Of a stretch of DNA of 64,000 nucleotides, positions 1-64,000 are shown piece after piece (positions within the stretch are counted from its first letter, which is position 1; each line of letters opens with the position of its first letter). Where the stretch lies: contig NZ_CP039690.1 of assembly GCF_005144885.1 (NCBI RefSeq), forward strand, positions 496,001-560,000. The letters run 5' to 3'. The DNA comes from Phreatobacter stygius (GTDB taxonomy: Bacteria; Pseudomonadota; Alphaproteobacteria; Rhizobiales; Phreatobacteraceae). The notes under the pieces are model-generated. The model did no database searches. It was not told the origin of the DNA and saw only the letters and a program-made list of their open reading frames with translations. The position numbers and the translations under genes were made by a program.

Positions 1-1
1 C

Positions 2-919
2 TACATTACCTGCGAGCCGCTGGGCATGTCCCAGGAGGACCCGACGATCGTCGTGACGCCGCTCGAAACCAAGACTTTCGTCGGCGGAGCCGGTGTCGTT
101 GCGGCACACGCGCGAAATCTCGGGGCGCAGACCCGCTTCTTCAGTGTGTTCGGCGCGGATGACGCCGCGGACTATGCCTGCGCAGCCTTGAAAGACATGA
201 ATGTCGAGGTCCATGCTTTTCGAGACGAGACCAGACCGACGACCCGCAAGCAGCGCTATCGTGCCCATAACAAGACCCTGTTGAGGGTCAACCATTTGCG
301 GCAGCACGCGGTGAGCGCGGAGATCAGCGATACGATGCTGGATCAGTTGACGGCAGTCTTGAACGATACCGACCTCATCATGTTCTCCGACTTCAACTAC
401 GGCTGCCTGCCCCAGCGCTTCGTCGACCAGGTCACCAAGCTGGCGAGAGAGCGCGGCATTCCCATGACCGCCGACAGCCAGGCATCGTCGCAGATGTCGG
501 ACATCTCCCGCTTCCGCGGCATGGCGCTGGTCACGCCCACCGAGCGCGAAGCGCGCCTGGCGCTCCACGACTCGAACTCGGGCCTCGCTTTCCTCGCGCA
601 GGACCTGCACGAAAAGGCGATGGCCGAGAGCGTCATCATTACGCTCGGCGGCGAGGGCATGCTGATTCTCGGCCGCGGCGAGGACGGCCAGCCGCTAACG
701 GACAGGCTCCCTGCGATGAATAAGGCCCCGAAGGATGTCGCGGGAGCCGGCGACAGCCTTTTCACCGCAGCCTCCATCGCGCTTTGCACCGGGGCAGACA
801 TTTGGCGCAGCGCCTATCTGGGCGGCATAGCTGCCGCCTGCCAGATCTCCCGCGTCGGAAACTCGCCCTTGAAGGCCAGCGACATTCTCATTGAACTCGA
901 CCAGCCCGATATCGAGTAG
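2..919 (+). CDS. PfkB-family sugar kinase (HldE kinase-domain-like), 5' truncated
   Basis: The reading frame is open from base 2, so the gene begins before the window; an internal ATG at 26 is unlikely to be the start because residues upstream of it continue the family pattern. Seen: FVGGAGVVAAHARNLGA matches the glycine-rich substrate region of RfaE/HldE kinases, and DVAGAGDSLFTAA near the C-terminus is the PfkB signature with its catalytic Asp. Family members phosphorylate C1 of heptose 7-phosphate. The next genes (nucleotidyltransferase, GmhA-like isomerase) support a heptose kinase role, but the substrate is inferred. There is no fused cytidylyltransferase domain as in full HldE. Confidence 0.88.
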   Translation, partial: YITCEPLGMSQEDPTIVVTPLETKTFVGGAGVVAAHARNLGAQTRFFSVFGADDAADYACAALKDMNVEVHAFRDETRPTTRKQRYRAHNKTLLRVNHLRQHAVSAEISDTMLDQLTAVLNDTDLIMFSDFNYGCLPQRFVDQVTKLARERGIPMTADSQASSQMSDISRFRGMALVTPTEREARLALHDSNSGLAFLAQDLHEKAMAESVIITLGGEGMLILGRGEDGQPLTDRLPAMNKAPKDVAGAGDSLFTAASIALCTGADIWRSAYLGGIAAACQISRVGNSPLKASDILIELDQPDIE

Positions 920-944
920 CGGCATCCAGAGGAGTAGACGGAAG

Positions 945-1691
945 ATGCGGGCATTGCTCCTTGCAGCCGGCCTCGGGACACGGCTGAGACCACTCACCCT
1001 CACCGTGCCCAAGTGCCTCGTTCCTGTGCACGGCAAGCCCTTGCTCGGCTATTGGCTGGAGCATCTCTTTGCTGGTGGAATCGAGCGCGTGCTCATCAAC
1101 ACGCATTGGCTCGCCTTGCCGGTGCGCGACTATGTAGCCGCCTCGCCTTGGCGCTCTCGGATCGATCTGGTCCACGAGGAGGAGCTCCTGGGGACCGGCG
1201 GCACGGTCCTCGCGAATCGCGACTGGCTGAACGGCGCGCCTTTCCTGCTCGCCCACGCGGACAATCTCACCGACTTCGACGTTTCAACGTTCCGGCGCCG
1301 TCACGAGGATCGGCCGAAGGGGTGCGCCATGAGCATGCTGGCCTTCAGGACCGACGACCCGAGATCCTGCGGAGTATTGGAGCTGGATGCCGCCTGCGTG
1401 CTTCAAGCGTTCCACGAGAAAGTTCCGGATCCTCCGGGCAATTTGGCCAACGCGGCTGTTTATATCTGCGAGCCCGAGATAGCCGAGTTCATCGCGAGCC
1501 TGGGCAAGCCGATCGTCGACTTTTCCACGGAAGTCATCCCCAGATTCATCGGCGAGACTCTGGCCGTGGAGACCTCAGGATATCACCGTGATATAGGCTC
1601 GCCCGCGAGCCTCAAGGCCGCAGAGAGAGAGTATCGGCCACATCGGGACGCGGCCGATAAATCCGGCCCCGGTTGGTTGACATCGAATTGA
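945..1691 (+). CDS. sugar-phosphate nucleotidyltransferase
   Basis: A 248-residue nucleotidyltransferase. The N-terminus MRALLLAAGLGTRLRPLT is the nucleotide-binding signature of the NTP_transferase family, followed by VPKCLVPVHGKPLL, where the Lys contacts the sugar phosphate. HADN near residue 105 supplies the metal-binding Asp. The ATG at 945 is preceded by AGAGGAG at 928-934. It lacks the C-terminal hexapeptide repeats of GlmU-type enzymes. Similar proteins (HddC/RmlA-like) activate heptose 1-phosphate or hexose 1-phosphate. Its position after the PfkB kinase by 25 bases suggests that it charges the kinase product with a nucleotide; which nucleotide cannot be told. Confidence 0.87.
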   Translation: MRALLLAAGLGTRLRPLTLTVPKCLVPVHGKPLLGYWLEHLFAGGIERVLINTHWLALPVRDYVAASPWRSRIDLVHEEELLGTGGTVLANRDWLNGAPFLLAHADNLTDFDVSTFRRRHEDRPKGCAMSMLAFRTDDPRSCGVLELDAACVLQAFHEKVPDPPGNLANAAVYICEPEIAEFIASLGKPIVDFSTEVIPRFIGETLAVETSGYHRDIGSPASLKAAEREYRPHRDAADKSGPGWLTSN

Positions 1692-1772
1692 AAACGAGCG
1701 AGTTCGACCGTGGGCATATCTCTACTGCTGTCGCTCGGCGGCGCGTTTGAGTTGCCTTGGGAGTAGGTGCTT

Positions 1773-2708
1773 ATGAAACTGTTCGTGACGGGTGCATGCG
1801 GTTACAAGGGCACTGTTCTCGTGCCAAAATTGCTCGAAAAGGGCCACGAAGTTGTGGCTTTCGACATCCAGTGGTTCGGGAACAATCTTCGCCCCCATCC
1901 GATGCTTACAGTTGTCAAAGGAGACGTCTGCAACCCTGAGGAATATGACCTCACCGGCATCGACGCAATTATTCACCTCTCGTCCATCGCGAACGACCCG
2001 GCCGGTGACCTTAATCCGAAGCTCACGTGGGAAGTCAGCTGCCTCGCGACCATGCGGTTGGCCGATATGGCGGTCCGCCAGGGCGTCAAACGCTTCATTT
2101 ATGCCTCATCCGGCAGCGTCTATGGTGTGAAGGACGAAGAGCAGGTCACCGAAGACCTGGAGCTCGTTCCGATCAGCGAATACAACAAGACCAAAATGTG
2201 CGCGGAACGCATCCTTCTTTCCTACAAGGAAGAAATGGTGGTGCAGATCGTGCGACCGGCGACCGTCTGCGGTTTCTCGCCGACCATGCGCAACGATGTC
2301 TCCGTCAACATGCTCACGATGCTGGCGCTGAAGAACGGCAAAATCACTGTTTTCGGCGGCGAGCAGACGCGGCCGAACGTCCATATGGACGATATCACCG
2401 ACCTCTACATCTTCCTGCTCGACCACCCCGAGCATCTCGGCATCTTCAATGCCGGCTTCGAGAATATCACCATCCGAGAGATCGCGGAGATGGTCGCCAA
2501 GCACGTCGATGCCGAGATCGTGGTGACGCCGTCGAATGATCCGCGATCCTACCGGGTCAATTCCGACCGATTGCTGGCCACGGGCTTCCGGCCCAAGAAA
2601 ACGGTCGAGGACGCCATCAAGGAGTTGGTCGGCCTTTGGCGCCAGGGCGCCTGGCAGGATTCGCCAAGTTTCCATCGCATGAAATGGATGCAGCAGGAGA
2701 TCCTGTGA
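1773..2708 (+). CDS. NAD-dependent epimerase/dehydratase (extended SDR)
   Basis: A 311-residue extended short-chain dehydrogenase. Seen: TGACGYKG near residue 7 is the Rossmann glycine motif, YASSGSVYG carries the catalytic Ser, and YNKTK is the YxxxK active site. The family acts on nucleotide sugars with bound NAD. The ATG at 1773 follows GGGAG at 1759-1763; a GTG two codons upstream is possible but less likely. The stop overlaps the start of the next gene in TGATG, so the two are translationally coupled. Likely converts the nucleotide-activated sugar of this cassette; epimerase versus dehydratase cannot be decided. Confidence 0.88.
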   Translation: MKLFVTGACGYKGTVLVPKLLEKGHEVVAFDIQWFGNNLRPHPMLTVVKGDVCNPEEYDLTGIDAIIHLSSIANDPAGDLNPKLTWEVSCLATMRLADMAVRQGVKRFIYASSGSVYGVKDEEQVTEDLELVPISEYNKTKMCAERILLSYKEEMVVQIVRPATVCGFSPTMRNDVSVNMLTMLALKNGKITVFGGEQTRPNVHMDDITDLYIFLLDHPEHLGIFNAGFENITIREIAEMVAKHVDAEIVVTPSNDPRSYRVNSDRLLATGFRPKKTVEDAIKELVGLWRQGAWQDSPSFHRMKWMQQEIL

Positions 2709-3313
2709 TGTTGGACCTGCGGCAGGCTGGCAAGGCCGCGCATGCGGGCCATTTCCAGGCCTATTCGGCGCGTCTCGGGGAATTGCTCTCCAAGCAGGAC
2801 TGGACCGGGGCCGTGGCGCTTGCCGACGACCTCGTGGATTGCTGGAAGACGGGACGGCAGGTGTTCTTGATCGGCAACGGCGGCGCTGGCGGCAGCGCCG
2901 TACACCTTGCCAACGACTTCATGTACCCGATCTCGAAGCGCAAGGGCTCCGGCCTTCGCGTGCACTCCCTTCTGGCGAACCCTGCGATCGTCACATGCAT
3001 CGCCAATGATGAGGGTTACGATCAGATCTTCGCCTATCAACTCGCGGTGCAGGCCAACCCGGGGGATGTGCTGATCGCCATTTCCGGAAGCGGCAATTCC
3101 AACAACATCCTGGTGGCGCTGGAAGAGGCCAAGCGGATCGGCATGCGCTCCTATGCCCTTGTCGGCTTCTCAGGCGGCAAGGCGAAGGAATTGGCCGACG
3201 TCAGTGTCCATTTCGAGACCAATGACATGCAACTCGCCGAGGATGCCCAGATGATTCTGGGCCACATGCTCATGCAGCACCTTTATTCTTGGCGCGACGA
3301 CCTGGGACTGTAG
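2708..3313 (+). CDS. gmhA: SIS-domain sugar isomerase, GmhA-like (phosphoheptose isomerase)
   Basis: A 201-residue single SIS domain. FLIGNGGAGGSAVHLANDF matches the GmhA/DiaA signature, and ISGSGNSNNILVALEEAK is the second sugar-phosphate loop. GmhA isomerises sedoheptulose 7-phosphate to D-glycero-D-manno-heptose 7-phosphate in the cytoplasm. The start overlaps the stop of the preceding epimerase gene. With a PfkB kinase, a nucleotidyltransferase, a GmhB-like phosphatase and a transketolase nearby, heptose formation is the most economical reading. A DiaA or other SIS role is possible from sequence alone but not favoured by the context. Confidence 0.82.
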   Translation: MLDLRQAGKAAHAGHFQAYSARLGELLSKQDWTGAVALADDLVDCWKTGRQVFLIGNGGAGGSAVHLANDFMYPISKRKGSGLRVHSLLANPAIVTCIANDEGYDQIFAYQLAVQANPGDVLIAISGSGNSNNILVALEEAKRIGMRSYALVGFSGGKAKELADVSVHFETNDMQLAEDAQMILGHMLMQHLYSWRDDLGL

Positions 3314-3319
3314 GCGACC

Positions 3320-4315
3320 ATGGCAGATCCAAAACTCCTGGTTCTCGGCTCGAATTCGTTTTCGGGCGCCAGCTTCTGCGACTATCTCGCGGAGCAGGGA
3401 TATGATGTGGTCGCGACCAGCCGGTCCGCGGAGCCGCATCTCGCGATGCTGCCCTACAAATGGGAGAAGCGCCGCGGCTCGGTGCGCTTCGATCAGATCG
3501 ACATCAATCACGACCTGGACAAGCTGGGAGCCCTGATGCGGCGTGAACGCTTCACCCATGTCGTGAACTTCGCCGCCCAGAGCATGGTGGGCCAAAGCTG
3601 GGACCGACCCGACGACTGGATGATGACCAATGTCGTCTCCACGGTTCGCCTGCATGTCCTGCTGCGCGGTCTCGATTTCCTGGATCGCTACGTCCACGTG
3701 ACGACGCCGGAAGTTTACGGCTCGACCGAGGGATGGGTTCGCGAGGACACGCCGTTCAACCCCTCCACGCCCTATGCGGTTTCGCGTGCGGCCGGCGATA
3801 TGTCGCTCAAGACCTTCGTCGACACCTATCAACTGCCGGCCGTTTCCACCCGGGCGGCCAATGTCTACGGGCCCGGCCAGCAGCTCTATCGGATCATTCC
3901 GCGGACGATCTATGCCGCGATGACCGGGCAGCAGCTGAAGCTCGACGGTGGCGGCAAATCCGTTCGCGTGTTCATCCACATGCGCGATGTATCGGATGCC
4001 ACGCTGAAGATCGCGCTGACCGGAAACGTGGGGGAAACCTACCACATTTCGGGATATGAGTTGGTCACGATCCGTCAGCTCGTTGAGATGATCCTTGGCC
4101 GTCTCGGCAAATCCTTTACGGAATATGTCGAGATCGGTCCCGACCGGCCTGGAAAGGACCAGGCCTATATGCTGGACAGCTTCAAGCTGAGAACCGGGCT
4201 CGGCTGGCAGGACCGGATCTCGCTCAGCCAGGGACTGGACGACGTCATTGCCTGGGCAGAGCGCTTCCGTTCCGATCTACCGGGGCTGCCCGCCGCCTAT
4301 GTGCACAAGCCGTAA
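3320..4315 (+). CDS. nucleotide-sugar 4,6-dehydratase-like SDR (GDP-mannose dehydratase type)
   Basis: A 331-residue extended SDR. LGSNSFSGASFCDYL is the Rossmann loop (a variant GxxxFxG), NFAAQSMVGQSWDRP resembles the dehydratase substrate region, TPEVYGST carries the catalytic Thr with the acidic residue expected of 4,6-dehydratases, and YAVSRAAGD holds the YxxxR variant of the usual YxxxK. The Arg in place of the catalytic Lys is unusual and may mean altered chemistry. It lies 6 bases after the GmhA-like gene. GDP-heptose 4,6-dehydratases exist in other bacteria, so a 6-deoxyheptose branch is plausible here, as inference. Confidence 0.83.
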   Translation: MADPKLLVLGSNSFSGASFCDYLAEQGYDVVATSRSAEPHLAMLPYKWEKRRGSVRFDQIDINHDLDKLGALMRRERFTHVVNFAAQSMVGQSWDRPDDWMMTNVVSTVRLHVLLRGLDFLDRYVHVTTPEVYGSTEGWVREDTPFNPSTPYAVSRAAGDMSLKTFVDTYQLPAVSTRAANVYGPGQQLYRIIPRTIYAAMTGQQLKLDGGGKSVRVFIHMRDVSDATLKIALTGNVGETYHISGYELVTIRQLVEMILGRLGKSFTEYVEIGPDRPGKDQAYMLDSFKLRTGLGWQDRISLSQGLDDVIAWAERFRSDLPGLPAAYVHKP

Positions 4316-4356
4316 GGCAATACCTGCCGATTTCGCCCAGGATTGGGGAACAGAAA

Positions 4357-5196
4357 ATGAATATGGTGCTCAGGGAACCTAATGCCGAGATGCTGCGGCG
4401 CAAAGCCGCGGAACTGCGCGGACGCGTGGTGCTGATGAGCCATCAGGCTCAGTCCGCTCATCTCGCTTCCTCGCTCTCGTGCTGCGATGTCCTTGCAGCG
4501 GCATATTGGCATGCGCTGCGCATCGAGCCGTCCAAGCCCAATGATCCGACCCGCGACCGCTTCATCCTGTCCAAGGGTCACGCGGCGATGGCGATCTATA
4601 CCACGCTCGCATTCCGCGGCTTTTTTCCCGTCGAGAAGCTCGACACCTACAACCAGGACGGGGGCCAGCTGGCCGAGCACCCGCCGGCCAACCTCCTGCC
4701 CGGCATCGAGGCAGCGACCGGTTCGCTCGGTCATGGCCTGCCCATCGGATGCGGCATTGCGCTTTCCGGGCGCATCAACAAGGCGCAGCCCTATCGTGTC
4801 TATGCGCTGCTGTCGGACGGCGAATGCAATGAAGGCTCGGTCTGGGAAGCGGCCATGTTTGCGGCGGCCCAGAAGCTCGAGAATTTGTGCGTGATCGTCG
4901 ACTACAACAAATGGCAAGCGACGGCCCGCTCGAACGAAACCCTGCAGCTGGCGCCATTGCGCGAGAAGTGGGAAAGCTTCGGCTGGGATGCGATCGAAAT
5001 CGACGGTCACGACGTCGGCCTGCTCGCCAAGCTGCTGAGCAATATTCCGAACGGTTCGGGCAAACCTGTCGCGATCGTCGCCCACACCGTCAAGGGCAAG
5101 GGCGTCTCCTTCATGGAGGACGACAACAACTGGCATTATCGCGCCCCGACCGCCGCCGAGGTTGAAGCCGCGCACAAGGAGCTTGGTCTCATATGA
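4357..5196 (+). CDS. transketolase, N-terminal (pyrophosphate-binding) subunit
   Basis: A 279-residue subunit of a split transketolase. Seen: SKGHAAMAIYTTLA and GSLGHGLPIGCGIALS are the typical transketolase segments, and LSDGECNEGSVWEAAMFAA is the thiamine diphosphate motif with its metal-binding residues. Transketolases move a two-carbon unit between sugar phosphates and make sedoheptulose 7-phosphate. The 3' end overlaps the next gene by four bases. A dedicated enzyme in a nucleotide-sugar cassette could supply the seven-carbon precursor, or extend a sugar chain by two carbons; the sequence does not separate these. Confidence 0.92.
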   Translation: MNMVLREPNAEMLRRKAAELRGRVVLMSHQAQSAHLASSLSCCDVLAAAYWHALRIEPSKPNDPTRDRFILSKGHAAMAIYTTLAFRGFFPVEKLDTYNQDGGQLAEHPPANLLPGIEAATGSLGHGLPIGCGIALSGRINKAQPYRVYALLSDGECNEGSVWEAAMFAAAQKLENLCVIVDYNKWQATARSNETLQLAPLREKWESFGWDAIEIDGHDVGLLAKLLSNIPNGSGKPVAIVAHTVKGKGVSFMEDDNNWHYRAPTAAEVEAAHKELGLI

Positions 5197-6116
5197 GAAA
5201 CGCCTTCGCCGATGAACTGACCAAGCTGGGCATGGACGATCCGCGCGTCGTCATGCTTTCCGGCGATATCGGCAACAAGCTGTTCGACAAGTTCCGTGCC
5301 GCTCAGCCCGACCGCTTCTTCAATTGTGGCGTGGCCGAAGCCAATATGACGGGCCTTGCAGCCGGCTTGGCGATGAACGGCCTCAGGCCGTTCACCTACA
5401 CGATCACGCCGTTCGTGACGACGCGCTGCCTGGAGCAGATACGCACCGATGTTTGTTACCACGACGTTCCCGTGACCATCGTGGCCGTCGGCGCCGGCCT
5501 TGCCTATGCCGGCCTTGGCCCCACGCACCACGCTTGCGAAGACATCGCCTTCCTGCGTGCCCTGCCGAACATGAAGGTCATTTGCCCCGGGGATCAGTGG
5601 GAGGTTCGCGCGGCCATTCGCGCGGTCGCCAAGCAGGACAAGCCGGCCTATATCCGCATGGGCAAGAAGGGTGAGCCGACAATTCATAAGGGGCCGCTGG
5701 TCGACTTCGAGATCGGCAAGGCGATCACCATCAGCGAGGGCGATGAGATCTGCCTTCTGTCGACCGGAAACATGCTGGCGGAGGCCGTGGAAGCGGCCAA
5801 GATGCTCGGCGATGCCGGGCGTTCGACGCGCGTTGTCAGCTTCCACACGGTGAAGCCTCTCGACGAGGCTTGCCTGGAAGAGGCGCTTGCCCGCTTCAAG
5901 CTCGTCGTGACCATCGAAGAGCACAGCCTGATCGGCGGTTTCGGTTCGGCGGTGGCGGAATGGGCCATCGACAACGGCCAAGACACCCGCAAGCTGATGC
6001 GCGTCGGCACACCCGACGCGTTCTTCAAGCGTTCCGGCGAACAGGAATATGCGCGCGAGCAGCTTGGCCTCACCGGTCACCAGATCGCACACCGCATCAT
6101 GGAGCGATTGGCCTGA
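5193..6116 (+). CDS. transketolase, C-terminal (pyrimidine-binding) subunit
   Basis: A 307-residue partner of the preceding subunit, starting at the ATG in the ATGA overlap. NCGVAEANMTGLAAGLAMNG contains the Glu that activates thiamine, and GLGPTHHACEDIAFLRAL is the conserved His-rich loop. The C-terminal half, with RVVSFHTVKPLDE and IEEHSLIGGFGSAVAEW, is the transketolase C-terminal domain. Together with the preceding gene it rebuilds a full-length transketolase from two chains. Split transketolases are common in archaea and in accessory sugar clusters of bacteria. Confidence 0.92.
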   Translation: MRNAFADELTKLGMDDPRVVMLSGDIGNKLFDKFRAAQPDRFFNCGVAEANMTGLAAGLAMNGLRPFTYTITPFVTTRCLEQIRTDVCYHDVPVTIVAVGAGLAYAGLGPTHHACEDIAFLRALPNMKVICPGDQWEVRAAIRAVAKQDKPAYIRMGKKGEPTIHKGPLVDFEIGKAITISEGDEICLLSTGNMLAEAVEAAKMLGDAGRSTRVVSFHTVKPLDEACLEEALARFKLVVTIEEHSLIGGFGSAVAEWAIDNGQDTRKLMRVGTPDAFFKRSGEQEYAREQLGLTGHQIAHRIMERLA

Positions 6117-6142
6117 ACGGCCGATCGTGTTGCGAGGATAAG

Positions 6143-7183
6143 ATGAAGACTGAAGCCGCCCTGCTCGTGAAGACCGGCGAACCGTTGGTCATTGCAACCA
6201 TCGAGACACCACCGCTCAAGCCCGGCCAGGTGCTGGTAGAGGTCGCCTATTCCGGAGCCTGTGGCACGCAGCTGATGGAAGTTGCCGGTGACAAGGGCGA
6301 AGACAAGTGGGTGCCCCATTGTCTCGGCCACGAAGGCACCGGCACTGTGATCGAGATCGGGTCGGCCGTGACCAAGGTCAAGCCCGGCGATCAGGTCGTG
6401 CTGTCCTGGATCAAGGGGTCCGGCATCGAAGCCGGAGGCGCCGTTTATGACTGGGACGGCAAACCGGTCAATGCCGGCGGCGTCACCACGTTCCAGCGCC
6501 ATGCCGTGGTCTCGGAGAACCGCTTGACGCACCTGCCGGACGGCCTGCCAATGGATGTCGCGGTCCTGCTCGGCTGTGCCGCGCCAACCGGAATGGGCTC
6601 GGTCTATAATGTCCTCAATGTCAAGGCTGGCGACTCCGTCGTCGTCTTCGGCACTGGCGGCATTGGCCTCAATGCTGTCATGGCGGCTGCGATCGCCGGT
6701 GCCTCGCCGGTGATCGGCGTGGACCTGAAGGCGGCACGCCGTGATCTCGCGCGCGCGTTCGGCGCTACGCACGTGATCGACCCGAACGAGGGCGACGTCG
6801 CCCAGCAGATCAAGGCAATCACACCTCATGGTGTCGACTTGGCCGTGGAAGCGACCGGCTCGCCGGATGTCATGAAGACGGCCATCGGCGTCACGCGCAT
6901 GCAGGGCGGCAAGGCGGTGGTCATCGGCAATGCTCGCCACGATGCTGCGCTGACCATCAACCCTTCGGTCTTCAACCAAGGCAAGAGCCTTTTGGGCACC
7001 TGGGGTGGCGACAGCGTTCCCGATCGCGACTATGCCCGCTACGGCCGGCTCATCAGCGGAACGCGCTACCCGGTTCGCGACCTCCTGTCTGCTCCCTACA
7101 GTCTGGAACAGGTCAACGAAGCCCTTGACGACCTGCGCGCCGGGCGGATCGGTAGGCCGCTCATCGACATGAGGAAGCGGTGA
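6143..7183 (+). CDS. zinc-type alcohol dehydrogenase-like oxidoreductase (MDR)
   Basis: A 346-residue medium-chain dehydrogenase. GACGTQL holds the first catalytic zinc ligand, LGHEGTGTVIEIG the His-Glu pair, and LLGCAAPTGMG the third ligand. VVFGTGGIGLNAVMAAAIAGA is the NAD(P)-binding loop. The structural-zinc four-cysteine cluster is absent. The ATG at 6143 is preceded by GAGGATAA. The stop overlaps the GTG of the next gene (GTGA). It probably oxidises or reduces a hydroxyl group of a sugar or polyol intermediate of this cassette; the substrate is unknown. Confidence 0.88.
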   Translation: MKTEAALLVKTGEPLVIATIETPPLKPGQVLVEVAYSGACGTQLMEVAGDKGEDKWVPHCLGHEGTGTVIEIGSAVTKVKPGDQVVLSWIKGSGIEAGGAVYDWDGKPVNAGGVTTFQRHAVVSENRLTHLPDGLPMDVAVLLGCAAPTGMGSVYNVLNVKAGDSVVVFGTGGIGLNAVMAAAIAGASPVIGVDLKAARRDLARAFGATHVIDPNEGDVAQQIKAITPHGVDLAVEATGSPDVMKTAIGVTRMQGGKAVVIGNARHDAALTINPSVFNQGKSLLGTWGGDSVPDRDYARYGRLISGTRYPVRDLLSAPYSLEQVNEALDDLRAGRIGRPLIDMRKR

Positions 7184-7818
7184 GCGGGGGAACTCTCTTG
7201 CGCATCGGCATCGACTTCGACAACACGATCGCATGCTATGACGGCGTCTTTCACGCCGCAGCCCTGGAGCGCGACCTCGTTCCACAGGGGCTGGGGACAG
7301 GAAAGACCGCCGTTCGCGACTATCTCAACGGAGCCGGCCGCAAGGACGAGTTCACCGAACTGCAGGGCTATGTCTACGGCACGAGGATGGACCTGGCGTC
7401 CACCTATCCCGGTTGCGAAACCTTCGTCTCGCGCGCGCTCGCCGAGCGGCACGAGCTCTTCGTGGTCAGCCACAAGACGCGGCATCCGATTCTCGGACCG
7501 AAATACGACATGCATGCCGCCGCACACGGCTTCCTCGCAGCCAGGGGGCTCTCCGGTTCAGGGCGGATCCCCGACGACCGAATATTCTTCGAGCCGACCA
7601 AGGAAGAGAAGGTCGCGCGCGCGGCCGCGCTTGGGATCGACGTTTTCATCGACGATCTTCCGGAAATCCTGACCATGCCGGGCTTTCCCGCCACCGCACG
7701 GCGCATTCTCTTCGATCCCGAAGGCGCACATTCCGGCCGAATGGCGAGCTATGCAGGCGTCGAGAATTATCGCGGCTGGGACGAAGTCGCGACGGCGGTG
7801 CTGGGGCCTGCGAAGTGA
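7180..7818 (+). CDS. HAD-superfamily hydrolase-like protein
   Basis: A 212-residue protein with an N-terminal GIDFDNTIACYDGVF, the DxD nucleophile motif of HAD phosphatases. FVVSHKT supplies the motif II position and DVFIDDLPEIL the acidic motif IV. The start is a GTG overlapping the previous stop; a TTG at 7198 is a good alternative since homology begins there. The 3' end again overlaps the next gene by GTGA. Three consecutive four-base overlaps (6143 to 8834) mean that this phosphatase, the dehydrogenase and the kinase are made together. The substrate is unassigned; a phosphorylated sugar intermediate is likely. Confidence 0.78.
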   Translation: MSGGTLLRIGIDFDNTIACYDGVFHAAALERDLVPQGLGTGKTAVRDYLNGAGRKDEFTELQGYVYGTRMDLASTYPGCETFVSRALAERHELFVVSHKTRHPILGPKYDMHAAAHGFLAARGLSGSGRIPDDRIFFEPTKEEKVARAAALGIDVFIDDLPEILTMPGFPATARRILFDPEGAHSGRMASYAGVENYRGWDEVATAVLGPAK

Positions 7819-8834
7819 CCGATGAGGAACTCGCCGGCCTCGCCGAGACCTTGGCAAGCGCTGCGGGATTGACCAGGCCGACCGCTTTGCGCCGTCTCGC
7901 CGGAGGCCGGAACAACCGCGTCTTTCACGTCTCCATGGAAGACGGGAGCTGCGTTGTCCTCAAGCTCTACCATTCCGACCCACGGGACCCGCGCGACCGG
8001 CTGGGAGCCGAGTGGAGCTTCCTGAACTATGTCTGGGAACGCGGCGTGCGGAACGTGCCCCGTCCGCTGACCCGCGACAAGGCGCGCCACGCTGCGTTGT
8101 ACGACTTTGTTCCAGGACGGAAGATCGCGGCCGACGAAATCGATGCGGCTGTTGTCGCCAAGGCCGCCGACTTCGTGATCGCCATTAACGGCGAGCCGTG
8201 CCAACCGGAGCGCCTTGCTCCGGGATCGGAAGCTTGCTTTTCGATGGCCGATCACCTGGCGACCGTCGACCGGCGGGTGGCCCGACTGGACGGGATCGAC
8301 GAGCATGCGCCATTCGCCGCCGAGGCCGCCTCTTTGGTCGCGAACCGGCTGCACCCCCTTTGGCAGCGCGCGAGTAGCGCCATAAGCGAAGGCGCGAAAG
8401 CGGAGGGCATAGCCCTTGATGCATCGATCGCCTCGGTATGCGTGTCACCCTCGGATTTCGGTTTTCACAATGCTCTGCTGGATGAGGCCGGCAGGGCAGG
8501 CTTTATCGATTTCGAATATGCCGGCCGTGACGACCCCGCCAAACTCGTCTGCGATTTCTTCTGCCAGCCGGAAGTTCCCGTACCGCCGGCCGCCTTCGAT
8601 GCCTTCGTCGCCGCGATAGCAGGCCCGCTCGGCCTTGTCCGGGATGACCTGTGGCGCTGCCGCACCCTGCTGCCCGCCTACCGGTTGAAGTGGGTGTGCA
8701 TCATCCTCAATGAGTTTCTGCCGATCGGCGCCAGCCGGCGAGCCTTCGCGGATGAAGGGGACCGCGCCATCCGCGCGCAACAGCAGATCGACAACGCGCG
8801 CCGCCAGCTCGACCTCGTCGCCACCCAGCTTTGA
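7815..8834 (+). CDS. APH-type small-molecule phosphotransferase
   Basis: A 339-residue member of the aminoglycoside/choline phosphotransferase fold. RRLAGGRNNRVFHV is the nucleotide-binding loop, VVLKLYH contains the ATP-contacting Lys, SPSDFGFHNALLDE is the catalytic loop (Asp and Asn in place) and GFIDFEYAGRDDPAK holds the metal-binding Asp. The start GTG overlaps the stop of the HAD-like gene. In carbohydrate clusters such kinases phosphorylate a sugar or an amino alcohol rather than an antibiotic. Pairing with a HAD phosphatase suggests opposing or sequential steps on one metabolite; this is inference. Confidence 0.82.
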   Translation: MTDEELAGLAETLASAAGLTRPTALRRLAGGRNNRVFHVSMEDGSCVVLKLYHSDPRDPRDRLGAEWSFLNYVWERGVRNVPRPLTRDKARHAALYDFVPGRKIAADEIDAAVVAKAADFVIAINGEPCQPERLAPGSEACFSMADHLATVDRRVARLDGIDEHAPFAAEAASLVANRLHPLWQRASSAISEGAKAEGIALDASIASVCVSPSDFGFHNALLDEAGRAGFIDFEYAGRDDPAKLVCDFFCQPEVPVPPAAFDAFVAAIAGPLGLVRDDLWRCRTLLPAYRLKWVCIILNEFLPIGASRRAFADEGDRAIRAQQQIDNARRQLDLVATQL

Positions 8835-8856
8835 TCAACGACCCCAGTGAGGAACC

Positions 8857-9519
8857 ATGTCGTATCGAGAGTTCGTAAGTCTGGTCCACAAGTCTACCAA
8901 GCGCGACTACCTTGCCCGGGTGACCGAGCGAGACAAGGCAGAGGTCTCCGAACTCGCGCTGGAGTGGGGCCACGACTATTGGGACGGCAGCCGCCAGACC
9001 GGCTATGGCGGATACCGCTATGACGGCCGCTGGCGGAAGGTCGCCGACGCCATGGTGGCTGCCTATGGCATCAAGCCCGGCATGCGCATCCTCGATGTCG
9101 GCGCCGGCAAGGGCTTCCTGCTGCACGACTTCACGGAATCCGTGCCCGGCGTGGAAGTCCACGGGATCGACGTCTCCGGCTACGCCATCGAACACGCGAT
9201 GGAAAGCGTGAAGGACAAGATCGTCGAGGGAACCGCCGCGAAGCTTCCCTTCCCGGACGGTCATTTCGACCTCGTCATCTCGATCAATACGCTGCACAAT
9301 CTGTACGTTTACGACCTCTTCTCGGCCCTCGGCGAGATGGAACGCGTCAGCCGTGGCGCCAAATATTTGTGCGTCGAGGCCTATCGCAACGAGCGCGAGA
9401 AGATGAACCTGATGTATTGGCAGCTCACCTGCCGCGCGTTCCACACGCCACAGGAATGGGAGTGGATCTTCGGCAAGACCGGATATACCGGCGATCACGA
9501 GTTCATTACGTTCGAGTAA
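8857..9519 (+). CDS. SAM-dependent class I methyltransferase
   Basis: A 220-residue methyltransferase. MRILDVGAGKGFLLHDF is motif I (SAM binding), VHGIDVSGYAIEHA is the acidic loop and FDLVISINTLHNL is motif IV. The start ATG at 8857 is preceded by GTGAGGAA. It ends the forward operon and converges on the GmhB-like gene 13 bases away. It probably methylates the sugar made by the upstream enzymes or the chain that contains it; the target is unknown. Confidence 0.87.
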   Translation: MSYREFVSLVHKSTKRDYLARVTERDKAEVSELALEWGHDYWDGSRQTGYGGYRYDGRWRKVADAMVAAYGIKPGMRILDVGAGKGFLLHDFTESVPGVEVHGIDVSGYAIEHAMESVKDKIVEGTAAKLPFPDGHFDLVISINTLHNLYVYDLFSALGEMERVSRGAKYLCVEAYRNEREKMNLMYWQLTCRAFHTPQEWEWIFGKTGYTGDHEFITFE

Positions 9520-9522
9520 CAC

Positions 9523-9540
9523 CCGCCTGCCGCTAGGCGG
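9523..9540. terminator. stem-loop between convergent genes
   Basis: CCGCCT, a six-base loop, then AGGCGG form a perfect six-base stem exactly between two converging genes, overlapping the end of the GmhB-like gene. No T-run follows on either side, so it may be only a weak or bidirectional stop signal. Confidence 0.35.
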
Positions 9541-10186
9541 ACATTTGCCTCAGCGCGGCTTCGATCGCCGCGGCAGGGCCTTCGGCAATCGCGGTCTCAT
9601 AGCCATTCCGCGCCCAATCGAAGCGACAGTCTTCGAGGGCGCGGACATTCTCCGCGCCATATCCTGTCAGCACCAGCGTGCCGGATCGCAGTCCGGCGTT
9701 TCGCCCGGCTTCAAGGTCGGAGAGACGGTCGCCAATGATCACCGACCGCGCAAGATCGAGCTCCATGCGATCGCGCGCCGCAAAAAGCATTCCGGGACCC
9801 GGCTTGCGCCAGTCGCATTCATCGACATCGAATGGTGGGATCCCGCTGCCGTGGTAGGCGCAGGCGAGGACAGCATCAAGTCTGGCGCCCCGCGTGGCAA
9901 GCTGTCTGATGATTTCCGCCTGTACGGTGGCAAACTCTTCCCATCCGAAATGGCCTCGGGCGATCCCGGATTGGTTTGTGACAATCACCACCGGAATACC
10001 GCCAGCATTAACCCTCGCGATTGCCTCGGCAACGCCGAAGCTGAGCCGCACATCTTCGATGCGCCGCAGGAAGTGCACCTCCTCGACCACGACACCGTCC
10101 CGATCCAGAAAGAGCGCAGGACGATTCGGCTTCAAGTCAGGAGTGAGCTGCTGCGCCCAGAGTCCGATGCTTTCGAGCGGATGCAA
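9533..10186 (-). CDS. gmhB: D-glycero-D-manno-heptose 1,7-bisphosphate 7-phosphatase-like (GmhB)
   Basis: A HAD-IIIA phosphatase. RPALFLDRDGVVVEEVHFL is the nucleophile motif, VVIVTNQSGIARG motif II, KPGPGML motif III and IIGDRLSDLEAGRNAG motif IV. GmhB removes the 7-phosphate of heptose bisphosphate. The usual GmhB zinc-cysteine loop is reduced: CAYHGSGIPPFDVDECDWRKP keeps only two Cys and one His. The start is uncertain: frame is open to 10306, but recognisable similarity begins only near 10135; TTG at 10186 and TTG at 10135 are candidates. It lies opposite the cassette it seems to serve. Confidence 0.8.
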   Translation of the reverse strand: MHPLESIGLWAQQLTPDLKPNRPALFLDRDGVVVEEVHFLRRIEDVRLSFGVAEAIARVNAGGIPVVIVTNQSGIARGHFGWEEFATVQAEIIRQLATRGARLDAVLACAYHGSGIPPFDVDECDWRKPGPGMLFAARDRMELDLARSVIIGDRLSDLEAGRNAGLRSGTLVLTGYGAENVRALEDCRFDWARNGYETAIAEGPAAAIEAALRQMSA

Positions 10187-10612
10187 TTGCGTGTCCGTGC
10201 CTTGAATTGGAATGCAAAAATGGATCGGCCAAAGCTGGTGTGCCAGATCCCGCTGAAGGTCAACCGACTTTGCAATGCACACACCAGATGGCGGGCGGCG
10301 TAGCACGGAGCCCGCTTAGAAATCGCTGCTGCGGTCCGATGCCAGCCCTCAAGGGACTGAAAATCACGCTGAGCATGGCAATATTCGCGAAGCGTTCCTA
10401 GCCGCGAATGGTACCTATGGCCTTGCCAGAAAGCTTCGTTGCGTCGAGTAGCTTGACGATCCCGACGAAAGAGAGAGGCCAGTTTTGAACGATGTCCTTC
10501 GTCAGACGATCTCTGACGGGGACGACGGGACAGGGGCAAGCGGAAGCACTCGGGCGCATTGCGAGCCGGGCAACCCTGGCCCATTTTTTCGGCGAGACAG
10601 AAAACCCAACGA
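10187..10612. other. gene-poor stretch, no supported gene
   Basis: About 425 bases of visibly lower GC than the flanks. Short open frames exist on the minus strand, but none has a ribosome binding site or a family motif that I recognise. It may hold the promoter of the GmhB-like gene and the 3' end of the metalloprotease transcript. No convincing stem-loop with a T-run was found. Confidence 0.4.
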
Positions 10613-13033
10613 CTATGCGATGATGTTGTTGTGGATGATTGTCGCTGCGACGACATTTTGAAGCGTCACAGCCGTGACCCAATGATGTTGATTAGTGGGA
10701 TCGGTGTCGATTTGAACCAGGGTGTCCGCGCCTGACTGCGCAAATTTGACAACACCGTCGTTCAGGCCATCCGTACCAGCATAGCCGGTGGCAGCCAGAA
10801 GACCGTGCAACTGCAGAACGTCACCGCCGGCGCCCGCCTGGAAATCCGTAATTTTCTTGCCAGTTTCGTTCAGCGCATTGAAGACGAAGGTATCGGAACC
10901 GGGGCCACCGGTCATGATGTCGCCAGCAGCGGCGAACGTCCAGACTGCCGTTCGCCCGGTCGTGTCGGTCCAGAGAAGATCCGAGACCCCATCCCCATTC
11001 TGATCACTGACACTCTTCAAATTCCATGTCGCACCGAGCTGCGACGCCAGCGAGGTAAACTGGGTGATCTGCGCCCCGTTCATCTGCAAAATCTGAACAT
11101 TGTTCGAGGTGTCGACCCAGACGAGGTCATCCTTGCCGTCTTTGTTGAAGTCACCGGAGCCCGCCAAGCGCCACTCGGCACCCATTTGGCCAAAACTCGC
11201 CGTGGCCGTTGCGACGGTGGCGCCGTTCATCGCCCACATCGCGATCGTCCCGGATGTATTCTGCCAAACCACATCGTCGCGACCGTTGCCATAGAAGTCG
11301 CCGATAGCTGCCACATGCCAAGCCGACGTCATCCGGCTGGTTGTCGCGCCGAAGCCTTGCAAGCTGGTTCCGTTCATCAACCAGATCGCGCCGTCGCCAG
11401 AGCCGGTGGTCCAGAAGATGTCGGACTTTCCGTCGCCATTGAAATCGCCGATGCCGGCGACGCTCCATTCAGCCCCCATTTTACCGGCCGACAGAGCGAA
11501 GACTTGAAGGCTGGCGCCATTCATCTGCCAGATCGCGATCTGGCCAGAGGTCGTCCAGACGATGTCAGCCTTGCCATCACCGTTGAAATCGCCGGTGCCG
11601 ATGGCGGTCCATTCCGCTCCCATCCGCCCGCCTATAGGATTGAACTGAGACAGGGCCCCGTTGGCAAAGGTCCATAGCGCAGCCTCGCCAGAACTGATCC
11701 AGAGCAGATCCCCAACGCCGTCTCCGTTGAAATCGCCCGTACCCAGGGGGTTCCACTCGGCGCCCATCCGGCCGGCCTGCGCTGGCGTTCCAGCGACCGC
11801 TAGGACAGGATTATCGGCGCCGCCAGCAAGGACGTCGTTGCCGAGCCCTCCGTACAACGTGTCGTTTCCTAGCCCACCATACAGTGTGTCATTCCCCGCC
11901 CTCCCATCCAAAACATTATCCGCCGCATTCCCCGTGATCGTGTCATTGCCCGAACCACCGATCGCATTCTCGATCAAGGACCGGACATCGCCATTATACT
12001 GCAGCGCATTGAACACGTTGCCGCGGGCCACGTGGCCGTTGCCGAGACCGGCGAGTTGCGCCGACGACAGAACCGACCAGCCGCCGGGTGTCAGGTCGAT
12101 GGTTTCGTTGCTCGTGTAGTTGGAAAAGTCGAAGGTGTCGGTGCCGTTGCCGTCCCAGATCGTCAGGAAGACGCGGTTGCCGCCGGGCGCACCCTGGCCG
12201 ACGCCGTTGATGAACATTTCGCCCGATGTCGGCGAGAACGTATAGGTCGAGTTGCCGGCATTGGTGGTGAAATTGGCGCCATACATGGCCTGGATCGCCG
12301 CGATGTCATACATCATCAGCGTCTGGGCGAAGCCATAGCTCTCGTTGGTGTAGCCGGTCAGCGGCGCGCCGGGATAGGCGCGGTAGGTCATGACCGAGAA
12401 TTCCATCGAATCCCGGTCGGCGGTCATCGCGATATTGCCCGGGCCGCCGGTTTCCTGGCCGTGTTTCAGGCCCAGCGAATGGCCGAGCTCGTGCAGCATG
12501 GTGTGCCAGCCGTAATTGCCCTTGGCCGGACTGCCGTTGCCGCCATTGATGCCCAGCCAGACGTCGCCGCCCACCTGATCGTCATAGGGGTAGTAGGCAA
12601 AGGCAGTCGCGGGATAGGTCGAGCGGGCAATGGTGATGTCGACGGCCGGCGTATTCGGCCCGGTAATGCCGGCAGCGCTGACCTCGGTGAAGCGCAGGCC
12701 CGAAACCGCCGCATAACCGGCAAACGCCGCCCGCGCCGCCGTCTGCTGGGCGGCGGTGGCCACCTGGAACCCCTGCAGCGCATTCTGGTCGTAATAGCCC
12801 GCGTCGAAATAGCTGCGGGTCGGAAACATGAAGCTGAGTGTGGTGCTGTCCCACTTCTGGCCGGTGAGCAGGCCATCGATGTTCTGGACGCCAGTCCCCC
12901 CTTGCGCGGTGTCGCCGGCTGCCGCCGCCGCCATTGGCCCACCGGTGGCGGTGGCGGCGAAACCGGCGGCCCCGTCATGCCTCAGGCCCGCAAGCACGGG
13001 ATTTCCGGACATGAGCGAACAGGCAAGGCACAT
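10613..13033 (-). CDS. serralysin-type M10 metalloprotease with FG-GAP/VCBS repeats
   Basis: An 806-residue secreted protease. HELGHSLGLKH at residues 181-191 is the metzincin zinc motif and SVMTYR nearby is the Met-turn. RTX nonapeptides (GGLGNDTLY and similar) follow near residues 385-410 and bind calcium. Six FG-GAP repeats of about 48 residues (DFNGDGxxDxxW) come next, then GGPGSDTFVF starts the M10 C-terminal domain that carries the type I secretion signal. There is no N-terminal signal peptide, as usual for this family. The ATG at 13033 follows GGAG by five bases; an upstream in-frame ATG at 13093 is less likely. No type I secretion genes are in the window. Confidence 0.93.
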   Translation of the reverse strand: MCLACSLMSGNPVLAGLRHDGAAGFAATATGGPMAAAAAGDTAQGGTGVQNIDGLLTGQKWDSTTLSFMFPTRSYFDAGYYDQNALQGFQVATAAQQTAARAAFAGYAAVSGLRFTEVSAAGITGPNTPAVDITIARSTYPATAFAYYPYDDQVGGDVWLGINGGNGSPAKGNYGWHTMLHELGHSLGLKHGQETGGPGNIAMTADRDSMEFSVMTYRAYPGAPLTGYTNESYGFAQTLMMYDIAAIQAMYGANFTTNAGNSTYTFSPTSGEMFINGVGQGAPGGNRVFLTIWDGNGTDTFDFSNYTSNETIDLTPGGWSVLSSAQLAGLGNGHVARGNVFNALQYNGDVRSLIENAIGGSGNDTITGNAADNVLDGRAGNDTLYGGLGNDTLYGGLGNDVLAGGADNPVLAVAGTPAQAGRMGAEWNPLGTGDFNGDGVGDLLWISSGEAALWTFANGALSQFNPIGGRMGAEWTAIGTGDFNGDGKADIVWTTSGQIAIWQMNGASLQVFALSAGKMGAEWSVAGIGDFNGDGKSDIFWTTGSGDGAIWLMNGTSLQGFGATTSRMTSAWHVAAIGDFYGNGRDDVVWQNTSGTIAMWAMNGATVATATASFGQMGAEWRLAGSGDFNKDGKDDLVWVDTSNNVQILQMNGAQITQFTSLASQLGATWNLKSVSDQNGDGVSDLLWTDTTGRTAVWTFAAAGDIMTGGPGSDTFVFNALNETGKKITDFQAGAGGDVLQLHGLLAATGYAGTDGLNDGVVKFAQSGADTLVQIDTDPTNQHHWVTAVTLQNVVAATIIHNNIIA
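10930..11775 (-). repeat. six tandem FG-GAP/VCBS-type coding repeats
   Basis: Inside the metalloprotease gene, six units of roughly 140-145 bases each encode a core such as GAEWxxxGxGDFNGDGxxD followed by a tryptophan-containing strand and QMNG. The calcium-loop residues DFNGDG are kept in units 1 to 3; unit 4 reads DFYGNG, unit 5 DFNKDG and unit 6 DQNGDG. Such repeats form beta-propellers in integrin-like proteins. Confidence 0.85.
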
Positions 13034-13315
13034 GGGCGCTCCATGTCGTCTTGAAGGATAAGGGCAATGCAATGCCGGCGTCGGCGGCACCATGGCACCG
13101 CCGACCTTGCCGAAACGTTAACTGGCCATCCCGCGGCTGGGCATTTGGCGGGAATCAGGGTCAAGCTGGACCCCTCGCCGCGCCACCATCGCCGCGCTAG
13201 CATGCTCTTGCTGACAGCCGCCTGAAGCTCCGGCGGGCCGGCGCGCCCGGGGCACAGGCGGCGGCCCGCCTTCTGCCCATTCTCGCCCTCCCCGTCAATC
13301 CCGCCGAGGCCCCCA
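13034..13315. other. upstream region of the metalloprotease gene
   Basis: Nothing recognisable is encoded here. It must contain the minus-strand promoter of the protease gene, but I see no clear -35/-10 pair. The plus-strand part runs into the small gene at 13316. Confidence 0.35.
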
Positions 13316-13519
13316 ATGCCCGATCGCCCAGGCCCTTTCGCTCCCGATCGTGACGACCCGCCACGGGCACGTGACGGCGACATCGCGATCCGCGAGGAAT
13401 TCGATGCCGCCATCCGCGCCGGTACCGCCGCGGCGCTCGACATGGTCATCGCCCGCCACCCCCAGCACGCCCTCGCGGCCGCCGCCCGGGCCCGGCTGGC
13501 GGCCAAGCCAGGTCGCTGA
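13316..13519 (+). CDS. small hypothetical protein (67 residues)
   Basis: A charged N-terminal half, rich in Asp, Arg and Pro, is followed by an Ala-rich helical half (IREEFDAAIRAGTAAALDM then IARHPQHALAAAARARLA). This pattern resembles a short tetratricopeptide-like helix pair seen at the ends of larger alphaproteobacterial proteins. No strong ribosome binding site precedes the ATG. It could be a real small protein or a chance frame in GC-rich DNA; no function is proposed. Confidence 0.42.
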   Translation: MPDRPGPFAPDRDDPPRARDGDIAIREEFDAAIRAGTAAALDMVIARHPQHALAAAARARLAAKPGR

Positions 13520-13674
13520 CGACCGAGCCCGCCGTCACCTCGGGAGAGGCAGGTCGCTTCCGAAGCCGAAGCCCGCTTCTGGATCAGAACCGTGGTCGCC
13601 GCTACGATCAGTGAGAGTTCGCCAGAGTGCCGATCTTGACCATTTCTCGCCGCCTTTTTCCCAACAGCTCTGCT

Positions 13675-14553
13675 ATGGGAGAGCCAAGCATCGCAGCTTC
13701 GGCGGCGACGGTTTCAAATTTGGCGACTTCCGAAGGATCGATAGTGCTGACTTCCTTGTCCGCTGACGACCGAAGGCGCGCCTTCCGCGACATCACGTCG
13801 GGAATCCGTCAATGGCGGATCTGGTGGCTGCTCGGCACCGGCGATATCCGCTCGCGCTACGCGCGGTCGCGGCTCGGCCAGTTGTGGATCACCGTGAGCA
13901 TGGCGATCTTCGTGATCGCGATCGGCCTGGTCTACAGCATGCTGTTCAACCAGCCGATCCAGCAGTTCCTTCCCTATATCGCGGCCAACATGGTCGTCTG
14001 GGCTCTCATCGCGGGGATCATTGGCGAGAGCGGCACAATCTTCACGCAGTCCGAGAGCTTCCTCCGCCAGGAGCCGCTCCCGAGAACAGTCTTTGTAATG
14101 CGTATCCTCGTCCGCAACACCATGAGTTTCGCGCACAATATAATCCTGGTGCCGATCTGTTTCCTGGCCATGGGCCACTGGCCCTCCTGGACGTGGTTGC
14201 TGGTTCCGCTCGGGCTCGGTCTGATTCTGATCGCCGGCTTCTTCACGGCGCTCCTGCTGGGCTTGCTGTGCACGCGCTTCCGCGACCTGCCGCAGATCAT
14301 CCAAAGCATCATCCAGATCGCGTTTTTGATCACGCCCGTGATGTGGCCCGCCGAGAGTTTGCGCGGTAAGGCGGCATGGGTCGTCAACTACAATCCATTT
14401 GCCGCGTTCCTGCATATTGTGGCGGAGCCGTTGCGCGGTATTGTCCCCAGTGCCTGGACCTATTCGCTGGCTGTCGCGGCGATCCTGCTGCTGGCGGCAG
14501 CGAGCCTCCCGCTCTTTACGCGCTTTCGTGCCCGTATCGTCTATTGGCTGTGA
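13675..14553 (+). CDS. polysaccharide ABC transporter permease (Wzm-like)
   Basis: About 292 residues with six predicted membrane segments, ABC-2 type. RDIRSRYARSRLG-like residues (DIRSRYARSRLGQLW) before the first helix are the typical amphipathic entry of O-antigen and capsule exporters, and YNPFAAFLHIVAEPLRG near the end matches the family. A GTG at 13627 and a GTG at 13744 are other possible starts. The partner ATPase follows 10 bases downstream. Together they would export a lipid-linked polysaccharide across the inner membrane. Confidence 0.88.
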   Translation: MGEPSIAASAATVSNLATSEGSIVLTSLSADDRRRAFRDITSGIRQWRIWWLLGTGDIRSRYARSRLGQLWITVSMAIFVIAIGLVYSMLFNQPIQQFLPYIAANMVVWALIAGIIGESGTIFTQSESFLRQEPLPRTVFVMRILVRNTMSFAHNIILVPICFLAMGHWPSWTWLLVPLGLGLILIAGFFTALLLGLLCTRFRDLPQIIQSIIQIAFLITPVMWPAESLRGKAAWVVNYNPFAAFLHIVAEPLRGIVPSAWTYSLAVAAILLLAAASLPLFTRFRARIVYWL

Positions 14554-14563
14554 GCAGAAGCCG

Positions 14564-15325
14564 GTGGCCTCCATCATCATCCAAAACGCCGGCGTCGATT
14601 TCGTGATTTACAATGCCCAGGGCCGTTCCCTGCGTAACGACATTCTCCGTCGTGTCGGCGGCAAGGTCGGCAAGGGCGAAGGTCATCGTGTCACTGTCCA
14701 GGCCCTTCGCGGCATCGATCTGACAGTGCGCCCCGGAGACCGGCTTGCCCTCGTCGGCCATAACGGCGCGGGCAAGTCGACGCTGCTGCGGGTGATGAGC
14801 GGCGCCTACGAACCGTCGTCAGGCAGCGCGACAATCGAGGGAAAGGTCTCGTCGCTGCTCGATCTCACCATGGGCATGGATTACGAGTTGACCGGCCGGC
14901 AGAACATCGTGCTGCGCGGCGTCTTCCTGGGCATGACCTTCGCGGACGCAAACGCCATGGTGCCCGAAATTGCCGATTTCTCCGAGCTCGGTGCCTATCT
15001 CGAGCTCCCGATGCGCACCTATTCGAGCGGCATGGTCCTTCGCCTCGCTTTTGGCGTCTCGACCGCGGTTCAGCCGGACATCATCCTGCTCGATGAGATG
15101 ATCAGCGCCGGCGACATCGGCTTTGTCGAAAAGGCCAAGAAACGGCTGGACGAGATGCTGTCGCGCGCCCGCATCCTGGTGCTCGCATCCCACAGTCCAG
15201 CCACGCTGCGCCAGTACTGCAACCGGGCGGTCCTGTTGCGACAAGGTCAGATCGTCGCTGAGGGTCCGCTCGAGGACATCCTTGCGCGATCCAGCGACGA
15301 ACCGGCGGACCAGCCGGCAAATTAG
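14564..15325 (+). CDS. polysaccharide ABC transporter ATP-binding protein (Wzt-like, short form)
   Basis: A 253-residue ATPase. GHNGAGKST near residue 65 is Walker A, YSSGMVLRLAFG the signature region and DIILLDEMISAGD Walker B. The GTG at 14564 begins VASIIIQNAGVDF. It ends just after the nucleotide-binding domain, so the C-terminal carbohydrate-binding domain of long Wzt proteins is absent. Short Wzt/KpsT/TagH types export glycans whose chain end is not checked by that domain. Pairs with the preceding permease. Confidence 0.9.
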   Translation: MASIIIQNAGVDFVIYNAQGRSLRNDILRRVGGKVGKGEGHRVTVQALRGIDLTVRPGDRLALVGHNGAGKSTLLRVMSGAYEPSSGSATIEGKVSSLLDLTMGMDYELTGRQNIVLRGVFLGMTFADANAMVPEIADFSELGAYLELPMRTYSSGMVLRLAFGVSTAVQPDIILLDEMISAGDIGFVEKAKKRLDEMLSRARILVLASHSPATLRQYCNRAVLLRQGQIVAEGPLEDILARSSDEPADQPAN

Positions 15326-15529
15326 CACGGTCTCACCCGCATCCGCCGACCGCCGCGGTCCGCCCCGCCGCCATGCCGGAGCGCCGACGGCCGGGCCGCC
15401 CGTCACCTGCGGAAAGACAAAGTGATTTGGGATTGGCGCCCGACGCGTCTAGTTGCGGCGTCCAAGAGCCTTTCTTTTGAGCGCCCGGCCCCGGCCGGTC
15501 CGCCCCAGCCAGCCAAGAGACCGCCCCCG

Positions 15530-16678
15530 ATGACCCAGGCCGCCACGCTCAGCCCCATCCCGTTCATCGATCTCGGCGCCCAGCGCCGCCGGCTGGGGAC
15601 AAGCGTCGATGAAGCCATCCTGAAAGTGGTCAATCACGGCGCCTATGTCATGGGACCCGAGGTCTTCGCGCTGGAACAGGCGCTCGCCGAATTCTGCGGC
15701 AGCAAGGAGGCGGTGACCTGCGCCAGCGGCGACGATGCCCTGCTGATCACCCTCATGGCCAAGGGCGTGAAATCAGGCGACGCCGTGCTCTGCCCGGCCT
15801 TCACCTTCGTCTCCACCGGCTCGGTGGTCGTCCGGCTCGGCGCCACGCCGGTCTTCGTCGACGTCCACCCCGACACGTTCAACGTCGATGCCGCCTCCGT
15901 TGTGCTCGGCATCCGCAAGGCCCGGGAACTCGGCCTCAGGCCGGTCGGCTTCATCCCGGTCGACCTGTTCGGCCAGCCGGCCGATTACGACGCGCTGGAG
16001 CCGGTCTGTGCCGAGGAGGGGCTGTGGATCCTGTCGGACGCGGCCCAGTCGTTCGGCGCCACCTACAAGACCCGCAAGGTCGGCATGATGGGCATGGCCA
16101 CCACGACCTCGTTCTTTCCGGCCAAGCCGCTCGGCTGCTACGGCGACGGCGGCGCGATCTTCACCGACGATGCCGAATTGGCCGCGCTGCTGCGCTCGAT
16201 CCGCATCCACGGCCAGAATGTCGAGGACAAATACGACAACCAGCGCGTCGGCATGACTGGCCGCATGGACACGATCCAGGCCGCGGTTCTCCTGGAAAAA
16301 CTGAAGATATTCCCGGACGAGGTCGACGCGCGCAACCGCGTCGCCGCCCGCTATGACGCGGCTTTGAGCGACATCGTCGATGTCCCGCTGGTTCTGGCGG
16401 GCTGCGTCTCGTCCTGGGCCCAATATACCGTCAAGCTGCGCGGCGCCGACCGGGCCGAATTCGCGAACCGCCTGAAGGCCCAGGGCGTGCCCACCGCCAT
16501 CTATTATCCCAAGCCCCTGAACCAGCAAGGCGCCTACAGGCATTATCCCGTGGCTGGCAACGGACTGCCGGTGAGCGACCGGCTGGCCGGCGAAGTCATC
16601 AGCCTGCCGATGCACCCCTATCTCGACGAGACGCTGCAGGACCGCATCATCGCGAGCGTCAGGGCGGCGCTCAGCTGA
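15530..16678 (+). CDS. DegT/DnrJ/EryC1-family PLP sugar aminotransferase
   Basis: A 382-residue aminotransferase. FIDLGAQRR starts the fold, CASGDDALLITLMA binds the PLP phosphate, LSDAAQSFGATY holds the PLP-contacting Asp and SFFPAKPLGCYGDGGAIF contains the Schiff-base Lys (K199). The family adds an amino group to C3 or C4 of a keto nucleotide sugar. The ATG at 15530 was chosen because similarity begins right after it, although the frame is open further upstream. It follows the ABC exporter genes and supports synthesis of an amino sugar for the exported glycan. Confidence 0.9.
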   Translation: MTQAATLSPIPFIDLGAQRRRLGTSVDEAILKVVNHGAYVMGPEVFALEQALAEFCGSKEAVTCASGDDALLITLMAKGVKSGDAVLCPAFTFVSTGSVVVRLGATPVFVDVHPDTFNVDAASVVLGIRKARELGLRPVGFIPVDLFGQPADYDALEPVCAEEGLWILSDAAQSFGATYKTRKVGMMGMATTTSFFPAKPLGCYGDGGAIFTDDAELAALLRSIRIHGQNVEDKYDNQRVGMTGRMDTIQAAVLLEKLKIFPDEVDARNRVAARYDAALSDIVDVPLVLAGCVSSWAQYTVKLRGADRAEFANRLKAQGVPTAIYYPKPLNQQGAYRHYPVAGNGLPVSDRLAGEVISLPMHPYLDETLQDRIIASVRAALS

Positions 16679-16856
16679 AGGTGCGAATCCGACAGGCCGT
16701 TGCCGGCAGAGCCGGCAGGGCGTGACGCCGCCGCGGCGCGGCGTGCCGATTCCCGGCCCCGCGGCCGGAGAACCCGCTCGGCCGGGATTCGGCACCACGC
16801 AGCGCTGGCTGCGCCTCGCTTGGCGCGGCCCGTGGGCCTCGAAGTCCGACTATTCA

Positions 16857-18223
16857 GGGTCGTGTCCCGACTGGTGGTGTAACTGACGGGTGGTCATCGG
16901 CGGTTGCCGGTTAGGTTTGGGTTGCGACGACCAACCCCGAACCGAGAGATCCACCGATGACCGACGAGATGATGAACCTGCGCGGGCTGCTGGAGAAGAG
17001 CCCCGACGCCGATTTGCTGCGCGAGATGATCGGCTTTGCCGCCGGGCGGCTGATGGAGCTTGAGGTCAGCGGCCTTGCCGGCGCCGGCTTCGGCGAGAAG
17101 AGCCCGGACCGCCTGGCCCAGCGCAATGGCTATCGCGAGCGGGATTGGGAGACCCGCGCCGGCACGGTCGAGCTGCGCATCCCGAGGCTACGCAAAGGCT
17201 CCTACTTTCCGGGCTTTCTGGAGCCGCGCCGGCTGGCCGAGAAGGCGCTGACCGCGGTGATCCAGGAGGCTTACATCCAGGGCATCTCGACCCGCTCGGT
17301 CGATGACCTGGTCAAGGCGATGGGCATGAGCGGCATCTCGAAGAGCCAAGTCAGCCGGCTCTGCGAGGAAATCGACCAGCGCGTCCATGCGTTCCTCGAC
17401 CGGCCGATCGAGGGCGACTGGCCCTATCTGTGGATCGACGCGACCTATGTGAAGGTCCGCCAGGCCGGCCGGATTGTCTCGGTGGCGGTGATCGTGGCGG
17501 TCGGTGTAAGCGGCGACGGTCGGCGCGAGGTGCTGGGCATGGATATCGGCCCCTCCGAGGCAGAGACGTTCTGGACGGCGTTCTTGCGCAAACTGGCCAG
17601 ACGCGGCCTGCGCGGCGTAAAACTCGTCGTCTCCGACAGCCACGAAGGCATCAAGGCGGCGGTCTCCAAGGTGCTCACCGCGACCTGGCAGCGCTGCCGC
17701 GTGCACTTCATGAGGAATGCGCTCGCCCATGCCGGCCGCAGCGGGCGGCGCGTTGTCTCAGCCTTCATCGCCACCGCCTTCGCCCAGAACGATGCCGCCG
17801 CCGCCAGCCAGCAATGGCGCCGGGTCGCCGACCAGCTCAGGCCAACGGTGCCGAAACTGGCGGCTCTGATGGATACCGCCGAGACCGACGTGCTGGCCTA
17901 TATGACCTTCCCGACGCAACATCGGGCGAAGCTCCACAGCACCAATCCGCTGGAGCGCGTCAACGGCGAGATCAAGCGCAGGACCGAGGTGGTCGGCATC
18001 TTCCCCAACGAGGCCGCCATCGCCCGGCTCGTCGGCGCGATCCTGCTCGAACAGAACGATGAATGGGCCGTCCAGCGGGCCCGCTACATGACCCTGGAAA
18101 CCATGGCCGGCCTGAGCGATGATCCTAGTGTCGGCCTGCCAGCCGTGGCAGCCTGACCAGCCCGGCCTATGCCGGTGATCGTGGGGCCTTGCGCCAGCTA
18201 CACCACGCTACGGGACATGACCC
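16857..18223 (+). mobile_element. IS256-family insertion sequence, complete
   Basis: A 1367-base element. Its ends are imperfect 29-base inverted repeats (16857-16885 and 18195-18223; 23 of 29 match) that begin GGGTC(G/A)TGTCCCG. A six-base direct repeat TATTCA flanks it at 16851-16856 and 18224-18229 and is the likely target duplication, although eight or nine bases is more usual for this family. It carries one intact transposase gene. It sits between the aminotransferase and the RgpF-like gene and probably breaks their co-transcription. Confidence 0.88.
16957..18156 (+). CDS. IS256-family transposase
   Basis: A 399-residue DDE transposase of mutator type. [17 protein letters not shown] and [14 protein letters not shown] are typical N-terminal segments. 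[10 protein letters not shown] gives the first catalytic Asp, [13 protein letters not shown] the second, and [20 protein letters not shown] contains the catalytic Glu. The frame is intact, so the element may still be able to move. Confidence 0.95.
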
Positions 18224-18381
18224 TATTCAGTAAGACGTCCCGGATTCAGGCCGCAAGGATCGACAGGTCGCGGGCCAGATCACCTGCCACCACAAGGTCA
18301 ATACGATTCTCAATTTGCGCAAACTTGGCTCATCTTGCGACGCGCAAGAACATTGAGTTGTCTGTAGCCAGACCGTCCTCT

Positions 18382-19575
18382 ATGGAAACCCGGTCGGGTC
18401 GACGCGAGTGCTTTCGTCTCGTCCAGGAACTTGAGGCAACCTTGATGCGGCGCGTGCAGGACTATTCTTATCGGACCCGCCGACGGACGCCGCTTGCCCG
18501 CCTCAGGGCGCGCTATTCGCGGCTGTTCCTTCACCTCGACAATGTCAGGGATATTGTCGGCGGGTCATGCAAGGACCTGCTGCTCAAATCCTCTCTGATG
18601 CGCCTCGCGCCGCCGGAGGTGCACCACAACCATCCCCTGTTTCCGGATGGGTCACGGCCGCGCCGGCTTTGCCTCTTCGCATCCTATTCGAAGACTTCGG
18701 TCGTTTCGGACATGGTGCTCGAACAGCTGCGCGCCTATCGGCAGGCGGGGTTTTCGATCGTCTTCGTGTCGATGTCGGCCGGTGTCTCCAAACCTGACCT
18801 GGAGCGACTGAGCGGGTTTTGCGCAACCGTCATCCGGCGGGACAATCACGGGCTGGACTTTGGCGCCTGGGCCGATGCGCTTCGCTTGCTGGCTGGCGAG
18901 ACAACCGGCCTCGACAGCCTCCTCCTGACCAACGACTCCAATATCGGCCCCATCTCGCCGCTCGGTCCCTGGATCGAGAAATGCCTGGCAAGCGAGGGGA
19001 TCTTCGGCTTGACCGAAAGCCTGCAGGGTGGCGCTCATCTGCAGTCCTATTTCCTGCTGGGTCACGGCCGCCGGGCCACCGAGGATTTGACCGCCTTTCT
19101 GCGCAAGCTGCGGGTTTCATTCAGCAAATGGATCCTCATCCAGCGCGGCGAGATCGGCTTGACGTCGGCGATGCGGCAACGCCATTTCGTTGCCGCCGTC
19201 ATCGATCACGAGACGCTCGAGAACGCCGTGCTGGATGACATCGAGGCACAGCTGGAGCTGTCCGTCGTCTGCCCCGACCTGTTCGCCAATTTCGCCATCG
19301 ACCAGCCGCCATCCGCCGGGATCCACGACCTGCAGGAGGCGAGACGCATCCGCGACCGCTACGGGTTGCGCCGGCGGCTGTTCAACTTTCCCCTGAACCC
19401 GACCCATCAATTGGCGTCGGTGCTGGTCAAGACGTTCAAATTCCCCTTCATCAAGACCGAGCTGATCGTCAAGAATCCGGCGCGGATGCCGTTTGCACCC
19501 GACTGGCGCTACTGCATCGACGATCAGAGCCCCTGCTCCGTCGAGATGATCGAGCGCCATATCGCCGGGCGGTAA
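18382..19575 (+). CDS. rhamnan synthesis F (RgpF)-like glycosyltransferase
   Basis: A protein of about 397 residues matching the RgpF family: RRLCLFASYSKTSVVSDMV, IRRDNHGLDFGAWADAL and LLLTNDSNIGPISPL are its conserved blocks. These enzymes build rhamnose-containing polysaccharides. The frame is open back to 18169, inside the right end of the IS256 element, but residues before METRSGRRECF at 18382 look like read-through of the insertion. The ATG at 18382 has no good ribosome binding site, so the original start region may have been altered by the insertion. Confidence 0.83.
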   Translation: METRSGRRECFRLVQELEATLMRRVQDYSYRTRRRTPLARLRARYSRLFLHLDNVRDIVGGSCKDLLLKSSLMRLAPPEVHHNHPLFPDGSRPRRLCLFASYSKTSVVSDMVLEQLRAYRQAGFSIVFVSMSAGVSKPDLERLSGFCATVIRRDNHGLDFGAWADALRLLAGETTGLDSLLLTNDSNIGPISPLGPWIEKCLASEGIFGLTESLQGGAHLQSYFLLGHGRRATEDLTAFLRKLRVSFSKWILIQRGEIGLTSAMRQRHFVAAVIDHETLENAVLDDIEAQLELSVVCPDLFANFAIDQPPSAGIHDLQEARRIRDRYGLRRRLFNFPLNPTHQLASVLVKTFKFPFIKTELIVKNPARMPFAPDWRYCIDDQSPCSVEMIERHIAGR

Positions 19576-19708
19576 CCCCGGTCGTCGCGCATGGGTCGCC
19601 CCGGACGCTGCAGTGGAGAACCGCCTCGTCGCCGGCGCCGGGGCGCCGGCGGCCTGGACCCGATGATGCCGATGCGCTAACCCGCAGGTCCCTGGCCTGA
19701 GGATTTCG

Positions 19709-20281
19709 ATGATCATCGATGCGATTTTGACGGCGCGGTCCGTTCTGGCGGAACACTTGCCTGTTCCCGACGGCGTGCGCATCAGGTCGCTGCGCACGCA
19801 CAAGGACACGCGCGGCGATTTTACCGAGCTGTTCCGCGACGAATGGGACCTGGGGCCACGACCGCTGCAATGGAACATGACGCATTCGAACGCGAATGTT
19901 CTGCGCGGCGTTCACACCCATCGCTGGCACACCGACTACCTGGCCATGGCGGCCGGTGAAATGATCCTCGGCCTGCACGACATCCGGCCGCGATCGCCGA
20001 CGCTCGGGGTCTCCTTGCTGCTGCGCCTGCAGGCCGAGGACCTGCATGTCGTGGCGATCCCTGTCGGGGTCGCCCACGGCTTCTATTTCGCCGAGCCGGC
20101 GATCACCCTCTACGCGGTCAGCCACTATTTCGACGGCAGCGACGAACTCGGCTGCCGGTGGAATGCGCCCGAACTCGATTTGCCATGGCCGTGCGACGAT
20201 CCGCTGCTGTCGGAGCGTGACACGACCGCCGGCTCTTATTCCGCCATGATCGCCGACTGGCAAAGCGGGGCTCGAGCGTGA
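19709..20281 (+). CDS. dTDP-4-dehydrorhamnose 3,5-epimerase-like cupin (RmlC family)
   Basis: A 190-residue cupin. TRGDFTELFRDEW, LRGVHTHRWHTDYLAMAAG (with the catalytic-position His) and IPVGVAHGFYF match the RmlC family. Family members epimerise or isomerise 4-keto nucleotide sugars. The 3' end overlaps the next gene by four bases. With the RgpF-like gene upstream a deoxysugar such as rhamnose or a derivative is likely, but no RmlA, RmlB or RmlD partners are nearby. Confidence 0.85.
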   Translation: MIIDAILTARSVLAEHLPVPDGVRIRSLRTHKDTRGDFTELFRDEWDLGPRPLQWNMTHSNANVLRGVHTHRWHTDYLAMAAGEMILGLHDIRPRSPTLGVSLLLRLQAEDLHVVAIPVGVAHGFYFAEPAITLYAVSHYFDGSDELGCRWNAPELDLPWPCDDPLLSERDTTAGSYSAMIADWQSGARA

Positions 20282-21207
20282 CCCTTCGCATCGGGCTGAT
20301 CGGCTGCGGCCGGTGGGGCAGGCTGATCCTGCGCGACCTGACGAGCGCCGGCGCGCAGGTGCATGTCGCCGCGCCGACCGATGCCACCCTGGCGCAGGCG
20401 CTGGCGCTCGGTGCCCGCACTGCCGAGCGCGATATCCTGGCCCTCGGGCCGATGGACGGCTATGTGGTCGCGACCCCGACCGCAACCCATGCGGCGGTGC
20501 TCGAACAACTGCTGCCGACCGGACGGCCGATTTTCGTCGAGAAGCCGATGACCGCCGATCTCGCCAGCGCGCGGCGCCTGGCCGCCGCGGCCGGCGATCG
20601 GCTGTTTGTCATGGACAAGTGGCGCTATCACCCTGGCATCGAGGCCATGCGGGCCGAAATTTCGGCCGGCGCGATCGGCGAGGTCCTGGCCATCCGCACC
20701 CAGCGCTGGGGCTGGGGCAATCCCCATGACGATGTCAGCGCGTTGTGGATCCTGGCGCCCCACGACCTGTCGATCACGCAGCATCTGATCGGAGAGATCC
20801 CGCCGCTGCGCAGCACCACCGTGATGCACCCCGCAGAGCCGGATCTCGGTTTCACCGTGCAGCTTGCCGGCGACCGGGGGCCGAGCGTCTCGATGGACAT
20901 CGGGATTGCGAGCCCCGGCCACCAGCGCAGATGCCTCGTCGTGGGGCGCAACGGCGCCATCGAGCTGCGCGACGGCTATGACGACAAGGTCTTTGCCCGG
21001 ATCGGGCCGCCAGGCCGGACCGGCGCGGCCGAGCGCGTCATCGAGGTTGGCCGGAAAATGCCCCTGCAGGCCGAGATCGAGACCTTCTTGTCTTTTGTCG
21101 CCGGTGGGCCGCCGCCGATGAGCACGGCTTGCGAGGGGCTGCGCGTGGTCGAACGCATCACCGAGATCGAAGCCACGCTGGCGATCGACGCGCGGAGGGC
21201 GCCATGA
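20278..21207 (+). CDS. Gfo/Idh/MocA-family oxidoreductase
   Basis: A 309-residue NAD(P)-dependent oxidoreductase starting at GTG in a GTGA overlap. IGLIGCGRWGRLILRDL is the Rossmann loop, VATPTATHAAV and FVEKPMT (with the catalytic EKP Lys) are diagnostic, and DKWRYHPGIEAMR follows. Such enzymes reduce keto groups of nucleotide sugars. It overlaps the next gene by four bases, so RmlC-like epimerase, this reductase and the GT2 form one coupled unit. Confidence 0.88.
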   Translation: MTLRIGLIGCGRWGRLILRDLTSAGAQVHVAAPTDATLAQALALGARTAERDILALGPMDGYVVATPTATHAAVLEQLLPTGRPIFVEKPMTADLASARRLAAAAGDRLFVMDKWRYHPGIEAMRAEISAGAIGEVLAIRTQRWGWGNPHDDVSALWILAPHDLSITQHLIGEIPPLRSTTVMHPAEPDLGFTVQLAGDRGPSVSMDIGIASPGHQRRCLVVGRNGAIELRDGYDDKVFARIGPPGRTGAAERVIEVGRKMPLQAEIETFLSFVAGGPPPMSTACEGLRVVERITEIEATLAIDARRAP

Positions 21208-22214
21208 CCACACCGGTCTTCACCATCCTCATGCCGATAACCCGCTCGCCCGAAATGCTGCCCTACGCCATCGCTTCGGTGCTTGCCCAGACGCGCGGCG
21301 ATTTCGAGCTGTTCATCATCTGCGACGGCGCGCCACAGGAGACGGTCGACGCCGCAAGGACGGCCGCGGCCGGCGACCGACGCATCCGTGTCTTCGAACA
21401 CCCGAAAGGCGAGAGACATGGCGAAGCCTATCGCGATCTCGCGCTCCGGCAGGCCGCCGGCCGGCTGGTCTGCCAGATTCCGGATGACGACCTCTGGTTT
21501 CCCGATCATCTCCAGGAGATCGAGCGCCTTCTCGCCGATTTCGAGTTCGGCAACCTGCCCCACGTTTCGGTGACGCCCGGCAGCGGCGCCCAAGTGCTCG
21601 TGGCCGACCTCGCCGATCCCGCCATCCAGCACCGGATGCGAACCACGCCTTTCAATATTTTCGGGCCGACCGTCACCGGCTACCGGCTCGAGGCCTACCG
21701 CCGGCTTCCCGTCGGCTGGTCTCCGGCGCCATCAAGCCTTGCCACCGATCTGTTCATGTGGCGGAAATTCCTGGCGCGACCGGACATCACGGCCGGCACC
21801 CGCTTCGGTACGGTCACGTCGATCCATTTTCCGGCCTCCCTGCGCAAAGACTGGACACCCGCTCAGCGCCACGACGAAATCGCCCGTCACGCACGGATCG
21901 TCAGGTCGCCCGCCGAAGGCGACCGATTCCGACAGCATGCGCAGCGGCGAACGGCCCGTGATTTCTATGGCTTGCAAGGCCTGGTCGAAGCCTCGCGCCA
22001 GGGCATGGACGCAGCCGAAGCACGCATCGCCACCGTTACCGGCGAACGCGATGTGCTAGCGGCGGCCTTGGCCGCGGCCAGGGAGCCGCACGACGATCTG
22101 CGGGCGCGATACGCCGAAGCGAGCGCACAACTGGCTGCGATGCGGACCAGCACCTCCTGGCGCCTGACCGCCAGCCTGCGCGCCGTTGGCCGGCGGATCA
22201 AGCGCCTGCGTTAG
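21204..22214 (+). CDS. family 2 glycosyltransferase
   Basis: A 336-residue GT-A enzyme. FTILMPITRSPEMLPYAIAS is the nucleotide-sugar entry, IPDDDLWFPDHL carries the DxD-type metal site, and the C-terminus has a helical stretch ending STSWRLTASLRAVGRR, a tail common in O-antigen glycosyltransferases. Starts in an ATGA overlap with the oxidoreductase gene. Probably adds one residue to the exported glycan; donor unknown. Confidence 0.88.
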   Translation: MTTPVFTILMPITRSPEMLPYAIASVLAQTRGDFELFIICDGAPQETVDAARTAAAGDRRIRVFEHPKGERHGEAYRDLALRQAAGRLVCQIPDDDLWFPDHLQEIERLLADFEFGNLPHVSVTPGSGAQVLVADLADPAIQHRMRTTPFNIFGPTVTGYRLEAYRRLPVGWSPAPSSLATDLFMWRKFLARPDITAGTRFGTVTSIHFPASLRKDWTPAQRHDEIARHARIVRSPAEGDRFRQHAQRRTARDFYGLQGLVEASRQGMDAAEARIATVTGERDVLAAALAAAREPHDDLRARYAEASAQLAAMRTSTSWRLTASLRAVGRRIKRLR

Positions 22215-22375
22215 TCCTGCGGGCGCCGGACAACGGCAGGCGGCGCTGTCCCGAGCGCAAGACCGGGGCCGCACCGGCGAGGGCCTTGCGGCCGCACGCC
22301 GGCGCGGCTAGTCGAAGGGGGTTCGCGCAAGGTGCCACTGAAGGGGTCCTCACCATCTTCACCTTCGATCTCCCG

Positions 22376-23386
22376 ATGTTTTCAGCCTATGCCGCGCTTG
22401 TCGCCGCCATCTCGACCTGGGTGCTGATCGCCCTGTCGCGGCCGCTGCTGACGCGCCTGGCGCTTGCCAGGCCCAATGGCCGCTCGTCGCATCGCCAGCC
22501 CGTGCCGCAAGGCGCCGGCCTGGCCATGGTGGCAGCCGCGCTGGTGATCATTCTGATCGCCTATGGCACGCGGCCGGCCCGTGACGTGGCCTGCCTCGCG
22601 TTCGCCGTCCTCGGGCTGACGGCGCTCGGTTTTGCCGACGATATCAGGCCGCTGCGCTGGCGCCTCAAGCTCGGCCTGCAGGCGCTCTGCTGCGTCGTCG
22701 CGGTCGCCGGCCTGCCGGCGAGCCTGCGCCTCGTGCCGGTCGAGAGCCTGTTCTGGGCCGAGCGCGCGGTCATGGCCCTCGCCCTGCTGGCCATGGTCAA
22801 TATCGTCAATTTCATCGACGGTATCGACGAGATCAGCGCGGCCCATGCGGCTCCGGCGCTGGCCGCCGCGGCCATCGCCGGCGCCCTGTCGCTGGCCAGC
22901 GCGACCACCGGCCTGACCGCGGCCACCGGCTTCGGCGCGGTCGCCGGCTTCTGGCTGTGGAACCGCCATCCTGCGCGTATCTTCCTTGGCGATGCCGGCA
23001 GCCTGCCGCTCGGCCTCGTCATCGGCTGGCTGGCCATCCATCTCAGCGCCGAGGGCGCCCTGGCCGCCGGCCTGCTGATCGTGCTCTATCCGGTGGCGGA
23101 TGCGACGATCACGCTCGCCGACCGGCTGCGGCGCGGCCGGAACGTCGCCGAACCGCATCGCGACCACGGCTATCAGCGCGCCGTCGACAGCGGCCTGCCG
23201 GTGCGCCGGGTCGCGGCGACGGTCGCGCTGGTCGCTTCCGCCACCGCCGTGCTGGCGCTGGTCACTCTCGCCGCCCCGCATCCGGTGGTGCAGGCTGGCT
23301 GCCTGGTGGTTGGCCTTGGCTGGGTCGTGCTGCCGATCACCGGCTGGATCCGGCGCAAGGCGCCGTCCACCGGAACCGGCCCGTGA
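22376..23386 (+). CDS. undecaprenyl-phosphate sugar-1-phosphate transferase (WecA/MraY family)
   Basis: A membrane protein of about 336 residues with some ten hydrophobic segments. LGFADDIRPL holds the paired Asp of the metal site, IVNFIDGIDEIS the next conserved Asp, and RIFLGDAGSLPLGL the third. The family starts glycan synthesis by moving a sugar 1-phosphate onto undecaprenyl phosphate. The ATG at 22376 is taken as the start because the first membrane helix begins there. The stop overlaps the GTG of the next gene. It could initiate the chain exported by the ABC transporter. Confidence 0.88.
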   Translation: MFSAYAALVAAISTWVLIALSRPLLTRLALARPNGRSSHRQPVPQGAGLAMVAAALVIILIAYGTRPARDVACLAFAVLGLTALGFADDIRPLRWRLKLGLQALCCVVAVAGLPASLRLVPVESLFWAERAVMALALLAMVNIVNFIDGIDEISAAHAAPALAAAAIAGALSLASATTGLTAATGFGAVAGFWLWNRHPARIFLGDAGSLPLGLVIGWLAIHLSAEGALAAGLLIVLYPVADATITLADRLRRGRNVAEPHRDHGYQRAVDSGLPVRRVAATVALVASATAVLALVTLAAPHPVVQAGCLVVGLGWVVLPITGWIRRKAPSTGTGP

Positions 23387-24321
23387 GGGTCCTGGTCACC
23401 GGCGCCAGCGGTTTCGTCGGCGCCGCCATAGCGGAATTTCTGGCAAGCCAGGGCCATCAGCTGCGTGCCGGTGCCCGCGACCCCCGGATGATATCGGCAC
23501 GGCCCGGCATCACGCCATGGGCCCTGCCCGATCTCGACAATCCCGTCGACTGGCGGCCGCATCTCGAAGGGCTCGATGCGGTGGTCCATGCCGCCGGCCT
23601 TGCCCATCAGTTGCCCGGAACCGGCGAAGACCGGATGATGCGCATCAATGCGCAAGCCGCCGGCGATCTCGCCCGCGCTGCGACTGCCGCCGGCATCCGG
23701 CATGTCGTGCTGATCTCGTCGATCCGCGCGATCGCCGGCCCCGCCGCCGACACGGCGCTGGTCGAAACCGACGAGCCCCGGCCGACCGACGCCTATGGCC
23801 GTTCCAAGCTTGCCGGCGAGCGCCTGACGCGCGAGGCCTTTCCTGCCGCGGTGGTGCTGCGCCCGGCCGTGGTCCATGGCGCCGGCGCCAAGGCCAATAT
23901 GGCCCGGCTGGCGTGGCTGGCGCGGTTGGCCCTGCCCTTGCCGGTCGGCGGGCTTGCCGGCCGCCGGTCACTCGTCTCGGACCGCAACCTGGCCTCGGCC
24001 GTGGGTTTTGCCCTGGCCGCGCCGAAAGCGCCGGGACAGCTGTTCCATGTCACCGATGGAGCGCCGTTGACGCTGCCCGCGATGCTCGCCGCCATGCGAA
24101 AAGCGCTCGGCCGGGCGCCCGGCATCCTGAGCTTGCCGTTCCAGCTCGAGCGCCGGCTGATACGCCTCGGCGCTCCCGGGCTTTACGATCAGCTCGGCCG
24201 CGACCTGGTGGCATCCAATGCCGCTCTGCTCACCGCCGGCTGGGCTCCGGTCGAGCCGACGGCCGAGGGTCTTGGACGGACGGCGCTCGCCATCCGCCCG
24301 CAGGGTCAGACGCGCTTATAG
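23383..24321 (+). CDS. NAD-dependent epimerase (UDP-sugar 4-epimerase-like)
   Basis: A 312-residue extended SDR. MRVLVTGASGFVGAAIAEFL is the Rossmann loop, ISSIRAI covers the catalytic Ser position and YGRSKLAGE is the YxxxK site. Pairs of WecA-type transferase and such epimerases are common: the epimerase makes the sugar nucleotide used by the transferase. Coupled by GTGA overlap to the transferase. Its 3' end overlaps the end of the convergent manC gene by 16 bases. Confidence 0.87.
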   Translation: MRVLVTGASGFVGAAIAEFLASQGHQLRAGARDPRMISARPGITPWALPDLDNPVDWRPHLEGLDAVVHAAGLAHQLPGTGEDRMMRINAQAAGDLARAATAAGIRHVVLISSIRAIAGPAADTALVETDEPRPTDAYGRSKLAGERLTREAFPAAVVLRPAVVHGAGAKANMARLAWLARLALPLPVGGLAGRRSLVSDRNLASAVGFALAAPKAPGQLFHVTDGAPLTLPAMLAAMRKALGRAPGILSLPFQLERRLIRLGAPGLYDQLGRDLVASNAALLTAGWAPVEPTAEGLGRTALAIRPQGQTRL

Positions 24322-25742
24322 TCGTCCTCGGAGCGGACGATATCGTCTTCGCCGAGATAGCTGCCCGACTGCACCTCGATCAGCTCGAGGTCGATCCTGC
24401 CTTCGTTGGACAGCCGGTGCCAGGCGCCGAGCGGGATATAGGTGCTCTCGTTCTCGCGCAGGATTTTGGCTGCGCCGTCGACCTCGACGGTGGCGGTGCC
24501 GCTGACGACGATCCAGTGCTCGGAGCGGTGGAAATGTTTCTGCAACGACAGCCGCGCACCGGGTTTCACCACGATGCGCTTGACCTGGAAGCGGGCACCG
24601 CGATCGATGCCCTCATAGGAGCCCCAGGGCCTGAGGACGCGGGTGTGCTCGTCGGCCAGCCGGCGGGTCGCATCGTCGGCGCGCAAGGCACCGACCAGCG
24701 CCTTCAATTCGTTCGCCACGCCACGGCGGGCGACCAGAACGGCATCCTTGGTGGTGATCACGGCGACATCGTCGAGGCCGATCACGGCGGTGTGGATGTC
24801 CTCGCTCGCGACGAAGGAATTGCGCGTATCGGTCAGCGACACGGCACCGCGCGCGGCGTTGCCGTCGGCGTCCTTCGGCGACATTTCCCACAAGGCGTTC
24901 CATGAGCCGAGGTCCGACCAGGCATAATCGGCCTCGATCACCGCGGCCCGGTCGGTGCGCTCCATCACCGCATAGTCGACGGATTTCGCCGGCGAGGTCG
25001 CGAAGATCTCGCGATCGATACGCTCGAAACTGATGCCGCCGGCGTGATCGACCCTGGTCGCCGCGGCAACCTTGGCCGCCACATCGGCGATCTCCGGCTC
25101 GTAGCGCTGCAGCTCGCCCAGGAACACATCGGCACGGAACAGGAAATTGCCGGAGTTCCAGAGATAGCCGTCGGCGAGGAACTTTTCAGCCGTCTCGGCA
25201 TCCGGCTTTTCGACGAAGGCCGCGACCATGCGCACCCGTCCGTCCATCATGTCGCCCGGCCGGATATAACCGTAGCCGGTGGCCGGCTGGTTCGGCTTGA
25301 TGCCGAAGGTGACCAGCGCCCCGGCTTGCGCCGCGTCGAGGCCGGCGCGCGCGGTCGCGGCGAAGGCGGCGCTGTCGGTGACCAGGTGATCGGCGGCAAG
25401 CACCAGCATGACCGCGTTCGGGTCGCTGGCGCGGATGAGCTCGGCCGCGACCGCGATCGCCGGGCCGGAATCGCGGCGCATCGGCTCGAGAAGAATGCGG
25501 CCGGTGACGCCGGCGCGCGCCAGCTGATCGGCCACCAGGAAGCGGAAATCCTCGCCGGTCACGACAACCGGGTCGGTGAACACCTTGGGGTCGGCGACCC
25601 GCGCCAGCGTGTCCTCGAAGGTCGAGCGATCACCGAGCAGCGGCAGGAACTGCTTCGGATAAGCCTCGCGCGAGGAGGGCCAGAGCCGCGTCCCCGCGCC
25701 GCCCGACAGGATCACCGGAACGATCCGCACTTGATCCGACAT
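24306..25742 (-). CDS. manC: mannose-1-phosphate guanylyltransferase / mannose-6-phosphate isomerase
   Basis: A 478-residue bifunctional type II enzyme. ILSGGAGTRLWPSSREAYPKQ is the pyrophosphorylase signature and FVEKPDAETAE the sugar-phosphate site. The C-terminal cupin domain contains RPWGSYEGIDRG and LSLQKHFHRSEHWIVV (isomerase metal ligands). It makes GDP-mannose from fructose 6-phosphate through mannose 6-phosphate, given a phosphomannomutase elsewhere. It lies 120 bases after the ligase gene and is the last gene of the long minus-strand run that begins with acpXL. Confidence 0.95.
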   Translation of the reverse strand: MSDQVRIVPVILSGGAGTRLWPSSREAYPKQFLPLLGDRSTFEDTLARVADPKVFTDPVVVTGEDFRFLVADQLARAGVTGRILLEPMRRDSGPAIAVAAELIRASDPNAVMLVLAADHLVTDSAAFAATARAGLDAAQAGALVTFGIKPNQPATGYGYIRPGDMMDGRVRMVAAFVEKPDAETAEKFLADGYLWNSGNFLFRADVFLGELQRYEPEIADVAAKVAAATRVDHAGGISFERIDREIFATSPAKSVDYAVMERTDRAAVIEADYAWSDLGSWNALWEMSPKDADGNAARGAVSLTDTRNSFVASEDIHTAVIGLDDVAVITTKDAVLVARRGVANELKALVGALRADDATRRLADEHTRVLRPWGSYEGIDRGARFQVKRIVVKPGARLSLQKHFHRSEHWIVVSGTATVEVDGAAKILRENESTYIPLGAWHRLSNEGRIDLELIEVQSGSYLGEDDIVRSEDDYKRV

Positions 25743-25862
25743 GGTACCCCAACCCTCCTGGACATGGCCCGACCCGGCCAGGACCTAGCGGCAATGCGCC
25801 GGAAGCGCCAGAATCTTTCGATAAAATGGTCAATATCGCGGGCCGGCCGCGCCGTCAGGCGA

Positions 25863-27170
25863 TCATCGTTTCGGCGCGGCGAAGGACGGCCGCGCGAATG
25901 TCGTGTGGCCGGTCGCCGCCTGATGCACGCCGACCAGCAGGACCAGGAAAGCCGAGACGAACACCGTGTTCATCTGGTCGTGGCTGAAGATCAGGTTGGT
26001 CATGCCGAAAATGGCATAGCCGCCCGACAGCATGATGGCGAAGGCGACGCGGTCGCGGTAACGGTCGTCGCGCACCGAGCCGATCGCCACGATGATCGGC
26101 GCCGCCAGCAGCAGCAGCAGCGCGGCCAGGCCGACCAGTCCCCGGCCGACAGCGGTGGTGATGAATTCATTGTGCAGGTGGCGATAGGGCGGCACGTCGA
26201 AACCATCCCGGGCGGCCCGGCGGCGCACTTCGCCGACCGCGTTCTGGCTGCCGTAACCGAAGACCGGGCGCGCCAGGAAAGCCTCGGCGCCATAGGTCCA
26301 GAGGATGGCGCGATGCGCCGTGCTCTCGTCGTGACTGTTGAGCGCCTGGCCGGTCTCCAGCGAAGACTTCAGGGCGGCCAGCCGGCTCGGCACATTGGCA
26401 ATGATGCCGAGGCCGCCGACGGTGACGCCGACCACGCTCAGCACCAGCACCGCCATGGCCGTCCGCCGGCGGATCGTCGGCCAGAGATAGATCCCCAGAG
26501 CCAGCACGATCAGCGGCAGGGCGAGCAGCGCCCCGCGGGTCTGCGACAAGAGACAGGCGCCAAAGCCCGCGCCCATCGCGACCAGGGCAAACAGCTTGTG
26601 CGGCCGCGGCAGCCTGGTGAAGCCGATGAGCGACAGGCCGGCCGCCAGGATCGCCACATCACCGAAGGGGATGGCATTGCCCATGCCGGCGGTGGCGCGC
26701 CAGCGGCCGAAAACGAACACCTCGCTGGCCGAATAGATCAGCGCCGAGATGGCGCCGGCCCTGATCCCATGCAGGAACAGGTCGAAGACGTCGATACGCG
26801 GCGACTGGATCAGTGCGCCGACCAGCACCGTGAAGACCAGGAAATGCAGGGTGGTCCCGACATCGAGCAAGCCGGCGAGCCGGTTCGGGAACAGCAGCGG
26901 CGACAACAGCTCGACGCCGAAATAGGCCAGACAGGCGATGCAGCCGAAGGCCGTCGACGGTGGCCAGACCCAGCCGATCCGGCCGGTCAGCCAGAGCACC
27001 GAGACATAGGCCGCGCCGGTGAAGAACCAGACGGTTGCCAGGCTGCCGAGCGGCAGCGGCAGAAAGCCCAGCAAGGGCGCGAACAGGAAAGCTGCACGGC
27101 TGGGGTCGTCGAAGGTCGCCCGGAACCAGCAGGCGGCGCGCGAGACGAAGGAGGGCGTCGGCCGAGTCAT
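25863..27170 (-). CDS. O-antigen ligase / polymerase family membrane protein
   Basis: A protein of about 435 residues with many hydrophobic segments (about eleven or twelve). FLARPVFGYGSQNAVGEV followed by a periplasmic loop and HLHNEFITTAVGRG is the Wzy_C region of WaaL and Wzy proteins, with the conserved Arg and His. WaaL joins O-antigen to lipid A core, Wzy polymerises repeat units. Linkage to lipid A genes (26 bases after fabG) favours a ligase, and an ABC-exported glycan would need a ligase and not a polymerase; still not proven. Confidence 0.85.
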   Translation of the reverse strand: MTRPTPSFVSRAACWFRATFDDPSRAAFLFAPLLGFLPLPLGSLATVWFFTGAAYVSVLWLTGRIGWVWPPSTAFGCIACLAYFGVELLSPLLFPNRLAGLLDVGTTLHFLVFTVLVGALIQSPRIDVFDLFLHGIRAGAISALIYSASEVFVFGRWRATAGMGNAIPFGDVAILAAGLSLIGFTRLPRPHKLFALVAMGAGFGACLLSQTRGALLALPLIVLALGIYLWPTIRRRTAMAVLVLSVVGVTVGGLGIIANVPSRLAALKSSLETGQALNSHDESTAHRAILWTYGAEAFLARPVFGYGSQNAVGEVRRRAARDGFDVPPYRHLHNEFITTAVGRGLVGLAALLLLLAAPIIVAIGSVRDDRYRDRVAFAIMLSGGYAIFGMTNLIFSHDQMNTVFVSAFLVLLVGVHQAATGHTTFARPSFAAPKR

Positions 27171-27195
27171 TGATTCCAATCCGGCTCAGCGCCTG

Positions 27196-27945
27196 TCAGC
27201 GCGACAGCCCCATCGAGGCGGTCAGGCCGCCATCCATGGTCAGCGTCGCGCCGGTCAGATAACCCGCCAGGGGCGACAGGAGATAAGCGACCAGCCCGCC
27301 GATTTCCTCCGGCCTGGCGAAGCGCCCGGCCGGGATCTGGCTTTCCATCTTGTCGCGGTAGTCGGCATATTTGGCCATCATGTCGGTGTCGACGAAGCCG
27401 GGCGCGACAATATTGACCGCAACCCCGCGCTTGGCGCTCTCGATCGCCAGCGTCCGGCAATAGGCGGCAAGTGCTGCCTTCGACGCGCCATAGGCGGCAT
27501 TGCCCTGGTTGGACCGCTCCGCCGTCACCGAACCGATGGCGACGATGCGGCCTGTGCGTGCCCGCATCATCGGCCGGATCAGCGCCGACACCAGCCGGGT
27601 GAAGGCGAAGAAATTGATCTGCATCACCGCTTCCGCCTTGGCCTGGTCCATGACGGCGGCGAGCTGGTCGTAGGGCTGGCCGGCATTGTGGACGAGGCCG
27701 TAATAGGTCTCGCCCTGTTCGAGCTCGCCGACGAAAGCCTCGACCGCGTCCTTGTCGGCGAGATCGAGCGCCCTGGCGACGATGTCGCGTCCGGGATGGC
27801 TGGCCTTGACCTCGGCGACCAGCGCCTCGGCGGCGGCGCCCGACGAGCGCACCGTGAAGGTGACATCATGGCCGGCCCCGGCCAGGGCCCGGACGATGGC
27901 GGCCCCCATGCCTTTGGCGCCGCCGGTGACCAGGACGCGACCCAT
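27196..27945 (-). CDS. 3-oxoacyl-ACP reductase of the VLCFA lipid A pathway (FabG-like)
   Basis: A 249-residue classical SDR. VLVTGGAKGMGAAIV is the NADP loop, VHNAGQ the NNAG position, AIGSVTAERSN has the catalytic Ser and YGASKAALAAY the YxxxK. It reduces the 3-keto group formed by the adjacent condensing enzymes. The ATG overlaps the stop of the preceding synthase (ATGA). The role in VLCFA elongation is inferred from its place in the acpXL operon. Confidence 0.88.
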   Translation of the reverse strand: MGRVLVTGGAKGMGAAIVRALAGAGHDVTFTVRSSGAAAEALVAEVKASHPGRDIVARALDLADKDAVEAFVGELEQGETYYGLVHNAGQPYDQLAAVMDQAKAEAVMQINFFAFTRLVSALIRPMMRARTGRIVAIGSVTAERSNQGNAAYGASKAALAAYCRTLAIESAKRGVAVNIVAPGFVDTDMMAKYADYRDKMESQIPAGRFARPEEIGGLVAYLLSPLAGYLTGATLTMDGGLTASMGLSR

Positions 27946-29222
27946 CAGGCCGGTTCCTTGGCAAGCACCAGGCAAACGTTCTGGCCGCCGAAACCGAAGG
28001 AGTTGGAGATGGCGCGGCTGACCTCGGCCTTGCGCGCGACATTCGGCACCACATCCATGGCGATCGTCGGATCGGCCTCGCCATGGTTGATGGTCGGCGG
28101 AATCACGCCGCGCGCGATGGTCATCAGGGTGAACACCGCCTCGATCGCGCCGGCGGCCGACAGGGTATGGCCGATCATCGACTTGTTCGACGACACCGCG
28201 ATCGACTTCAGGTGGTCGCCGAACACCGCGGCCAGCCCGACATATTCCATCTTGTCGTTCTCGGGCGTCGAGGTGCCGTGGGCATTGACATATTGCACGT
28301 CCGCCGCGGTCACGCCGGCATCCTCGAGTGCATTGCGGATGCAGCCGATGATCGGCGCGCCGTCCGGGCTCGAACGGGTGCGATGGAACGAATCGGCCAT
28401 CTCGCCGCAGCCTTCGACGACCCCCAGGATCGTGGCGCCGCGCGCCTTGGCATGTTCGTAGGATTCGAGCACCAGGGCGCCCGCCCCTTCCGCCATGACG
28501 AAGCCGTCGCGATCCTTGGAGAACGGTCGGGCCGCCGCCTCCGGCTTTTCGTTGCGTGTCGACAGGGCCGACAGGAGCGAGAAGCGCACCAGCGATTCCT
28601 GGTTGGCCGAGCCGTCGGCGCCGATCACCAGCGCCGCCTCGGTCTCGCCGCGGCGGATCGCCTCGACCGCCAGCTGGATGGCGGTGGCGCCGGTCGCGCA
28701 GGCCGTCGAGATCGAGATCGGCGCGCCCTTGGTGCCGAACCGGTCGGCCAGCTGGTCGCCGACCGAACCGAACAGGAAGCGCGTCTGCATGCGCGAAAAG
28801 TCCTGCGACGCGGCGCCCTTCAAGAGATCGGTATAGGTGATGCCTTCGTGCCGGCCGGAGGCGCGCGCCAGCTCCTGGCGCTGCGGCCATTCCATTTCCA
28901 CCGGCGGCATGCCGAGGAACAAGGGACCGGGGAATTCGCCCTCGGCGCCGATCTTCGATTCGGCGATCGCCTCGTCGGCGGCCAGCGCCGCCATCTTGGT
29001 GGTCAGGTCGGGCGCGTTGTCGAAGGGCACGAAATCGACCGTGCCGCCGATCGTCGTGCGCAGGCCATCCACCGGAAAGCGGGTCAGCGCATGGATGCCG
29101 GACTGGCCGGCGGTCAGCTTGGCCCAGTTGTCTTCCTTGCCCTGGCCGAGCGAGGTGACCACGCCCATGCCGGTGACGACCACCACCGGCCGTCCCTGCC
29201 TGTCCTTCATCGCGCCAGCCAT
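27945..29222 (-). CDS. beta-ketoacyl-ACP synthase, catalytic (FabF1XL-like)
   Basis: A 425-residue condensing enzyme. SISTACATGATAIQL contains the active-site Cys (C175), VNAHGTSTPENDK the first catalytic His and NKSMIGHTLSAAGAIE the Lys and second His. It should add two-carbon units from malonyl-ACP to an acyl chain on AcpXL. The ATG at 29222 is preceded by GGAGG at five bases, 11 bases after the preceding stop. Counterpart of one of the two fabF genes in rhizobial VLCFA clusters. Confidence 0.92.
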   Translation of the reverse strand: MAGAMKDRQGRPVVVVTGMGVVTSLGQGKEDNWAKLTAGQSGIHALTRFPVDGLRTTIGGTVDFVPFDNAPDLTTKMAALAADEAIAESKIGAEGEFPGPLFLGMPPVEMEWPQRQELARASGRHEGITYTDLLKGAASQDFSRMQTRFLFGSVGDQLADRFGTKGAPISISTACATGATAIQLAVEAIRRGETEAALVIGADGSANQESLVRFSLLSALSTRNEKPEAAARPFSKDRDGFVMAEGAGALVLESYEHAKARGATILGVVEGCGEMADSFHRTRSSPDGAPIIGCIRNALEDAGVTAADVQYVNAHGTSTPENDKMEYVGLAAVFGDHLKSIAVSSNKSMIGHTLSAAGAIEAVFTLMTIARGVIPPTINHGEADPTIAMDVVPNVARKAEVSRAISNSFGFGGQNVCLVLAKEPA

Positions 29223-29233
29223 GTCAGCCTCCG

Positions 29234-30439
29234 TCAGATCGCTTCGACCAGGCCGAGACCCTCGCCGCGCCAATGGCCGACCGAGGTCACGACCGCCTGT
29301 TTCACCTTGCGGGTCATCGCCGCTTCATCGGTCGAACCGCCGACCGGCGGCACCGCCGCGCCGCGCGCCACCATCATCGCGGCCAGCGCGATATTGGCCG
29401 GGAAGGTCGCCTCGACGCTGTGGCCGATGACCGAGCCGGTCGCCCGGGTCGGCACCCGCCTTTGATCCAGCAGGTCGCGCTCGATCCGGACCGGCCCGGC
29501 GACGCCGGTCGCGCCCGAGACCACCACGGTGGCGCCGGGGATCAGCTGCGGCGAGATGGCGTTCCACTGGACGGCGAGCGAATGTTCGGCCTGGCCATCC
29601 TTGCGCGCGGTGCGGTCGGAGGTCACCGAGGTCAGCCTGGCGATCGGCTTGGCGCCGCGCTTTTCGGCATGGTCGCGCGCCTCGATCACCAGGAAGGCTC
29701 CAACCGAGCCGAGGATCGTGCCGCCGCCGTCCTTCTGGCGCGCCCAGACCGGCGCCCAGGGCTTGGTCCAGTTCATGTGGCCGAGCTCGAAATGCAGGAT
29801 CGTATCGGGCCGCTCGGCGGAATAGGCGCCGCCGACCAGGAACAGGTCGCCCTGATCGGCATGGCAGCGGGCCAGCGCCACGCGGACCGCGTCGACGCCG
29901 GCCATTTCTTCGCCCATGAAGGTGCGCGACGAGCCGACCACGCCGTGGACGATCGAAATATTGCCGGCCAACAGGTTCGACAGCTGGGCCAGGAACAGGG
30001 TTGGCCTGAGGTCGTTCATCAGCCGTTCGTTGAGGAACGGCCCTGGCGTGTTCGAGGTCTCGAGCCCGCTCAGCACCTGCCCGTCGACCGCATAGTCACG
30101 CTCGCCGCCGCCGGCGGCGACCACCATGTGCATGGTCGACAGAAGGTCCTTGTTGTCCTTCAGGCCGGCATCGTCGAGCGCCAGGCCCGCGGCATAGGTG
30201 CCGAGCCGCTGCCAGGCTTCCATCTGGCGCCGATCGCCGCGATCGGGGATCTGCTTGACCACGTCGATGGCGGCGGCCGGATGCACATGATAGGGCGCAT
30301 GAGCCGTCGAATCGAGCTTCAGCCAGTCATCCTGGCCGCCGCCAAGAGCCGCCCAATGCGCGTCGAGCCCCTCGCCGAGCGCCGTGACAAGGCCGATCCC
30401 GGTGATCCAGGCCTCGCGTTCCGGGGCAATCGACATCAA
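29234..30439 (-). CDS. beta-ketoacyl synthase-like protein lacking the catalytic cysteine (FabF2XL position)
   Basis: A 401-residue synthase homologue. The fold is kept (AWITGIGLVTALGEGLDAHW at the start, ATGSVIGHSVEATFPANIAL late), but the region that should hold the nucleophile reads SIVHGVVGSSRTFMGEEMAG with no Cys, and the HGT motif is replaced by VVVSGATGVAGP. It keeps only the last GH. This is the pattern of chain-length-factor partners of type II polyketide synthases. It is followed 11 bases later by the active synthase, so a heterodimer is likely. AGGAG lies before the start. Confidence 0.87.
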   Translation of the reverse strand: MMSIAPEREAWITGIGLVTALGEGLDAHWAALGGGQDDWLKLDSTAHAPYHVHPAAAIDVVKQIPDRGDRRQMEAWQRLGTYAAGLALDDAGLKDNKDLLSTMHMVVAAGGGERDYAVDGQVLSGLETSNTPGPFLNERLMNDLRPTLFLAQLSNLLAGNISIVHGVVGSSRTFMGEEMAGVDAVRVALARCHADQGDLFLVGGAYSAERPDTILHFELGHMNWTKPWAPVWARQKDGGGTILGSVGAFLVIEARDHAEKRGAKPIARLTSVTSDRTARKDGQAEHSLAVQWNAISPQLIPGATVVVSGATGVAGPVRIERDLLDQRRVPTRATGSVIGHSVEATFPANIALAAMMVARGAAVPPVGGSTDEAAMTRKVKQAVVTSVGHWRGEGLGLVEAI

Positions 30440-30462
30440 GCACTCCTATTATCGCATCGTCG

Positions 30463-30936
30463 TCAGGCCGCTTCGAGTTTCTCGAACGGAAATTCCAGGC
30501 GTTCGCCCCACTCGCGGATCATCTGGGCGAATTTTGGATCGGGAAAGGTTTTGACCGCGAACTTGATCTCGGCTTCCGCGACTTTTTTGCCCTGGCGGGT
30601 AATGAACGCCTTGGTCACCGCATAACCGGAGCCGTCGCCGATCAGATGGGCGGTGACCTCGAGCGCTGTCGAAGGCGGCACGAAATCGCGCATCTTGGCC
30701 GCGGTGGTCCCGACCAGGAACGGCATGGCCGTCAGCTTGTTCAGCCCGAGAATCAGCCAGCCCGACGTCTGGGCCATGGCTTCGATCATCAGAACGCCCG
30801 GCAACAGCGGAAAACCGGGGAAATGGCCCTCGAACACGGGGCTTTCCGCCGGGACGTCGGCCGCGGCCGTCAGCGTCTTCGCTTGCGCGTCGAAAGACAC
30901 GACGCGCGTGATCATCTGGAAATATTCAAGCCGCAT
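30463..30936 (-). CDS. 3-hydroxyacyl-ACP dehydratase of the VLCFA pathway (FabZXL-like)
   Basis: A 157-residue hot-dog-fold dehydratase. FEGHFPGFPLLPGVLMIEAM contains the catalytic His38 and Glu52. It removes water from 3-hydroxyacyl-AcpXL. The start ATG at 30936 begins MRLEYFQMITRV; it follows the acpXL gene by 28 bases. Family and order (acpXL, fabZ, fabF, fabF) match the rhizobial lipid A 27-hydroxyoctacosanoate cluster. Confidence 0.92.
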   Translation of the reverse strand: MRLEYFQMITRVVSFDAQAKTLTAAADVPAESPVFEGHFPGFPLLPGVLMIEAMAQTSGWLILGLNKLTAMPFLVGTTAAKMRDFVPPSTALEVTAHLIGDGSGYAVTKAFITRQGKKVAEAEIKFAVKTFPDPKFAQMIREWGERLEFPFEKLEAA

Positions 30937-30964
30937 GGGACGCGGATCTCCCCGCCCTGCGAGA

Positions 30965-31246
30965 TCAGGCGCTTTTGGCGGCGACCAGCTCGTCGATTTT
31001 CGAGCAGAGCGCCCCGAGCACGAAATAGTCCTCGGTCTTGGCCTTGCCCTCGTTGACTTCCTGCGTCCACTTCTCCAGCGGCAGCTTGATCCCGAACGCC
31101 TTGTCGATGGCGAAGGCGATGTCGAGGAAATCGAGCGAATCAATGCCCAGGTCGTCGATCGCGTGGCTCTCCGGCGTGATCTTCTCCAGTGGGATATCGC
31201 AGGTTTCCGAGATGATCTTCGAGACGGCTTCGAAGGTGGACGACAT
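30965..31246 (-). CDS. acpXL: acyl carrier protein AcpXL for very-long-chain fatty acid synthesis
   Basis: A 93-residue acidic carrier protein. [18 protein letters not shown] carries the phosphopantetheine Ser (S37), and [20 protein letters not shown] is a segment characteristic of rhizobial AcpXL and not of housekeeping AcpP. It holds the growing chain of the C26-C28 hydroxylated fatty acid that is later put on lipid A. First gene of the minus-strand operon; GGAG lies ten bases before the ATG and a promoter is visible at 31344-31372. Confidence 0.95.
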
Positions 31247-31343
31247 TATCAGGGGTCTCCGTGCGGGCCGCCATCCGGCGAACATGGTGCGAGACAATAG
31301 CTGGCGGTTGCCCGCGAGGGGCATCGTTTTAGCATTCGGGCCT

Positions 31344-31372
31344 GCTATAGAGGAGCAGCAGCCGGTCATCAA
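31344..31372 (-). promoter_or_regulatory. predicted promoter of the acpXL operon
   Basis: Read on the minus strand, TTGATG (31372-31367) and TATAGC (31349-31344) are separated by exactly 17 bases, a good housekeeping-sigma pattern. It leaves a leader of about 90 bases before the acpXL start. It lies in the 311-base divergent region between acpXL and the dehydrogenase gene (31247-31557); no equally good promoter was seen for the plus-strand arm. Confidence 0.55.
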
Positions 31373-31557
31373 CCCTTTGTGGCCTCGCTCAATATCCATA
31401 AAGTTGGGTTGTCCCGCATGACAAGCACCGACCTTGAAGGGAATTGCGCACAAGCCCTTGCGAGTTGACGCCGCCCGCCCCGCCCTTTAGGCAGCGCCAC
31501 TCGTTTTCAGCGAGCGCGCTGCGCTCTCGAAAGCCAATAGGATTCAAGGAGAACCTG

Positions 31558-32580
31558 ATGCGCGCGCTCCGCCTCCATGGTGACCGCGACCTTCGCCTCG
31601 AGGACATCGAGGATGCGCCGGCGCCCGCCGCCGGCGAGGTCCGGATCAAGATCGCAGCGGTCGCGCTGAACCATATCGACGTCTGGGGCTTCCGCGGCAT
31701 GGCCTTTGCCAAGCGCAAGATGCCGCTGGTCGCCGGCGCCGAGGCCTCCGGCACGATCGACGCGGTCGGTGACGGCGTCACCCGCTTCAAAAAGGGCGAC
31801 CCGGTGGTGATGTTCGGCGCCAAGACCTGCGGCACCTGCGTCTATTGCCGGTCCGGCCGCGACAATCTCTGCGAAAATGTCGGCGGCGTCATGGGTTTCC
31901 ACATTGACGGCTTCGCCTGCGAATTCGTCACCATGGAGGAACGCCTTGTCGTGCCGGTGCCGGCGGGCGTGTCGCTCACCGATGCCGCCACCGCGGCGAT
32001 CACCTTTTCCACCGTCGAGCACATGCTGTTCGACAATTGCAAGCTTCAGCCCGGCGAGACCGTGCTGGTCCAGGCCGGCGGCTCAGGGATAGGCACGGTG
32101 GCGATCAAGGTCGCCAAGGCGCTCGGCTGCACCGTCATCACGACAGTCGGCGACGACGAGAAGGGCGAGAAGGCGAGAGCCATCGGCGCCGACCACGTGA
32201 TCAACTACCGCACCGAGCGGTTCGAGGGCGTGGTCCGCAAGATCACCAAGAAGAAGGGCGTCGACGTGGTGTTCGAACATACCGGCGCCGACACCTGGAA
32301 CGGCTCGCTGCTCAGCATGAAGCGCGGCGGCCGGCTCGCCACCTGCGGCGCCACCTCGGGCGCCACGGTGCAGATGAACCTGATGCAGCTGTTCCAGCAG
32401 CAATACAAGATCCTCGGCTCCTTCGGCGCGCCGATCCGCGCCATTGCCGACGGTATGAAGCGCATTGCCGACGGCGTCACGCCGGTCATCGACACGGAAC
32501 TGCCGATGGAGCGTTTCAAGGAAGCGCTCGACCGCCTGGAAAGCCGCAAGGTCTTCGGCAAGATCCTCGTGAAGATCTAA
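31558..32580 (+). CDS. zinc-type alcohol dehydrogenase of the VLCFA lipid A cluster (Adh2XL-like)
   Basis: A 340-residue MDR. The catalytic-zinc region is unusual (NHIDVWGFRG, then GAEASGTI), but the structural-zinc set CGTCVYCRSGRDNLC is present, and VQAGGSGIGTVAIKVAKALG binds NAD(P). The same gene lies between fabF and lpxXL in rhizobial VLCFA clusters, where its precise step is not settled. AAGGAG precedes the ATG at 31558. Here it is read divergently from acpXL, unlike the single-direction rhizobial order that I know. Confidence 0.88.
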   Translation: MRALRLHGDRDLRLEDIEDAPAPAAGEVRIKIAAVALNHIDVWGFRGMAFAKRKMPLVAGAEASGTIDAVGDGVTRFKKGDPVVMFGAKTCGTCVYCRSGRDNLCENVGGVMGFHIDGFACEFVTMEERLVVPVPAGVSLTDAATAAITFSTVEHMLFDNCKLQPGETVLVQAGGSGIGTVAIKVAKALGCTVITTVGDDEKGEKARAIGADHVINYRTERFEGVVRKITKKKGVDVVFEHTGADTWNGSLLSMKRGGRLATCGATSGATVQMNLMQLFQQQYKILGSFGAPIRAIADGMKRIADGVTPVIDTELPMERFKEALDRLESRKVFGKILVKI

Positions 32581-32593
32581 GGCGGCCGCGCAC

Positions 32594-33508
32594 TTGGTCC
32601 GCTGGCTTCGCCACAACATCCCCTGGGCCATGCTGCCGCTCGACTGGGTGGTCGGCATGATCGTGCTCGCCGGCCTGAAGCTGGTGCGCTCGCTTGGCCC
32701 CGACCGGGCGAGCGACCTCGGCGGCTTCGTCGCGCAGCGTATCGGCCGCTTCATCAAGGCCAACCGCATCGGCCACGCCAACCTGAAGGCGGCCTTCCCG
32801 GAGAAGTCGGAGGCCGAGATCCAGGCCATCCTGCGTGGCGTCTGGGACAATCTCGGCCGCACGGCCTGCGAATATGCCTGCATGGACGACCTCTGGGATT
32901 TCGACCCGACCCGCCCCAATGAGGGCCGCGTCGTCACCGACGACGTGCCGCTCTACGAGGCGCTGCGCGACGACGGCAAGCCGGCGATCTTTTTCGCCGC
33001 CCATCTCGGCAATTGGGAAATGCCGGCGGTCGCCGCCGCCGCCCACGGCCTCGACATGACCGCGCTCTACCGCATGCCCAACAACCGTTTCGTGGCGCGC
33101 GCCATCCAGAAGATCCGCGGCCGCACCATGGGCAAGATGGTCGCCTCCGGCGGCGCCGGCGTGCTGCAGCTCGCCCGCGAGCTCGAGCGCGACAACCATA
33201 TCGGCATGCTGATCGACCAGCATCTCGCGCGCGGCGTCGACGTGACCTTTTTCGGCCGCCCGGCCAAGGCCAACCCGACGGCCGCCAAGCTCGCCCGCGA
33301 GTTCGACTGCCCGGTCCACGGCGCCCGGGTCATCCGCCTGCCCAACAACCGCTTCCGGCTGGAGGCGACGGAAGAGATCGTGCTGCCGCGCGACGCCGAG
33401 GGCCGCATCGACGTCAAGGCCTCGATGCAGGTGATGACCGATGTCGTCGAGGCCTGGGTGCGCGAACATCCCGAGCAATGGCTCTGGCTGCACCGGCGCT
33501 GGCGTTGA
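32594..33508 (+). CDS. lpxXL: lipid A VLCFA acyltransferase LpxXL (LpxL/HtrB family)
   Basis: A 304-residue inner-membrane acyltransferase. One hydrophobic N-terminal segment (WVVGMIVLAGLKLV) is followed by FFAAHLGNWEMP with the catalytic HX4E pair (H137, E142) and by LYRMPNNRF. LpxXL moves the very long acyl chain from AcpXL to lipid A. It starts at TTG 32594, 13 bases after the dehydrogenase gene; an ATG at 32630 would drop the first 12 residues. The cluster context supports LpxXL over ordinary LpxL. Confidence 0.9.
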   Translation: MVRWLRHNIPWAMLPLDWVVGMIVLAGLKLVRSLGPDRASDLGGFVAQRIGRFIKANRIGHANLKAAFPEKSEAEIQAILRGVWDNLGRTACEYACMDDLWDFDPTRPNEGRVVTDDVPLYEALRDDGKPAIFFAAHLGNWEMPAVAAAAHGLDMTALYRMPNNRFVARAIQKIRGRTMGKMVASGGAGVLQLARELERDNHIGMLIDQHLARGVDVTFFGRPAKANPTAAKLAREFDCPVHGARVIRLPNNRFRLEATEEIVLPRDAEGRIDVKASMQVMTDVVEAWVREHPEQWLWLHRRWR

Positions 33509-33618
33509 TCGGCGGGCGCCTGTCCACAGCAATCGTAACGATTTGTTGCTGACCCTATGGACAAAGCCTAAACGTGTATTAGCATTTGTCGCATCGCTAG
33601 CGCCACTGACGGGCGACC

Positions 33619-33762
33619 ATGTACGACCGAAGGATGCAGGTTCCGATCGACCGCGCGGTTGCTTTCGAGCGACCGGCTGGAACCTGGCGCATCGCGCTGC
33701 TGGTCAGCATCGGGCTCTGGGGCCTGATCGCGACGACCTTTGTCCAATTGATCAGCGACTGA
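33619..33762 (+). CDS. 47-residue single-pass membrane protein, unknown function
   Basis: Starts MYDRRMQVPIDRAVAFERP, then one membrane segment WRIALLVSIGLWGLIATTFV and a short tail QLISD. The charge pattern suggests the N-terminus is in the cytoplasm. There is no strong ribosome binding site (GGGCGACC precedes the ATG). Small one-helix proteins of this type are common in alphaproteobacteria and are often missed. It lies alone between lpxXL and the Rrf2 gene. Confidence 0.6.
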   Translation: MYDRRMQVPIDRAVAFERPAGTWRIALLVSIGLWGLIATTFVQLISD

Positions 33763-33816
33763 GGTTCGGACGAACCGGCGCGTCCGGCTGGCGCCGCCTG
33801 CCGCTTTCGCACGGTT

Positions 33817-34230
33817 TCACACGACCAGTTCCGCCGCGATATCCGCCACGGTCAGGTGCCCCAACCGGTCGAGCAATGCCAGTTCGGTTGCGCGCAATGC
33901 CGTGCCGAGCGTGAGGGTGACGGCGCGCTCCACCGGACAGGCGGGATGATCGGCCGCCAGCCCGACGGCCAGGACCTCCGGCGCGCCCAGCGCCCGGTGA
34001 ACGTCCAGAACCGTCAGGCTCGAGAGTTCGCAGGCGAGCGTCCAGCCGCCGTGGTGGCCGCCTTCCGATCTGACATAGCCGTGCTGGCGCAGGCCCGCCA
34101 TCACCCGCCGCACCACCACCGGATTGGTGTTCAGCATCAGCGCCAATGTCTCGGATGTCGTGCTGCCGCCGCGCAACTGCATGTGGATCAGCACATGCAG
34201 CATGCGGGACAGGCGATTGTCCTTCCTCAT
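33817..34230 (-). CDS. Rrf2-family transcriptional regulator
   Basis: A 137-residue winged-helix protein. RLSRMLHVLIHMQLRGG starts the fold, SETLALMLNTNPVVVRRVMA is the recognition-helix region and GHHGGWTLA the wing. The three-cysteine iron-sulphur cluster of IscR and NsrR is absent (only HPACPV and an earlier single Cys), so it probably senses a small molecule or thiol state. It is divergent from the epoxide hydrolase gene and probably represses it through the palindrome at 34268-34288. ATG at 34230 is preferred; the frame is open upstream. Confidence 0.87.
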   Translation of the reverse strand: MRKDNRLSRMLHVLIHMQLRGGSTTSETLALMLNTNPVVVRRVMAGLRQHGYVRSEGGHHGGWTLACELSSLTVLDVHRALGAPEVLAVGLAADHPACPVERAVTLTLGTALRATELALLDRLGHLTVADIAAELVV

Positions 34231-34267
34231 CGAGCGGCTTTCCCCGGAACAGGCCGGCGGCACATTT

Positions 34268-34288
34268 CCGCAACTTGATCAGTTGCGG
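34268..34288. promoter_or_regulatory. palindromic operator between Rrf2 regulator and hydrolase genes
   Basis: CCGCAACT, five bases, AGTTGCGG: two perfect eight-base arms. A further half-site AGTTGCGGA lies at 34322-34330. The palindrome ends five bases before the -35 box of the hydrolase promoter and lies just upstream of the regulator gene, as expected for an autoregulated Rrf2 operator. Confidence 0.6.
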
Positions 34289-34292
34289 ATGA

Positions 34293-34322
34293 TTGACTTC
34301 GGCGCATTGCGTAACATATCTA
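34293..34322 (+). promoter_or_regulatory. predicted promoter of the epoxide hydrolase gene
   Basis: TTGACT at 34293-34298 and TATCTA at 34317-34322 with an 18-base spacer. Flanked upstream by the palindrome and overlapped downstream by a second AGTTGCGG half-site, so binding there would block RNA polymerase. Confidence 0.5.
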
Positions 34323-34379
34323 GTTGCGGAATTGCAATGATCGACCCGAGGCGGCAACCGCCGCTGGATCGGAGACACC

Positions 34380-35399
34380 ATGAACGAGCTGAGCCACCTG
34401 ATGGTCGAGGCCAACGGCCTGCGGATGCACATTGCCGCGCAGGGCGAGGGCCCTCTCGTGCTGCTCTGTCACGGCTTTCCCGAGACATCATATTCGTGGC
34501 GACATCAGCTTCCAGCCCTGGCCGAAGCCGGCTTCCGCGCCGTCGCGCCCGATCTGCGCGGCTTTGGCAAGACGGCTGGGCCGACCGAGATCGACCGCTA
34601 CACCCTGTTCCATCTGGTCGGCGACATGGTCAGCCTGCTCGATGCCCTGGATGCGAGAACCGCGGTCATCGTCGGCAATGACTGGGGCGCGACGCTCGCC
34701 TGGCATTTGGCCCTGATGCGCCCTGACCGCTTTCACGCGGTCGCGGCCTTCGGCGTCCCGATGATGCCATCGCCGCCGATGGCTCCGGGAAAGCTGTTTC
34801 CGCAGACCGACGACGCGCAGTTCTATACCCTCTACTTCCAGCCGCCCGGCGCGGCCGAAGGCGAGTTCGAGCGCGATATCCGCATGGCGCTGCGCAAGAT
34901 TGTCTTTGCCGCATCAGGCGACGCGGGGCCACGCGGGGAAAAGGACGGCACGCCCAATCCGTTCGGCATGGTCTCGCGCGAGCGCGGCCTGCTCGCTTCC
35001 CTGCCGGACCCCGCCGCCCTGCCCGCCTGGCTGACCGAGGCCGACCTGGATGTGCTGACCGAGGCCTTCACCGCCAGCGGCTTTCGCGGCGGCCTCAACC
35101 TCTATCGAAACATGGACCGGAACTGGGACCTGCAGCGGAGCCTCAGCGGCCTCGCCGTCACCGTCCCGGCGCTCTACATGGTCGGCGAACGCGACACCGG
35201 CTTGAGCATTCCCGGCATGCGCGAGATCATCTCCGCCATGCCACGTCTGGTGCCCAGGCTCACCGAGACGATCGTCCTGCCCGGCTGCGGCCATTGGATC
35301 CAGCAGGAGCGGCCCGACGCCGTCAACACGGCGTTGGTGGGCTTTCTGAGGGGCCTTGCCCCGTCCAGCCTGGAGTGGACCCCTGAAGTGAGACACTGA
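34380..35399 (+). CDS. alpha/beta hydrolase, epoxide hydrolase-like
   Basis: A 339-residue hydrolase. LLCHGFPETSYSWRHQLPAL is the HGxP oxyanion region and VIVGNDWGATLAWHLAL has Asp as nucleophile, which marks epoxide hydrolases and haloacetate dehalogenases rather than esterases (Ser). GCGHWIQQERP carries the catalytic His. Likely opens an epoxide to a diol; the substrate is unknown. Expression is probably controlled by the divergent Rrf2 regulator. The last ten residues run into what looks like degraded IS sequence. Confidence 0.88.
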   Translation: MNELSHLMVEANGLRMHIAAQGEGPLVLLCHGFPETSYSWRHQLPALAEAGFRAVAPDLRGFGKTAGPTEIDRYTLFHLVGDMVSLLDALDARTAVIVGNDWGATLAWHLALMRPDRFHAVAAFGVPMMPSPPMAPGKLFPQTDDAQFYTLYFQPPGAAEGEFERDIRMALRKIVFAASGDAGPRGEKDGTPNPFGMVSRERGLLASLPDPAALPAWLTEADLDVLTEAFTASGFRGGLNLYRNMDRNWDLQRSLSGLAVTVPALYMVGERDTGLSIPGMREIISAMPRLVPRLTETIVLPGCGHWIQQERPDAVNTALVGFLRGLAPSSLEWTPEVRH

Positions 35400-35638
35400 A
35401 AATAGGGAATTGGGTACGTGGACTGGACTGCACCCCATTTGTGAGACAAAGGAATTTGGGTGACATGGGACAAGCTCAGCCATCACGAGACTTGTCCTTG
35501 CGGCGACCGACGCTGGATCGACCGGGCGCAGGACTCGCCCACCGCCACCGCCCACCAGCTTCCCGCACCACACTCTTCCCGCTTGCGTCCCGCCTCTTTA
35601 AGAAGGGCAGGTTGACCCGGACGAGTGCCTGAAAGCCC

Positions 35639-36772
35639 ATGACAGCCTATTCCATCGATACCGTGGTCATCGGCGCGGGCGTGGTTGGCCTCGCCGCCGC
35701 CCGCCGCCTGGCGCTGGCCGGCCGGGAGACCCTGGTGATCGAGGCGGCGGATGCCATTGGCACCGCCACCTCCTCGCGCAACAGCGAGGTGATCCACGCG
35801 GCACTTTATTATCCCACCGGCTCGATCAAGGCGGCCGCCTGCCTGCGCGGCAAGGAGCTGCTTTATCGCTACGCGGCGGCCCGCGGTGTCGAGGCGGTCA
35901 GGTGCGGCAAGCTGATGGTGGCGACCGACGACACGCAATTGCCGAAGCTGCAGGCGATCTGGGACCAGGCCCATGCCAATGGCGTCACCGGGCTTGCCTG
36001 GAAGACACCGGCCGAGGTTCGTGCGCTCGAACCGGAAGTGGCCTGCGTCAAGGCCTTCCTGTCGGCGACCACGGGCATCATCGACAGCCACGGCCTGATG
36101 CTGGCACTGCAGGGCGATCTCGAAGCCGCCGGCGGCATGGTGGCCTTCGAAACCCCGGTCCTGTCGGCCGAGATCGGGCCCGGCGGCATCGTGCTCGCCA
36201 CCGGCGGCGCCGAGCCGGCCGAGATCACGGCAAGAAACGTGGTCAATGCCGGCGGTCATTTCGCGCCGAAATTCCTGAAGGCCCTGCAAGGTTTCCCGGC
36301 GGACCAGGTGCCACGCCAATGGTACGCCAAGGGCAATTATTTCGCGCTGACCGGCCGCCAGCCGTTCAAGCACCTGGTCTATCCGATGCCCGACAGCGCC
36401 GGCCTTGGCGTCCACGCCACCGTCGACCTGCAGGGCCGCTGCCGCTTCGGCCCGGACGTCCAATGGGTCGAGGACGAAAACGACCTGATCGTCGACGCAG
36501 GCCGCGCCGCAAGCTTTTATTCAGCCATCCGCGCCTATTGGCCCGGCCTCGCCGACGATGCGCTGCAGCCCGACTATGCCGGCATGCGGCCGAAACTGCA
36601 TGGCCCCGGCATGGCCTTGCCGGACTTCCGCGTCGACGGGCCGGAGGTCCATGGCGTCGCCGGCCTGGTCAATCTTCTCGGCATCGAAAGTCCGGGCTTG
36701 ACCGCCTCGCTGGCCCTTGCCGATCTTGTCGCCACCCGCCTCGACCCGGCCCCTCTGGAGACTGTCCGATGA
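35639..36772 (+). CDS. FAD-dependent oxidoreductase, L-2-hydroxyglutarate dehydrogenase-like
   Basis: A 377-residue DAO-family flavoprotein. VVIGAGVVGLAAARRLAL is the FAD loop, SSRNSEVIHAALYYP with the flavin-region His matches LhgO/L2HGDH proteins, and GLVNLLGIESPGLTASLA is the C-terminal FAD contact. Family members oxidise 2-hydroxyacids with transfer of electrons to quinone or oxygen. Coupled by ATGA overlap to an amidase gene. Substrate unproven. Confidence 0.85.
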   Translation: MTAYSIDTVVIGAGVVGLAAARRLALAGRETLVIEAADAIGTATSSRNSEVIHAALYYPTGSIKAAACLRGKELLYRYAAARGVEAVRCGKLMVATDDTQLPKLQAIWDQAHANGVTGLAWKTPAEVRALEPEVACVKAFLSATTGIIDSHGLMLALQGDLEAAGGMVAFETPVLSAEIGPGGIVLATGGAEPAEITARNVVNAGGHFAPKFLKALQGFPADQVPRQWYAKGNYFALTGRQPFKHLVYPMPDSAGLGVHATVDLQGRCRFGPDVQWVEDENDLIVDAGRAASFYSAIRAYWPGLADDALQPDYAGMRPKLHGPGMALPDFRVDGPEVHGVAGLVNLLGIESPGLTASLALADLVATRLDPAPLETVR

Positions 36773-38166
36773 CCGATCCGGCCTCCCTGCCCGCGCTCGG
36801 CGCGGTCGCGACCGCCGCCGCCATAACCGACGGCCGGACGACGGCCGCCGCCGTGGTCGACCAGGCGCTGGTCCGGATCGGCCGCGACAACGAGCGGCTG
36901 AAGGCCTTCAACACCGTGCTCGCCGACGAGGCGCGCGCCGAGGCGGCGCTGCTCGACCAGCTCCAGGCCAAGGGCCATCGCCGCGGCCCGCTGCATGGCG
37001 TGCCGGTGGCGGTCAAGGACATCATCGATGTCGGCGGCCAGAAGACCCGCGCCGGCTCGGTCACCCGCGACCATTTGCCGGCCGCGGCTTACGACGCCTT
37101 CGTGGTTGCCCGGCTGCGCGCCGCCGGCGCCGTCGTCATCGGCAAGACCAACACGGTCGAATATGCCTTTGGCGGCTGGGGCACCAATGTCATCGCCGGC
37201 ACGCCGGTCAATCCGCACGACTTCACGGTGCCACGGGTTCCCGGCGGCTCGTCGTCGGGCTCGGGCGTCGCGGTTGGCGCCGGCATGGTGCCGCTCGCCT
37301 TCGGCACCGATACCGGCGGCTCGGTGCGGCTGCCCGCCGCCTGGTGCGGCGCGGTCGGCTACAAGACCTCCTATGGCCTGGTCAGCCGTTCCGGCGTGGT
37401 GCCGCTGGCGCTCGCCTTCGACACGATCGGGCCGATCACCCGCACCGTGCGCGACGCCGCCGTCATGGGCCAGGTCATGCTCGGCTCGGATCCGGCCGAT
37501 GCCTCGACCTCGGGCGCGCCGGGGCTCGACCTCGTCTCCGGCCTGGAGGCCGGCGTGAAGGGCCTGACCATTGGCCTGGTCAGCCTCGACCACGACATGG
37601 CCGTCGATGTCGAGGTGGCGGCGACAATCGAGACCGCCGCCCGCGCGCTGGAACAGGCCGGTGCGCGGGTCGTGCGCCTGATGCTGCCGGAAACGCTCGC
37701 CACCTATACCGCCGCCTGCGGCGAGCTGATGATGGTCGAGGGTTATTGCCGCTACGGCGCGCTCGCCGATGCCGAACCCTCGCCGCTCGGCGCGCCGGTC
37801 GCCAAGCGCCTGCGCGGCGGCGCCGGCCTGTCCGGCCCAACCCTGTTCGCCGGCCTGGAGCGCCGGTCCGAACGGATCATCGCCGCCAATGCCGCGCTCG
37901 AGGGCATCGACGCGCTGATCCTGCCGACCACGCCGGTGCCGGCGGTTCCGATCTCCGAGGTCGACGAGGCGGGCGCACCCGGCGGCCTCACCCGCTTCGT
38001 CAATTATCTCGAATGGACCGGCGTCTCGGTGCCGGTCGGACGGACCGCCTCGGGCCTGCCGATCGGCCTGCAGGTGGTCGCCCGCCGCTTCGCCGATCCG
38101 CTGGCGCTCCGGATCGCCCGCTCGGCGGAAATCAATGCCGGCGGCCCGCTGCCCTTGCCGGCGTGA
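36769..38166 (+). CDS. amidase signature-family hydrolase
   Basis: A 465-residue amidase. PVAVKDIIDV contains the catalytic Lys, VPGGSSSGSGVAVGAG the cis-Ser of the triad and FGTDTGGSVRLPAAWCG the Ser nucleophile. The family hydrolyses amides (GatA-like fold). It begins inside the stop of the oxidoreductase gene, so the two act together, perhaps releasing a hydroxyacid from an amide and then oxidising it; that order is inference. No GatB or GatC genes are near, so it is not the tRNA amidotransferase. Confidence 0.9.
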   Translation: MTDPASLPALGAVATAAAITDGRTTAAAVVDQALVRIGRDNERLKAFNTVLADEARAEAALLDQLQAKGHRRGPLHGVPVAVKDIIDVGGQKTRAGSVTRDHLPAAAYDAFVVARLRAAGAVVIGKTNTVEYAFGGWGTNVIAGTPVNPHDFTVPRVPGGSSSGSGVAVGAGMVPLAFGTDTGGSVRLPAAWCGAVGYKTSYGLVSRSGVVPLALAFDTIGPITRTVRDAAVMGQVMLGSDPADASTSGAPGLDLVSGLEAGVKGLTIGLVSLDHDMAVDVEVAATIETAARALEQAGARVVRLMLPETLATYTAACGELMMVEGYCRYGALADAEPSPLGAPVAKRLRGGAGLSGPTLFAGLERRSERIIAANAALEGIDALILPTTPVPAVPISEVDEAGAPGGLTRFVNYLEWTGVSVPVGRTASGLPIGLQVVARRFADPLALRIARSAEINAGGPLPLPA

Positions 38167-38344
38167 GCGACGAGACGGGTTTCAGCTTCAACGCGGCCGC
38201 CATGTCGCTCTTGAAGGCGGCCGGCGGCGTTTCGAACGAGGCCTGGAGATAGCCGGTCCCGGGGGCGGCGGTGCGAACCATCCGTCGCCCCGTATCGCTG
38301 CCCGCACGCCGCCGCAGCCGCGATCGGCTATGGACAGAATTATA

Positions 38345-38356
38345 TAGACTGGTCTA
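38345..38356. promoter_or_regulatory. TAGACTGGTCTA palindrome, TetR-type operator candidate
   Basis: Five-base arms TAGAC and GTCTA around TG. The AT-rich stretch TTATATAG directly in front could be a -10 element, so a bound repressor would cover the promoter of the thioesterase gene. Similar short palindromes are bound by TetR-family repressors. No TetR gene is visible in the window. Confidence 0.45.
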
Positions 38357-38391
38357 CATTGAACCCGTCGATGTGCCGGAGTGATCACGCC

Positions 38392-38844
38392 ATGACCGCC
38401 GTTGCCGATCCGATCGCCACCCTGGAGATGATCAACCGATCGGCGGCCTTCAACCGCTGGGCCGGGTTCGAGCTGATCGCCGCCGAACCCGGCAAGATTT
38501 CGTTGCGCATGCCCTGGAAGGCCGAGGTCGGGCAATATTCCGGCTTTCTCCATGCCGGGCTGATCGGCGCGATGATCGACACGGCCTGCGGTTTTGCCGC
38601 GGCGGGCCTGGTCGGGCGGGTAATGGCCTCGCATTTTTCGGTCAATTGCCTGAGCCCCGCCGTCGGCAGCGCCTTCGTCGCGGAAGCGCGTGTGGTGCGC
38701 GCCGGGCGCCGGCAGATCTTCACATCAGCCGAACTGTTCGCCCTGCAGGACGACGGCCAGCGCAAGCTGGTGGCGACCGGCGAGACCATCCTGATGGTGG
38801 CCGAAGCCCCAGCCGCGGAGACCGGTTTGCCCGCCAGGCCGTGA
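38392..38844 (+). CDS. PaaI-type hot-dog thioesterase
   Basis: A 150-residue hot-dog protein. NRWAGFELIAAEPGKISLRM starts the fold and YSGFLHAGLIGAMIDTACGFAA is the conserved HAG/Asp region of PaaI thioesterases. It probably hydrolyses an acyl- or aroyl-CoA. The ATG at 38392 is chosen because homology starts close by; ATG at 38371 in the same frame is possible. It may belong with the following aromatic genes but is 178 bases away from pobA. Confidence 0.83.
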   Translation: MTAVADPIATLEMINRSAAFNRWAGFELIAAEPGKISLRMPWKAEVGQYSGFLHAGLIGAMIDTACGFAAAGLVGRVMASHFSVNCLSPAVGSAFVAEARVVRAGRRQIFTSAELFALQDDGQRKLVATGETILMVAEAPAAETGLPARP

Positions 38845-39022
38845 CCGGCTGGCGTTCGGGCAAGTCCCGCCCCGGCTTGTCCGAAGGCCACGGGATCGTC
38901 CCGCGCCGACCCTGGCCGATAAGCGAATTGGAAGGAGAGCGCAGGGTTTTCCATTGGTCCGGCCCGTCCCGGCCACGTTAGAAGGCGGCAAGCCAAGTCA
39001 GGGACATGTGGAAACGGGCACC

Positions 39023-40198
39023 ATGAGAACTCAGGTCGGAATTGTCGGCGCCGGGCCCGCGGGCCTGTTCCTGGCGCATCTCCTGGCGCGGCAAGGCATC
39101 GAGACGGTGGTTCTGGAAGCCCGCAGCCGGGCCCATGTCGAAAGCCGGGTCAGGGCCGGCGTGCTCGAGGCCGGCACCATCGACACCTTGAACAATCTCG
39201 GCCTCGGCGAGCGCATGATGCGCGAGGGCATGGTCGATGACGGGCTGGATATCCGTTTCAAGGGCCGCACCATCCATCTCGACCTGCCCGGCCTGACCGG
39301 CCGCAGCGTCCGGATCTATGGCCAGCAGGAGGTGGTGAAGGACCTGATCGCCGCGCGTCTCGCCTCGGGCCACCCACTGGTCTTCGAGGCCAATGTCGAC
39401 CGGCTCGACGGCCTCGACAGCGGCCGGCCGCGCATCCACTACAGCCACGACGGTGTCGCGAAGGTGCTCGATTGCGACCTGATCGCCGGCTGCGACGGCT
39501 TTCACGGCATCAGCCGCGCCGCGGTGCCCGAAGGCCTGATCGAGACCTATACGCGCAGCTATGATTTTGCCTGGCTCGGCGTGCTGGCGAAAGCCCCGCC
39601 GATCGCCGACATGACCTATAGCCATCACGATCGGGGTTTTGCCCTGTGCAGCCGCCGCTCGATGAGCGTGTCGCGGCTCTATCTCCAGGTTCCGGCGACC
39701 GACACGCCGGAGACCTGGTCGGACGCCCGCTTCTGGGACGAGCTGCACACACGGATGTTCGACGCCGGCCGGACCGAAATCCAGGAAGGCGAGATCTTCC
39801 AGCGCGACGTCGCGCGGCTCCGCTCCTACATCGCCCACCCCATGCAATATGGAAACCTGTTCCTGGCCGGTGACGCCGTTCACATCGTGCCGCCCGCCGG
39901 CGCCAAGGGACTGAACATGGCGGTGGCCGATGTCCGGGTGCTGGCCCGCGCGATGGCGAGCTTTTTCGCCGGCGGCTCGCGCACCGGCCTCGATCGCTAC
40001 AGCGCCGATTGCATCGACCGGGTCTGGAAGACCATCCGCTACTCGGTATCGCTGACCGACCTCCTGCACCGGTTCGATCACTACACGCCGTTCCAGCGCG
40101 GCATGCAGATGGCCGAACTCGACCTCATCGCCGGCTCCGAGGCGGCGCGAAAGCTGATCGCCGAACAATATGTCAACCTGAGCACTGTCGCCGACTGA
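39023..40198 (+). CDS. pobA: 4-hydroxybenzoate 3-monooxygenase
   Basis: A 391-residue flavoprotein hydroxylase, length as expected for PobA. VGIVGAGPAGLFLAHLLARQ binds FAD; ESRVRAGVLEAGTIDTL is the diagnostic PobA segment; LIAGCDGFHGISRAAVP is the DG motif binding FAD and NADPH; LFLAGDAVHIVPPAGAKGLN is the GD motif. It makes protocatechuate from 4-hydroxybenzoate. It converges on the LysR gene with only 25 bases between them and lies next to a ring-cleavage module that could use its product. Confidence 0.92.
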   Translation: MRTQVGIVGAGPAGLFLAHLLARQGIETVVLEARSRAHVESRVRAGVLEAGTIDTLNNLGLGERMMREGMVDDGLDIRFKGRTIHLDLPGLTGRSVRIYGQQEVVKDLIAARLASGHPLVFEANVDRLDGLDSGRPRIHYSHDGVAKVLDCDLIAGCDGFHGISRAAVPEGLIETYTRSYDFAWLGVLAKAPPIADMTYSHHDRGFALCSRRSMSVSRLYLQVPATDTPETWSDARFWDELHTRMFDAGRTEIQEGEIFQRDVARLRSYIAHPMQYGNLFLAGDAVHIVPPAGAKGLNMAVADVRVLARAMASFFAGGSRTGLDRYSADCIDRVWKTIRYSVSLTDLLHRFDHYTPFQRGMQMAELDLIAGSEAARKLIAEQYVNLSTVAD

Positions 40199-40223
40199 GC
40201 CGGGCCAAGCTCACAAGCCAGTC

Positions 40224-41468
40224 TCACAGCAGGTGGATCTGCCGGATGCCCTCCATCAGGAGGCGGGCGGCGATCGACGGCTTGCTGTCGGAGCGCTGCA
40301 CGATGCCGATGCCGCGCCGGCTGGCGGGCAGCGGCAGCGGCAGCACTTCCAGCTCGCCCGCGTCGATCTCGTGCTGGAACAGATGCGGCGAGGCGGCGGT
40401 GAGGAATTCGCTGCCGATCAGCAGGCCCCGGGTGATGGCGATGTCGGCGGTCTCGACGATCACGCTCGGCGCCTTGAGGCTGCGCTCGCGCAACGACAGT
40501 TCGAGCGCGGTCCTGGTCGAGGTGCCGCGCTGCGGCAGCACCCAGCGCGCCCGTTCGAGGTCGGCGAAGCCGATCGCCGCCTGGGTCGTCAGCGGATGGC
40601 CGCGACGGACGATCACACCCAACATGTCCTCGACCACGACTTCCGAGGACAATCCGATCATATGTTCGGGCGGACGCAGCCCGCCCAGCACGAAATCGAT
40701 GTCGCCGGCGCGCAGCAGCACCGCCAGATGTTCGAATGTGCCTTCGACCGTGCTCACCTTGAGGTTGGGATAGGTCTCGGTCAGCGCGATGATGGCGCGC
40801 GGCAGAAGCCGGTTGCGGCCAAGCGACAGCGTGCCGACCACGACCTGGCCCGAGACGCCGCTCTGCAAGGAGGCAACCTCGGCCTCGGCCTTGCGCAGCT
40901 CGGCCAGCGCCCGGCGGATATGCATCGACAGCATCAGGCCGAGCCCATTGGGCGTGATGCCGGTCGGGGTGCGCGAGACCAGCGTCACGCCGATGCCCTG
41001 CTCGACCTCTCTGAGCACCTGGCTGACCGCGGGTTGGGAAATGCCGAAGCTGTCGGCGACCGCGCCCATGTGGCGCTGTTCGATCAGGTCGACGAAGACC
41101 AGCAGCCGCTGCCGGCTGAGCGACAGGGAGAAGACCGGCGCATTGTCGTTCCAGCGCCCTTGCGGGCATTGCGCGCGAAAGCCGCCACGCGCCGCCTGCA
41201 TCTCGGCAAAGGCCGCCTCGACCCGTTCCAGCAGCACGCGGCCGAACTCGGTCAGCAGCATGCCATAGGCGCGGCGCTCGAACAGCGGCGCATTGAGCCC
41301 GCCTTCCAGCTCCTTGATCGAGCGGGTGATGGCCGATTGGGCCCGATGCACCTCTTCGCTCGCCCGGATGACGCTGCCGGTACGGGCAACCGTCAGGAAA
41401 GCGCGCAGATATTTCGGGTTGATCGTGAGGGGATCGCGCCCCAGCGGCGCCATGCGTTCCGAGACCAT
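40224..41468 (-). CDS. LysR-family regulator with two tandem HTH domains
   Basis: A 414-residue regulator, about 100 longer than usual LysR proteins. The first HTH domain is at residues 19-90 (YLRAFLTVARTGSVIRASEE, then RAQSAITRSIKELE and LFERR). A second complete HTH follows at about 110-185 (LLVFVDLIEQRHMGAVADSF, SQPAVSQVLREVEQ, LVSRTPTG). The LysR effector domain completes the protein. It probably controls the divergent isochorismatase-like gene and the dioxygenase. The start may be ATG 41468 or 41453. Confidence 0.92.
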   Translation of the reverse strand: MVSERMAPLGRDPLTINPKYLRAFLTVARTGSVIRASEEVHRAQSAITRSIKELEGGLNAPLFERRAYGMLLTEFGRVLLERVEAAFAEMQAARGGFRAQCPQGRWNDNAPVFSLSLSRQRLLVFVDLIEQRHMGAVADSFGISQPAVSQVLREVEQGIGVTLVSRTPTGITPNGLGLMLSMHIRRALAELRKAEAEVASLQSGVSGQVVVGTLSLGRNRLLPRAIIALTETYPNLKVSTVEGTFEHLAVLLRAGDIDFVLGGLRPPEHMIGLSSEVVVEDMLGVIVRRGHPLTTQAAIGFADLERARWVLPQRGTSTRTALELSLRERSLKAPSVIVETADIAITRGLLIGSEFLTAASPHLFQHEIDAGELEVLPLPLPASRRGIGIVQRSDSKPSIAARLLMEGIRQIHLL

Positions 41469-41479
41469 ATAAGTCTTTT
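41469..41479 (+). promoter_or_regulatory. repeat copy 1 of ATAAGTCTTTT, candidate regulator site
   Basis: An 11-base sequence directly upstream of the LysR gene start, within the 81-base region between LysR and the isochorismatase-like gene. An identical copy lies at 42728-42738 before the dioxygenase gene. The AT-rich content stands out in this GC-rich region. Confidence 0.4.
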
Positions 41480-41549
41480 AGGTCGGAATATGACAAGTTT
41501 CAACTATGCCGGCCAGGCCAGGCGGTGCGATCATTCAAGACAACAGAGC

Positions 41550-42290
41550 ATGACAGCAAATATTCCGCCAACCAATACCTTGGACCCTATAATGAAATCT
41601 CCGACGCCTTTCGAAATGCCCGCTTATGTCATCGAGCGTGTCATGAAAAAACGCGGGCGGCTGCGCGTCTTTGACAGGTTTGAACCGGCGGAAACCGCAC
41701 TCGTCGTCATCGACATGCAGGAATTCTACGTCCGCGACGTGCCCGAGGCCATTGCCATCATTCCGAACATCAACCGCCTGGCGGCGGCGTTGCGCGACAG
41801 AGGCGGCGCGGTGGCCTGGGTCAAGATGGTCGCGGGCAAGGACGGGGAAAGCCTCTGGCCGGTCTATCACGACTATTTTTTTACGCCCGAGAACGGCGCC
41901 CGCCATCGCGACAACCTGACCGAGGGAGCGCCGGGCCAGGAGCTGCACGCAGCCCTCGATGCCCGCCCTGACGACATCCATGCCAGCAAGTCGCGTTTCA
42001 GCGCCTTCATTCCCGGCAAGTCCGACCTGATGGAAAAACTCGCGGCCCGCGGCATCCGCAATGTCGTCATCGTCGGCATGCTGACCAATTTCTGCTGCGA
42101 GACCTCGGCGCGCGACGCGATGATGCTCGACTACCATGTGGCCATGGTGTCCGACGCCAATGCGGCACGCTACGCCGAGGATCACAACGTCGGATTCTCG
42201 ACCGTTTTCCAGAGCTTCGGCGATGTCGTGACCGTCGACGAACTGCTGAACGACATGCTTCTGCCCGCCCCCGTCGACCCGTTCCGTTGA
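41550..42290 (+). CDS. isochorismatase-family cysteine hydrolase
   Basis: A 246-residue hydrolase. ALVVIDMQEFYV gives the catalytic Asp (D55), ASKSRFSAF the Lys, and GMLTNFCCETSARDAM the Cys (C182), the complete triad of the family. Members hydrolyse C-N bonds (maleamate, nicotinamide, biuret, carbamoyl compounds). An ATG at 41592 is an alternative start. First gene of the operon opposite LysR; it is followed after 12 bases by the SnoaL-like gene. An amidohydrolase in a ring-cleavage module hints at a nitrogen-containing aromatic substrate. Confidence 0.87.
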   Translation: MTANIPPTNTLDPIMKSPTPFEMPAYVIERVMKKRGRLRVFDRFEPAETALVVIDMQEFYVRDVPEAIAIIPNINRLAAALRDRGGAVAWVKMVAGKDGESLWPVYHDYFFTPENGARHRDNLTEGAPGQELHAALDARPDDIHASKSRFSAFIPGKSDLMEKLAARGIRNVVIVGMLTNFCCETSARDAMMLDYHVAMVSDANAARYAEDHNVGFSTVFQSFGDVVTVDELLNDMLLPAPVDPFR

Positions 42291-42302
42291 AAGGCTCGTC
42301 TG

Positions 42303-42731
42303 ATGAGCGGCGCTCAGGACTATGCGATCGAGACGGTGATCCGCCGCTTCGCGCTGCTCAATGATGCCGGCCGCTGGGAGGAGCTCGCCGACCTCTTCAC
42401 CGACGACGCGGTGTTCGCCCGGCCCTCGGCCCCCGATCGCCCGCTCGGCGGACGCCCTGAGATCCTGGCGGCATTCCGGGCCCGTCCGGCGCGGCGCGCG
42501 CGGCACCTCGTCTGCAACACCGTGGTCACGATGACCGGGCCCGATACGGCGGAAGCCTTCAGCTATTCCGTGCTCATCGGCGTCGAGGCCGAAGGCCGTG
42601 GGAGCCTGTCGGTCGGCCATTTCGACGACCGGCTGGTCTGCCGGGACGGCGCCTGGAAATTCGCCTCGCGCCGCGGCGCGACAGTCATCGACCGGCTCGA
42701 TCTCGGTGCCGGCCGCGCCGTGTCGTCATAA
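42303..42731 (+). CDS. SnoaL-like / NTF2-fold protein
   Basis: A 142-residue alpha-beta cone protein. ETVIRRFALLNDAGRWEELA and DLFTDDAVFARP form the typical SnoaL_4 start, and GHFDDRLVCRDGAWKFASRR closes the fold. Such proteins include small subunits of ring-hydroxylating dioxygenases, isomerases and non-enzymatic proteins. No dioxygenase large subunit is near, so it may act as an isomerase or lyase in the aromatic pathway. Function unassigned. Confidence 0.82.
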   Translation: MSGAQDYAIETVIRRFALLNDAGRWEELADLFTDDAVFARPSAPDRPLGGRPEILAAFRARPARRARHLVCNTVVTMTGPDTAEAFSYSVLIGVEAEGRGSLSVGHFDDRLVCRDGAWKFASRRGATVIDRLDLGAGRAVSS

Positions 42732-42738
42732 GTCTTTT
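42728..42738 (+). promoter_or_regulatory. repeat copy 2 of ATAAGTCTTTT, candidate regulator site
   Basis: Identical to the copy at 41469-41479. It overlaps the end of the SnoaL-like gene and stands 191 bases before the dioxygenase gene, whose own 197-base leader (42732-42928) contains no other gene. Confidence 0.4.
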
Positions 42739-42928
42739 CGATAGCGTTGCAGAGATTTGCGGCTTCACCCGCCAATGGCTGCGACTGAAGCTGGCAAACA
42801 ACGAGAGATCGGTATCGTCAGGGATCGAGGCCGCGTTTCGCGCGGCCGAACCGGGCAAGCGCGGCCGCCGATGCGGCGGCTTTTGCCCGCTATCCGTGAC
42901 AGTGCCCGGAGGCCCGGAGGAGATCGAA

Positions 42929-44158
42929 ATGGCGAGAATTATCGGCGGCATCGGAATGTCGCATGTCCCGACGATCGGCGTCGCCTATGACAAGCAGAAA
43001 TGGGACAACCCGGCCTGGGCACCGCTGTTTGAAGGTGCCAAGCCGGCTTTCGACTGGCTCGCCGCCAAGAAGCCCGATGTGCTCGTCTTCCTCTATAACG
43101 ACCATCTCAACGCCTTCTTCTACGATCTCTACCCGACCTTCGCGATCGGGGTTGCCCCCGAGCACGACGTCGCCGACGAGGGCGCCGGGCGCCGGCCGCT
43201 GCCCATGCTGCCGGGACACACGGCCTTTGCCACCCACCTCGCCGAGCAGGTGATCAACGACGAATTCGACCTGGCGGTGTTCCACGACCGCCCGCTCGAC
43301 CACGGGGTGTTCTCGCCGCTGCCGCTCCTGTGGCCGCACGAGGGCGGCTGGCCGGGCGCGGTGGTGCCGATCATGGTCAATGTCGTGCGCTATCCGCTGC
43401 CGACCGCCATGCGCTGCTTCAAGCTCGGCCAGGCGCTGCGCCGGGCCATCCACTCCTACCCCGAGGACATCACGGTCGCCGTCGTCGGCACCGGCGGCCT
43501 GTCGCATCAGATCCACGGCGAGCGCACTGGCCACAACGATACCGACTGGGACATGCGCTTCCTCGACCTGATCGAGCGCGATCCGCTGGAACTCGCTCGC
43601 ATGCGCCATGTCGACTATGTCCGCCTCGGCGGCGCCGAAAGCGCCGAGGTCATCATGTGGCTGACCATGCGCGGCGCGCTCAGCGACGACATCACCAAGA
43701 TCCACCAGAGCTATTATCTCGCGACGACCACAGCCATGACCACGCTGGTCTTCGAGGAGAACCAGGTGCACCGGCCGGGCCTGACCGAGATCCAGGCCGG
43801 CAACCCGCAGATCGAAGGCATCGAGGCGATCGAGGGCACCTATCCCTTCGACATCCGCACCGGCGTGGAGAAGGTCCGCCTCAACCGCTTCTTCTGGGCC
43901 ATGCGGACGCCCGAAGCGCGCGCCGCCTTCAAGGCCGACGAGGCCGCGGCCTGCCGGGACGCCGGGCTGACATCAGAGGAAACCGGCCTGGTCGCCAGGC
44001 GCGACTGGATCGGCCTCATCCGCATGGGCGCGAACTTCTTCGTGCTGGAGAAATTCGCCCGCCTGGTCGGCGAAACCAACCTCGAGGTCTATGCCGAAAT
44101 GCGTGGCGAGACCTTCGAGCAGTTCCTGGCCACGCGCCAGGTGCCCGACGCCCGTTAG
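42929..44158 (+). CDS. fused LigB-LigA extradiol dioxygenase, gallate/protocatechuate type
   Basis: A 409-residue class III extradiol dioxygenase. The LigB part (about 1-280) has GGIGMSHVPTIG and YNDHLNAFF (iron-ligand His), DRPLDHGVFSPL, and GTGGLSHQIHGERTGHNDTD. The LigA part (about 310-405) has GLVARRDWIGLIRMGANFF. The single-chain order LigB then LigA and the length match gallate dioxygenases (GalA of Pseudomonas, DesB of sphingomonads). With PobA nearby, protocatechuate 4,5-cleavage is also possible. GGAGG precedes the ATG at 42929. Confidence 0.9.
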   Translation: MARIIGGIGMSHVPTIGVAYDKQKWDNPAWAPLFEGAKPAFDWLAAKKPDVLVFLYNDHLNAFFYDLYPTFAIGVAPEHDVADEGAGRRPLPMLPGHTAFATHLAEQVINDEFDLAVFHDRPLDHGVFSPLPLLWPHEGGWPGAVVPIMVNVVRYPLPTAMRCFKLGQALRRAIHSYPEDITVAVVGTGGLSHQIHGERTGHNDTDWDMRFLDLIERDPLELARMRHVDYVRLGGAESAEVIMWLTMRGALSDDITKIHQSYYLATTTAMTTLVFEENQVHRPGLTEIQAGNPQIEGIEAIEGTYPFDIRTGVEKVRLNRFFWAMRTPEARAAFKADEAAACRDAGLTSEETGLVARRDWIGLIRMGANFFVLEKFARLVGETNLEVYAEMRGETFEQFLATRQVPDAR

Positions 44159-44206
44159 GGCGCGATCGCCTCGAGTTGAATCGGAGCGCCTTGCATATTG
44201 GTCAGC

Positions 44207-44374
44207 CGTCCTTCGAGGCTCGCAAGAGCTCGCACCTCAGGATGAGGAATAATGTTGAATTGCATCACCGTTTCTCATGACTTGTCGATCGCGCTGTACT
44301 TTCTTCGCGGTCACTGCTGCAACTCTCTACCCTCCTCATCCTGAGGTGCGAGCTCTTGCGAGCCTCGAAGGACG
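44207..44374. repeat. 42-base perfect inverted repeat, REP-like pair
   Basis: Arms 44207-44248 and 44333-44374 are exact reverse complements over 42 bases, separated by 84 bases. Each arm begins or ends with the CCTTCGAGG and CCTCAGGATGAGG words common in interspersed palindromes of Hyphomicrobiales. It fills the 321-base gap (44159-44479) between the dioxygenase and the transporter genes. A related 14-base piece GGTCAGCCGTCCTT occurs at about 44200 and again near 63838. Confidence 0.9.
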
Positions 44375-44479
44375 ACTGAGTTATGTGCAAGGCCGCTCGC
44401 CTGCTTCATTTCGAGGCGACCGGACTGTAGCCGCGCCGGCGAACCGAACCGTGTCGACACAACAAGGGGAATCCGACAC

Positions 44480-45691
44480 ATGGCCCGTCTCACCATGCCG
44501 CCCGCCGCGATCCGGCGGAGGACTTTTCTTAGCCTCGCCCCGGCTGTCGCCGCCGGCGCGGCCGGCTTCCCGAGGGCCCTCTTCGCCTCCGGCGCTCCGG
44601 TCACCGTCGGCGTGATCCTGCCGCTGTCGGGCGCCTTTGCCGACCAGGGCAGCCATTACGAAGTCGGCATGCGGCTGTTCCAGGAGATGAACGGCACCAG
44701 GGCTGCCGGCCGCGAGGTCAGGCTGGTGATCCGCGACGACCAGGGCCCGGGATCGGGCGACCTGGCGCGCCGCCTGACCCAGGAGCTGATCCTGCGCGAG
44801 CGCGCCAATATCATCCTCGGCTACAGCTTCACGCCCAATGCCATGTCGGCCGCGGGCCTTTTGACCGAAGCCAAGGTGCCGGGCATCATCGTCAATGCCG
44901 CGACCTCGGTATTGACCCAGCGCTCGGACTATTTCACCCGCATCTCGGTGACCATGTCGCAGGTCGCCCACAGTCTCGGGACATGGGCCGCCGGCAACGG
45001 CATCAAGACGGTCTATACCATCGTCTCCGACTACGCCCCGGGCCTCGATGCCGAGAAATGGTTCGTCAAGGGCTTCACCGATGGCGGCGGCACCATCCTG
45101 CGCAGCGACCGCACGCCGCTGGCGGCAATGGAATATGTGCCGTTCCTGCAGCGCGCGATCGAAGCGAAACCCGACGCGGTCTTCGCCTTCAATCCCGGCG
45201 GCGACGTCTCGATCGCCTTCATCAAACAGGCCGGCGAGCGGCTGAAAGGCACCGGCATCAAGCTTCTGGTCACCGGCGACGTCGTCGACGACAACCTGCT
45301 GCCGGCGATGGGCGACGCCATCCAGGACGTGATCTCGGCCTGGCACTACCAGATCGACGTGGACAATGCGGCGAACAGGCGCTTCCTCGCGGCGTTCCGG
45401 GCGAAATTCGGCGCCAATGCGGTGCCGAGCTACCGGGTCGTGCAAGGCTATGACGGCATGGCGCTGATCTACCAGACGCTGGACAAGACCGGCGGGCGAA
45501 CCGAAGGCGACGTCTTCATGGCGGCGTTGAAGGGCGCCAGGCTCGACAGCCCGCGCGGTCCCGTGCTGATCGATCCGGCCACCCGCGAGATCGTCGAGAA
45601 CATCTATATCCGGCGCAGCGCGTTTGCCAACGGCGTTGGCGTCAACACCACGTTCGCGACCATCGAGGCCGTCAGAGATCCGGCAAAATGA
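44480..45691 (+). CDS. ABC transporter substrate-binding protein, branched-chain amino acid/aromatic type
   Basis: A 403-residue periplasmic protein. A twin-arginine signal is present: RRRTFLSLAPAVAAGAAG at residues 12-29. The mature part begins with VTVGVILPLSGAFADQG, typical of LivJ-like proteins. Such proteins often bind aromatic acids in soil alphaproteobacteria. The ATGA overlap with the first permease and the place downstream of the ring-cleavage genes suggest uptake of the aromatic substrate. Confidence 0.92.
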   Translation: MARLTMPPAAIRRRTFLSLAPAVAAGAAGFPRALFASGAPVTVGVILPLSGAFADQGSHYEVGMRLFQEMNGTRAAGREVRLVIRDDQGPGSGDLARRLTQELILRERANIILGYSFTPNAMSAAGLLTEAKVPGIIVNAATSVLTQRSDYFTRISVTMSQVAHSLGTWAAGNGIKTVYTIVSDYAPGLDAEKWFVKGFTDGGGTILRSDRTPLAAMEYVPFLQRAIEAKPDAVFAFNPGGDVSIAFIKQAGERLKGTGIKLLVTGDVVDDNLLPAMGDAIQDVISAWHYQIDVDNAANRRFLAAFRAKFGANAVPSYRVVQGYDGMALIYQTLDKTGGRTEGDVFMAALKGARLDSPRGPVLIDPATREIVENIYIRRSAFANGVGVNTTFATIEAVRDPAK

Positions 45692-46557
45692 ATGCCTCCG
45701 GCCTTCTGACCGTCCTGGTCGACGGCATCGCCTATGGCATGCTGCTGTTCCTGTTCTCCATCGGCCTGTCGATCACCCTTGGCCTGATGCGCTTCATCAA
45801 CCTCGCCCATGGCGCCTTCGCCATGGGCGGCGGCTATGTGCTGGTGGTGCTGGTCGGCATGGCCGGCCTGCCCTTCCTTCTGGCCTTGCCGGTCGCCTTC
45901 GTCGCGGCCGGCCTGCTCGGCGCGGCGCTCGAGCTGACCGTCATCCGGCACGTCTACCGGAAATCCGAACTGCAGCAGGTGCTGTTCTCGATCGGGCTTG
46001 CCTTCGCCGCCGGCGCCATCGCCAACATCCTGTTCGGGCCGCAGCAGCAGCCGATCCCCCTGCCCGGCTGGGCGACCCATATGGTCACCGTCCTCGGCAT
46101 CGCCATTTCCGGCTATCGGCTCTTCGTCATGGGTTGCGGCCTGGTGGCGCTCGGCCTGCTCATCGCCCTGTTCAACCACACCCTGTTCGGTGCGCGGGTC
46201 CGGGCGGCGGTCGACAAGCGGGTGACCGCCGAGGGCATCGGCATCAATGTCGGCCGGCTGTTCGCCGCCGCCTTCAGCCTGGGCGCGGCTTTCGCCGGGC
46301 TCGGCGGGGCGCTGGCCGTCGGTTTCCTCGGCCTCGATCCGAGCTTCCCGCTGAAATACCTGGTCATCGTGCTGATGGTCGTGGCGATCGGCGGGCCGGG
46401 ATCGATCTCCGGCTCGTTCGTCGCCGCCCTGTTCCTCGGGGTCGCCGATGCCCTGTTCAAATATTGGCTGCCCGAGGTTGGCGGTTTCGTCATCTACGCC
46501 ATCCTGGTCGCGGTGATGATCGTCCTGCCCAAGGGCCTTGCGGGGAAACCGGCATGA
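45688..46557 (+). CDS. ABC transporter permease, LivH type
   Basis: A 289-residue inner-membrane permease with about eight hydrophobic segments. LGLMRFINLAHGAFAMGGGY is the LivH signature and GGPGSISGSFVAALFLGVAD the EAA-like loop near the end. Starts in an overlap with the binding-protein gene and ends in an overlap with the LivM gene. Confidence 0.93.
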   Translation: MNASGLLTVLVDGIAYGMLLFLFSIGLSITLGLMRFINLAHGAFAMGGGYVLVVLVGMAGLPFLLALPVAFVAAGLLGAALELTVIRHVYRKSELQQVLFSIGLAFAAGAIANILFGPQQQPIPLPGWATHMVTVLGIAISGYRLFVMGCGLVALGLLIALFNHTLFGARVRAAVDKRVTAEGIGINVGRLFAAAFSLGAAFAGLGGALAVGFLGLDPSFPLKYLVIVLMVVAIGGPGSISGSFVAALFLGVADALFKYWLPEVGGFVIYAILVAVMIVLPKGLAGKPA

Positions 46558-47507
46558 CGGCTTCAGCCCCCATCCGGCTCGCCCTGCCGGTGCTCATTGC
46601 CATCGCCATGGCCTGTTACCTGGCCTTTCCGGACTATCTCGGCCTGATGGCCAGCATCCTGATCGTCGCGGCCTTCGCGCTCTCCTACGACCTGCTGCAG
46701 GGTTATGCCGGCATCGTGTCGCTCGGCCACGCCGTATTCTTCGGCATCGGCGCCTATACGGTGGCGGTGCTCGGCAGCCACGGCATTTCCGAGCCGCTCG
46801 TGACGCTTGCCGCGGCGCTGGTCGTCAGCGGAGCGGTGGCCGGATTGCTCGCCCGCATCGTCGTGGTCGGCAATGATTTCACCCGGCTTCTGGTGACGCT
46901 CGGCGTCGATTTCCTGTTTCACGAGGCGGCCAACAAGATGCGCTGGCTGACCGGCGGCGCCGATGGCCTGTCGAGCTTCGAGGTGGGCCCGATCGCCGGC
47001 CTTTTCGCCTTCGATTTCCGTGGGCAGACGGCGTTCTTTTATGCGCTCGGCGTCCTGGTCCTGATCTACCTGGCGGTCTGGCGGATCACCACCTCGCCCT
47101 TCGGCCTGGCGCTCCGCGGCATCCGGGACAATGCCCGCCGCATGCATGCGGTCGGCGCGCCCGTCGCCAGGCACATGGCGGTGACCTATGTGCTGTCGGG
47201 CGCCATCGCCGGCATGGCCGGCGCGCTTCTGGCCCAGACCAGCAATTTCGCCTCGCTCGACATGCTCGGCTTCGAGCGCTCCGCCGAGGCGGTCATGATG
47301 ACTGCCATTGGCGGCACCGGCAGCATTCCCGGCGTGGTTCTGGGGGCGACCCTGTTCACCTGGCTGAAGGATGCCTTGTCGGCCCTCAGTCCGAAATATT
47401 GGCACCTGGGACTGGGCATCGTGCTGATGGCTTCGGTCTTCGTGCTGCCCGAAGGCCTTGCCGGCCTGCCGGCCAGGCTCGGCCGCCTGCTGCGGAGGCC
47501 CCGATGA
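46554..47507 (+). CDS. ABC transporter permease, LivM type
   Basis: A 317-residue inner-membrane permease. LLQGYAGIVSLGHAVFFGIGAY is at residues near 45-66 and GIRDNARRMHAVGAPVARH followed by GGTGSIPGVVLGA is the LivM loop. It forms the channel with the LivH-type subunit. ATGA overlaps at both ends show one tightly coupled transport operon. Confidence 0.93.
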   Translation: MTASAPIRLALPVLIAIAMACYLAFPDYLGLMASILIVAAFALSYDLLQGYAGIVSLGHAVFFGIGAYTVAVLGSHGISEPLVTLAAALVVSGAVAGLLARIVVVGNDFTRLLVTLGVDFLFHEAANKMRWLTGGADGLSSFEVGPIAGLFAFDFRGQTAFFYALGVLVLIYLAVWRITTSPFGLALRGIRDNARRMHAVGAPVARHMAVTYVLSGAIAGMAGALLAQTSNFASLDMLGFERSAEAVMMTAIGGTGSIPGVVLGATLFTWLKDALSALSPKYWHLGLGIVLMASVFVLPEGLAGLPARLGRLLRRPR

Positions 47508-48265
47508 GCCCAGCCCTCGAAGTCCATGACCTGACGCTGCGCTTCGCCAATTTCGTCGCGGTCAACAAGGTCTCCATGACGGTTGAGACCGGCAGCCGCC
47601 AGGCGATCATCGGCCCGAACGGCGCCGGCAAGACCTCGCTTGTCCACGCCCTGACCGGCGCCATCCCGAGCAGTGCCGGCACGGTCAGCATCTGCGGCAT
47701 CGACGCGACCCGACTGTCGCAGGCGGCCCGGGTTCACCACGGCCTGGCGCGCACCTTCCAGATCAACCAGCTGTTCACCGGCCTGACGGTTCTGGAGAAC
47801 GTCCTGATGGCGATCCTCGAGCGCGACGGCCGGGCGAGCATCTTCTGGCGCTCGGTCGCGGCCGAACGCGTGGCGATCGACGAGGCCAAGGCGCTGCTGG
47901 AGCTCGTCGGCCTCGGGCCGCAGGCGGGCGCCCGCGTCAATGCCTTGCCCTATGGCATGCGCCGGCTGATCGAGATCGCCATTGCGCTGGCGACCAGGCC
48001 GAAAGTGCTCATTCTCGACGAGCCGGCGGCCGGCGTGCCGACCACCCAGAGCGAAGCGATCTTCGAGCGCATCGCCGCCTTGCCGCGCGACCTGACGCTC
48101 TTGTTCATCGAGCACGACATGAACCTGGTGTTTCGCTTCGCCGAAAAGATCACCGTGCTGGTGGCCGGCGAGGTCCTGACCGAGGGACCGCCCGCGGCGA
48201 TCTCGGCCGACGAGCGGGTGCGCGAAGTCTATCTCGGACGCCGGGGGCACCATGCCGCTGCTTGA
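47504..48265 (+). CDS. ABC transporter ATP-binding protein, LivG type
   Basis: A 253-residue ATPase. GPNGAGKTSLVHALTG is Walker A, LARTFQINQLFTGLTV the Q-loop region and ILDEPAAGVPTTQSE Walker B. The usual LSGG signature is altered: it reads ALPYGMRRLIEIAIALA, as in many LivG proteins. Overlaps the LivF gene by 14 bases. Confidence 0.93.
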   Translation: MSPALEVHDLTLRFANFVAVNKVSMTVETGSRQAIIGPNGAGKTSLVHALTGAIPSSAGTVSICGIDATRLSQAARVHHGLARTFQINQLFTGLTVLENVLMAILERDGRASIFWRSVAAERVAIDEAKALLELVGLGPQAGARVNALPYGMRRLIEIAIALATRPKVLILDEPAAGVPTTQSEAIFERIAALPRDLTLLFIEHDMNLVFRFAEKITVLVAGEVLTEGPPAAISADERVREVYLGRRGHHAAA

Positions 48266-48947
48266 GATCGAGAACCTCGCCTCGGGTTATGGCGATGCCG
48301 TCGTCATCGAGGACATCAGCCTTGCCATCGACGAACAGGAGGGCCTTGCCGTGCTTGGCCGCAACGGCGTCGGCAAGACCACGCTGATGCTGAGCATCAT
48401 GGGCCATGCCGCGCAGATGAGCGGCGCGCTGCGCTGGAACGGCACCGACGTCTCCGGCCTGCCGGCCTATGCCCGCGCCCGCCTCGGGCTTGGCTGGGTG
48501 CCGCAGGAGCGCGATATCTTCCCCTCGCTGACGGTCGAGGAAAACCTCCTGATCGCCGGCCGCCCGGGGCGCTTCCGGCTTGCCGACATCTATGGCCTGT
48601 TTCCAAGGCTGAGCGAGCGCCGCCTCAACATGGGCGACAAGCTCTCCGGCGGCGAGCAGCAAATGCTCGCCATTGGCCGGACGCTGATGACCAATCCGAA
48701 ACTCCTGCTGCTCGACGAACCCTTCGAGGGCCTCGCCCCGGTCATCGTCGAGGAGCTCGAACGGACCCTGCAGCGGCTGCGCCGCGACGAAGGTTTTGCC
48801 ACCGTCATCGTCGAGCAGCGCGCCGAGGATGCGCTGCGGCTGAGCGACCGGGCGATCGTGCTCGACCGCGGGCGCATCGTGCTGTCGGGCCAATCCAGCG
48901 AACTGCTCGCCGATTTCGACCGCGTCCAGCAATGGATCGCGGTCTGA
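48252..48947 (+). CDS. ABC transporter ATP-binding protein, LivF type
   Basis: A 231-residue ATPase. GRNGVGKTTLMLSIMG is Walker A, LSGGEQQMLAIGRTLM the signature and LLLDEPFEGLAPVIVEEL Walker B. Completes the transporter of five proteins. The creatininase-like gene follows 17 bases later in the same operon. Confidence 0.93.
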   Translation: MPLLEIENLASGYGDAVVIEDISLAIDEQEGLAVLGRNGVGKTTLMLSIMGHAAQMSGALRWNGTDVSGLPAYARARLGLGWVPQERDIFPSLTVEENLLIAGRPGRFRLADIYGLFPRLSERRLNMGDKLSGGEQQMLAIGRTLMTNPKLLLLDEPFEGLAPVIVEELERTLQRLRRDEGFATVIVEQRAEDALRLSDRAIVLDRGRIVLSGQSSELLADFDRVQQWIAV

Positions 48948-48964
48948 AGACAGGAATTGCCCCG

Positions 48965-49792
48965 ATGAAACAGGATCCGCTGATGGCCGGGACCATGGCC
49001 GAAATGACCGGTGATGCCATCAAGGCGGCCGCCGCCCGCGGCGCCCTGGCGATCCTGCCGGTCGGCGTGATGGAATGCCACGGCCCGCATTTGCCCATCG
49101 GCACCGATGCCTTCATCGCCCACGCCCTGGCGCGCCTGACCGCCGGTTACGCGACAGCCGAGGGCACGGAAGCGCTGGTCGCACCATCCTTTTATTGGGG
49201 CATCAACAGCGTGCTGGCGGAGTTTCCCGGCAGTTTCCGCATCCGGCCGGAAACCGCCGCCATGCTGCTCGACGATATCCTCGGCTCGCTTCTGGCCAAT
49301 GGCTTCGGCCAGGTGCTGGTCGTCAGCCACCATGGCGACCTCGCTCATAACGAGATGATCCGCGACGTGCTGGCGGCGCGCCATGCCCGGGGCGACAGCG
49401 GCCTTCGCTGGCTCTATGCGCCGTTCCGCTGGCGCATGTTCGCGCGGCTCGGGCTGACCGGCGCCGAGCCGATCTGGGTGCCCTGGGAGCCGGGGCCGGA
49501 TCTGGAGAACTTCCGCCTGACCGGGGTCTTCGGCGTTCACGCCGACGAATATGAGACGGCGGCGATCGTCCGCTATTTCCCGGAGACCGTCGATTACCAG
49601 GCGCTGCGCCACCTGCCGCCGACCAAACTCACCCGCGACGACCTGCCGGCCTGGCGCAACGGCGGCGCCGATGCGCGCGCCTTGACGCCGGACGGCTATT
49701 TCGGCGCACCGAACCCGGTCGATCCGGATCTCTGGCGCCACTTCGACGAGACGGCCAGGATCATGGCGGAGGCGCTGGTGGCGGGGAGATGA
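48965..49792 (+). CDS. creatininase-family amidohydrolase
   Basis: A 275-residue metal-dependent hydrolase. LPVGVMECHGPHLPIGTDAF holds the Glu, His and Asp metal ligands and VSHHGDLAHNEM the second set. The family cleaves cyclic or linear amides (creatinine, some formamides). Following the uptake operon, it may act on an amide formed from or attached to the transported aromatic; unproven. The ATG at 48965 follows AGGA; an in-frame ATG at 48932 overlaps the LivF end. Confidence 0.87.
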   Translation: MKQDPLMAGTMAEMTGDAIKAAAARGALAILPVGVMECHGPHLPIGTDAFIAHALARLTAGYATAEGTEALVAPSFYWGINSVLAEFPGSFRIRPETAAMLLDDILGSLLANGFGQVLVVSHHGDLAHNEMIRDVLAARHARGDSGLRWLYAPFRWRMFARLGLTGAEPIWVPWEPGPDLENFRLTGVFGVHADEYETAAIVRYFPETVDYQALRHLPPTKLTRDDLPAWRNGGADARALTPDGYFGAPNPVDPDLWRHFDETARIMAEALVAGR

Positions 49793-49830
49793 GGGGGCAA
49801 GCACAGCTGAACTAACCCTCTCCCAAAGGG

Positions 49831-51251
49831 CTACGACATTCACACATCGTGGGTTGCGAGGAGGATGCGGCTCTGATTCCTTGATCCGCAGCTAGCGGGA
49901 GGAAGCAGATGCAGGAGCATGGGCTGGGGCGGTTTGGCGACCGCCGGCTGGAAAAAGGGGGGTCTTTTTGCACCGCCGGCTGGTCGAGTGGGGTGGTCGT
50001 GGCATTCGGATTCGGCCGCTGGGCGGCAACCGGCGAGGCGAGATGCGCCTGACCCGTTTGCTGCGCAATCCGGCGGTGACGGTCGAAGAGATGGCGGCGA
50101 CGGCGCAAGAGCGCACGGCGGAACGGTGTATCGGCCGGCCGGTGCTGGCGATCCAGGACACCACCAGCATCAAGTCGAGCGGCGGCGGTGGGCTTATGTT
50201 GCATGCGATGATCGCGGTGGATGCCGAGGACGGCGCCATCCTGGGGTTGGCGCATGCTCAATTCATGAGCCGCGACAAAGGCTTGCGTGGGGAGCGGAAA
50301 TCCCGCCCATTGGCGGCGAAAGAGAGCCGGCGCTGGCTGGAAGGGGGCGAAGACGCGGCCAGGATCGGGGCGCTGGCTCGTAGCGTGACGGTGATCGCCG
50401 ATCGCGAGGGCGATATCTTCGAGGCCTTTGCACGACGCCCGAAGGACATCGAGCTTCTGGTCAGGGCGGCCCAAGATCGCAGCCTCGGCGATGGCGGTCT
50501 GCTGTTTGCCACCGTGGATGCCTTGCCTGAGGCCGGCCGGACCCTGCTGGACCTGCCGGCCAAGCCCGGCCGCAAGGCGCGCCAGGCGCGACTGGCGGTC
50601 CGCTTCATGGCGGCGCAATTGGCACGTCCCAAGGCCGGCACACCAGGACTTGAGGCCCTGCCGGCGAGCGTCGGCATGACGCTGGTCGATATCCGCGAAG
50701 TCGATCCACCGGCGGGCGAGCCGGCGGTTCACTGGCGGCTCTTGATCTCGCGCGCGGTCCGCGACATCACCGAAGCCCTGGCGGTGGCCGAGCTCTACCG
50801 GCGTCGTTGGGCCATCGAGCAGTTGTTCCGCACCCTGAAGACCCAGGGCTACGACATCGAAGGCCTGCGCATCGCCGAGGATGTGCCCCGTCTCAAGCTG
50901 GTCATGGCAGCGCTGGTGGCCGCGGTCAGCGTCCAGCAACTCGTCCATGCTCGTGACGGCGCATCGCCTCAGACCCCGCTCAGGCCGCTCACCGATGCCT
51001 TCCAGCCGGAAGATCAGCCCTTGCTCGAGGCGCTCTCGGCCAAGCTGGAGGGCAAGACCCAGCGGCAGAAGAATCCACACCCCAAGGGCTCGCTCGCCTT
51101 TGCCGCCTGGGTTTGCGCAAGGCTCGGTGGCTGGACCGGATATTACGGCAAGCCTGGCCCGATGGTCATGCTACAGGGCTGGCTATCCTTCTACGATGCC
51201 AAGCAGGGATGGGACGCTCTCGCCCAGGCAAAAGATGTGTGAATCTAGTAG
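49831..51251 (+). mobile_element. IS4-family insertion sequence flanked by 9-base target duplication
   Basis: A 1421-base element. Ends are 18-base inverted repeats (49831-49848 and 51234-51251; 16 of 18 match; CTAC(G/T)A(C/G)ATTCACACATC). The direct repeat CCCAAAGGG is at 49822-49830 and 51252-51260. Removing the element and one copy restores the palindrome CCCTCTCCCAAAGGGAGAGGG, so it jumped into a REP-like repeat. It carries one transposase gene with a probable frameshift near its start. Confidence 0.92.
49909..51242 (+). pseudogene. IS4-family transposase, frameshifted near the N-terminus
   Basis: From ATG 49909 (after GGGAGG) the frame reads MQEHGLGRFGDRRLEKGG, the expected IS4-type start, then leaves the frame in a run of A5 G6 TC T5 at 49952-49969. 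The rest continues in the -1 frame from about 49968 to 51242: QDTTSIKSS and VIADREGDIFEAF give the two Asp, and YRRRWAIEQLFRTLK is the YREK motif with the Glu. One missing base in a homopolymer, or a ribosomal -1 shift, would explain it. A sequencing error is also possible. Confidence 0.65.
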
Positions 51252-51405
51252 CCCAAAGGGAGAGGGTGGCAGCGTCAGCTGCCGGGTGAGGGGTCGTCCA
51301 TCTCCGGATGAGACTGCATGCGACGCCGGCGTCGGCATCAATTCTGGGCGCTTACGCCCCTCACCCGGGTCCTGACGGACCCACCCTCTCCCTTTGGGAG
51401 AGGGT
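51252..51405. repeat. REP-like inverted pair next to the IS4 element
   Basis: A unit starting CCCAAAGGGAGAGGGTGG at 51252 is repeated in inverse orientation up to 51405, and both units also carry GGGTGAGGGG. The distal unit ends in the perfect palindrome 51383-51405 (ten-base arms ACCCTCTCCC and GGGAGAGGGT with a TTT centre). The proximal palindrome was split by the IS insertion. Such pairs can act as transcript-end hairpins; this one lies between a plus-strand gene and the 3' end of the P450 gene. Confidence 0.85.
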
Positions 51406-51427
51406 TGATTCGGTTGTGCTTTTCGAC

Positions 51428-52600
51428 CTACCCCGCATCCCACGTCACCGGCAGGTTCAACAGCCCCCGGAACGCCCAGCCGCCGATGCGCACCGGTTCG
51501 TCCCCGACGATCCGCAACCCCTTCAGCCGGGCGAACACGGTCGGCAGCGCGACCTCGGCGATCATCGCCCGCGAGGCCCAGGCGCCGGCGCAGAAATGCG
51601 GGCCGGCGCCGAAGGCGATGCTCTTGGATGAATCGCGCCTGACGTCGAACTGCTCGGCGCGGTCGAAATAGCCCTCGTCGCGATTGGCCGAGCTGAACAT
51701 GAAGAAGATCCGGTCATCCCGCTGGAAGGCGATGTCGCCGATCGTCCAGGGCTTGGCGATCCGGCGCGGCGACATGCCGATCGGCGAGATCCAGCGGGCA
51801 TATTCCTCGAACACCTGCAGCCAGGACACCGCCCCGGTCCGCGCCAGCTCGAGCTGGTCGGGATGGGTGAGCAGCGCCCAGACCGTGCCGGCAATGGCGT
51901 CGCGCGGCTCGTTCTGGCCGCCGCTGATGGCAAGCTTCACATTGGCCCTGACGCTCTCCATCGGCAGCCCCGCCGCCAGCTGGACGCTGATCAGGCTCTG
52001 GTCGGGCGCCTTGTCGAGCACCGGCAACATGGCGTCGATCGCCGCATCGATGCCCGCCGTCGCCGCCCGGCAGCGCGCCTCGACCTCGGGGTTGCCGGCA
52101 TAATTCGCGATGCCGTCGATCATCGCCTGCGACCAGGAGTCCATATCCTCGAAGCGCATATGGGTCAGGCCGGTCATCGACTTCAGGCATTCGGCCGAGA
52201 ACGGCAACGCGAAATCCCGGCAGAAATCGATCCGGCCCGCCGGATCCAGCTCGTCGAGAATACGGTTCGCATGGGCCTGGAACTGGGCGGTCCAGTGGTT
52301 CTTGACGGTCTTCGGCGAGACCGTCGGAAAGATCGCCTTGCGCTCGGCCATATGCGCCTCGCCGTCCTTGCGCATCATGTTGTGGCCCATCAGCCGGTTC
52401 ATCAGCCCCTCCGGCTGGTGCGAGCTGAAGACGTCGATCTGCTTCTCGCAGACGAAGATGTCGTCGCGCTTGGCGAACACCGTGCCGCCGAGCTGCGGCA
52501 CGAAGGCGATCGGCGCCTCCCGGCGCAGCCGTGCCAGAGCCGGATAGGGATCGCTCCAGAAGGCGGCCATATCGATATCGACACGCGGGGCAGTGCTCAC
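51428..52600 (-). CDS. cytochrome P450
   Basis: A 390-residue bacterial P450. EEYARWISPIGMSPRRIA holds the ExxR motif, FGAGPHFCAGAWASRAMIAE the heme-binding loop with the Cys ligand. The I-helix region LAISGGQNEPRDAI replaces the usual A(G)xxT pattern: Gln-Asn-Glu-Pro stands where Gly-x-Asp/Glu-Thr is expected, so the oxygen-activating Thr is missing. GTG 52600 with AGAGAGG upstream is the likely start. It is divergent from the biosynthetic operon across 333 bases and may oxidise its product. Confidence 0.9.
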   Translation of the reverse strand: MSTAPRVDIDMAAFWSDPYPALARLRREAPIAFVPQLGGTVFAKRDDIFVCEKQIDVFSSHQPEGLMNRLMGHNMMRKDGEAHMAERKAIFPTVSPKTVKNHWTAQFQAHANRILDELDPAGRIDFCRDFALPFSAECLKSMTGLTHMRFEDMDSWSQAMIDGIANYAGNPEVEARCRAATAGIDAAIDAMLPVLDKAPDQSLISVQLAAGLPMESVRANVKLAISGGQNEPRDAIAGTVWALLTHPDQLELARTGAVSWLQVFEEYARWISPIGMSPRRIAKPWTIGDIAFQRDDRIFFMFSSANRDEGYFDRAEQFDVRRDSSKSIAFGAGPHFCAGAWASRAMIAEVALPTVFARLKGLRIVGDEPVRIGGWAFRGLLNLPVTWDAG

Positions 52601-52933
52601 GGGCAGCCTCTCTTTGCGGCGGACGGCCTTGAGGGCGGCGAAGCCCGGTGGAATTGATGATCCATCACGACGGAGGATTCCGACAAGAGCGCTTTGCGCG
52701 CGGCCGTCCATGCGCCGAGGTCGCGGCGGTCGAACCCGAAGACCTGGCCGGAGAGCCAAGGGTGCGCCGGCCTCGGTGAAGCGCCCCGTGCGACGCCTCC
52801 GGTGTCGCGGACGAGACGACAGTCCGGTTGTAGGCGACGTCCGGTTGTAAGCGAAATGTCATCCAAACGAATGATGAAGAGCGCGGCATGGCGGGCGATA
52901 GATAAATGGCCTTAACCCTCAGCGGAGTTGACC
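52601..52933. promoter_or_regulatory. divergent control region between P450 and biosynthetic operon
   Basis: Gene-free stretch of 333 bases. It contains a 16-base direct repeat (52822-52837 and 52839-52854, see separate entry). No clear -35/-10 pair was found for either side. An AT-richer patch lies at 52855-52915 in front of the operon. Confidence 0.45.
52822..52854 (+). repeat. 17-base-period tandem repeat, GTCCGGTTGTA(G/A)GCGA
   Basis: Two copies match at 15 of 16 positions with a 17-base period, about 80-110 bases before the first gene of the operon. The spacing is near one and a half DNA turns. Direct repeats of this kind are used by response regulators and some activators. Confidence 0.6.
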
Positions 52934-55159
52934 ATGGCTCCGGCGCATGTACGGTCAAAACCGCTGGATCAAGATCTGCACGCGGTTTCTGAGCTCGCCG
53001 CTGCTTGTAAATGGTCAAACGCCCCGGACCACGCGCTGGATCAAGGCGGCCCGTTGTTTCGCCCCTATCAGCGGATGGGCGTCGATTTTGCCGATATCCC
53101 CGTCGTCGATCACCTCAAGAGCGTCACCACGCGGCATCCCGACAAGCTCGCGATCAGTGACGGCACCGATCGGCTGACCTACGCCGCGCTTCTCCAGGCG
53201 GTCGAGACGCTGTCCCGCCGGATCGCCGCCGTCGTTCCCGATGGCCAGGCGATCGGGATCTTTCTGGCCAATTCGGCATGGTACCCCGTGGCGATGCTGG
53301 CGAGCATGGCGGCCGGGAGGCCTGCGGTCCCGCTCAACACGCGAGACCCCCGCTCTCGGATCGACGAGATCGCGGCCACGGCGCGACTCTCGGCCGTCAT
53401 GTGCCTCGGCAGTGCCGACCAGGCGGGTTGGACGCAGAAGATCCGGTGGATCGACGTCGCCGCCGGCGGCATGCCGGCAGGCCGGCGGACGCCGGCACCA
53501 CCCCTGTCCCGTTCGGTCTCGGTCGAGGCTCCGGCCATCGTCCTCTACACCCCGGGCGGCACCGGACACCCCCAGGGCATCGTCAACAGCCAGCGCAGCC
53601 TGTTGCGGCGGGTCCAGCACTATGTCGACGCCTGCCACATCAATGCCGAGGACGTTTTCCTTCCCCTGGCCGGCCTCGCCACGATCGCCGGTTGCCGGGA
53701 GATTCTCGCCGCCCTCTTGAGCGGCGCCACGCTGCATCTCATCGAGGTCGAAGCGGTCGGCTTGCGCGCCGTCCGCGGCCGAATGCGAGCCGATCGCGTC
53801 ACGGTCACCTGTCTGGCGCCGGCGCTGCTTCGCCCGCTCCTGGCGGACGCCGCCGTCGATGCCTTCCGGTCGCTCAGGCTGGCCCGGATCGAGGGTGAGG
53901 CGGTGTCGTGGACCGATATCGCGCCGCTGCGCCAGGCCGTTTCGAAGGCCTGCCTGATCCAGATCGGCTACGGGTCGGCGGCGGCCAACGCTGCGCAATG
54001 GTTCTTGCCCCCCGACTGGCCGGATCACGGCCCGTCGGTGCCGGCCGGCAGGCTTCTGCCCGGCCTCAGCTTCGCGATCGTCGACGAAGACGGGCGCCCG
54101 GTGCGGCCTGACGAGAGCGGCGAGCTCTTGATCAGAGGCCCGGATGTCCTGCTCGGCCATTGGGACAGCGGGACCGTCATGGCCGCGGAATCGGATCCGG
54201 ACGATCCAGCTCTCCGGATCGTCGCAACCGGCGATCTCGCCCGGCTCGATGACCAGGGCCTTCTGCGGATCGTCGGCCGCAAAGGGGGCCAGATCCAGAT
54301 CAACGGCGCGGTCGCCGCCGCGCCGGCAGGCAATCGCCTCGCACCCAGGCAGGATGACACGCTTCCCATCCTGTTCCTGCTCCCGGGATCCGTTGGTTAT
54401 GGCCCGAGCTTCGCGGCCTTCGCCGCCTCCATGGGCAAGGTTGCCCGGGTGGCGCCCGTCCGCTATCCCGGGCTCCAGCAGATCTTGAGCGGACAGAACT
54501 CGCTCGCCGCCATCGCCACGGCGGCAATCGGGCAAATCGACCGGACCCAGCCCTCCGGCTCCGTCCGGCTTCTCGGCCACTCGCTCGGCGGCGCGGTGGC
54601 TTTCGAGGTTGCCGCGCGGCTGCTGGCCGCCGGTCGGTCCGTGACCTTCCTGGGGATCCTCGACACCAGCATCGTGGGCGAGCCGCGGGACTATCGCGAG
54701 ACCTTGATCCGCACAATCCACCGGATCCGGACCAATCGCGTCACCGCATCCCGGATGGTGTGCCGTGCGCTCGCAAAAGTCACGGTCGCGCTCGGCTGCG
54801 AGGCGCGCCTCGCCCGGATCCTCGATCGCCATCCCAAGGGGCAGTTCAACGCCACCTGCTTCAGGATCAAGCTGGAACTGCAGGAGGTCCTGCGGTCGCG
54901 GGCTTTCTTCGCCTGGCTGGCGGGACCGAAACCGATGCTGCCGATCACCGCCACCCTGTTCCGCTGCAACCGGCCGGGAATGCCCGAGGCGCTCGGCTGG
55001 GATCGTGCATTCACCCGCCTCGACGTGGTGCCGATCGCCGGTGGTCACCTCGACCTCATCGTCGAGCCGCATCTGGCAACCAACCGTCCGCTTATCGAGA
55101 AGGCCGTGGCCGAAACCTATTCGCCAGCCGAAACCGGCAAGCGGGAGAAAGGGTCATGA
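52934..55159 (+). CDS. adenylation-like domain fused to thioesterase, no carrier domain
   Basis: A 741-residue protein. Residues about 50-465 are an AMP-binding fold: YTPGGTGHPQG (205-215) stands for the phosphate loop but has Pro, Gly and Gln where Ser, Ser/Thr and Lys are usual; GDLARLDDQGLLRIVGRKG is the hinge. The C-terminal lid with the A10 Lys is missing. Residues 480-735 are an alpha/beta thioesterase: GHSLGG with S550, D577 and H705 as triad. No phosphopantetheine site is inside, so the separate carrier at 59788 may be its partner. The start ATG at 52934 is two codons after a TTG. Confidence 0.85.
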   Translation: MAPAHVRSKPLDQDLHAVSELAAACKWSNAPDHALDQGGPLFRPYQRMGVDFADIPVVDHLKSVTTRHPDKLAISDGTDRLTYAALLQAVETLSRRIAAVVPDGQAIGIFLANSAWYPVAMLASMAAGRPAVPLNTRDPRSRIDEIAATARLSAVMCLGSADQAGWTQKIRWIDVAAGGMPAGRRTPAPPLSRSVSVEAPAIVLYTPGGTGHPQGIVNSQRSLLRRVQHYVDACHINAEDVFLPLAGLATIAGCREILAALLSGATLHLIEVEAVGLRAVRGRMRADRVTVTCLAPALLRPLLADAAVDAFRSLRLARIEGEAVSWTDIAPLRQAVSKACLIQIGYGSAAANAAQWFLPPDWPDHGPSVPAGRLLPGLSFAIVDEDGRPVRPDESGELLIRGPDVLLGHWDSGTVMAAESDPDDPALRIVATGDLARLDDQGLLRIVGRKGGQIQINGAVAAAPAGNRLAPRQDDTLPILFLLPGSVGYGPSFAAFAASMGKVARVAPVRYPGLQQILSGQNSLAAIATAAIGQIDRTQPSGSVRLLGHSLGGAVAFEVAARLLAAGRSVTFLGILDTSIVGEPRDYRETLIRTIHRIRTNRVTASRMVCRALAKVTVALGCEARLARILDRHPKGQFNATCFRIKLELQEVLRSRAFFAWLAGPKPMLPITATLFRCNRPGMPEALGWDRAFTRLDVVPIAGGHLDLIVEPHLATNRPLIEKAVAETYSPAETGKREKGS

Positions 55160-56163
55160 ACCTGACTTTGCCCAGCGCGGCGTTCCAGGAATTCAGCAAG
55201 GACGTCTTGCGGCTCGATGCCCCATCCGAGGTCGAGCGCATCGCCGAAACCATGCGCAAGCAGGTCCTCGGGCTGTTCCGCCGCCGTGGCGTGGTCGTCG
55301 GCCTGTCCGGCGGCATCGACAGTTCCGTCGTCGCCGCCTTGAGCGCGCGCGCGCTGGGCAAGGACAAGGTGCTGGGACTGTTCATGCCCGAGCACCATTC
55401 CTCCGCCGATTCCCTCCGGCTCGGCCGTCGTATCGCGGCCCAGCTCGGCATCGACACCATCCTGGAGGACATCACGCCGGCGCTGGAGGGCCTCGGCGCC
55501 TATCGCCGGCAGATCGAGGCGATCAGGACCGTCGTTCCCGACTATGGCGAAGGCTGGAAATGCAAACTGGTGCTCGCGCCGGTTCTCGAAAGCAACGGCA
55601 TCAATGTGACCCGCCTGACGGTGCAGAGCCCCGAAGGCGAAACCCGCACCGTGCGGCTTCCGTCCGGCGCCTATCTGCAGATCGTCGCCGCGACCAACTA
55701 CAAGCAGCGCGTGCGCAAGATGACTGAATATTATCATGCCGACCGCCTGCATTACGCGGTCGCCGGCACGCCCAATCTCCTGGAATACGACCAGGGATTC
55801 TTCGTCAAGCAGGGCGACGGAATCGCCGACCTGATGCCGATCGCGCATCTCTACAAGACCCAGGTCTACCAGCTCGCGGAATATCTCGGGATCGACGAGG
55901 AGATCCGGCGGCGGCCGCCGACCTCGGATACGTTCTCCATGCCGCAGAGCCAGGAGGAGTTCTACTTCGCCCTGCCCTATCACCTCACCGACCTGTGCCT
56001 CTACGCGGTGAACCACCAGATCTCCGCCGACGAGGCCGCGCCGGTCGTCGGCCTCACCCCGGCCCAGGTCCGCAGCGTCTTCAAGGACATCGACAGCAAG
56101 CGCCGCGGCACGCGCTATCTGCACGCGCCGCCCCTGCACGTCGCTTCAGCACTGAAGGACTGA
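55156..56163 (+). CDS. NAD synthetase (NadE)-like ATP-dependent ligase
   Basis: A 335-residue N-type ATP pyrophosphatase. VVGLSGGIDSSVVAAL is the PP-loop, LQIVAATNYKQRVRKM and AGTPNLLEYDQGFF with KQGDG are NadE motifs, and LYKTQVYQLAEYLG is the KT site. It has no glutaminase domain. Coupled by ATGA to the adenylation-thioesterase gene and 5 bases from an AsnB-like gene. A duplicate NadE in a biosynthetic operon suggests it adenylates and amidates another carboxylate, or supplies NAD locally; the first reading is inference. Confidence 0.88.
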   Translation: MNLTLPSAAFQEFSKDVLRLDAPSEVERIAETMRKQVLGLFRRRGVVVGLSGGIDSSVVAALSARALGKDKVLGLFMPEHHSSADSLRLGRRIAAQLGIDTILEDITPALEGLGAYRRQIEAIRTVVPDYGEGWKCKLVLAPVLESNGINVTRLTVQSPEGETRTVRLPSGAYLQIVAATNYKQRVRKMTEYYHADRLHYAVAGTPNLLEYDQGFFVKQGDGIADLMPIAHLYKTQVYQLAEYLGIDEEIRRRPPTSDTFSMPQSQEEFYFALPYHLTDLCLYAVNHQISADEAAPVVGLTPAQVRSVFKDIDSKRRGTRYLHAPPLHVASALKD

Positions 56164-56168
56164 CCGGC

Positions 56169-58196
56169 ATGTGTGGCATCGCGGGGATCGTCACGACAGG
56201 TGCGGCCGGAGCGGCCCCTTCGCGCGAGGCGCTGCTGCGCATGGCCGGGGCGCTGGCGCATCGCGGCCCGGACGAGCGGGGCCTGTACCGCGACGAGCGT
56301 GCCGGCCTTGCCCATGCCCGCCTGTCGATCATCGATCTGGCCAATGGCCAGCAGCCTCTGGCCGACACCGGCGACACGACCTGGATCGTGTTCAACGGCG
56401 AGATCTTCAATTACGTCGAACTGCGCGAAAAGCTGGTCGCGCTCGGCCACCGGTTCCGCACCCGCAGCGACACGGAAGTCATCGTCCACGCCTATCGCGC
56501 CTGGGGCCCGGCCGCCTTCGAGCGCATGAACGGGCAATGGGCCGTGGCGATCTGGGACAAGGTCGCCGGCCGTCTCGTCTTGTCGCGCGACCGGACCGGC
56601 ATCTGCCCGCTGCATCTCTGCGAACACCGGGGCCGCCTTTACTTCGCCAGCGAAGTGAAGGCCATTTTCGCCGCCGACGCGTCGATCCCCCGGGCCTTCG
56701 ATCCCGCCGGCATCGATCAGACCTTCACGCTCTGGACGGTCGTGCCGCCGCAGGGCGTGTTTCAGGGGATCACCGAGCTCCCGCCCGGGCATGTCCGCAT
56801 TCATGAAAACGGCAGCCACCGCGAATGGGCCTTCTGGAAACCGCGCTATCCCGAGATGTCGGGCCCGCAGGACGGTCAGTTCGCCGGCTCGCGCGACGAC
56901 GCGGTGGAGGCGGTGCGCAGCGCACTCGAAGCCGCGACCGCGCTCCGCATGGTGCGCTCCGACGTGCCGGTCGGCAGCTATCTGTCCGGTGGGCTCGACA
57001 GCTCGCTCGTCGCGGCGCTCGGCAGCCGCCTCGCCGGCGAGCGCTTCCAGACCTTCTCGCTGCGCTTTGCCGACGGCGAATATGACGAGACCCATTTCCA
57101 GCGCCTGATGGTCCGCGCGACCGGCAGCGAGCACCATGAAATGGTGGTGTCGCGCCGGGACATCGCCGAGGTCTTCCCTCAGGTGATCCACCACACCGAG
57201 CGGCCGATCCTCAGGACCGCTCCGGCGCCACTGTTCCTCTTGTCGAAACTGGTGCGCTCCCGCGGCGTCAAGGTCGTGCTGACCGGCGAAGGCGCCGACG
57301 AAATGTTCGCCGGCTACGACCTGTTCCGCGAAGGCAAGGTCCGCCGCTTCTGGGGTCGCCAGCCCGCCTCGACGTTCCGGGCGCGGCTGCTGGAGCGGCT
57401 CTACCCCTATCTCACCCGCTCGCCGGTGCAGCAGCAGGCCATGGCGCGCCAGTTCTTCGGCCGGGATATCCAGGCCTACCGGGCGCCGGGCTTTGCCCAT
57501 GACACGCGCTGGCGCACCACCAGCGCCATCAAGCGGCTGTTCTCCGCCGACATGCGGGCCGAGGCGGCGCGCCGGGACGCGGTGGCCGAACTGATCGCCC
57601 GGCTGCCCCCGGAATTTTCGCGCTGGAGCTTTCTGGCGCAGGACCAGCATCTGGAGATCCAGACGCTGCTGTCGGGCTACCTGTTGTCCTCGCAGGGCGA
57701 CCGGATGCTGATGGCTCACTCGGTCGAAGGGCGCTTCCCGTTCCTGGACGAGGACGTCATGGCGCTCGCAAATTCGCTGCCGGCCGCCTACAAGCTGCGC
57801 GTGCTCGACGAAAAGCACGTGCTGAAGCGCGTCGCCGAACCGATCGTGCCGGCGGAGATCGTGACCCGCAAGAAGCAGCCGTTCCGGGCGCCCAACGCCT
57901 TGTGCTTCGTCGCCTCCGATGCGCCGGCCTATGTCGCCGACGCGCTTTCGGAAACCGCGCTGCGCCGGGCCAATGTCTTCGACCCGCCATCGGTCGCCCG
58001 GCTCCTGAGCAAGTGCAAGGCGCAGGCCGAGGCCGGCGACGGCGACCTCTCCAATTCCGACAACATGGCGCTGGTCGGCGTGCTGTCGACCCAGCTCCTG
58101 CACCACGAGTTCATCGCGGGCCTTCCCGCGCCGGCGCGCAGTGTCGAATTGCGCGTCGATGTCGATCACGAGCACCGGTCCGAGGTCCTCATCTGA
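56169..58196 (+). CDS. asparagine synthetase B-like glutamine amidotransferase
   Basis: A 675-residue class II amidotransferase. MCGIAGIV gives the Cys2 nucleophile of the glutaminase, RGPDERG and FNGEIFNYVELR follow. The synthetase part has SYLSGGLDSSLVAAL (PP-loop) and LTGEGADEMFAGYDLF. It makes amides from carboxylates with glutamine nitrogen. In O-antigen and natural-product clusters such enzymes amidate uronic acids or peptide-like intermediates. The stop overlaps the next start (TGATG). Host asparagine supply cannot be excluded. Confidence 0.92.
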   Translation: MCGIAGIVTTGAAGAAPSREALLRMAGALAHRGPDERGLYRDERAGLAHARLSIIDLANGQQPLADTGDTTWIVFNGEIFNYVELREKLVALGHRFRTRSDTEVIVHAYRAWGPAAFERMNGQWAVAIWDKVAGRLVLSRDRTGICPLHLCEHRGRLYFASEVKAIFAADASIPRAFDPAGIDQTFTLWTVVPPQGVFQGITELPPGHVRIHENGSHREWAFWKPRYPEMSGPQDGQFAGSRDDAVEAVRSALEAATALRMVRSDVPVGSYLSGGLDSSLVAALGSRLAGERFQTFSLRFADGEYDETHFQRLMVRATGSEHHEMVVSRRDIAEVFPQVIHHTERPILRTAPAPLFLLSKLVRSRGVKVVLTGEGADEMFAGYDLFREGKVRRFWGRQPASTFRARLLERLYPYLTRSPVQQQAMARQFFGRDIQAYRAPGFAHDTRWRTTSAIKRLFSADMRAEAARRDAVAELIARLPPEFSRWSFLAQDQHLEIQTLLSGYLLSSQGDRMLMAHSVEGRFPFLDEDVMALANSLPAAYKLRVLDEKHVLKRVAEPIVPAEIVTRKKQPFRAPNALCFVASDAPAYVADALSETALRRANVFDPPSVARLLSKCKAQAEAGDGDLSNSDNMALVGVLSTQLLHHEFIAGLPAPARSVELRVDVDHEHRSEVLI

Positions 58197-59749
58197 TGCA
58201 CGACGCCATACCGCTCCTGCACGATTACCTCATCCACGCCGCCTCCAAGCTCGGCGGCAAGGTGGCCCTTGTCTGCGGCCAGCAGCGTGTCAGCTATCGT
58301 GAGCTCGAGGCGCGCTCCAACGCGATCGCGCGGCACCTGGCCGGAGCCGGCGTCGCCCGCGGCGACCGGGTGATGATCTTCGCCGACAACACGGTCGAGA
58401 CAGTGGTGAGCTTCTGGGCGGTGCTCAAGGCCAATGCCGTGGCCTGCATCGTCAATCCGCTCACCAAGAGCGACAAGCTCGGCTATCTCATCGACGATTG
58501 CCGGCCAGCCGCGCTCATCACCGACAGCCATCTGCACGCGATATTCGCGGAGCCGGTGCGCGGCCGCCCGTTCTTGCGCCGGGTGATCGTCTCCGGGCCG
58601 ATCGGCGACGCAGAGCTCTCAGGCCTGCCCGATGCGGTGCGCTGGGACACCGCGGTCGAGGCCGACCGCGGCGCGGCACCGGCACGCCTCTGCATCGACA
58701 TCGACCTCGCCGCCATCATCTACACCTCCGGGTCGACAGGCGATCCCAAGGGCGTGATGCTGACGCACCGGAACATGCTCGCCGCGTCCACGTCGATCGC
58801 CTCCTACCTGGCGCTGCGCGAAGACGAGGTGATCCTCAACGTCCTGCCGCTAGCCTTCGATTACGGCCTGTACCAGATGATCATGGCGTTCCGCGCCGGT
58901 GCCCGGCTGGTGCTCGAACGCTCCTTCGCCTTCCCGCCCCAGGTCCTGACCCTGATCGCCAGCGAGAAGGTCACCGGCTTTCCCGGCGTGCCCACCATCT
59001 TTGCCGCGCTGTCGAGGCTCTCATCCCTTGGCGATCACGATCTCTCCAGCATTCGCTACGTCACCAACACGGCCGCCGCCCTGCCGCTGAAGCACATCCG
59101 GCTGCTCCAGGAGCTGTTTCCGCGCGCCCGGGTCTATTCGATGTACGGCCTGACCGAATGCAAACGTTGCACCTATCTGCCGCCGGAAGACCTCGACCGC
59201 AAACCGCTGAGCGTCGGCATCGCCATCCCGAACACGGAAATGTGGATCGTCGACGAGAACGACCAGCGCGTCGGCCCCGAGGTCGTCGGCCAGCTGGTGA
59301 TCCGCGGCGCGACGGTGATGCGCGGCTATTGGGGCAAGCCGGAGGCGACCGCCCGGAAGCTCCGGCCCGGCCCGCTGCCCGGCGAGCTGGTGCTCTACAC
59401 CGGCGATTACTGCCGGATGGACGCGGAGGGTTACCTCTATTTTGTCGGCCGCGGCGACGAGATCATCAAATCCCGCGGCGAGAAGGTCGCGCCAAAGGAG
59501 GTGGAGAACGCACTGATGGATATTCCAGGCGTCACGGAAGCCGCGGTCATCGGCGTTCCCGATGACCTTCTCGGCCAGGCGGTGAAGGCCTTTGTGGTGA
59601 TCGAGCAAGGCCGGACCATCGGCGAGAAACAGATCCAGAAAGAGTGCCAGCGGCGGCTCGAAAGCTTCATGGTCCCGAAATATGTCGTCATCGCCGCCAG
59701 CCTGCCGCGGACCGATACCGGCAAGCTCAGCAAAAAGACCCTGTCATGA
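58196..59749 (+). CDS. acyl-CoA synthetase / carrier-protein ligase (AMP-binding)
   Basis: A 517-residue adenylate-forming enzyme with complete motifs: IIYTSGSTGDPKGVMLTHRN (phosphate loop), SMYGLTECKR (A5), YTGDYCRMDAEGYLYFVGR (A7-A8) and PRTDTGKLSKKTL with the catalytic A10 Lys. It resembles enzymes that load an acid onto a stand-alone carrier. The carrier gene follows 38 bases later. It is likely the functional loading enzyme of the operon, in contrast to the degenerate adenylation domain at 52934. Confidence 0.92.
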   Translation: MHDAIPLLHDYLIHAASKLGGKVALVCGQQRVSYRELEARSNAIARHLAGAGVARGDRVMIFADNTVETVVSFWAVLKANAVACIVNPLTKSDKLGYLIDDCRPAALITDSHLHAIFAEPVRGRPFLRRVIVSGPIGDAELSGLPDAVRWDTAVEADRGAAPARLCIDIDLAAIIYTSGSTGDPKGVMLTHRNMLAASTSIASYLALREDEVILNVLPLAFDYGLYQMIMAFRAGARLVLERSFAFPPQVLTLIASEKVTGFPGVPTIFAALSRLSSLGDHDLSSIRYVTNTAAALPLKHIRLLQELFPRARVYSMYGLTECKRCTYLPPEDLDRKPLSVGIAIPNTEMWIVDENDQRVGPEVVGQLVIRGATVMRGYWGKPEATARKLRPGPLPGELVLYTGDYCRMDAEGYLYFVGRGDEIIKSRGEKVAPKEVENALMDIPGVTEAAVIGVPDDLLGQAVKAFVVIEQGRTIGEKQIQKECQRRLESFMVPKYVVIAASLPRTDTGKLSKKTLS

Positions 59750-59787
59750 CGTGAGCCAGCAGCAAAACCGACGGGAGAACACAGCCA

Positions 59788-60054
59788 ATGTTAGCGACAA
59801 AGGCACCAGACGGCATCTACAGAGAGCAAATCCGGGATTTCCTGGCGTCGAACTTCTACTTGCCCGACGCCGATGTCCTGGAGGACCACACCTCGCTGAT
59901 CGACCAGGGCATCATCGACTCGACGGGTGTGCTCGAGGTGATCGGCTTCATCGAGGAAACCTTCGGCATCACGGTCGAGGACAGCGAACTCCGGCCGGAG
60001 AACCTGGATTCGATCCAGGGCATCGCGCATTACGTCACCCGCAAGAAAAGCTGA
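59788..60054 (+). CDS. stand-alone acyl/peptidyl carrier protein
   Basis: An 88-residue carrier protein. SLIDQGIIDSTGVLEVIGF contains the phosphopantetheine attachment Ser (S45) in a DST context, different from the DSL of fatty-acid carriers. The acidic helix EETFGITVEDSEL completes the fold. It probably carries the acid activated by the preceding ligase and is used by the thioesterase of the first gene. The methyltransferase gene starts 4 bases after the stop. Confidence 0.93.
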   Translation: MLATKAPDGIYREQIRDFLASNFYLPDADVLEDHTSLIDQGIIDSTGVLEVIGFIEETFGITVEDSELRPENLDSIQGIAHYVTRKKS

Positions 60055-60058
60055 CGAC

Positions 60059-60787
60059 GTGAGCCAAGAAATCAACGTCGCGAGCCACGTCGCGAGCAGC
60101 GGCGAGATCGACGTCGCCGGCGCCTATGGCAAGGGCCGCACCCTGTTCATGGGCGTGGAACTGCTGGTTGCGCCCGGCGCGCTGGTTCCGCGGCCGGAGA
60201 CCGAATTGCTCGGCGCGACCGCCGTCGATGTCCTGCGCCGGATGAACCGCGCCGAGCCACGCGTCGTCGACATGTGCTGCGGCGCCGGCAATCTGGCCTG
60301 CGGCATCGCGCATCATATTGCCGGCGCGCGCGTCTGGGCGAGCGATCTCACCGACGGCTGCGTCGAAGTCGCACGCCGCAACGTCGCCCATCATGGCCTC
60401 GAGGACCGCGTCTCGGTGCTGCAGGGCGACCTGTTCGACGCCCTTTCGGGCCTGGCGCTCGACGGCACGATCGACGTGATCGTCTGCAACCCGCCCTATA
60501 TTTCGGACAAGCGGCTGGAGGGCGACCGCGCCCATTTGCTGGCGCTCGAGCCGCGCGAGGCCTTTGCCGCCGGCCCCTACGGCCTGAGCATTCACATGCG
60601 GGTGGTGAAAGACGCGCCGCGCTATCTGCGGCCAGGCGGCGTCCTCGTCTTCGAGGTCGGCCTCGGCCAGGACCGGCAGGTCGCCATGCTCCTGGAGCGC
60701 GGCAAGCTCTACGAGGGCATCGGCGTGGTCATGAACGACGCCGGCGAGGGCCGGGTCGTGATGGCGCGCGCCAAAGCGCCGGCATGA
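60059..60787 (+). CDS. PrmC/HemK-like SAM methyltransferase
   Basis: A 242-residue class I methyltransferase. LVPRPETELL and VVDMCCGAGNLACGIAHH bind SAM and VIVCNPPYISDKRL is the NPPY motif of N-methyltransferases acting on amide or amine nitrogen. It lacks the N-terminal release-factor-binding helical domain of PrmC (the NPPY is near residue 143). In this operon it probably methylates an amide nitrogen of the carrier-bound intermediate; inferred. GTG start at 60059. Confidence 0.87.
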   Translation: MSQEINVASHVASSGEIDVAGAYGKGRTLFMGVELLVAPGALVPRPETELLGATAVDVLRRMNRAEPRVVDMCCGAGNLACGIAHHIAGARVWASDLTDGCVEVARRNVAHHGLEDRVSVLQGDLFDALSGLALDGTIDVIVCNPPYISDKRLEGDRAHLLALEPREAFAAGPYGLSIHMRVVKDAPRYLRPGGVLVFEVGLGQDRQVAMLLERGKLYEGIGVVMNDAGEGRVVMARAKAPA

Positions 60788-60815
60788 GGTTCGGCCGCCC
60801 GCAGGCGCCCCGGCG

Positions 60816-61670
60816 CTACAGCTTCCGGGCGAACAGCGGCGAGAAGCGGTTCGACGTGCCGTTCATCTCGCGCTTGTTGCCCCAGTACCTGAACTTCTCC
60901 ACCGTGGCGCCGCCATCCGTCGGGTTCCACTCGATGACGACGTGGGGCGCGGTTTCGGACGTGGTCACCCGGCCGGAATTCACCGGCATGCTGACCGGCG
61001 GAGCCAGGGTGTTCTTGGGCGCGGATTCGACATAGGTGACGATGCCCCTGTCGGAAAAATAGTACCAGTAATAGCTGCCGTCATAGACCACCCACCAGCC
61101 GAGCAGCCACTCCGGCAGGTCCCACTCGTCCGGCGGGTTCGCGGTGTTGGCGACCTCCCAGAACAGGATGCGCGGCTGGCCGAAAATATGGCCTTCGCTC
61201 ATGCCGCCGGGCGCACCCGCCTTCTGCTTGATCGTATCGGTGTCCCATAGCTCGGTATGCACGCCGGGCGTGTTGTCGCGGAACACCAGTATGCCCTGCC
61301 GGCCGTGCAGGTAGTCCTTCATGTCGGACAGGCTTCTGATATTGCCGGCGCCGTCGCGCTTGACGTTCTCGGTCCGGCCATAGCGGCTGGTCAGGTACAT
61401 TTCGAGCTCGTCCACCGCGCCGATGTGATAGCGGCCGTTGATCACCGCATTTGGCCGCCTGTAGCTGCTCTTCGGGATGGTCTGGTGGGCGGCGTTGAGC
61501 GCCCAGCTCATCTGCAGGCAACAGGGCGTCGGGTTCGAGCCGGGATTGGCTTTCTTGAGATCGGCGATGTAGTCGGCTATGCCCTGCGCGCCGGCCGCCT
61601 TCAGGGCGTGGTGCATGGGATACTTGGACCACATGACATCGAAATTCGCCCGGATATGCGCGAATGCCAT
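60816..61670 (-). CDS. Tae4-like peptidoglycan amidase (type VI effector family) with C-terminal extension
   Basis: A 284-residue protein. NPTPCCLQMSWALNAAH contains a Cys (C50) in the position of the Tae4 nucleophile, and GRQGILVFRDNTPGVHTELWD the catalytic His (H138). Tae4 enzymes cut the D-Glu-mDAP bond of rival cell walls after type VI delivery. From about residue 185 there is an extra region rich in Trp and Tyr (LLGWWVVYDGSYYWYYF). No signal peptide, no type VI genes and no Tai4-type immunity gene are seen near. GGGAGG precedes ATG 61670. Confidence 0.72.
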   Translation of the reverse strand: MAFAHIRANFDVMWSKYPMHHALKAAGAQGIADYIADLKKANPGSNPTPCCLQMSWALNAAHQTIPKSSYRRPNAVINGRYHIGAVDELEMYLTSRYGRTENVKRDGAGNIRSLSDMKDYLHGRQGILVFRDNTPGVHTELWDTDTIKQKAGAPGGMSEGHIFGQPRILFWEVANTANPPDEWDLPEWLLGWWVVYDGSYYWYYFSDRGIVTYVESAPKNTLAPPVSMPVNSGRVTTSETAPHVVIEWNPTDGGATVEKFRYWGNKREMNGTSNRFSPLFARKL

Positions 61671-61932
61671 GGCAGGCCTCCCTCGCCGCGGGACCTTGGA
61701 GCCAGAGAGTATGGCAGCCCGGGCCCGGCGAACAAGCCGCCAGGGCGTGTCGCGATCGCGCAAGCGCCACGGCCGGTTCGCCACGGCCCCCGGCGCTTGG
61801 TCCCGCGACCCCTTGGCCCTTGGCAAGCCGGACCGCCTCGCCGATACTCGCAGCCTCTGACCGTCGGGGGTGGCGCCGGGTGACAATGGCAATGTGCCTC
61901 CCTGCCGGACGACGGCGCAGCTGAGATAGACG

Positions 61933-62907
61933 ATGATCGCCTTCTCCACCGATGCGGTGGCGCCACACGAGCGCTTCGACCACTGGCGTGAGGTGCGCGG
62001 CAAGAAGCTGTTCGGCGTGACCATCGAGCTCGAACCCGAGCGCAGGGCGGACTTTTCCGGCAGCTTCCGGGCCTCGACCCTTGCCGGGGCGACGCTCGCC
62101 ACCATCAGCGCATCGGCCTATCGGGTCAGCCGGACCGCCGCGGATATTGCCGCGATGCCGGGCGACAGCCTGGTCGTCTCGCAGCAGATCGCCGGGCCGG
62201 GCTGGTGCGATACCGGCACCGACCAGCCGTTTTTCGTCACCGGCGGAACGCTGGTGGCCGGCCATTCCGACCGCGCTTTCGCCGGCATACCGTCGACGCA
62301 GGCGCCGTTTCGCTTCCGCACCGTGAAGATCCCGCTGCAATCGGGACCGTCCTTCCCGCGGCCCGCGCAGCTCCTCGACCTGCCATCCTTCGATCTTGGC
62401 GCCAGCGGTTATTCGCACCTGATCGCCGCCTCGCTCACCGCCCTGTTCGACGATACGGCGCCGCTGGCGGAGACCGAGGCGGAACAGTCGATCGGCGCCC
62501 TGGGCCAGATGGTCCTGCTCGCCCGCGCGCTTGCCGCTCGCGGCGCGCCGCCGAGCCGGCTGGCGCTGCGCACCGCCCATCGCCATGCGCTCCGGCAGAT
62601 CATGCGGCGCCATTTCCATCGCATGGACCTGTCGGCCGAGATCGCCGGCGCGATGCTCGGCATCTCCAAGCGGCAGGTCCATGCCATTTTCGAGCCGACC
62701 GGCGGGTCGTTCATGACGACGCTCCAGGCCATCCGCATCGAGGAAGCCTGCCGCCAGCTGGTCGCGCAGCCGGCCACGCGCGTCACCGAGATCGGCTTTG
62801 CCTGCGGCTTCGGCAGCCTCGCGACCTTCTACCGGGCTTTCCAGGGGACAGTCGGGATCGCGCCGAACGACTACCGGCGCATGGCATGGGACCAGGCGAT
62901 CCACTGA
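61933..62907 (+). CDS. AraC-family transcriptional regulator
   Basis: A 324-residue regulator. The N-terminal part resembles the AraC-binding-like domain (APHERFDHWREVRGKKLFG). The C-terminal HTH pair has MDLSAEIAGAMLGISKRQVH and VTEIGFACGFGSLATFYRAF, ending in GIAPNDYRR. It is divergent from the Tae4-like gene across 262 bases and may control it. Effector unknown. Confidence 0.92.
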   Translation: MIAFSTDAVAPHERFDHWREVRGKKLFGVTIELEPERRADFSGSFRASTLAGATLATISASAYRVSRTAADIAAMPGDSLVVSQQIAGPGWCDTGTDQPFFVTGGTLVAGHSDRAFAGIPSTQAPFRFRTVKIPLQSGPSFPRPAQLLDLPSFDLGASGYSHLIAASLTALFDDTAPLAETEAEQSIGALGQMVLLARALAARGAPPSRLALRTAHRHALRQIMRRHFHRMDLSAEIAGAMLGISKRQVHAIFEPTGGSFMTTLQAIRIEEACRQLVAQPATRVTEIGFACGFGSLATFYRAFQGTVGIAPNDYRRMAWDQAIH

Positions 62908-62929
62908 CGCCCGGTCCACCGGCGGCCGC

Positions 62930-63694
62930 TCAGGCCTTGCCGTATTCGTCGTGGCGGCGGAACCAGGCGCCGGTCTCGTTGCGTCCCTTGGGCGCCCGGT
63001 CGAGCCATTGGTACATGCCCCAGAGACTGTCGACGCCGCGCGTATAGGTGGAATAGGTGTGGTAGACCACGCCGTCCTCGCGCACGAAGGCGCTCAGGCC
63101 CGGCCGGTCGAGCGCATAGACCGGCGCGACGGTTCCGCACATGGCGGCGAACTGGACGACCGGCTCCGGCGCCGGTGTGATGTCCAGGGCGTGGCCCGCC
63201 CGCCGGTAATTGTAGTCGACCGTGCCCTCGCGCTGCTGCGCCTCGGTGAACGAGACATTGAAGTCGAAATTGAAGTCGCCGTCGCCCGACGACACCCAGG
63301 GAAAGGTCCAGCCCATCCGCTGCTTATAGGCCTGCAGCTTGGCGAGCGGCGCCCGCGACACCGAGACAAGCGCGACATCGTGGTTGGCCAGGTGGACGAC
63401 CGAGCCGTCGAAGCCGTCGGCGACCGCCGAGCAGGACGGGCACCCGGCCGCATAGTCGGGCCCGAACATGAAGTGGTAGACCAGGAGCTGCGAGCGCCCG
63501 CCGAAGAGATCCGCCAGCGAGGCGCCGCCCTGGTCGGTGTCGAAGCGATAGTCCTTGTCGATCCGGACCCAGGGCAGCTCCTGCCGCCGCCGCGCCAGTT
63601 CGTCGCTGCGCCGGGTCAGCTCCTTCTCCGCCTCGAGCAGCCCGAGCCGGGCTTTCAGCCATTCACCGCGTGTTGCAATCTGATGTGCCGTCAT
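62930..63694 (-). CDS. DUF899 family thioredoxin-like protein
   Basis: A 254-residue protein of the DUF899 family. VYHFMFGPDYAAGCPSCSAV has the CxxC motif, DGFDGSVVHLANHDVALVSV and MGWTFPWVSSGDGDFNFDF are its conserved blocks. The fold is thioredoxin-like; the function is unknown, although a redox or dehalogenation-like role has been guessed for relatives. Convergent with the AraC gene (22 bases). Confidence 0.9.
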   Translation of the reverse strand: MTAHQIATRGEWLKARLGLLEAEKELTRRSDELARRRQELPWVRIDKDYRFDTDQGGASLADLFGGRSQLLVYHFMFGPDYAAGCPSCSAVADGFDGSVVHLANHDVALVSVSRAPLAKLQAYKQRMGWTFPWVSSGDGDFNFDFNVSFTEAQQREGTVDYNYRRAGHALDITPAPEPVVQFAAMCGTVAPVYALDRPGLSAFVREDGVVYHTYSTYTRGVDSLWGMYQWLDRAPKGRNETGAWFRRHDEYGKA

Positions 63695-63862
63695 GGTCTT
63701 CGCTCCTGTGTCTATTGGTGGTGAGGCAGGTTAGGACCGGCGTTTCGACCGGCGGGAGTGACAAGTGTGGCGGGATTCAACAGGGGCTCGTCGGTCCCGG
63801 CCGCGCAGGGTGCAAGTCGGATCAAGCCTTGCCCAATGGTCAGCCGTCCTTGATGCAATGCT

Positions 63863-64000
63863 TCAACCCGAGGCGATCAGTTCCGGAGAGCCTTCACGGG
63901 CGCCAACGCCGCTTCGCCAGCCTGCGACCAGCTTCAGCCAGGGCGCCGCATGGAAGATGCTCATCAGCAGATACATCAGGACCATTCCGCTGATGACCGG
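63863..64000 (-). CDS. C-terminal end of a membrane protein gene, 5' end beyond the window
   Basis: The last 45 codons on the minus strand encode a hydrophobic stretch [20 protein letters not shown] followed by a short basic and polar tail ending ELIASG. The pattern is that of a final transmembrane helix with a cytoplasmic tail. The protein cannot be identified from this part. Confidence 0.55.

Follow-up and report, generated by a model that had tools for sequence, protein, structure and literature searches.

A plus-strand operon of six genes (52934-60787) in Phreatobacter stygius, within the 64,000-nucleotide stretch of DNA analysed here (the window), carries a core of four genes that recurs across many phyla: a NadE-like enzyme, an AsnB-like amidotransferase, an adenylating ligase and a stand-alone acyl carrier. 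Databases list the first two as housekeeping enzymes, synthases of NAD and of asparagine. In clade-1 genomes, defined below, the core co-occurs with an amino-sugar export operon, and in part of the genomes of both clades it lies close to glycan genes. We tentatively favour a reading in which an amidated acyl group, held on the carrier, N-acylates the 4-amino sugar of an exported glycan.

Gene content and recurrence of the cassette

Inspection of open reading frames and junctions bore out the sequence-only reading, made earlier from the letters alone, of one six-gene plus-strand transcript unit with overlaps or gaps of at most 38 bases, and its family calls agreed with our profile searches (AMP-binding plus Thioesterase, NAD_synthase, Asn_synthase plus GATase, AMP-binding, PP-binding, HemK/PrmC and p450). 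The features are:

51428..52606, minus strand: P450, judged to lie outside the cassette (left flank conserved in G400; missing from cassette loci)
52934..55159, plus strand: fusion of adenylation remnant and thioesterase (Pfam AMP-binding and Thioesterase)
about 53099-54298, plus strand: remnant adenylation domain, part of 52934..55159
about 54365-55156, plus strand: apparently intact thioesterase domain, part of 52934..55159
55156..56163, plus strand: NadE-like ATP-pyrophosphatase without a glutaminase domain (NAD_synthase; NCBIfam NF002048/PRK00876)
56169..58196, plus strand: AsnB-like glutamine-hydrolysing amidotransferase (Asn_synthase and GATase; Cys2 and SGGLDSS kept)
58196..59749, plus strand: stand-alone adenylating ligase (AMP-binding and C-terminal domain)
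59788..60054, plus strand: stand-alone acyl carrier protein (PP-binding, PF00550, E 6e-7)
60059..60787, plus strand: HemK/PrmC-type N-methyltransferase, accessory gene (family profile match, NPPY motif kept)

The first gene starts at ATG 52934, the listed start at 52928 being an upstream TTG. It overlaps the NadE-like gene by 4 bases (55156), which is followed after a 5-base gap by the AsnB-like gene (56169); this in turn overlaps the ligase gene by 1 base (58196), and gaps of 38 bases (59788) and 4 bases (60059) precede the carrier and PrmC-like genes.

Among related loci that were evaluable, i.e. with a 7 kb flank on both sides (57/80), AsnB was present in 57/57, the ligase in 57/57 and the carrier in 55/57, with AsnB and ligase counted at ≥250 bits anywhere in the locus and including L054 and L084, whose ligases are merely 36-37% identical (that of L054 on the opposite strand), and L082, where AsnB and ligase lie ~7 kb off on the opposite strand. 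Since both enzymes were found within the fetched flanks of every evaluable locus, the grouping is not accidental. In the 18 cassette genomes, NadE, ligase and carrier were each found in 18/18 whole-genome loci and AsnB in 17/18, G265 being the stretch where it was not found. The NadE-like family is distributed patchily (15/398 genomes of the phylum over cut-off), and the cassette is patchy in occurrence yet widely shared. This recurrence, and the other NadE and AsnB copies described below, support the earlier proposal of an operon dedicated to biosynthesis, with its carrier and two additional amidation enzymes of the ATP-pyrophosphatase type; the label 'orphan' holds for its function and fails for its gene set, which is common across phyla. 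In the open-licence literature, searched by title or start of abstract, we found no report on the cassette, and it is unmentioned in passages of PMC9850573.

We use 'clade 1' (8 cassette genomes) and 'clade 2' (10 cassette genomes) as labels for identity and gene order among the 18 genomes, not for tree branches; named loci at about 59-68% identity differ in gene order. A thioesterase was found in 8/8 clade-1 and 0/10 clade-2 stretches, and a thioesterase or adenylation-thioesterase (A-TE) match was absent in 14/57 evaluable loci. The PrmC-like gene was present in 42/57 and, judging by this distribution, is accessory, with N-methylation no core step of the pathway. A secreted SGNH-like protein (c17, identified by eye, without a Pfam or NCBIfam match) accompanies 8/80 loci and a CysE/EpsC-type transferase (c20) 7/80; both were left out of the core because they were seen at just these few loci.

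The divergent P450, previously placed in the pathway as its oxidising enzyme, is judged from its distribution not to be part of the cassette, either as a tailoring enzyme or otherwise: it was absent from 57/57 evaluable loci, and 4 genomes that lack the cassette NadE have an ortholog, whereas 3 cassette-bearing relatives have none. It belongs to a left flank (LigAB / branched-chain ABC / creatininase) that is conserved in the same-genus genome G400, where flank and P450 are present without the cassette; the stretch compared from the far side in G400 gave no match to the right-hand flank of the window, leaving the insertion point with a left-hand limit alone. Because DNA similarity to G400 ends at 52611, the listed P450 frame (51428-52759) is probably too long, with a start near 52606.

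Core enzymes and the remnant adenylation domain

The NadE-like protein, which has the ATP-pyrophosphatase fold with its SGGxDS loop, scored 506.6 bits against NF002048 (cut-off 313) and is by sequence a member of this NF002048/PRK00876 'NAD(+) synthase' subfamily. It carries a family-specific insert at ~residues 112-176 (55489-55683), and the positions S51-G52-G53, D55-S56 and G204-T205...D212-Q213-G214-F215-F216-V217-K218-G220-D221-G222 were invariant across 39 aligned relatives. An AlphaFold2 model (pLDDT 85.9) and a Foldseek search with it, whose 50 listed matches were NAD or NMN synthetases, confirmed the fold and revealed no substrate. In the 18 genomes examined, NF002048 members over cut-off occur together with a ligase and a carrier (with AsnB in 17/18), and a separate NadE was found in 18/18 cassette genomes, in 16 at E ≤ 1e-30 and in G167 and G282 by matches that were weaker, though still above the cut-off of the family, and lay in long frames. 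Given this company and the separate NadE, NAD(+) synthase is probably a misnomer for the members in these 18 genomes. Whether the NadE and AsnB genes were sole copies, and hence housekeeping, had been named as the check to make: further copies exist, and the operon hypothesis is not refuted by it. On the strength of these copies, and of a housekeeping PrmC over its cut-off elsewhere in the genome (G000:C1:2261498), we reject such a role for the NadE-, AsnB- and PrmC-like genes.

The AsnB-like protein begins Met-Cys, with catalytic Cys2 and the ATP loop SGGLDSS conserved, and scored 551 bits against asparagine synthase TIGR01536 (cut-off 267.1) and 364.6 against the N-acetylglutaminylglutamine amide amidotransferase TIGR03104, below its cut-off of 570.1. 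The substrate pocket of the ligase reads D-Y-Y-T-V-N-M-R-C, a string identical in 58/77 aligned rows, at positions that we take, by motif, to correspond to GrsA numbering. In the carrier, Ser45 of the D-S-T motif is the candidate phosphopantetheine site, and DSTGVLE is conserved; by sequence, the dedicated carrier and predicted loading enzyme that carrier-fed sugar N-acylation would require are present. The PrmC-like protein exceeded the cut-off of the HemK family TIGR00536 (154.1 bits, cut-off 115.5) and kept CNPPYIS; against PrmC itself (TIGR03534) it reached 169.9 bits, below the cut-off of 199.1, with the match beginning at 49 of 253 in the profile, and it is without the N-terminal part of PrmC.

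The first gene had been read as an adenylation-thioesterase module for loading and release, of which the thioesterase stands and an active adenylation part does not. The alignment shows an in-frame loss of both the A_C subdomain and the carrier region, the core motif is broken (YTPGGTGHPQG vs YTSGSTGRPKG), and 20/126 otherwise invariant positions of the A domain are changed against 1/89 in the thioesterase (Fisher P = 1.3e-4), relative to 40 A-carrier-TE copies that were chosen by motif and include L011, which is not intact throughout, as its frame runs beyond the thioesterase end into NadE. The gene does not have the set of A3 Lys, A_C subdomain and carrier Ser of a functional NRPS A-carrier-TE module, and by its sequence the A domain is decayed; given the 1/89 and 20/126 changes, the thioesterase appears constrained, in contrast to the decaying A domain. 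A-carrier-TE homologs occur in Mesorhizobium and elsewhere in the window's own genome; the latter, the paralog L190:1893-4796, shows both the carrier Ser and the A3 motif, with just A and TE domains called by Pfam.

Linkage to glycan and amino-sugar genes

In 8/18 cassette genomes, where 0.26 are expected (P = 6e-11), the cassette has a Bac_transf (sugar-phosphate transferase) gene at a distance of 12 kb or less, and in 10/18 none is that near; the 12 kb limit, like the companion marker used below, was set after some loci were seen. In clade 2 the count was 5/10 (0.14 expected, P = 1e-7), its ten genomes lying outside the earlier named loci and 3/5 positives (G307, G284, G397) having been seen beforehand. 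Bac_transf-model matches were found in 6/18 cassette stretches and export-model matches in 3/18, against 0/20 control stretches. A crude GC-based script supplied the gene calls for the neighbour analysis, in which 111/146 non-core neighbours, from 10/12 loci, were profile-scanned. In Mesorhizobium the neighbours comprise a LegB-like dehydratase, a PseC/LegC-like aminotransferase (DegT), a short sugar-phosphate transferase and an export protein, the first two scoring under their families' cut-offs, and ABC and HlyD exporter genes adjoin the cassette in part of the loci; in Bradyrhizobium another epimerase-type gene stands at the position of the LegB-like gene. DegT proximity failed as a general rule, with a DegT aminotransferase within 12 kb in 3/18 genomes, all Mesorhizobium or Bradyrhizobium. 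A hexapeptide transferase, its best CysE/EpsC-type matches under cut-off, adjoins some beta/gamma- and deltaproteobacterial loci.

The marker of an amino-sugar export operon was present in 8/8 clade-1 genomes, 0/10 clade-2 genomes and 4/42 other genomes (Fisher P = 9e-7), the 42 cassette-free genomes being hand-picked; co-occurrence tests inside families were weak (P = 0.018, 0.055 and 0.061). Four genomes have the marker without the cassette, and the companion operon therefore works without it. In the window's genome this operon, with LegB-like and DegT-like genes, is unlinked (L189:11910-18316, at 6.71 Mb, ~6 Mb from the cassette), and the A-carrier-TE paralog lies about 3.5 kb past it; inside the window we saw neither a glycan gene next to the cassette nor a dedicated sugar N-acyltransferase within the cassette.

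The Sinorhizobium meliloti pSymB cassette (AsnB-ACP-ligase-NadE) has the same four core enzymes as the window's cassette (identity 57% for NadE, 47% for AsnB, 53% for the ligase and 41% for the carrier) and differs from it in belonging to clade 2, in gene order, in lying beside minCDE and in carrying neither thioesterase nor PrmC-like gene. No glycan genes directly adjoin it, the closest glycan-annotated gene being 12.5 kb away, and minCDE and transport genes are neighbours both of this form and of the one on Rhizobium plasmids. Its carrier is presumably the orphan ACP SMb20651, reportedly the subject of a 2009 paper.

Proposed function and alternatives

In the glycan model, the acid that the ligase would activate and load onto the carrier is small and probably an acidic amino acid, and AsnB, together with the NadE-like enzyme using ammonia, would convert carboxyls of the tethered molecule or its precursor to amides, or alternatively take an amide further to an amidine. 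The PrmC-like enzyme, where present, would methylate the new nitrogen. In the Rhizobiales of clade 1, including this genome, the group would be moved to an amino sugar, the product of the companion dehydratase/DegT-like operon, at its free 4-amino position, with the glycan then being exported; shifting or editing of the acyl group may fall to the thioesterase. The data themselves give the identity and conservation of the genes, their linkage to or co-occurrence with the glycan operon, the decayed A domain and the irrelevance of the P450; substrate, step order, acceptor and transferase in this model are what we infer, as are the amidation from glutamine and the N-methylation put forward by the sequence-only reading. 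A bolder version, which we consider improbable, has the NadE-like enzyme and AsnB acting in sequence on one carrier-bound carboxyl, from amide to amidine, with N-methylation by the PrmC-like enzyme; polysaccharide amino sugars would then bear an amidine or bis-amide cap made by a relative of NAD synthetase, annotated as housekeeping, whose recruitment out of NAD metabolism would extend over many phyla.

Similar logic is known elsewhere. In butirosin-type biosynthesis (BtrI/BtrJ/BtrK) an amino acid stays on the carrier during tailoring, which includes decarboxylation; that system shares the stand-alone ligase and carrier with the cassette, whose tailoring would be amidation instead. A study of the Flavobacterium psychrophilum wfp O-polysaccharide locus predicts that a dedicated ACP and a PglD-like transferase acylate UDP-Qui2NAc4N (PMC6519341). 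There, too, a carrier would supply the acyl group for a bacillosamine-type sugar at its 4-amino position, with a fatty-acid-like acyl chain and that transferase, in contrast to the adenylating ligase, two amidation enzymes and lack of a transferase in the cassette.

It is possible, though rather unlikely, that the product is a free small amide, a natural product or osmolyte: the carrier-loaded acid would be amidated, sometimes N-methylated, and released in soluble form, with the thioesterase as releasing enzyme in loci that have it, the glycan neighbours reflecting mobility or shared regulation. The four-gene S. meliloti and Rhizobium form with no directly adjoining glycan genes, the constrained thioesterase beside a decaying A domain and the ABC and HlyD exporters at some Mesorhizobium loci would fit such a product, but glycan-gene proximity is far above chance (8/18 against 0.26 expected), the companion marker is in 8/8 clade-1 genomes, and 14/57 loci have no TE or A-TE match. 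This alternative is close to the hypothesis of the sequence-only reading. The XrtA/PEP-CTERM polysaccharide set (TIGR03098, TIGR03108 and a carrier) includes a decarboxylase, and we doubt that the cassette is a diverged form of it doing the same job with NadE and PrmC in the decarboxylase's place. The two are alike in enzyme kinds and glycan setting, TIGR03098 is the best NCBIfam match of the ligase and TIGR03108 the second-best of AsnB; one Nitrosomonadales locus lies beside kin of the XrtA-associated ATPase and response regulator (both under cut-offs), L054 carries homologs of these, and the XrtA glycosyltransferase TIGR03013 matches 3/111 neighbours, with no cut-off given. Yet membership in either family fails on the curated cut-offs (ligase 467.2 against 592.35; AsnB 386.8 against 816.9), the NadE-like and PrmC-like enzymes are additional, and no exosortase was seen among the few Rhizobiales neighbours profiled with NCBIfam.

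A membrane-lipid head-group pathway, suggested by the resemblance of the carrier to the ornithine-lipid OlsHI carrier family (NF052616, E 5e-15), is very unlikely, the 55.6 bits of that match lying under the cut-off of 130. We give still less credence to backup synthesis of NAD and asparagine during nitrogen limitation: NadE and AsnB do belong to those families by sequence, but another NadE is present in 18/18 genomes, the association with ligase and carrier is steady, the NadE-like family has its own insert and invariants, and its occurrence is patchy (15/398).

For the 18 genomes examined, the automatic label NAD(+) synthase on this NadE family misleads inference of NAD metabolism from genomes. 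The occurrence of the cassette in genetically tractable rhizobia, S. meliloti pSymB among them, provides an orphan carrier with enzyme partners and with chemistry open to testing. Should the glycan reading be true, the cassette would represent a new route by which soil and plant-associated bacteria place amide-bearing groups on their exported polysaccharides.

The operon and its partly decayed first gene

ORF calling upheld the six plus-strand ORFs of the sequence-only reading, joined by overlaps or gaps of ≤38 bases, together with the divergent P450 ORF; the genome is a single 7.35 Mb contig, with the window at 496001-560000.

Cassette operon and adjoining P450 (family calls from Pfam and NCBIfam)
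51428-52759, divergent from the operon: P450 ORF
52934-60787, plus strand: six-ORF operon; AMP-binding + Thioesterase, NAD synthase, asparagine synthase + glutaminase domain, AMP-binding ligase + C-terminal domain, phosphopantetheine carrier, HemK/PrmC-type methyltransferase

The AsnB-like protein has a Met-Cys start and keeps its ATP loop, and the predicted model of the NadE-like protein (pLDDT 85.9) structurally matches NAD synthetases (best 2e18, E 2.3e-19), with an extra segment at ~112-176 predicted to form strands. In one public record, a cassette member bears the NCBIfam NF002048 name NAD(+) synthase and a NAD biosynthesis GO term. The possibility raised earlier, that the NadE and AsnB copies are the genome's only ones and thus housekeeping, is not indicated: a second, full-length NadE lies at 3341745, GATase_7 (the glutaminase domain) occurs in four places beyond the window's AsnB, and a PrmC above the curated cut-off lies at 2261498. 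These separate copies argue against a housekeeping role for all three cassette genes. All 18 genomes examined in which the NadE-like family exceeds its cut-off hold an additional NadE match: 16 at E ≤ 1e-30, and G167 and G282 more weakly, though still above the family threshold, in frames 695 and 826 aa long. Occurrence of the NadE-like family is patchy, with 15/398 phylum genomes and 4/61 relatives over cut-off, including 3/12 in the genus.

The first operon gene (A-TE, 52934-55159), read previously as an adenylation domain (A) with a releasing thioesterase (TE), was compared with 40 homologues selected for having the motifs of A, carrier and TE; all except two come from Mesorhizobium-titled loci, and one (L011) has a frame that continues beyond the TE end into NadE. 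The TE looks intact, with 1/89 of the positions invariant in the 40 copies changed, whereas the A domain has decayed: 20/126 such positions are changed (Fisher P 1.3e-4), the core motif reads YTPGGTGHPQG rather than YTSGSTGRPKG, and the stretch from the A-domain end through the carrier is absent, in frame. Five comparison copies had 0-5 A and 0-5 TE positions changed. Judged by these positions and motifs, the window's gene is half a ruin. TE-only matches occur in same-genus loci L066 and L070, eight Bradyrhizobium-titled loci and the Tardiphaga loci L018 and L031, and the window's own genome holds a paralogue near 6.72 Mb (L190:1893-4796, minus strand) of A-carrier-TE form with core motif and carrier serine intact. 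On a plasmid of Mesorhizobium sp. AR07 (L011:7199-10969, plus strand) no stop separates the A-TE and NadE frames and the TE end is unlike that of its relatives, which suggests a broken copy; the public record has no annotated gene across this A-TE.

Conservation of the cassette and exclusion of the P450

Genome contigs searched with the NadE-like query yielded 114 confirmed loci, 80 of which were kept, with titles spanning alpha-, beta-, gamma- and deltaproteobacteria, Myxococcota, Acidobacteria and Planctomycetota, besides a member each of Zixibacterium, Spirochaete, Opitutales and Trueperaceae. Among the 57 evaluable loci, with ≥7 kb on each side, AsnB and ligase are each present in 57 and the carrier in 55, the less clear cases being L054 and L084 (ligase at just 36-37% identity) and L082 (AsnB and ligase ~7 kb off on the opposite strand); a PrmC-like gene is present in 42 and a TE or A-TE in 43. 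Stretches of the 18 genomes hold NadE, ligase and carrier in 18/18 each, AsnB in 17/18 and a PrmC-like gene in 9/18. We label as clade 1 eight genomes with ≥70% identity to the window, the order NadE-AsnB-ligase-carrier and a TE in 8/8, and as clade 2 ten genomes with 50-59% identity, mostly AsnB-carrier-ligase-NadE and a TE in 0/10; these labels describe identity and gene order, with no tree, and intermediate named loci differ in order.

Plasmid matches at E ≤ 1e-60 numbered 116 of 72,556 records, 76 of them Sinorhizobium. On Sinorhizobium meliloti pSymB the clade-2 cassette has four genes, bearing the annotations asnB, acyl carrier protein, acyl-CoA ligase and nadE, and strain 1021 has the same four. 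On a Nitratireductor plasmid (L199:3328-13011) a clade-2 cassette adjoins TniB/TniQ and Mu-type transposase genes, which points to mobility. A control stretch of the window's genome gave, by chance, a ligase 40% identical to the cassette's beside a carrier-like gene (G000:C1:2006884-2008395), and cassette-free same-genus genomes hold ligases at 41-43% identity to the window's.

The proposal that the P450 belongs to the cassette was not borne out. It is present in 0/57 evaluable loci; at 91, 77, 71 and 62% identity, close relatives occur in four other genomes of the 61, in none of which the NadE-like family exceeds its cut-off, and the three cassette-bearing relatives among the 61 have no P450 at that threshold. 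In the same-genus genome G400, the P450 comes immediately after DNA that matches 38916-49830 of the window, and this syntenic stretch contains neither the cassette nor the following gene:

49968-51239, plus strand: DDE transposase gene, within a 1.4 kb stretch (~49831-51251) missing from the G400 syntenic region

Given this synteny and the genome distribution, we group the P450 with the genes to its left. The block at 38916-52611, kept in G400, comprises a LigAB ring-opening dioxygenase, a branched-chain type ABC transporter, creatininase and the P450, and is perhaps an aromatic-compound catabolic locus. Just downstream of the cassette and convergent with it lies a Tae4 match (60816-62105, minus strand; PF14113, E 4e-11), whose like was likewise found in 0/57 evaluable loci; Tae4 proteins are amidases that act as type VI secretion effectors.

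Glycan genes near and apart from the cassette

Recurrent neighbours in the named loci are polysaccharide export, sugar-phosphate transferase, DegT aminotransferase, nucleotide-sugar dehydratase or epimerase, nucleotidyltransferase, flippase and glycosyltransferase genes, with ABC and HlyD transporter genes in some Mesorhizobium loci. One scanned Nitrosomonadales locus has relatives of XrtA/PEP-CTERM-associated genes, below their cut-offs, and the XrtA glycosyltransferase family was matched by 3/111 neighbours. Bac_transf (PF02397) lies ≤12 kb from the cassette in 8/18 genomes against 0.26 expected from rounded genome sizes (P 6e-11), and in 5/10 of clade 2 alone against 0.14 (P 1e-7); the ten clade-2 genomes fall outside the named loci, yet three of the five matches were already known, and P stays tiny even allowing for a test that was not blind. 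DegT lies within 12 kb in just 3/18 genomes, and the amino-sugar part is therefore not general. The window has a DegT-family aminotransferase gene at 15608-16663 (plus strand), ~36 kb from the cassette.

The Mesorhizobium companion operon encodes a PseC/LegC-like aminotransferase, a short sugar-phosphate transferase, a LegB-like 4,6-dehydratase (score 410.7, below the cut-off of 475), an unknown-family protein judged propeller-like on visual inspection, and an export protein. Bradyrhizobium has the same gene kinds around the cassette in another order, plus a nucleotidyltransferase, with a different epimerase-type gene replacing the LegB-like one and an aminotransferase scoring 306.6 against PseC (cut-off 423.5). 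In the window's genome the operon stands apart:

6711.9-6718.3 kb (L189:11910-18316), unlinked to the cassette: six genes in a row, nucleotidyltransferase, DegT, sugar-phosphate transferase, LegB-like, unknown-family marker, export

The A-carrier-TE paralogue lies ~3.5 kb past this operon, with another AsnB and with Wzy_C-type and glycosyltransferase genes farther on. The marker occurs in 8/8 clade-1, 0/10 clade-2 and 4/42 cassette-free genomes (Fisher P 9e-7 overall; 0.018, 0.061 and 0.055 within three families), a test weakened by relatedness and small numbers; the cassette ligase has no close counterpart in the four cassette-free bearers (best 43% identity). In G402, G408, G274 and G289 companion genes and cassette are on different contigs; of the six genes, our script failed to detect one or two per genome, with the sugar-phosphate transferase present by Bac_transf search.

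Substrate, rival product and proposed role

The ligase has retained both the Asp and the Lys that amino-acid adenylation domains use. Its pocket, at positions we take to follow GrsA numbering, reads D-Y-Y-T-V-N-M-R-C, the same in 58/77 rows; the M-R pair recurs in 76/77, the exception being L023, whose contig stops short of the ligase and whose row is probably the A-TE. The pocket arginine suggests that the substrate bears an acid group. The first residue is S, G, N, V or A in several loci, so that the substrate may not be an amino acid in every locus.

A free amide, in place of a glycan decoration, is a serious rival product because three forms have no glycan genes directly beside the cassette: that of the window, which has none adjoining; that of S. 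meliloti, set amid minCDE and transport genes with a lipopolysaccharide biosynthesis protein, 12.5 kb off, as the closest gene annotated for glycans; and that of Rhizobium, with none annotated within 12 kb. A search of open-licence papers found no publication on the cassette, an absence that is not proof. We prefer a carrier-bound amidated acyl group destined for a 4-amino sugar of an exported glycan, for which the closest precedent found is the predicted scheme of F. psychrophilum, where a dedicated carrier feeds UDP-Qui2NAc4N acylation (PMC6519341). An acid would be loaded onto the carrier, the sole step that follows directly from family knowledge; AsnB and NadE may then amidate it, with optional N-methylation, and the acyl group would finally be delivered to the 4-amino sugar.
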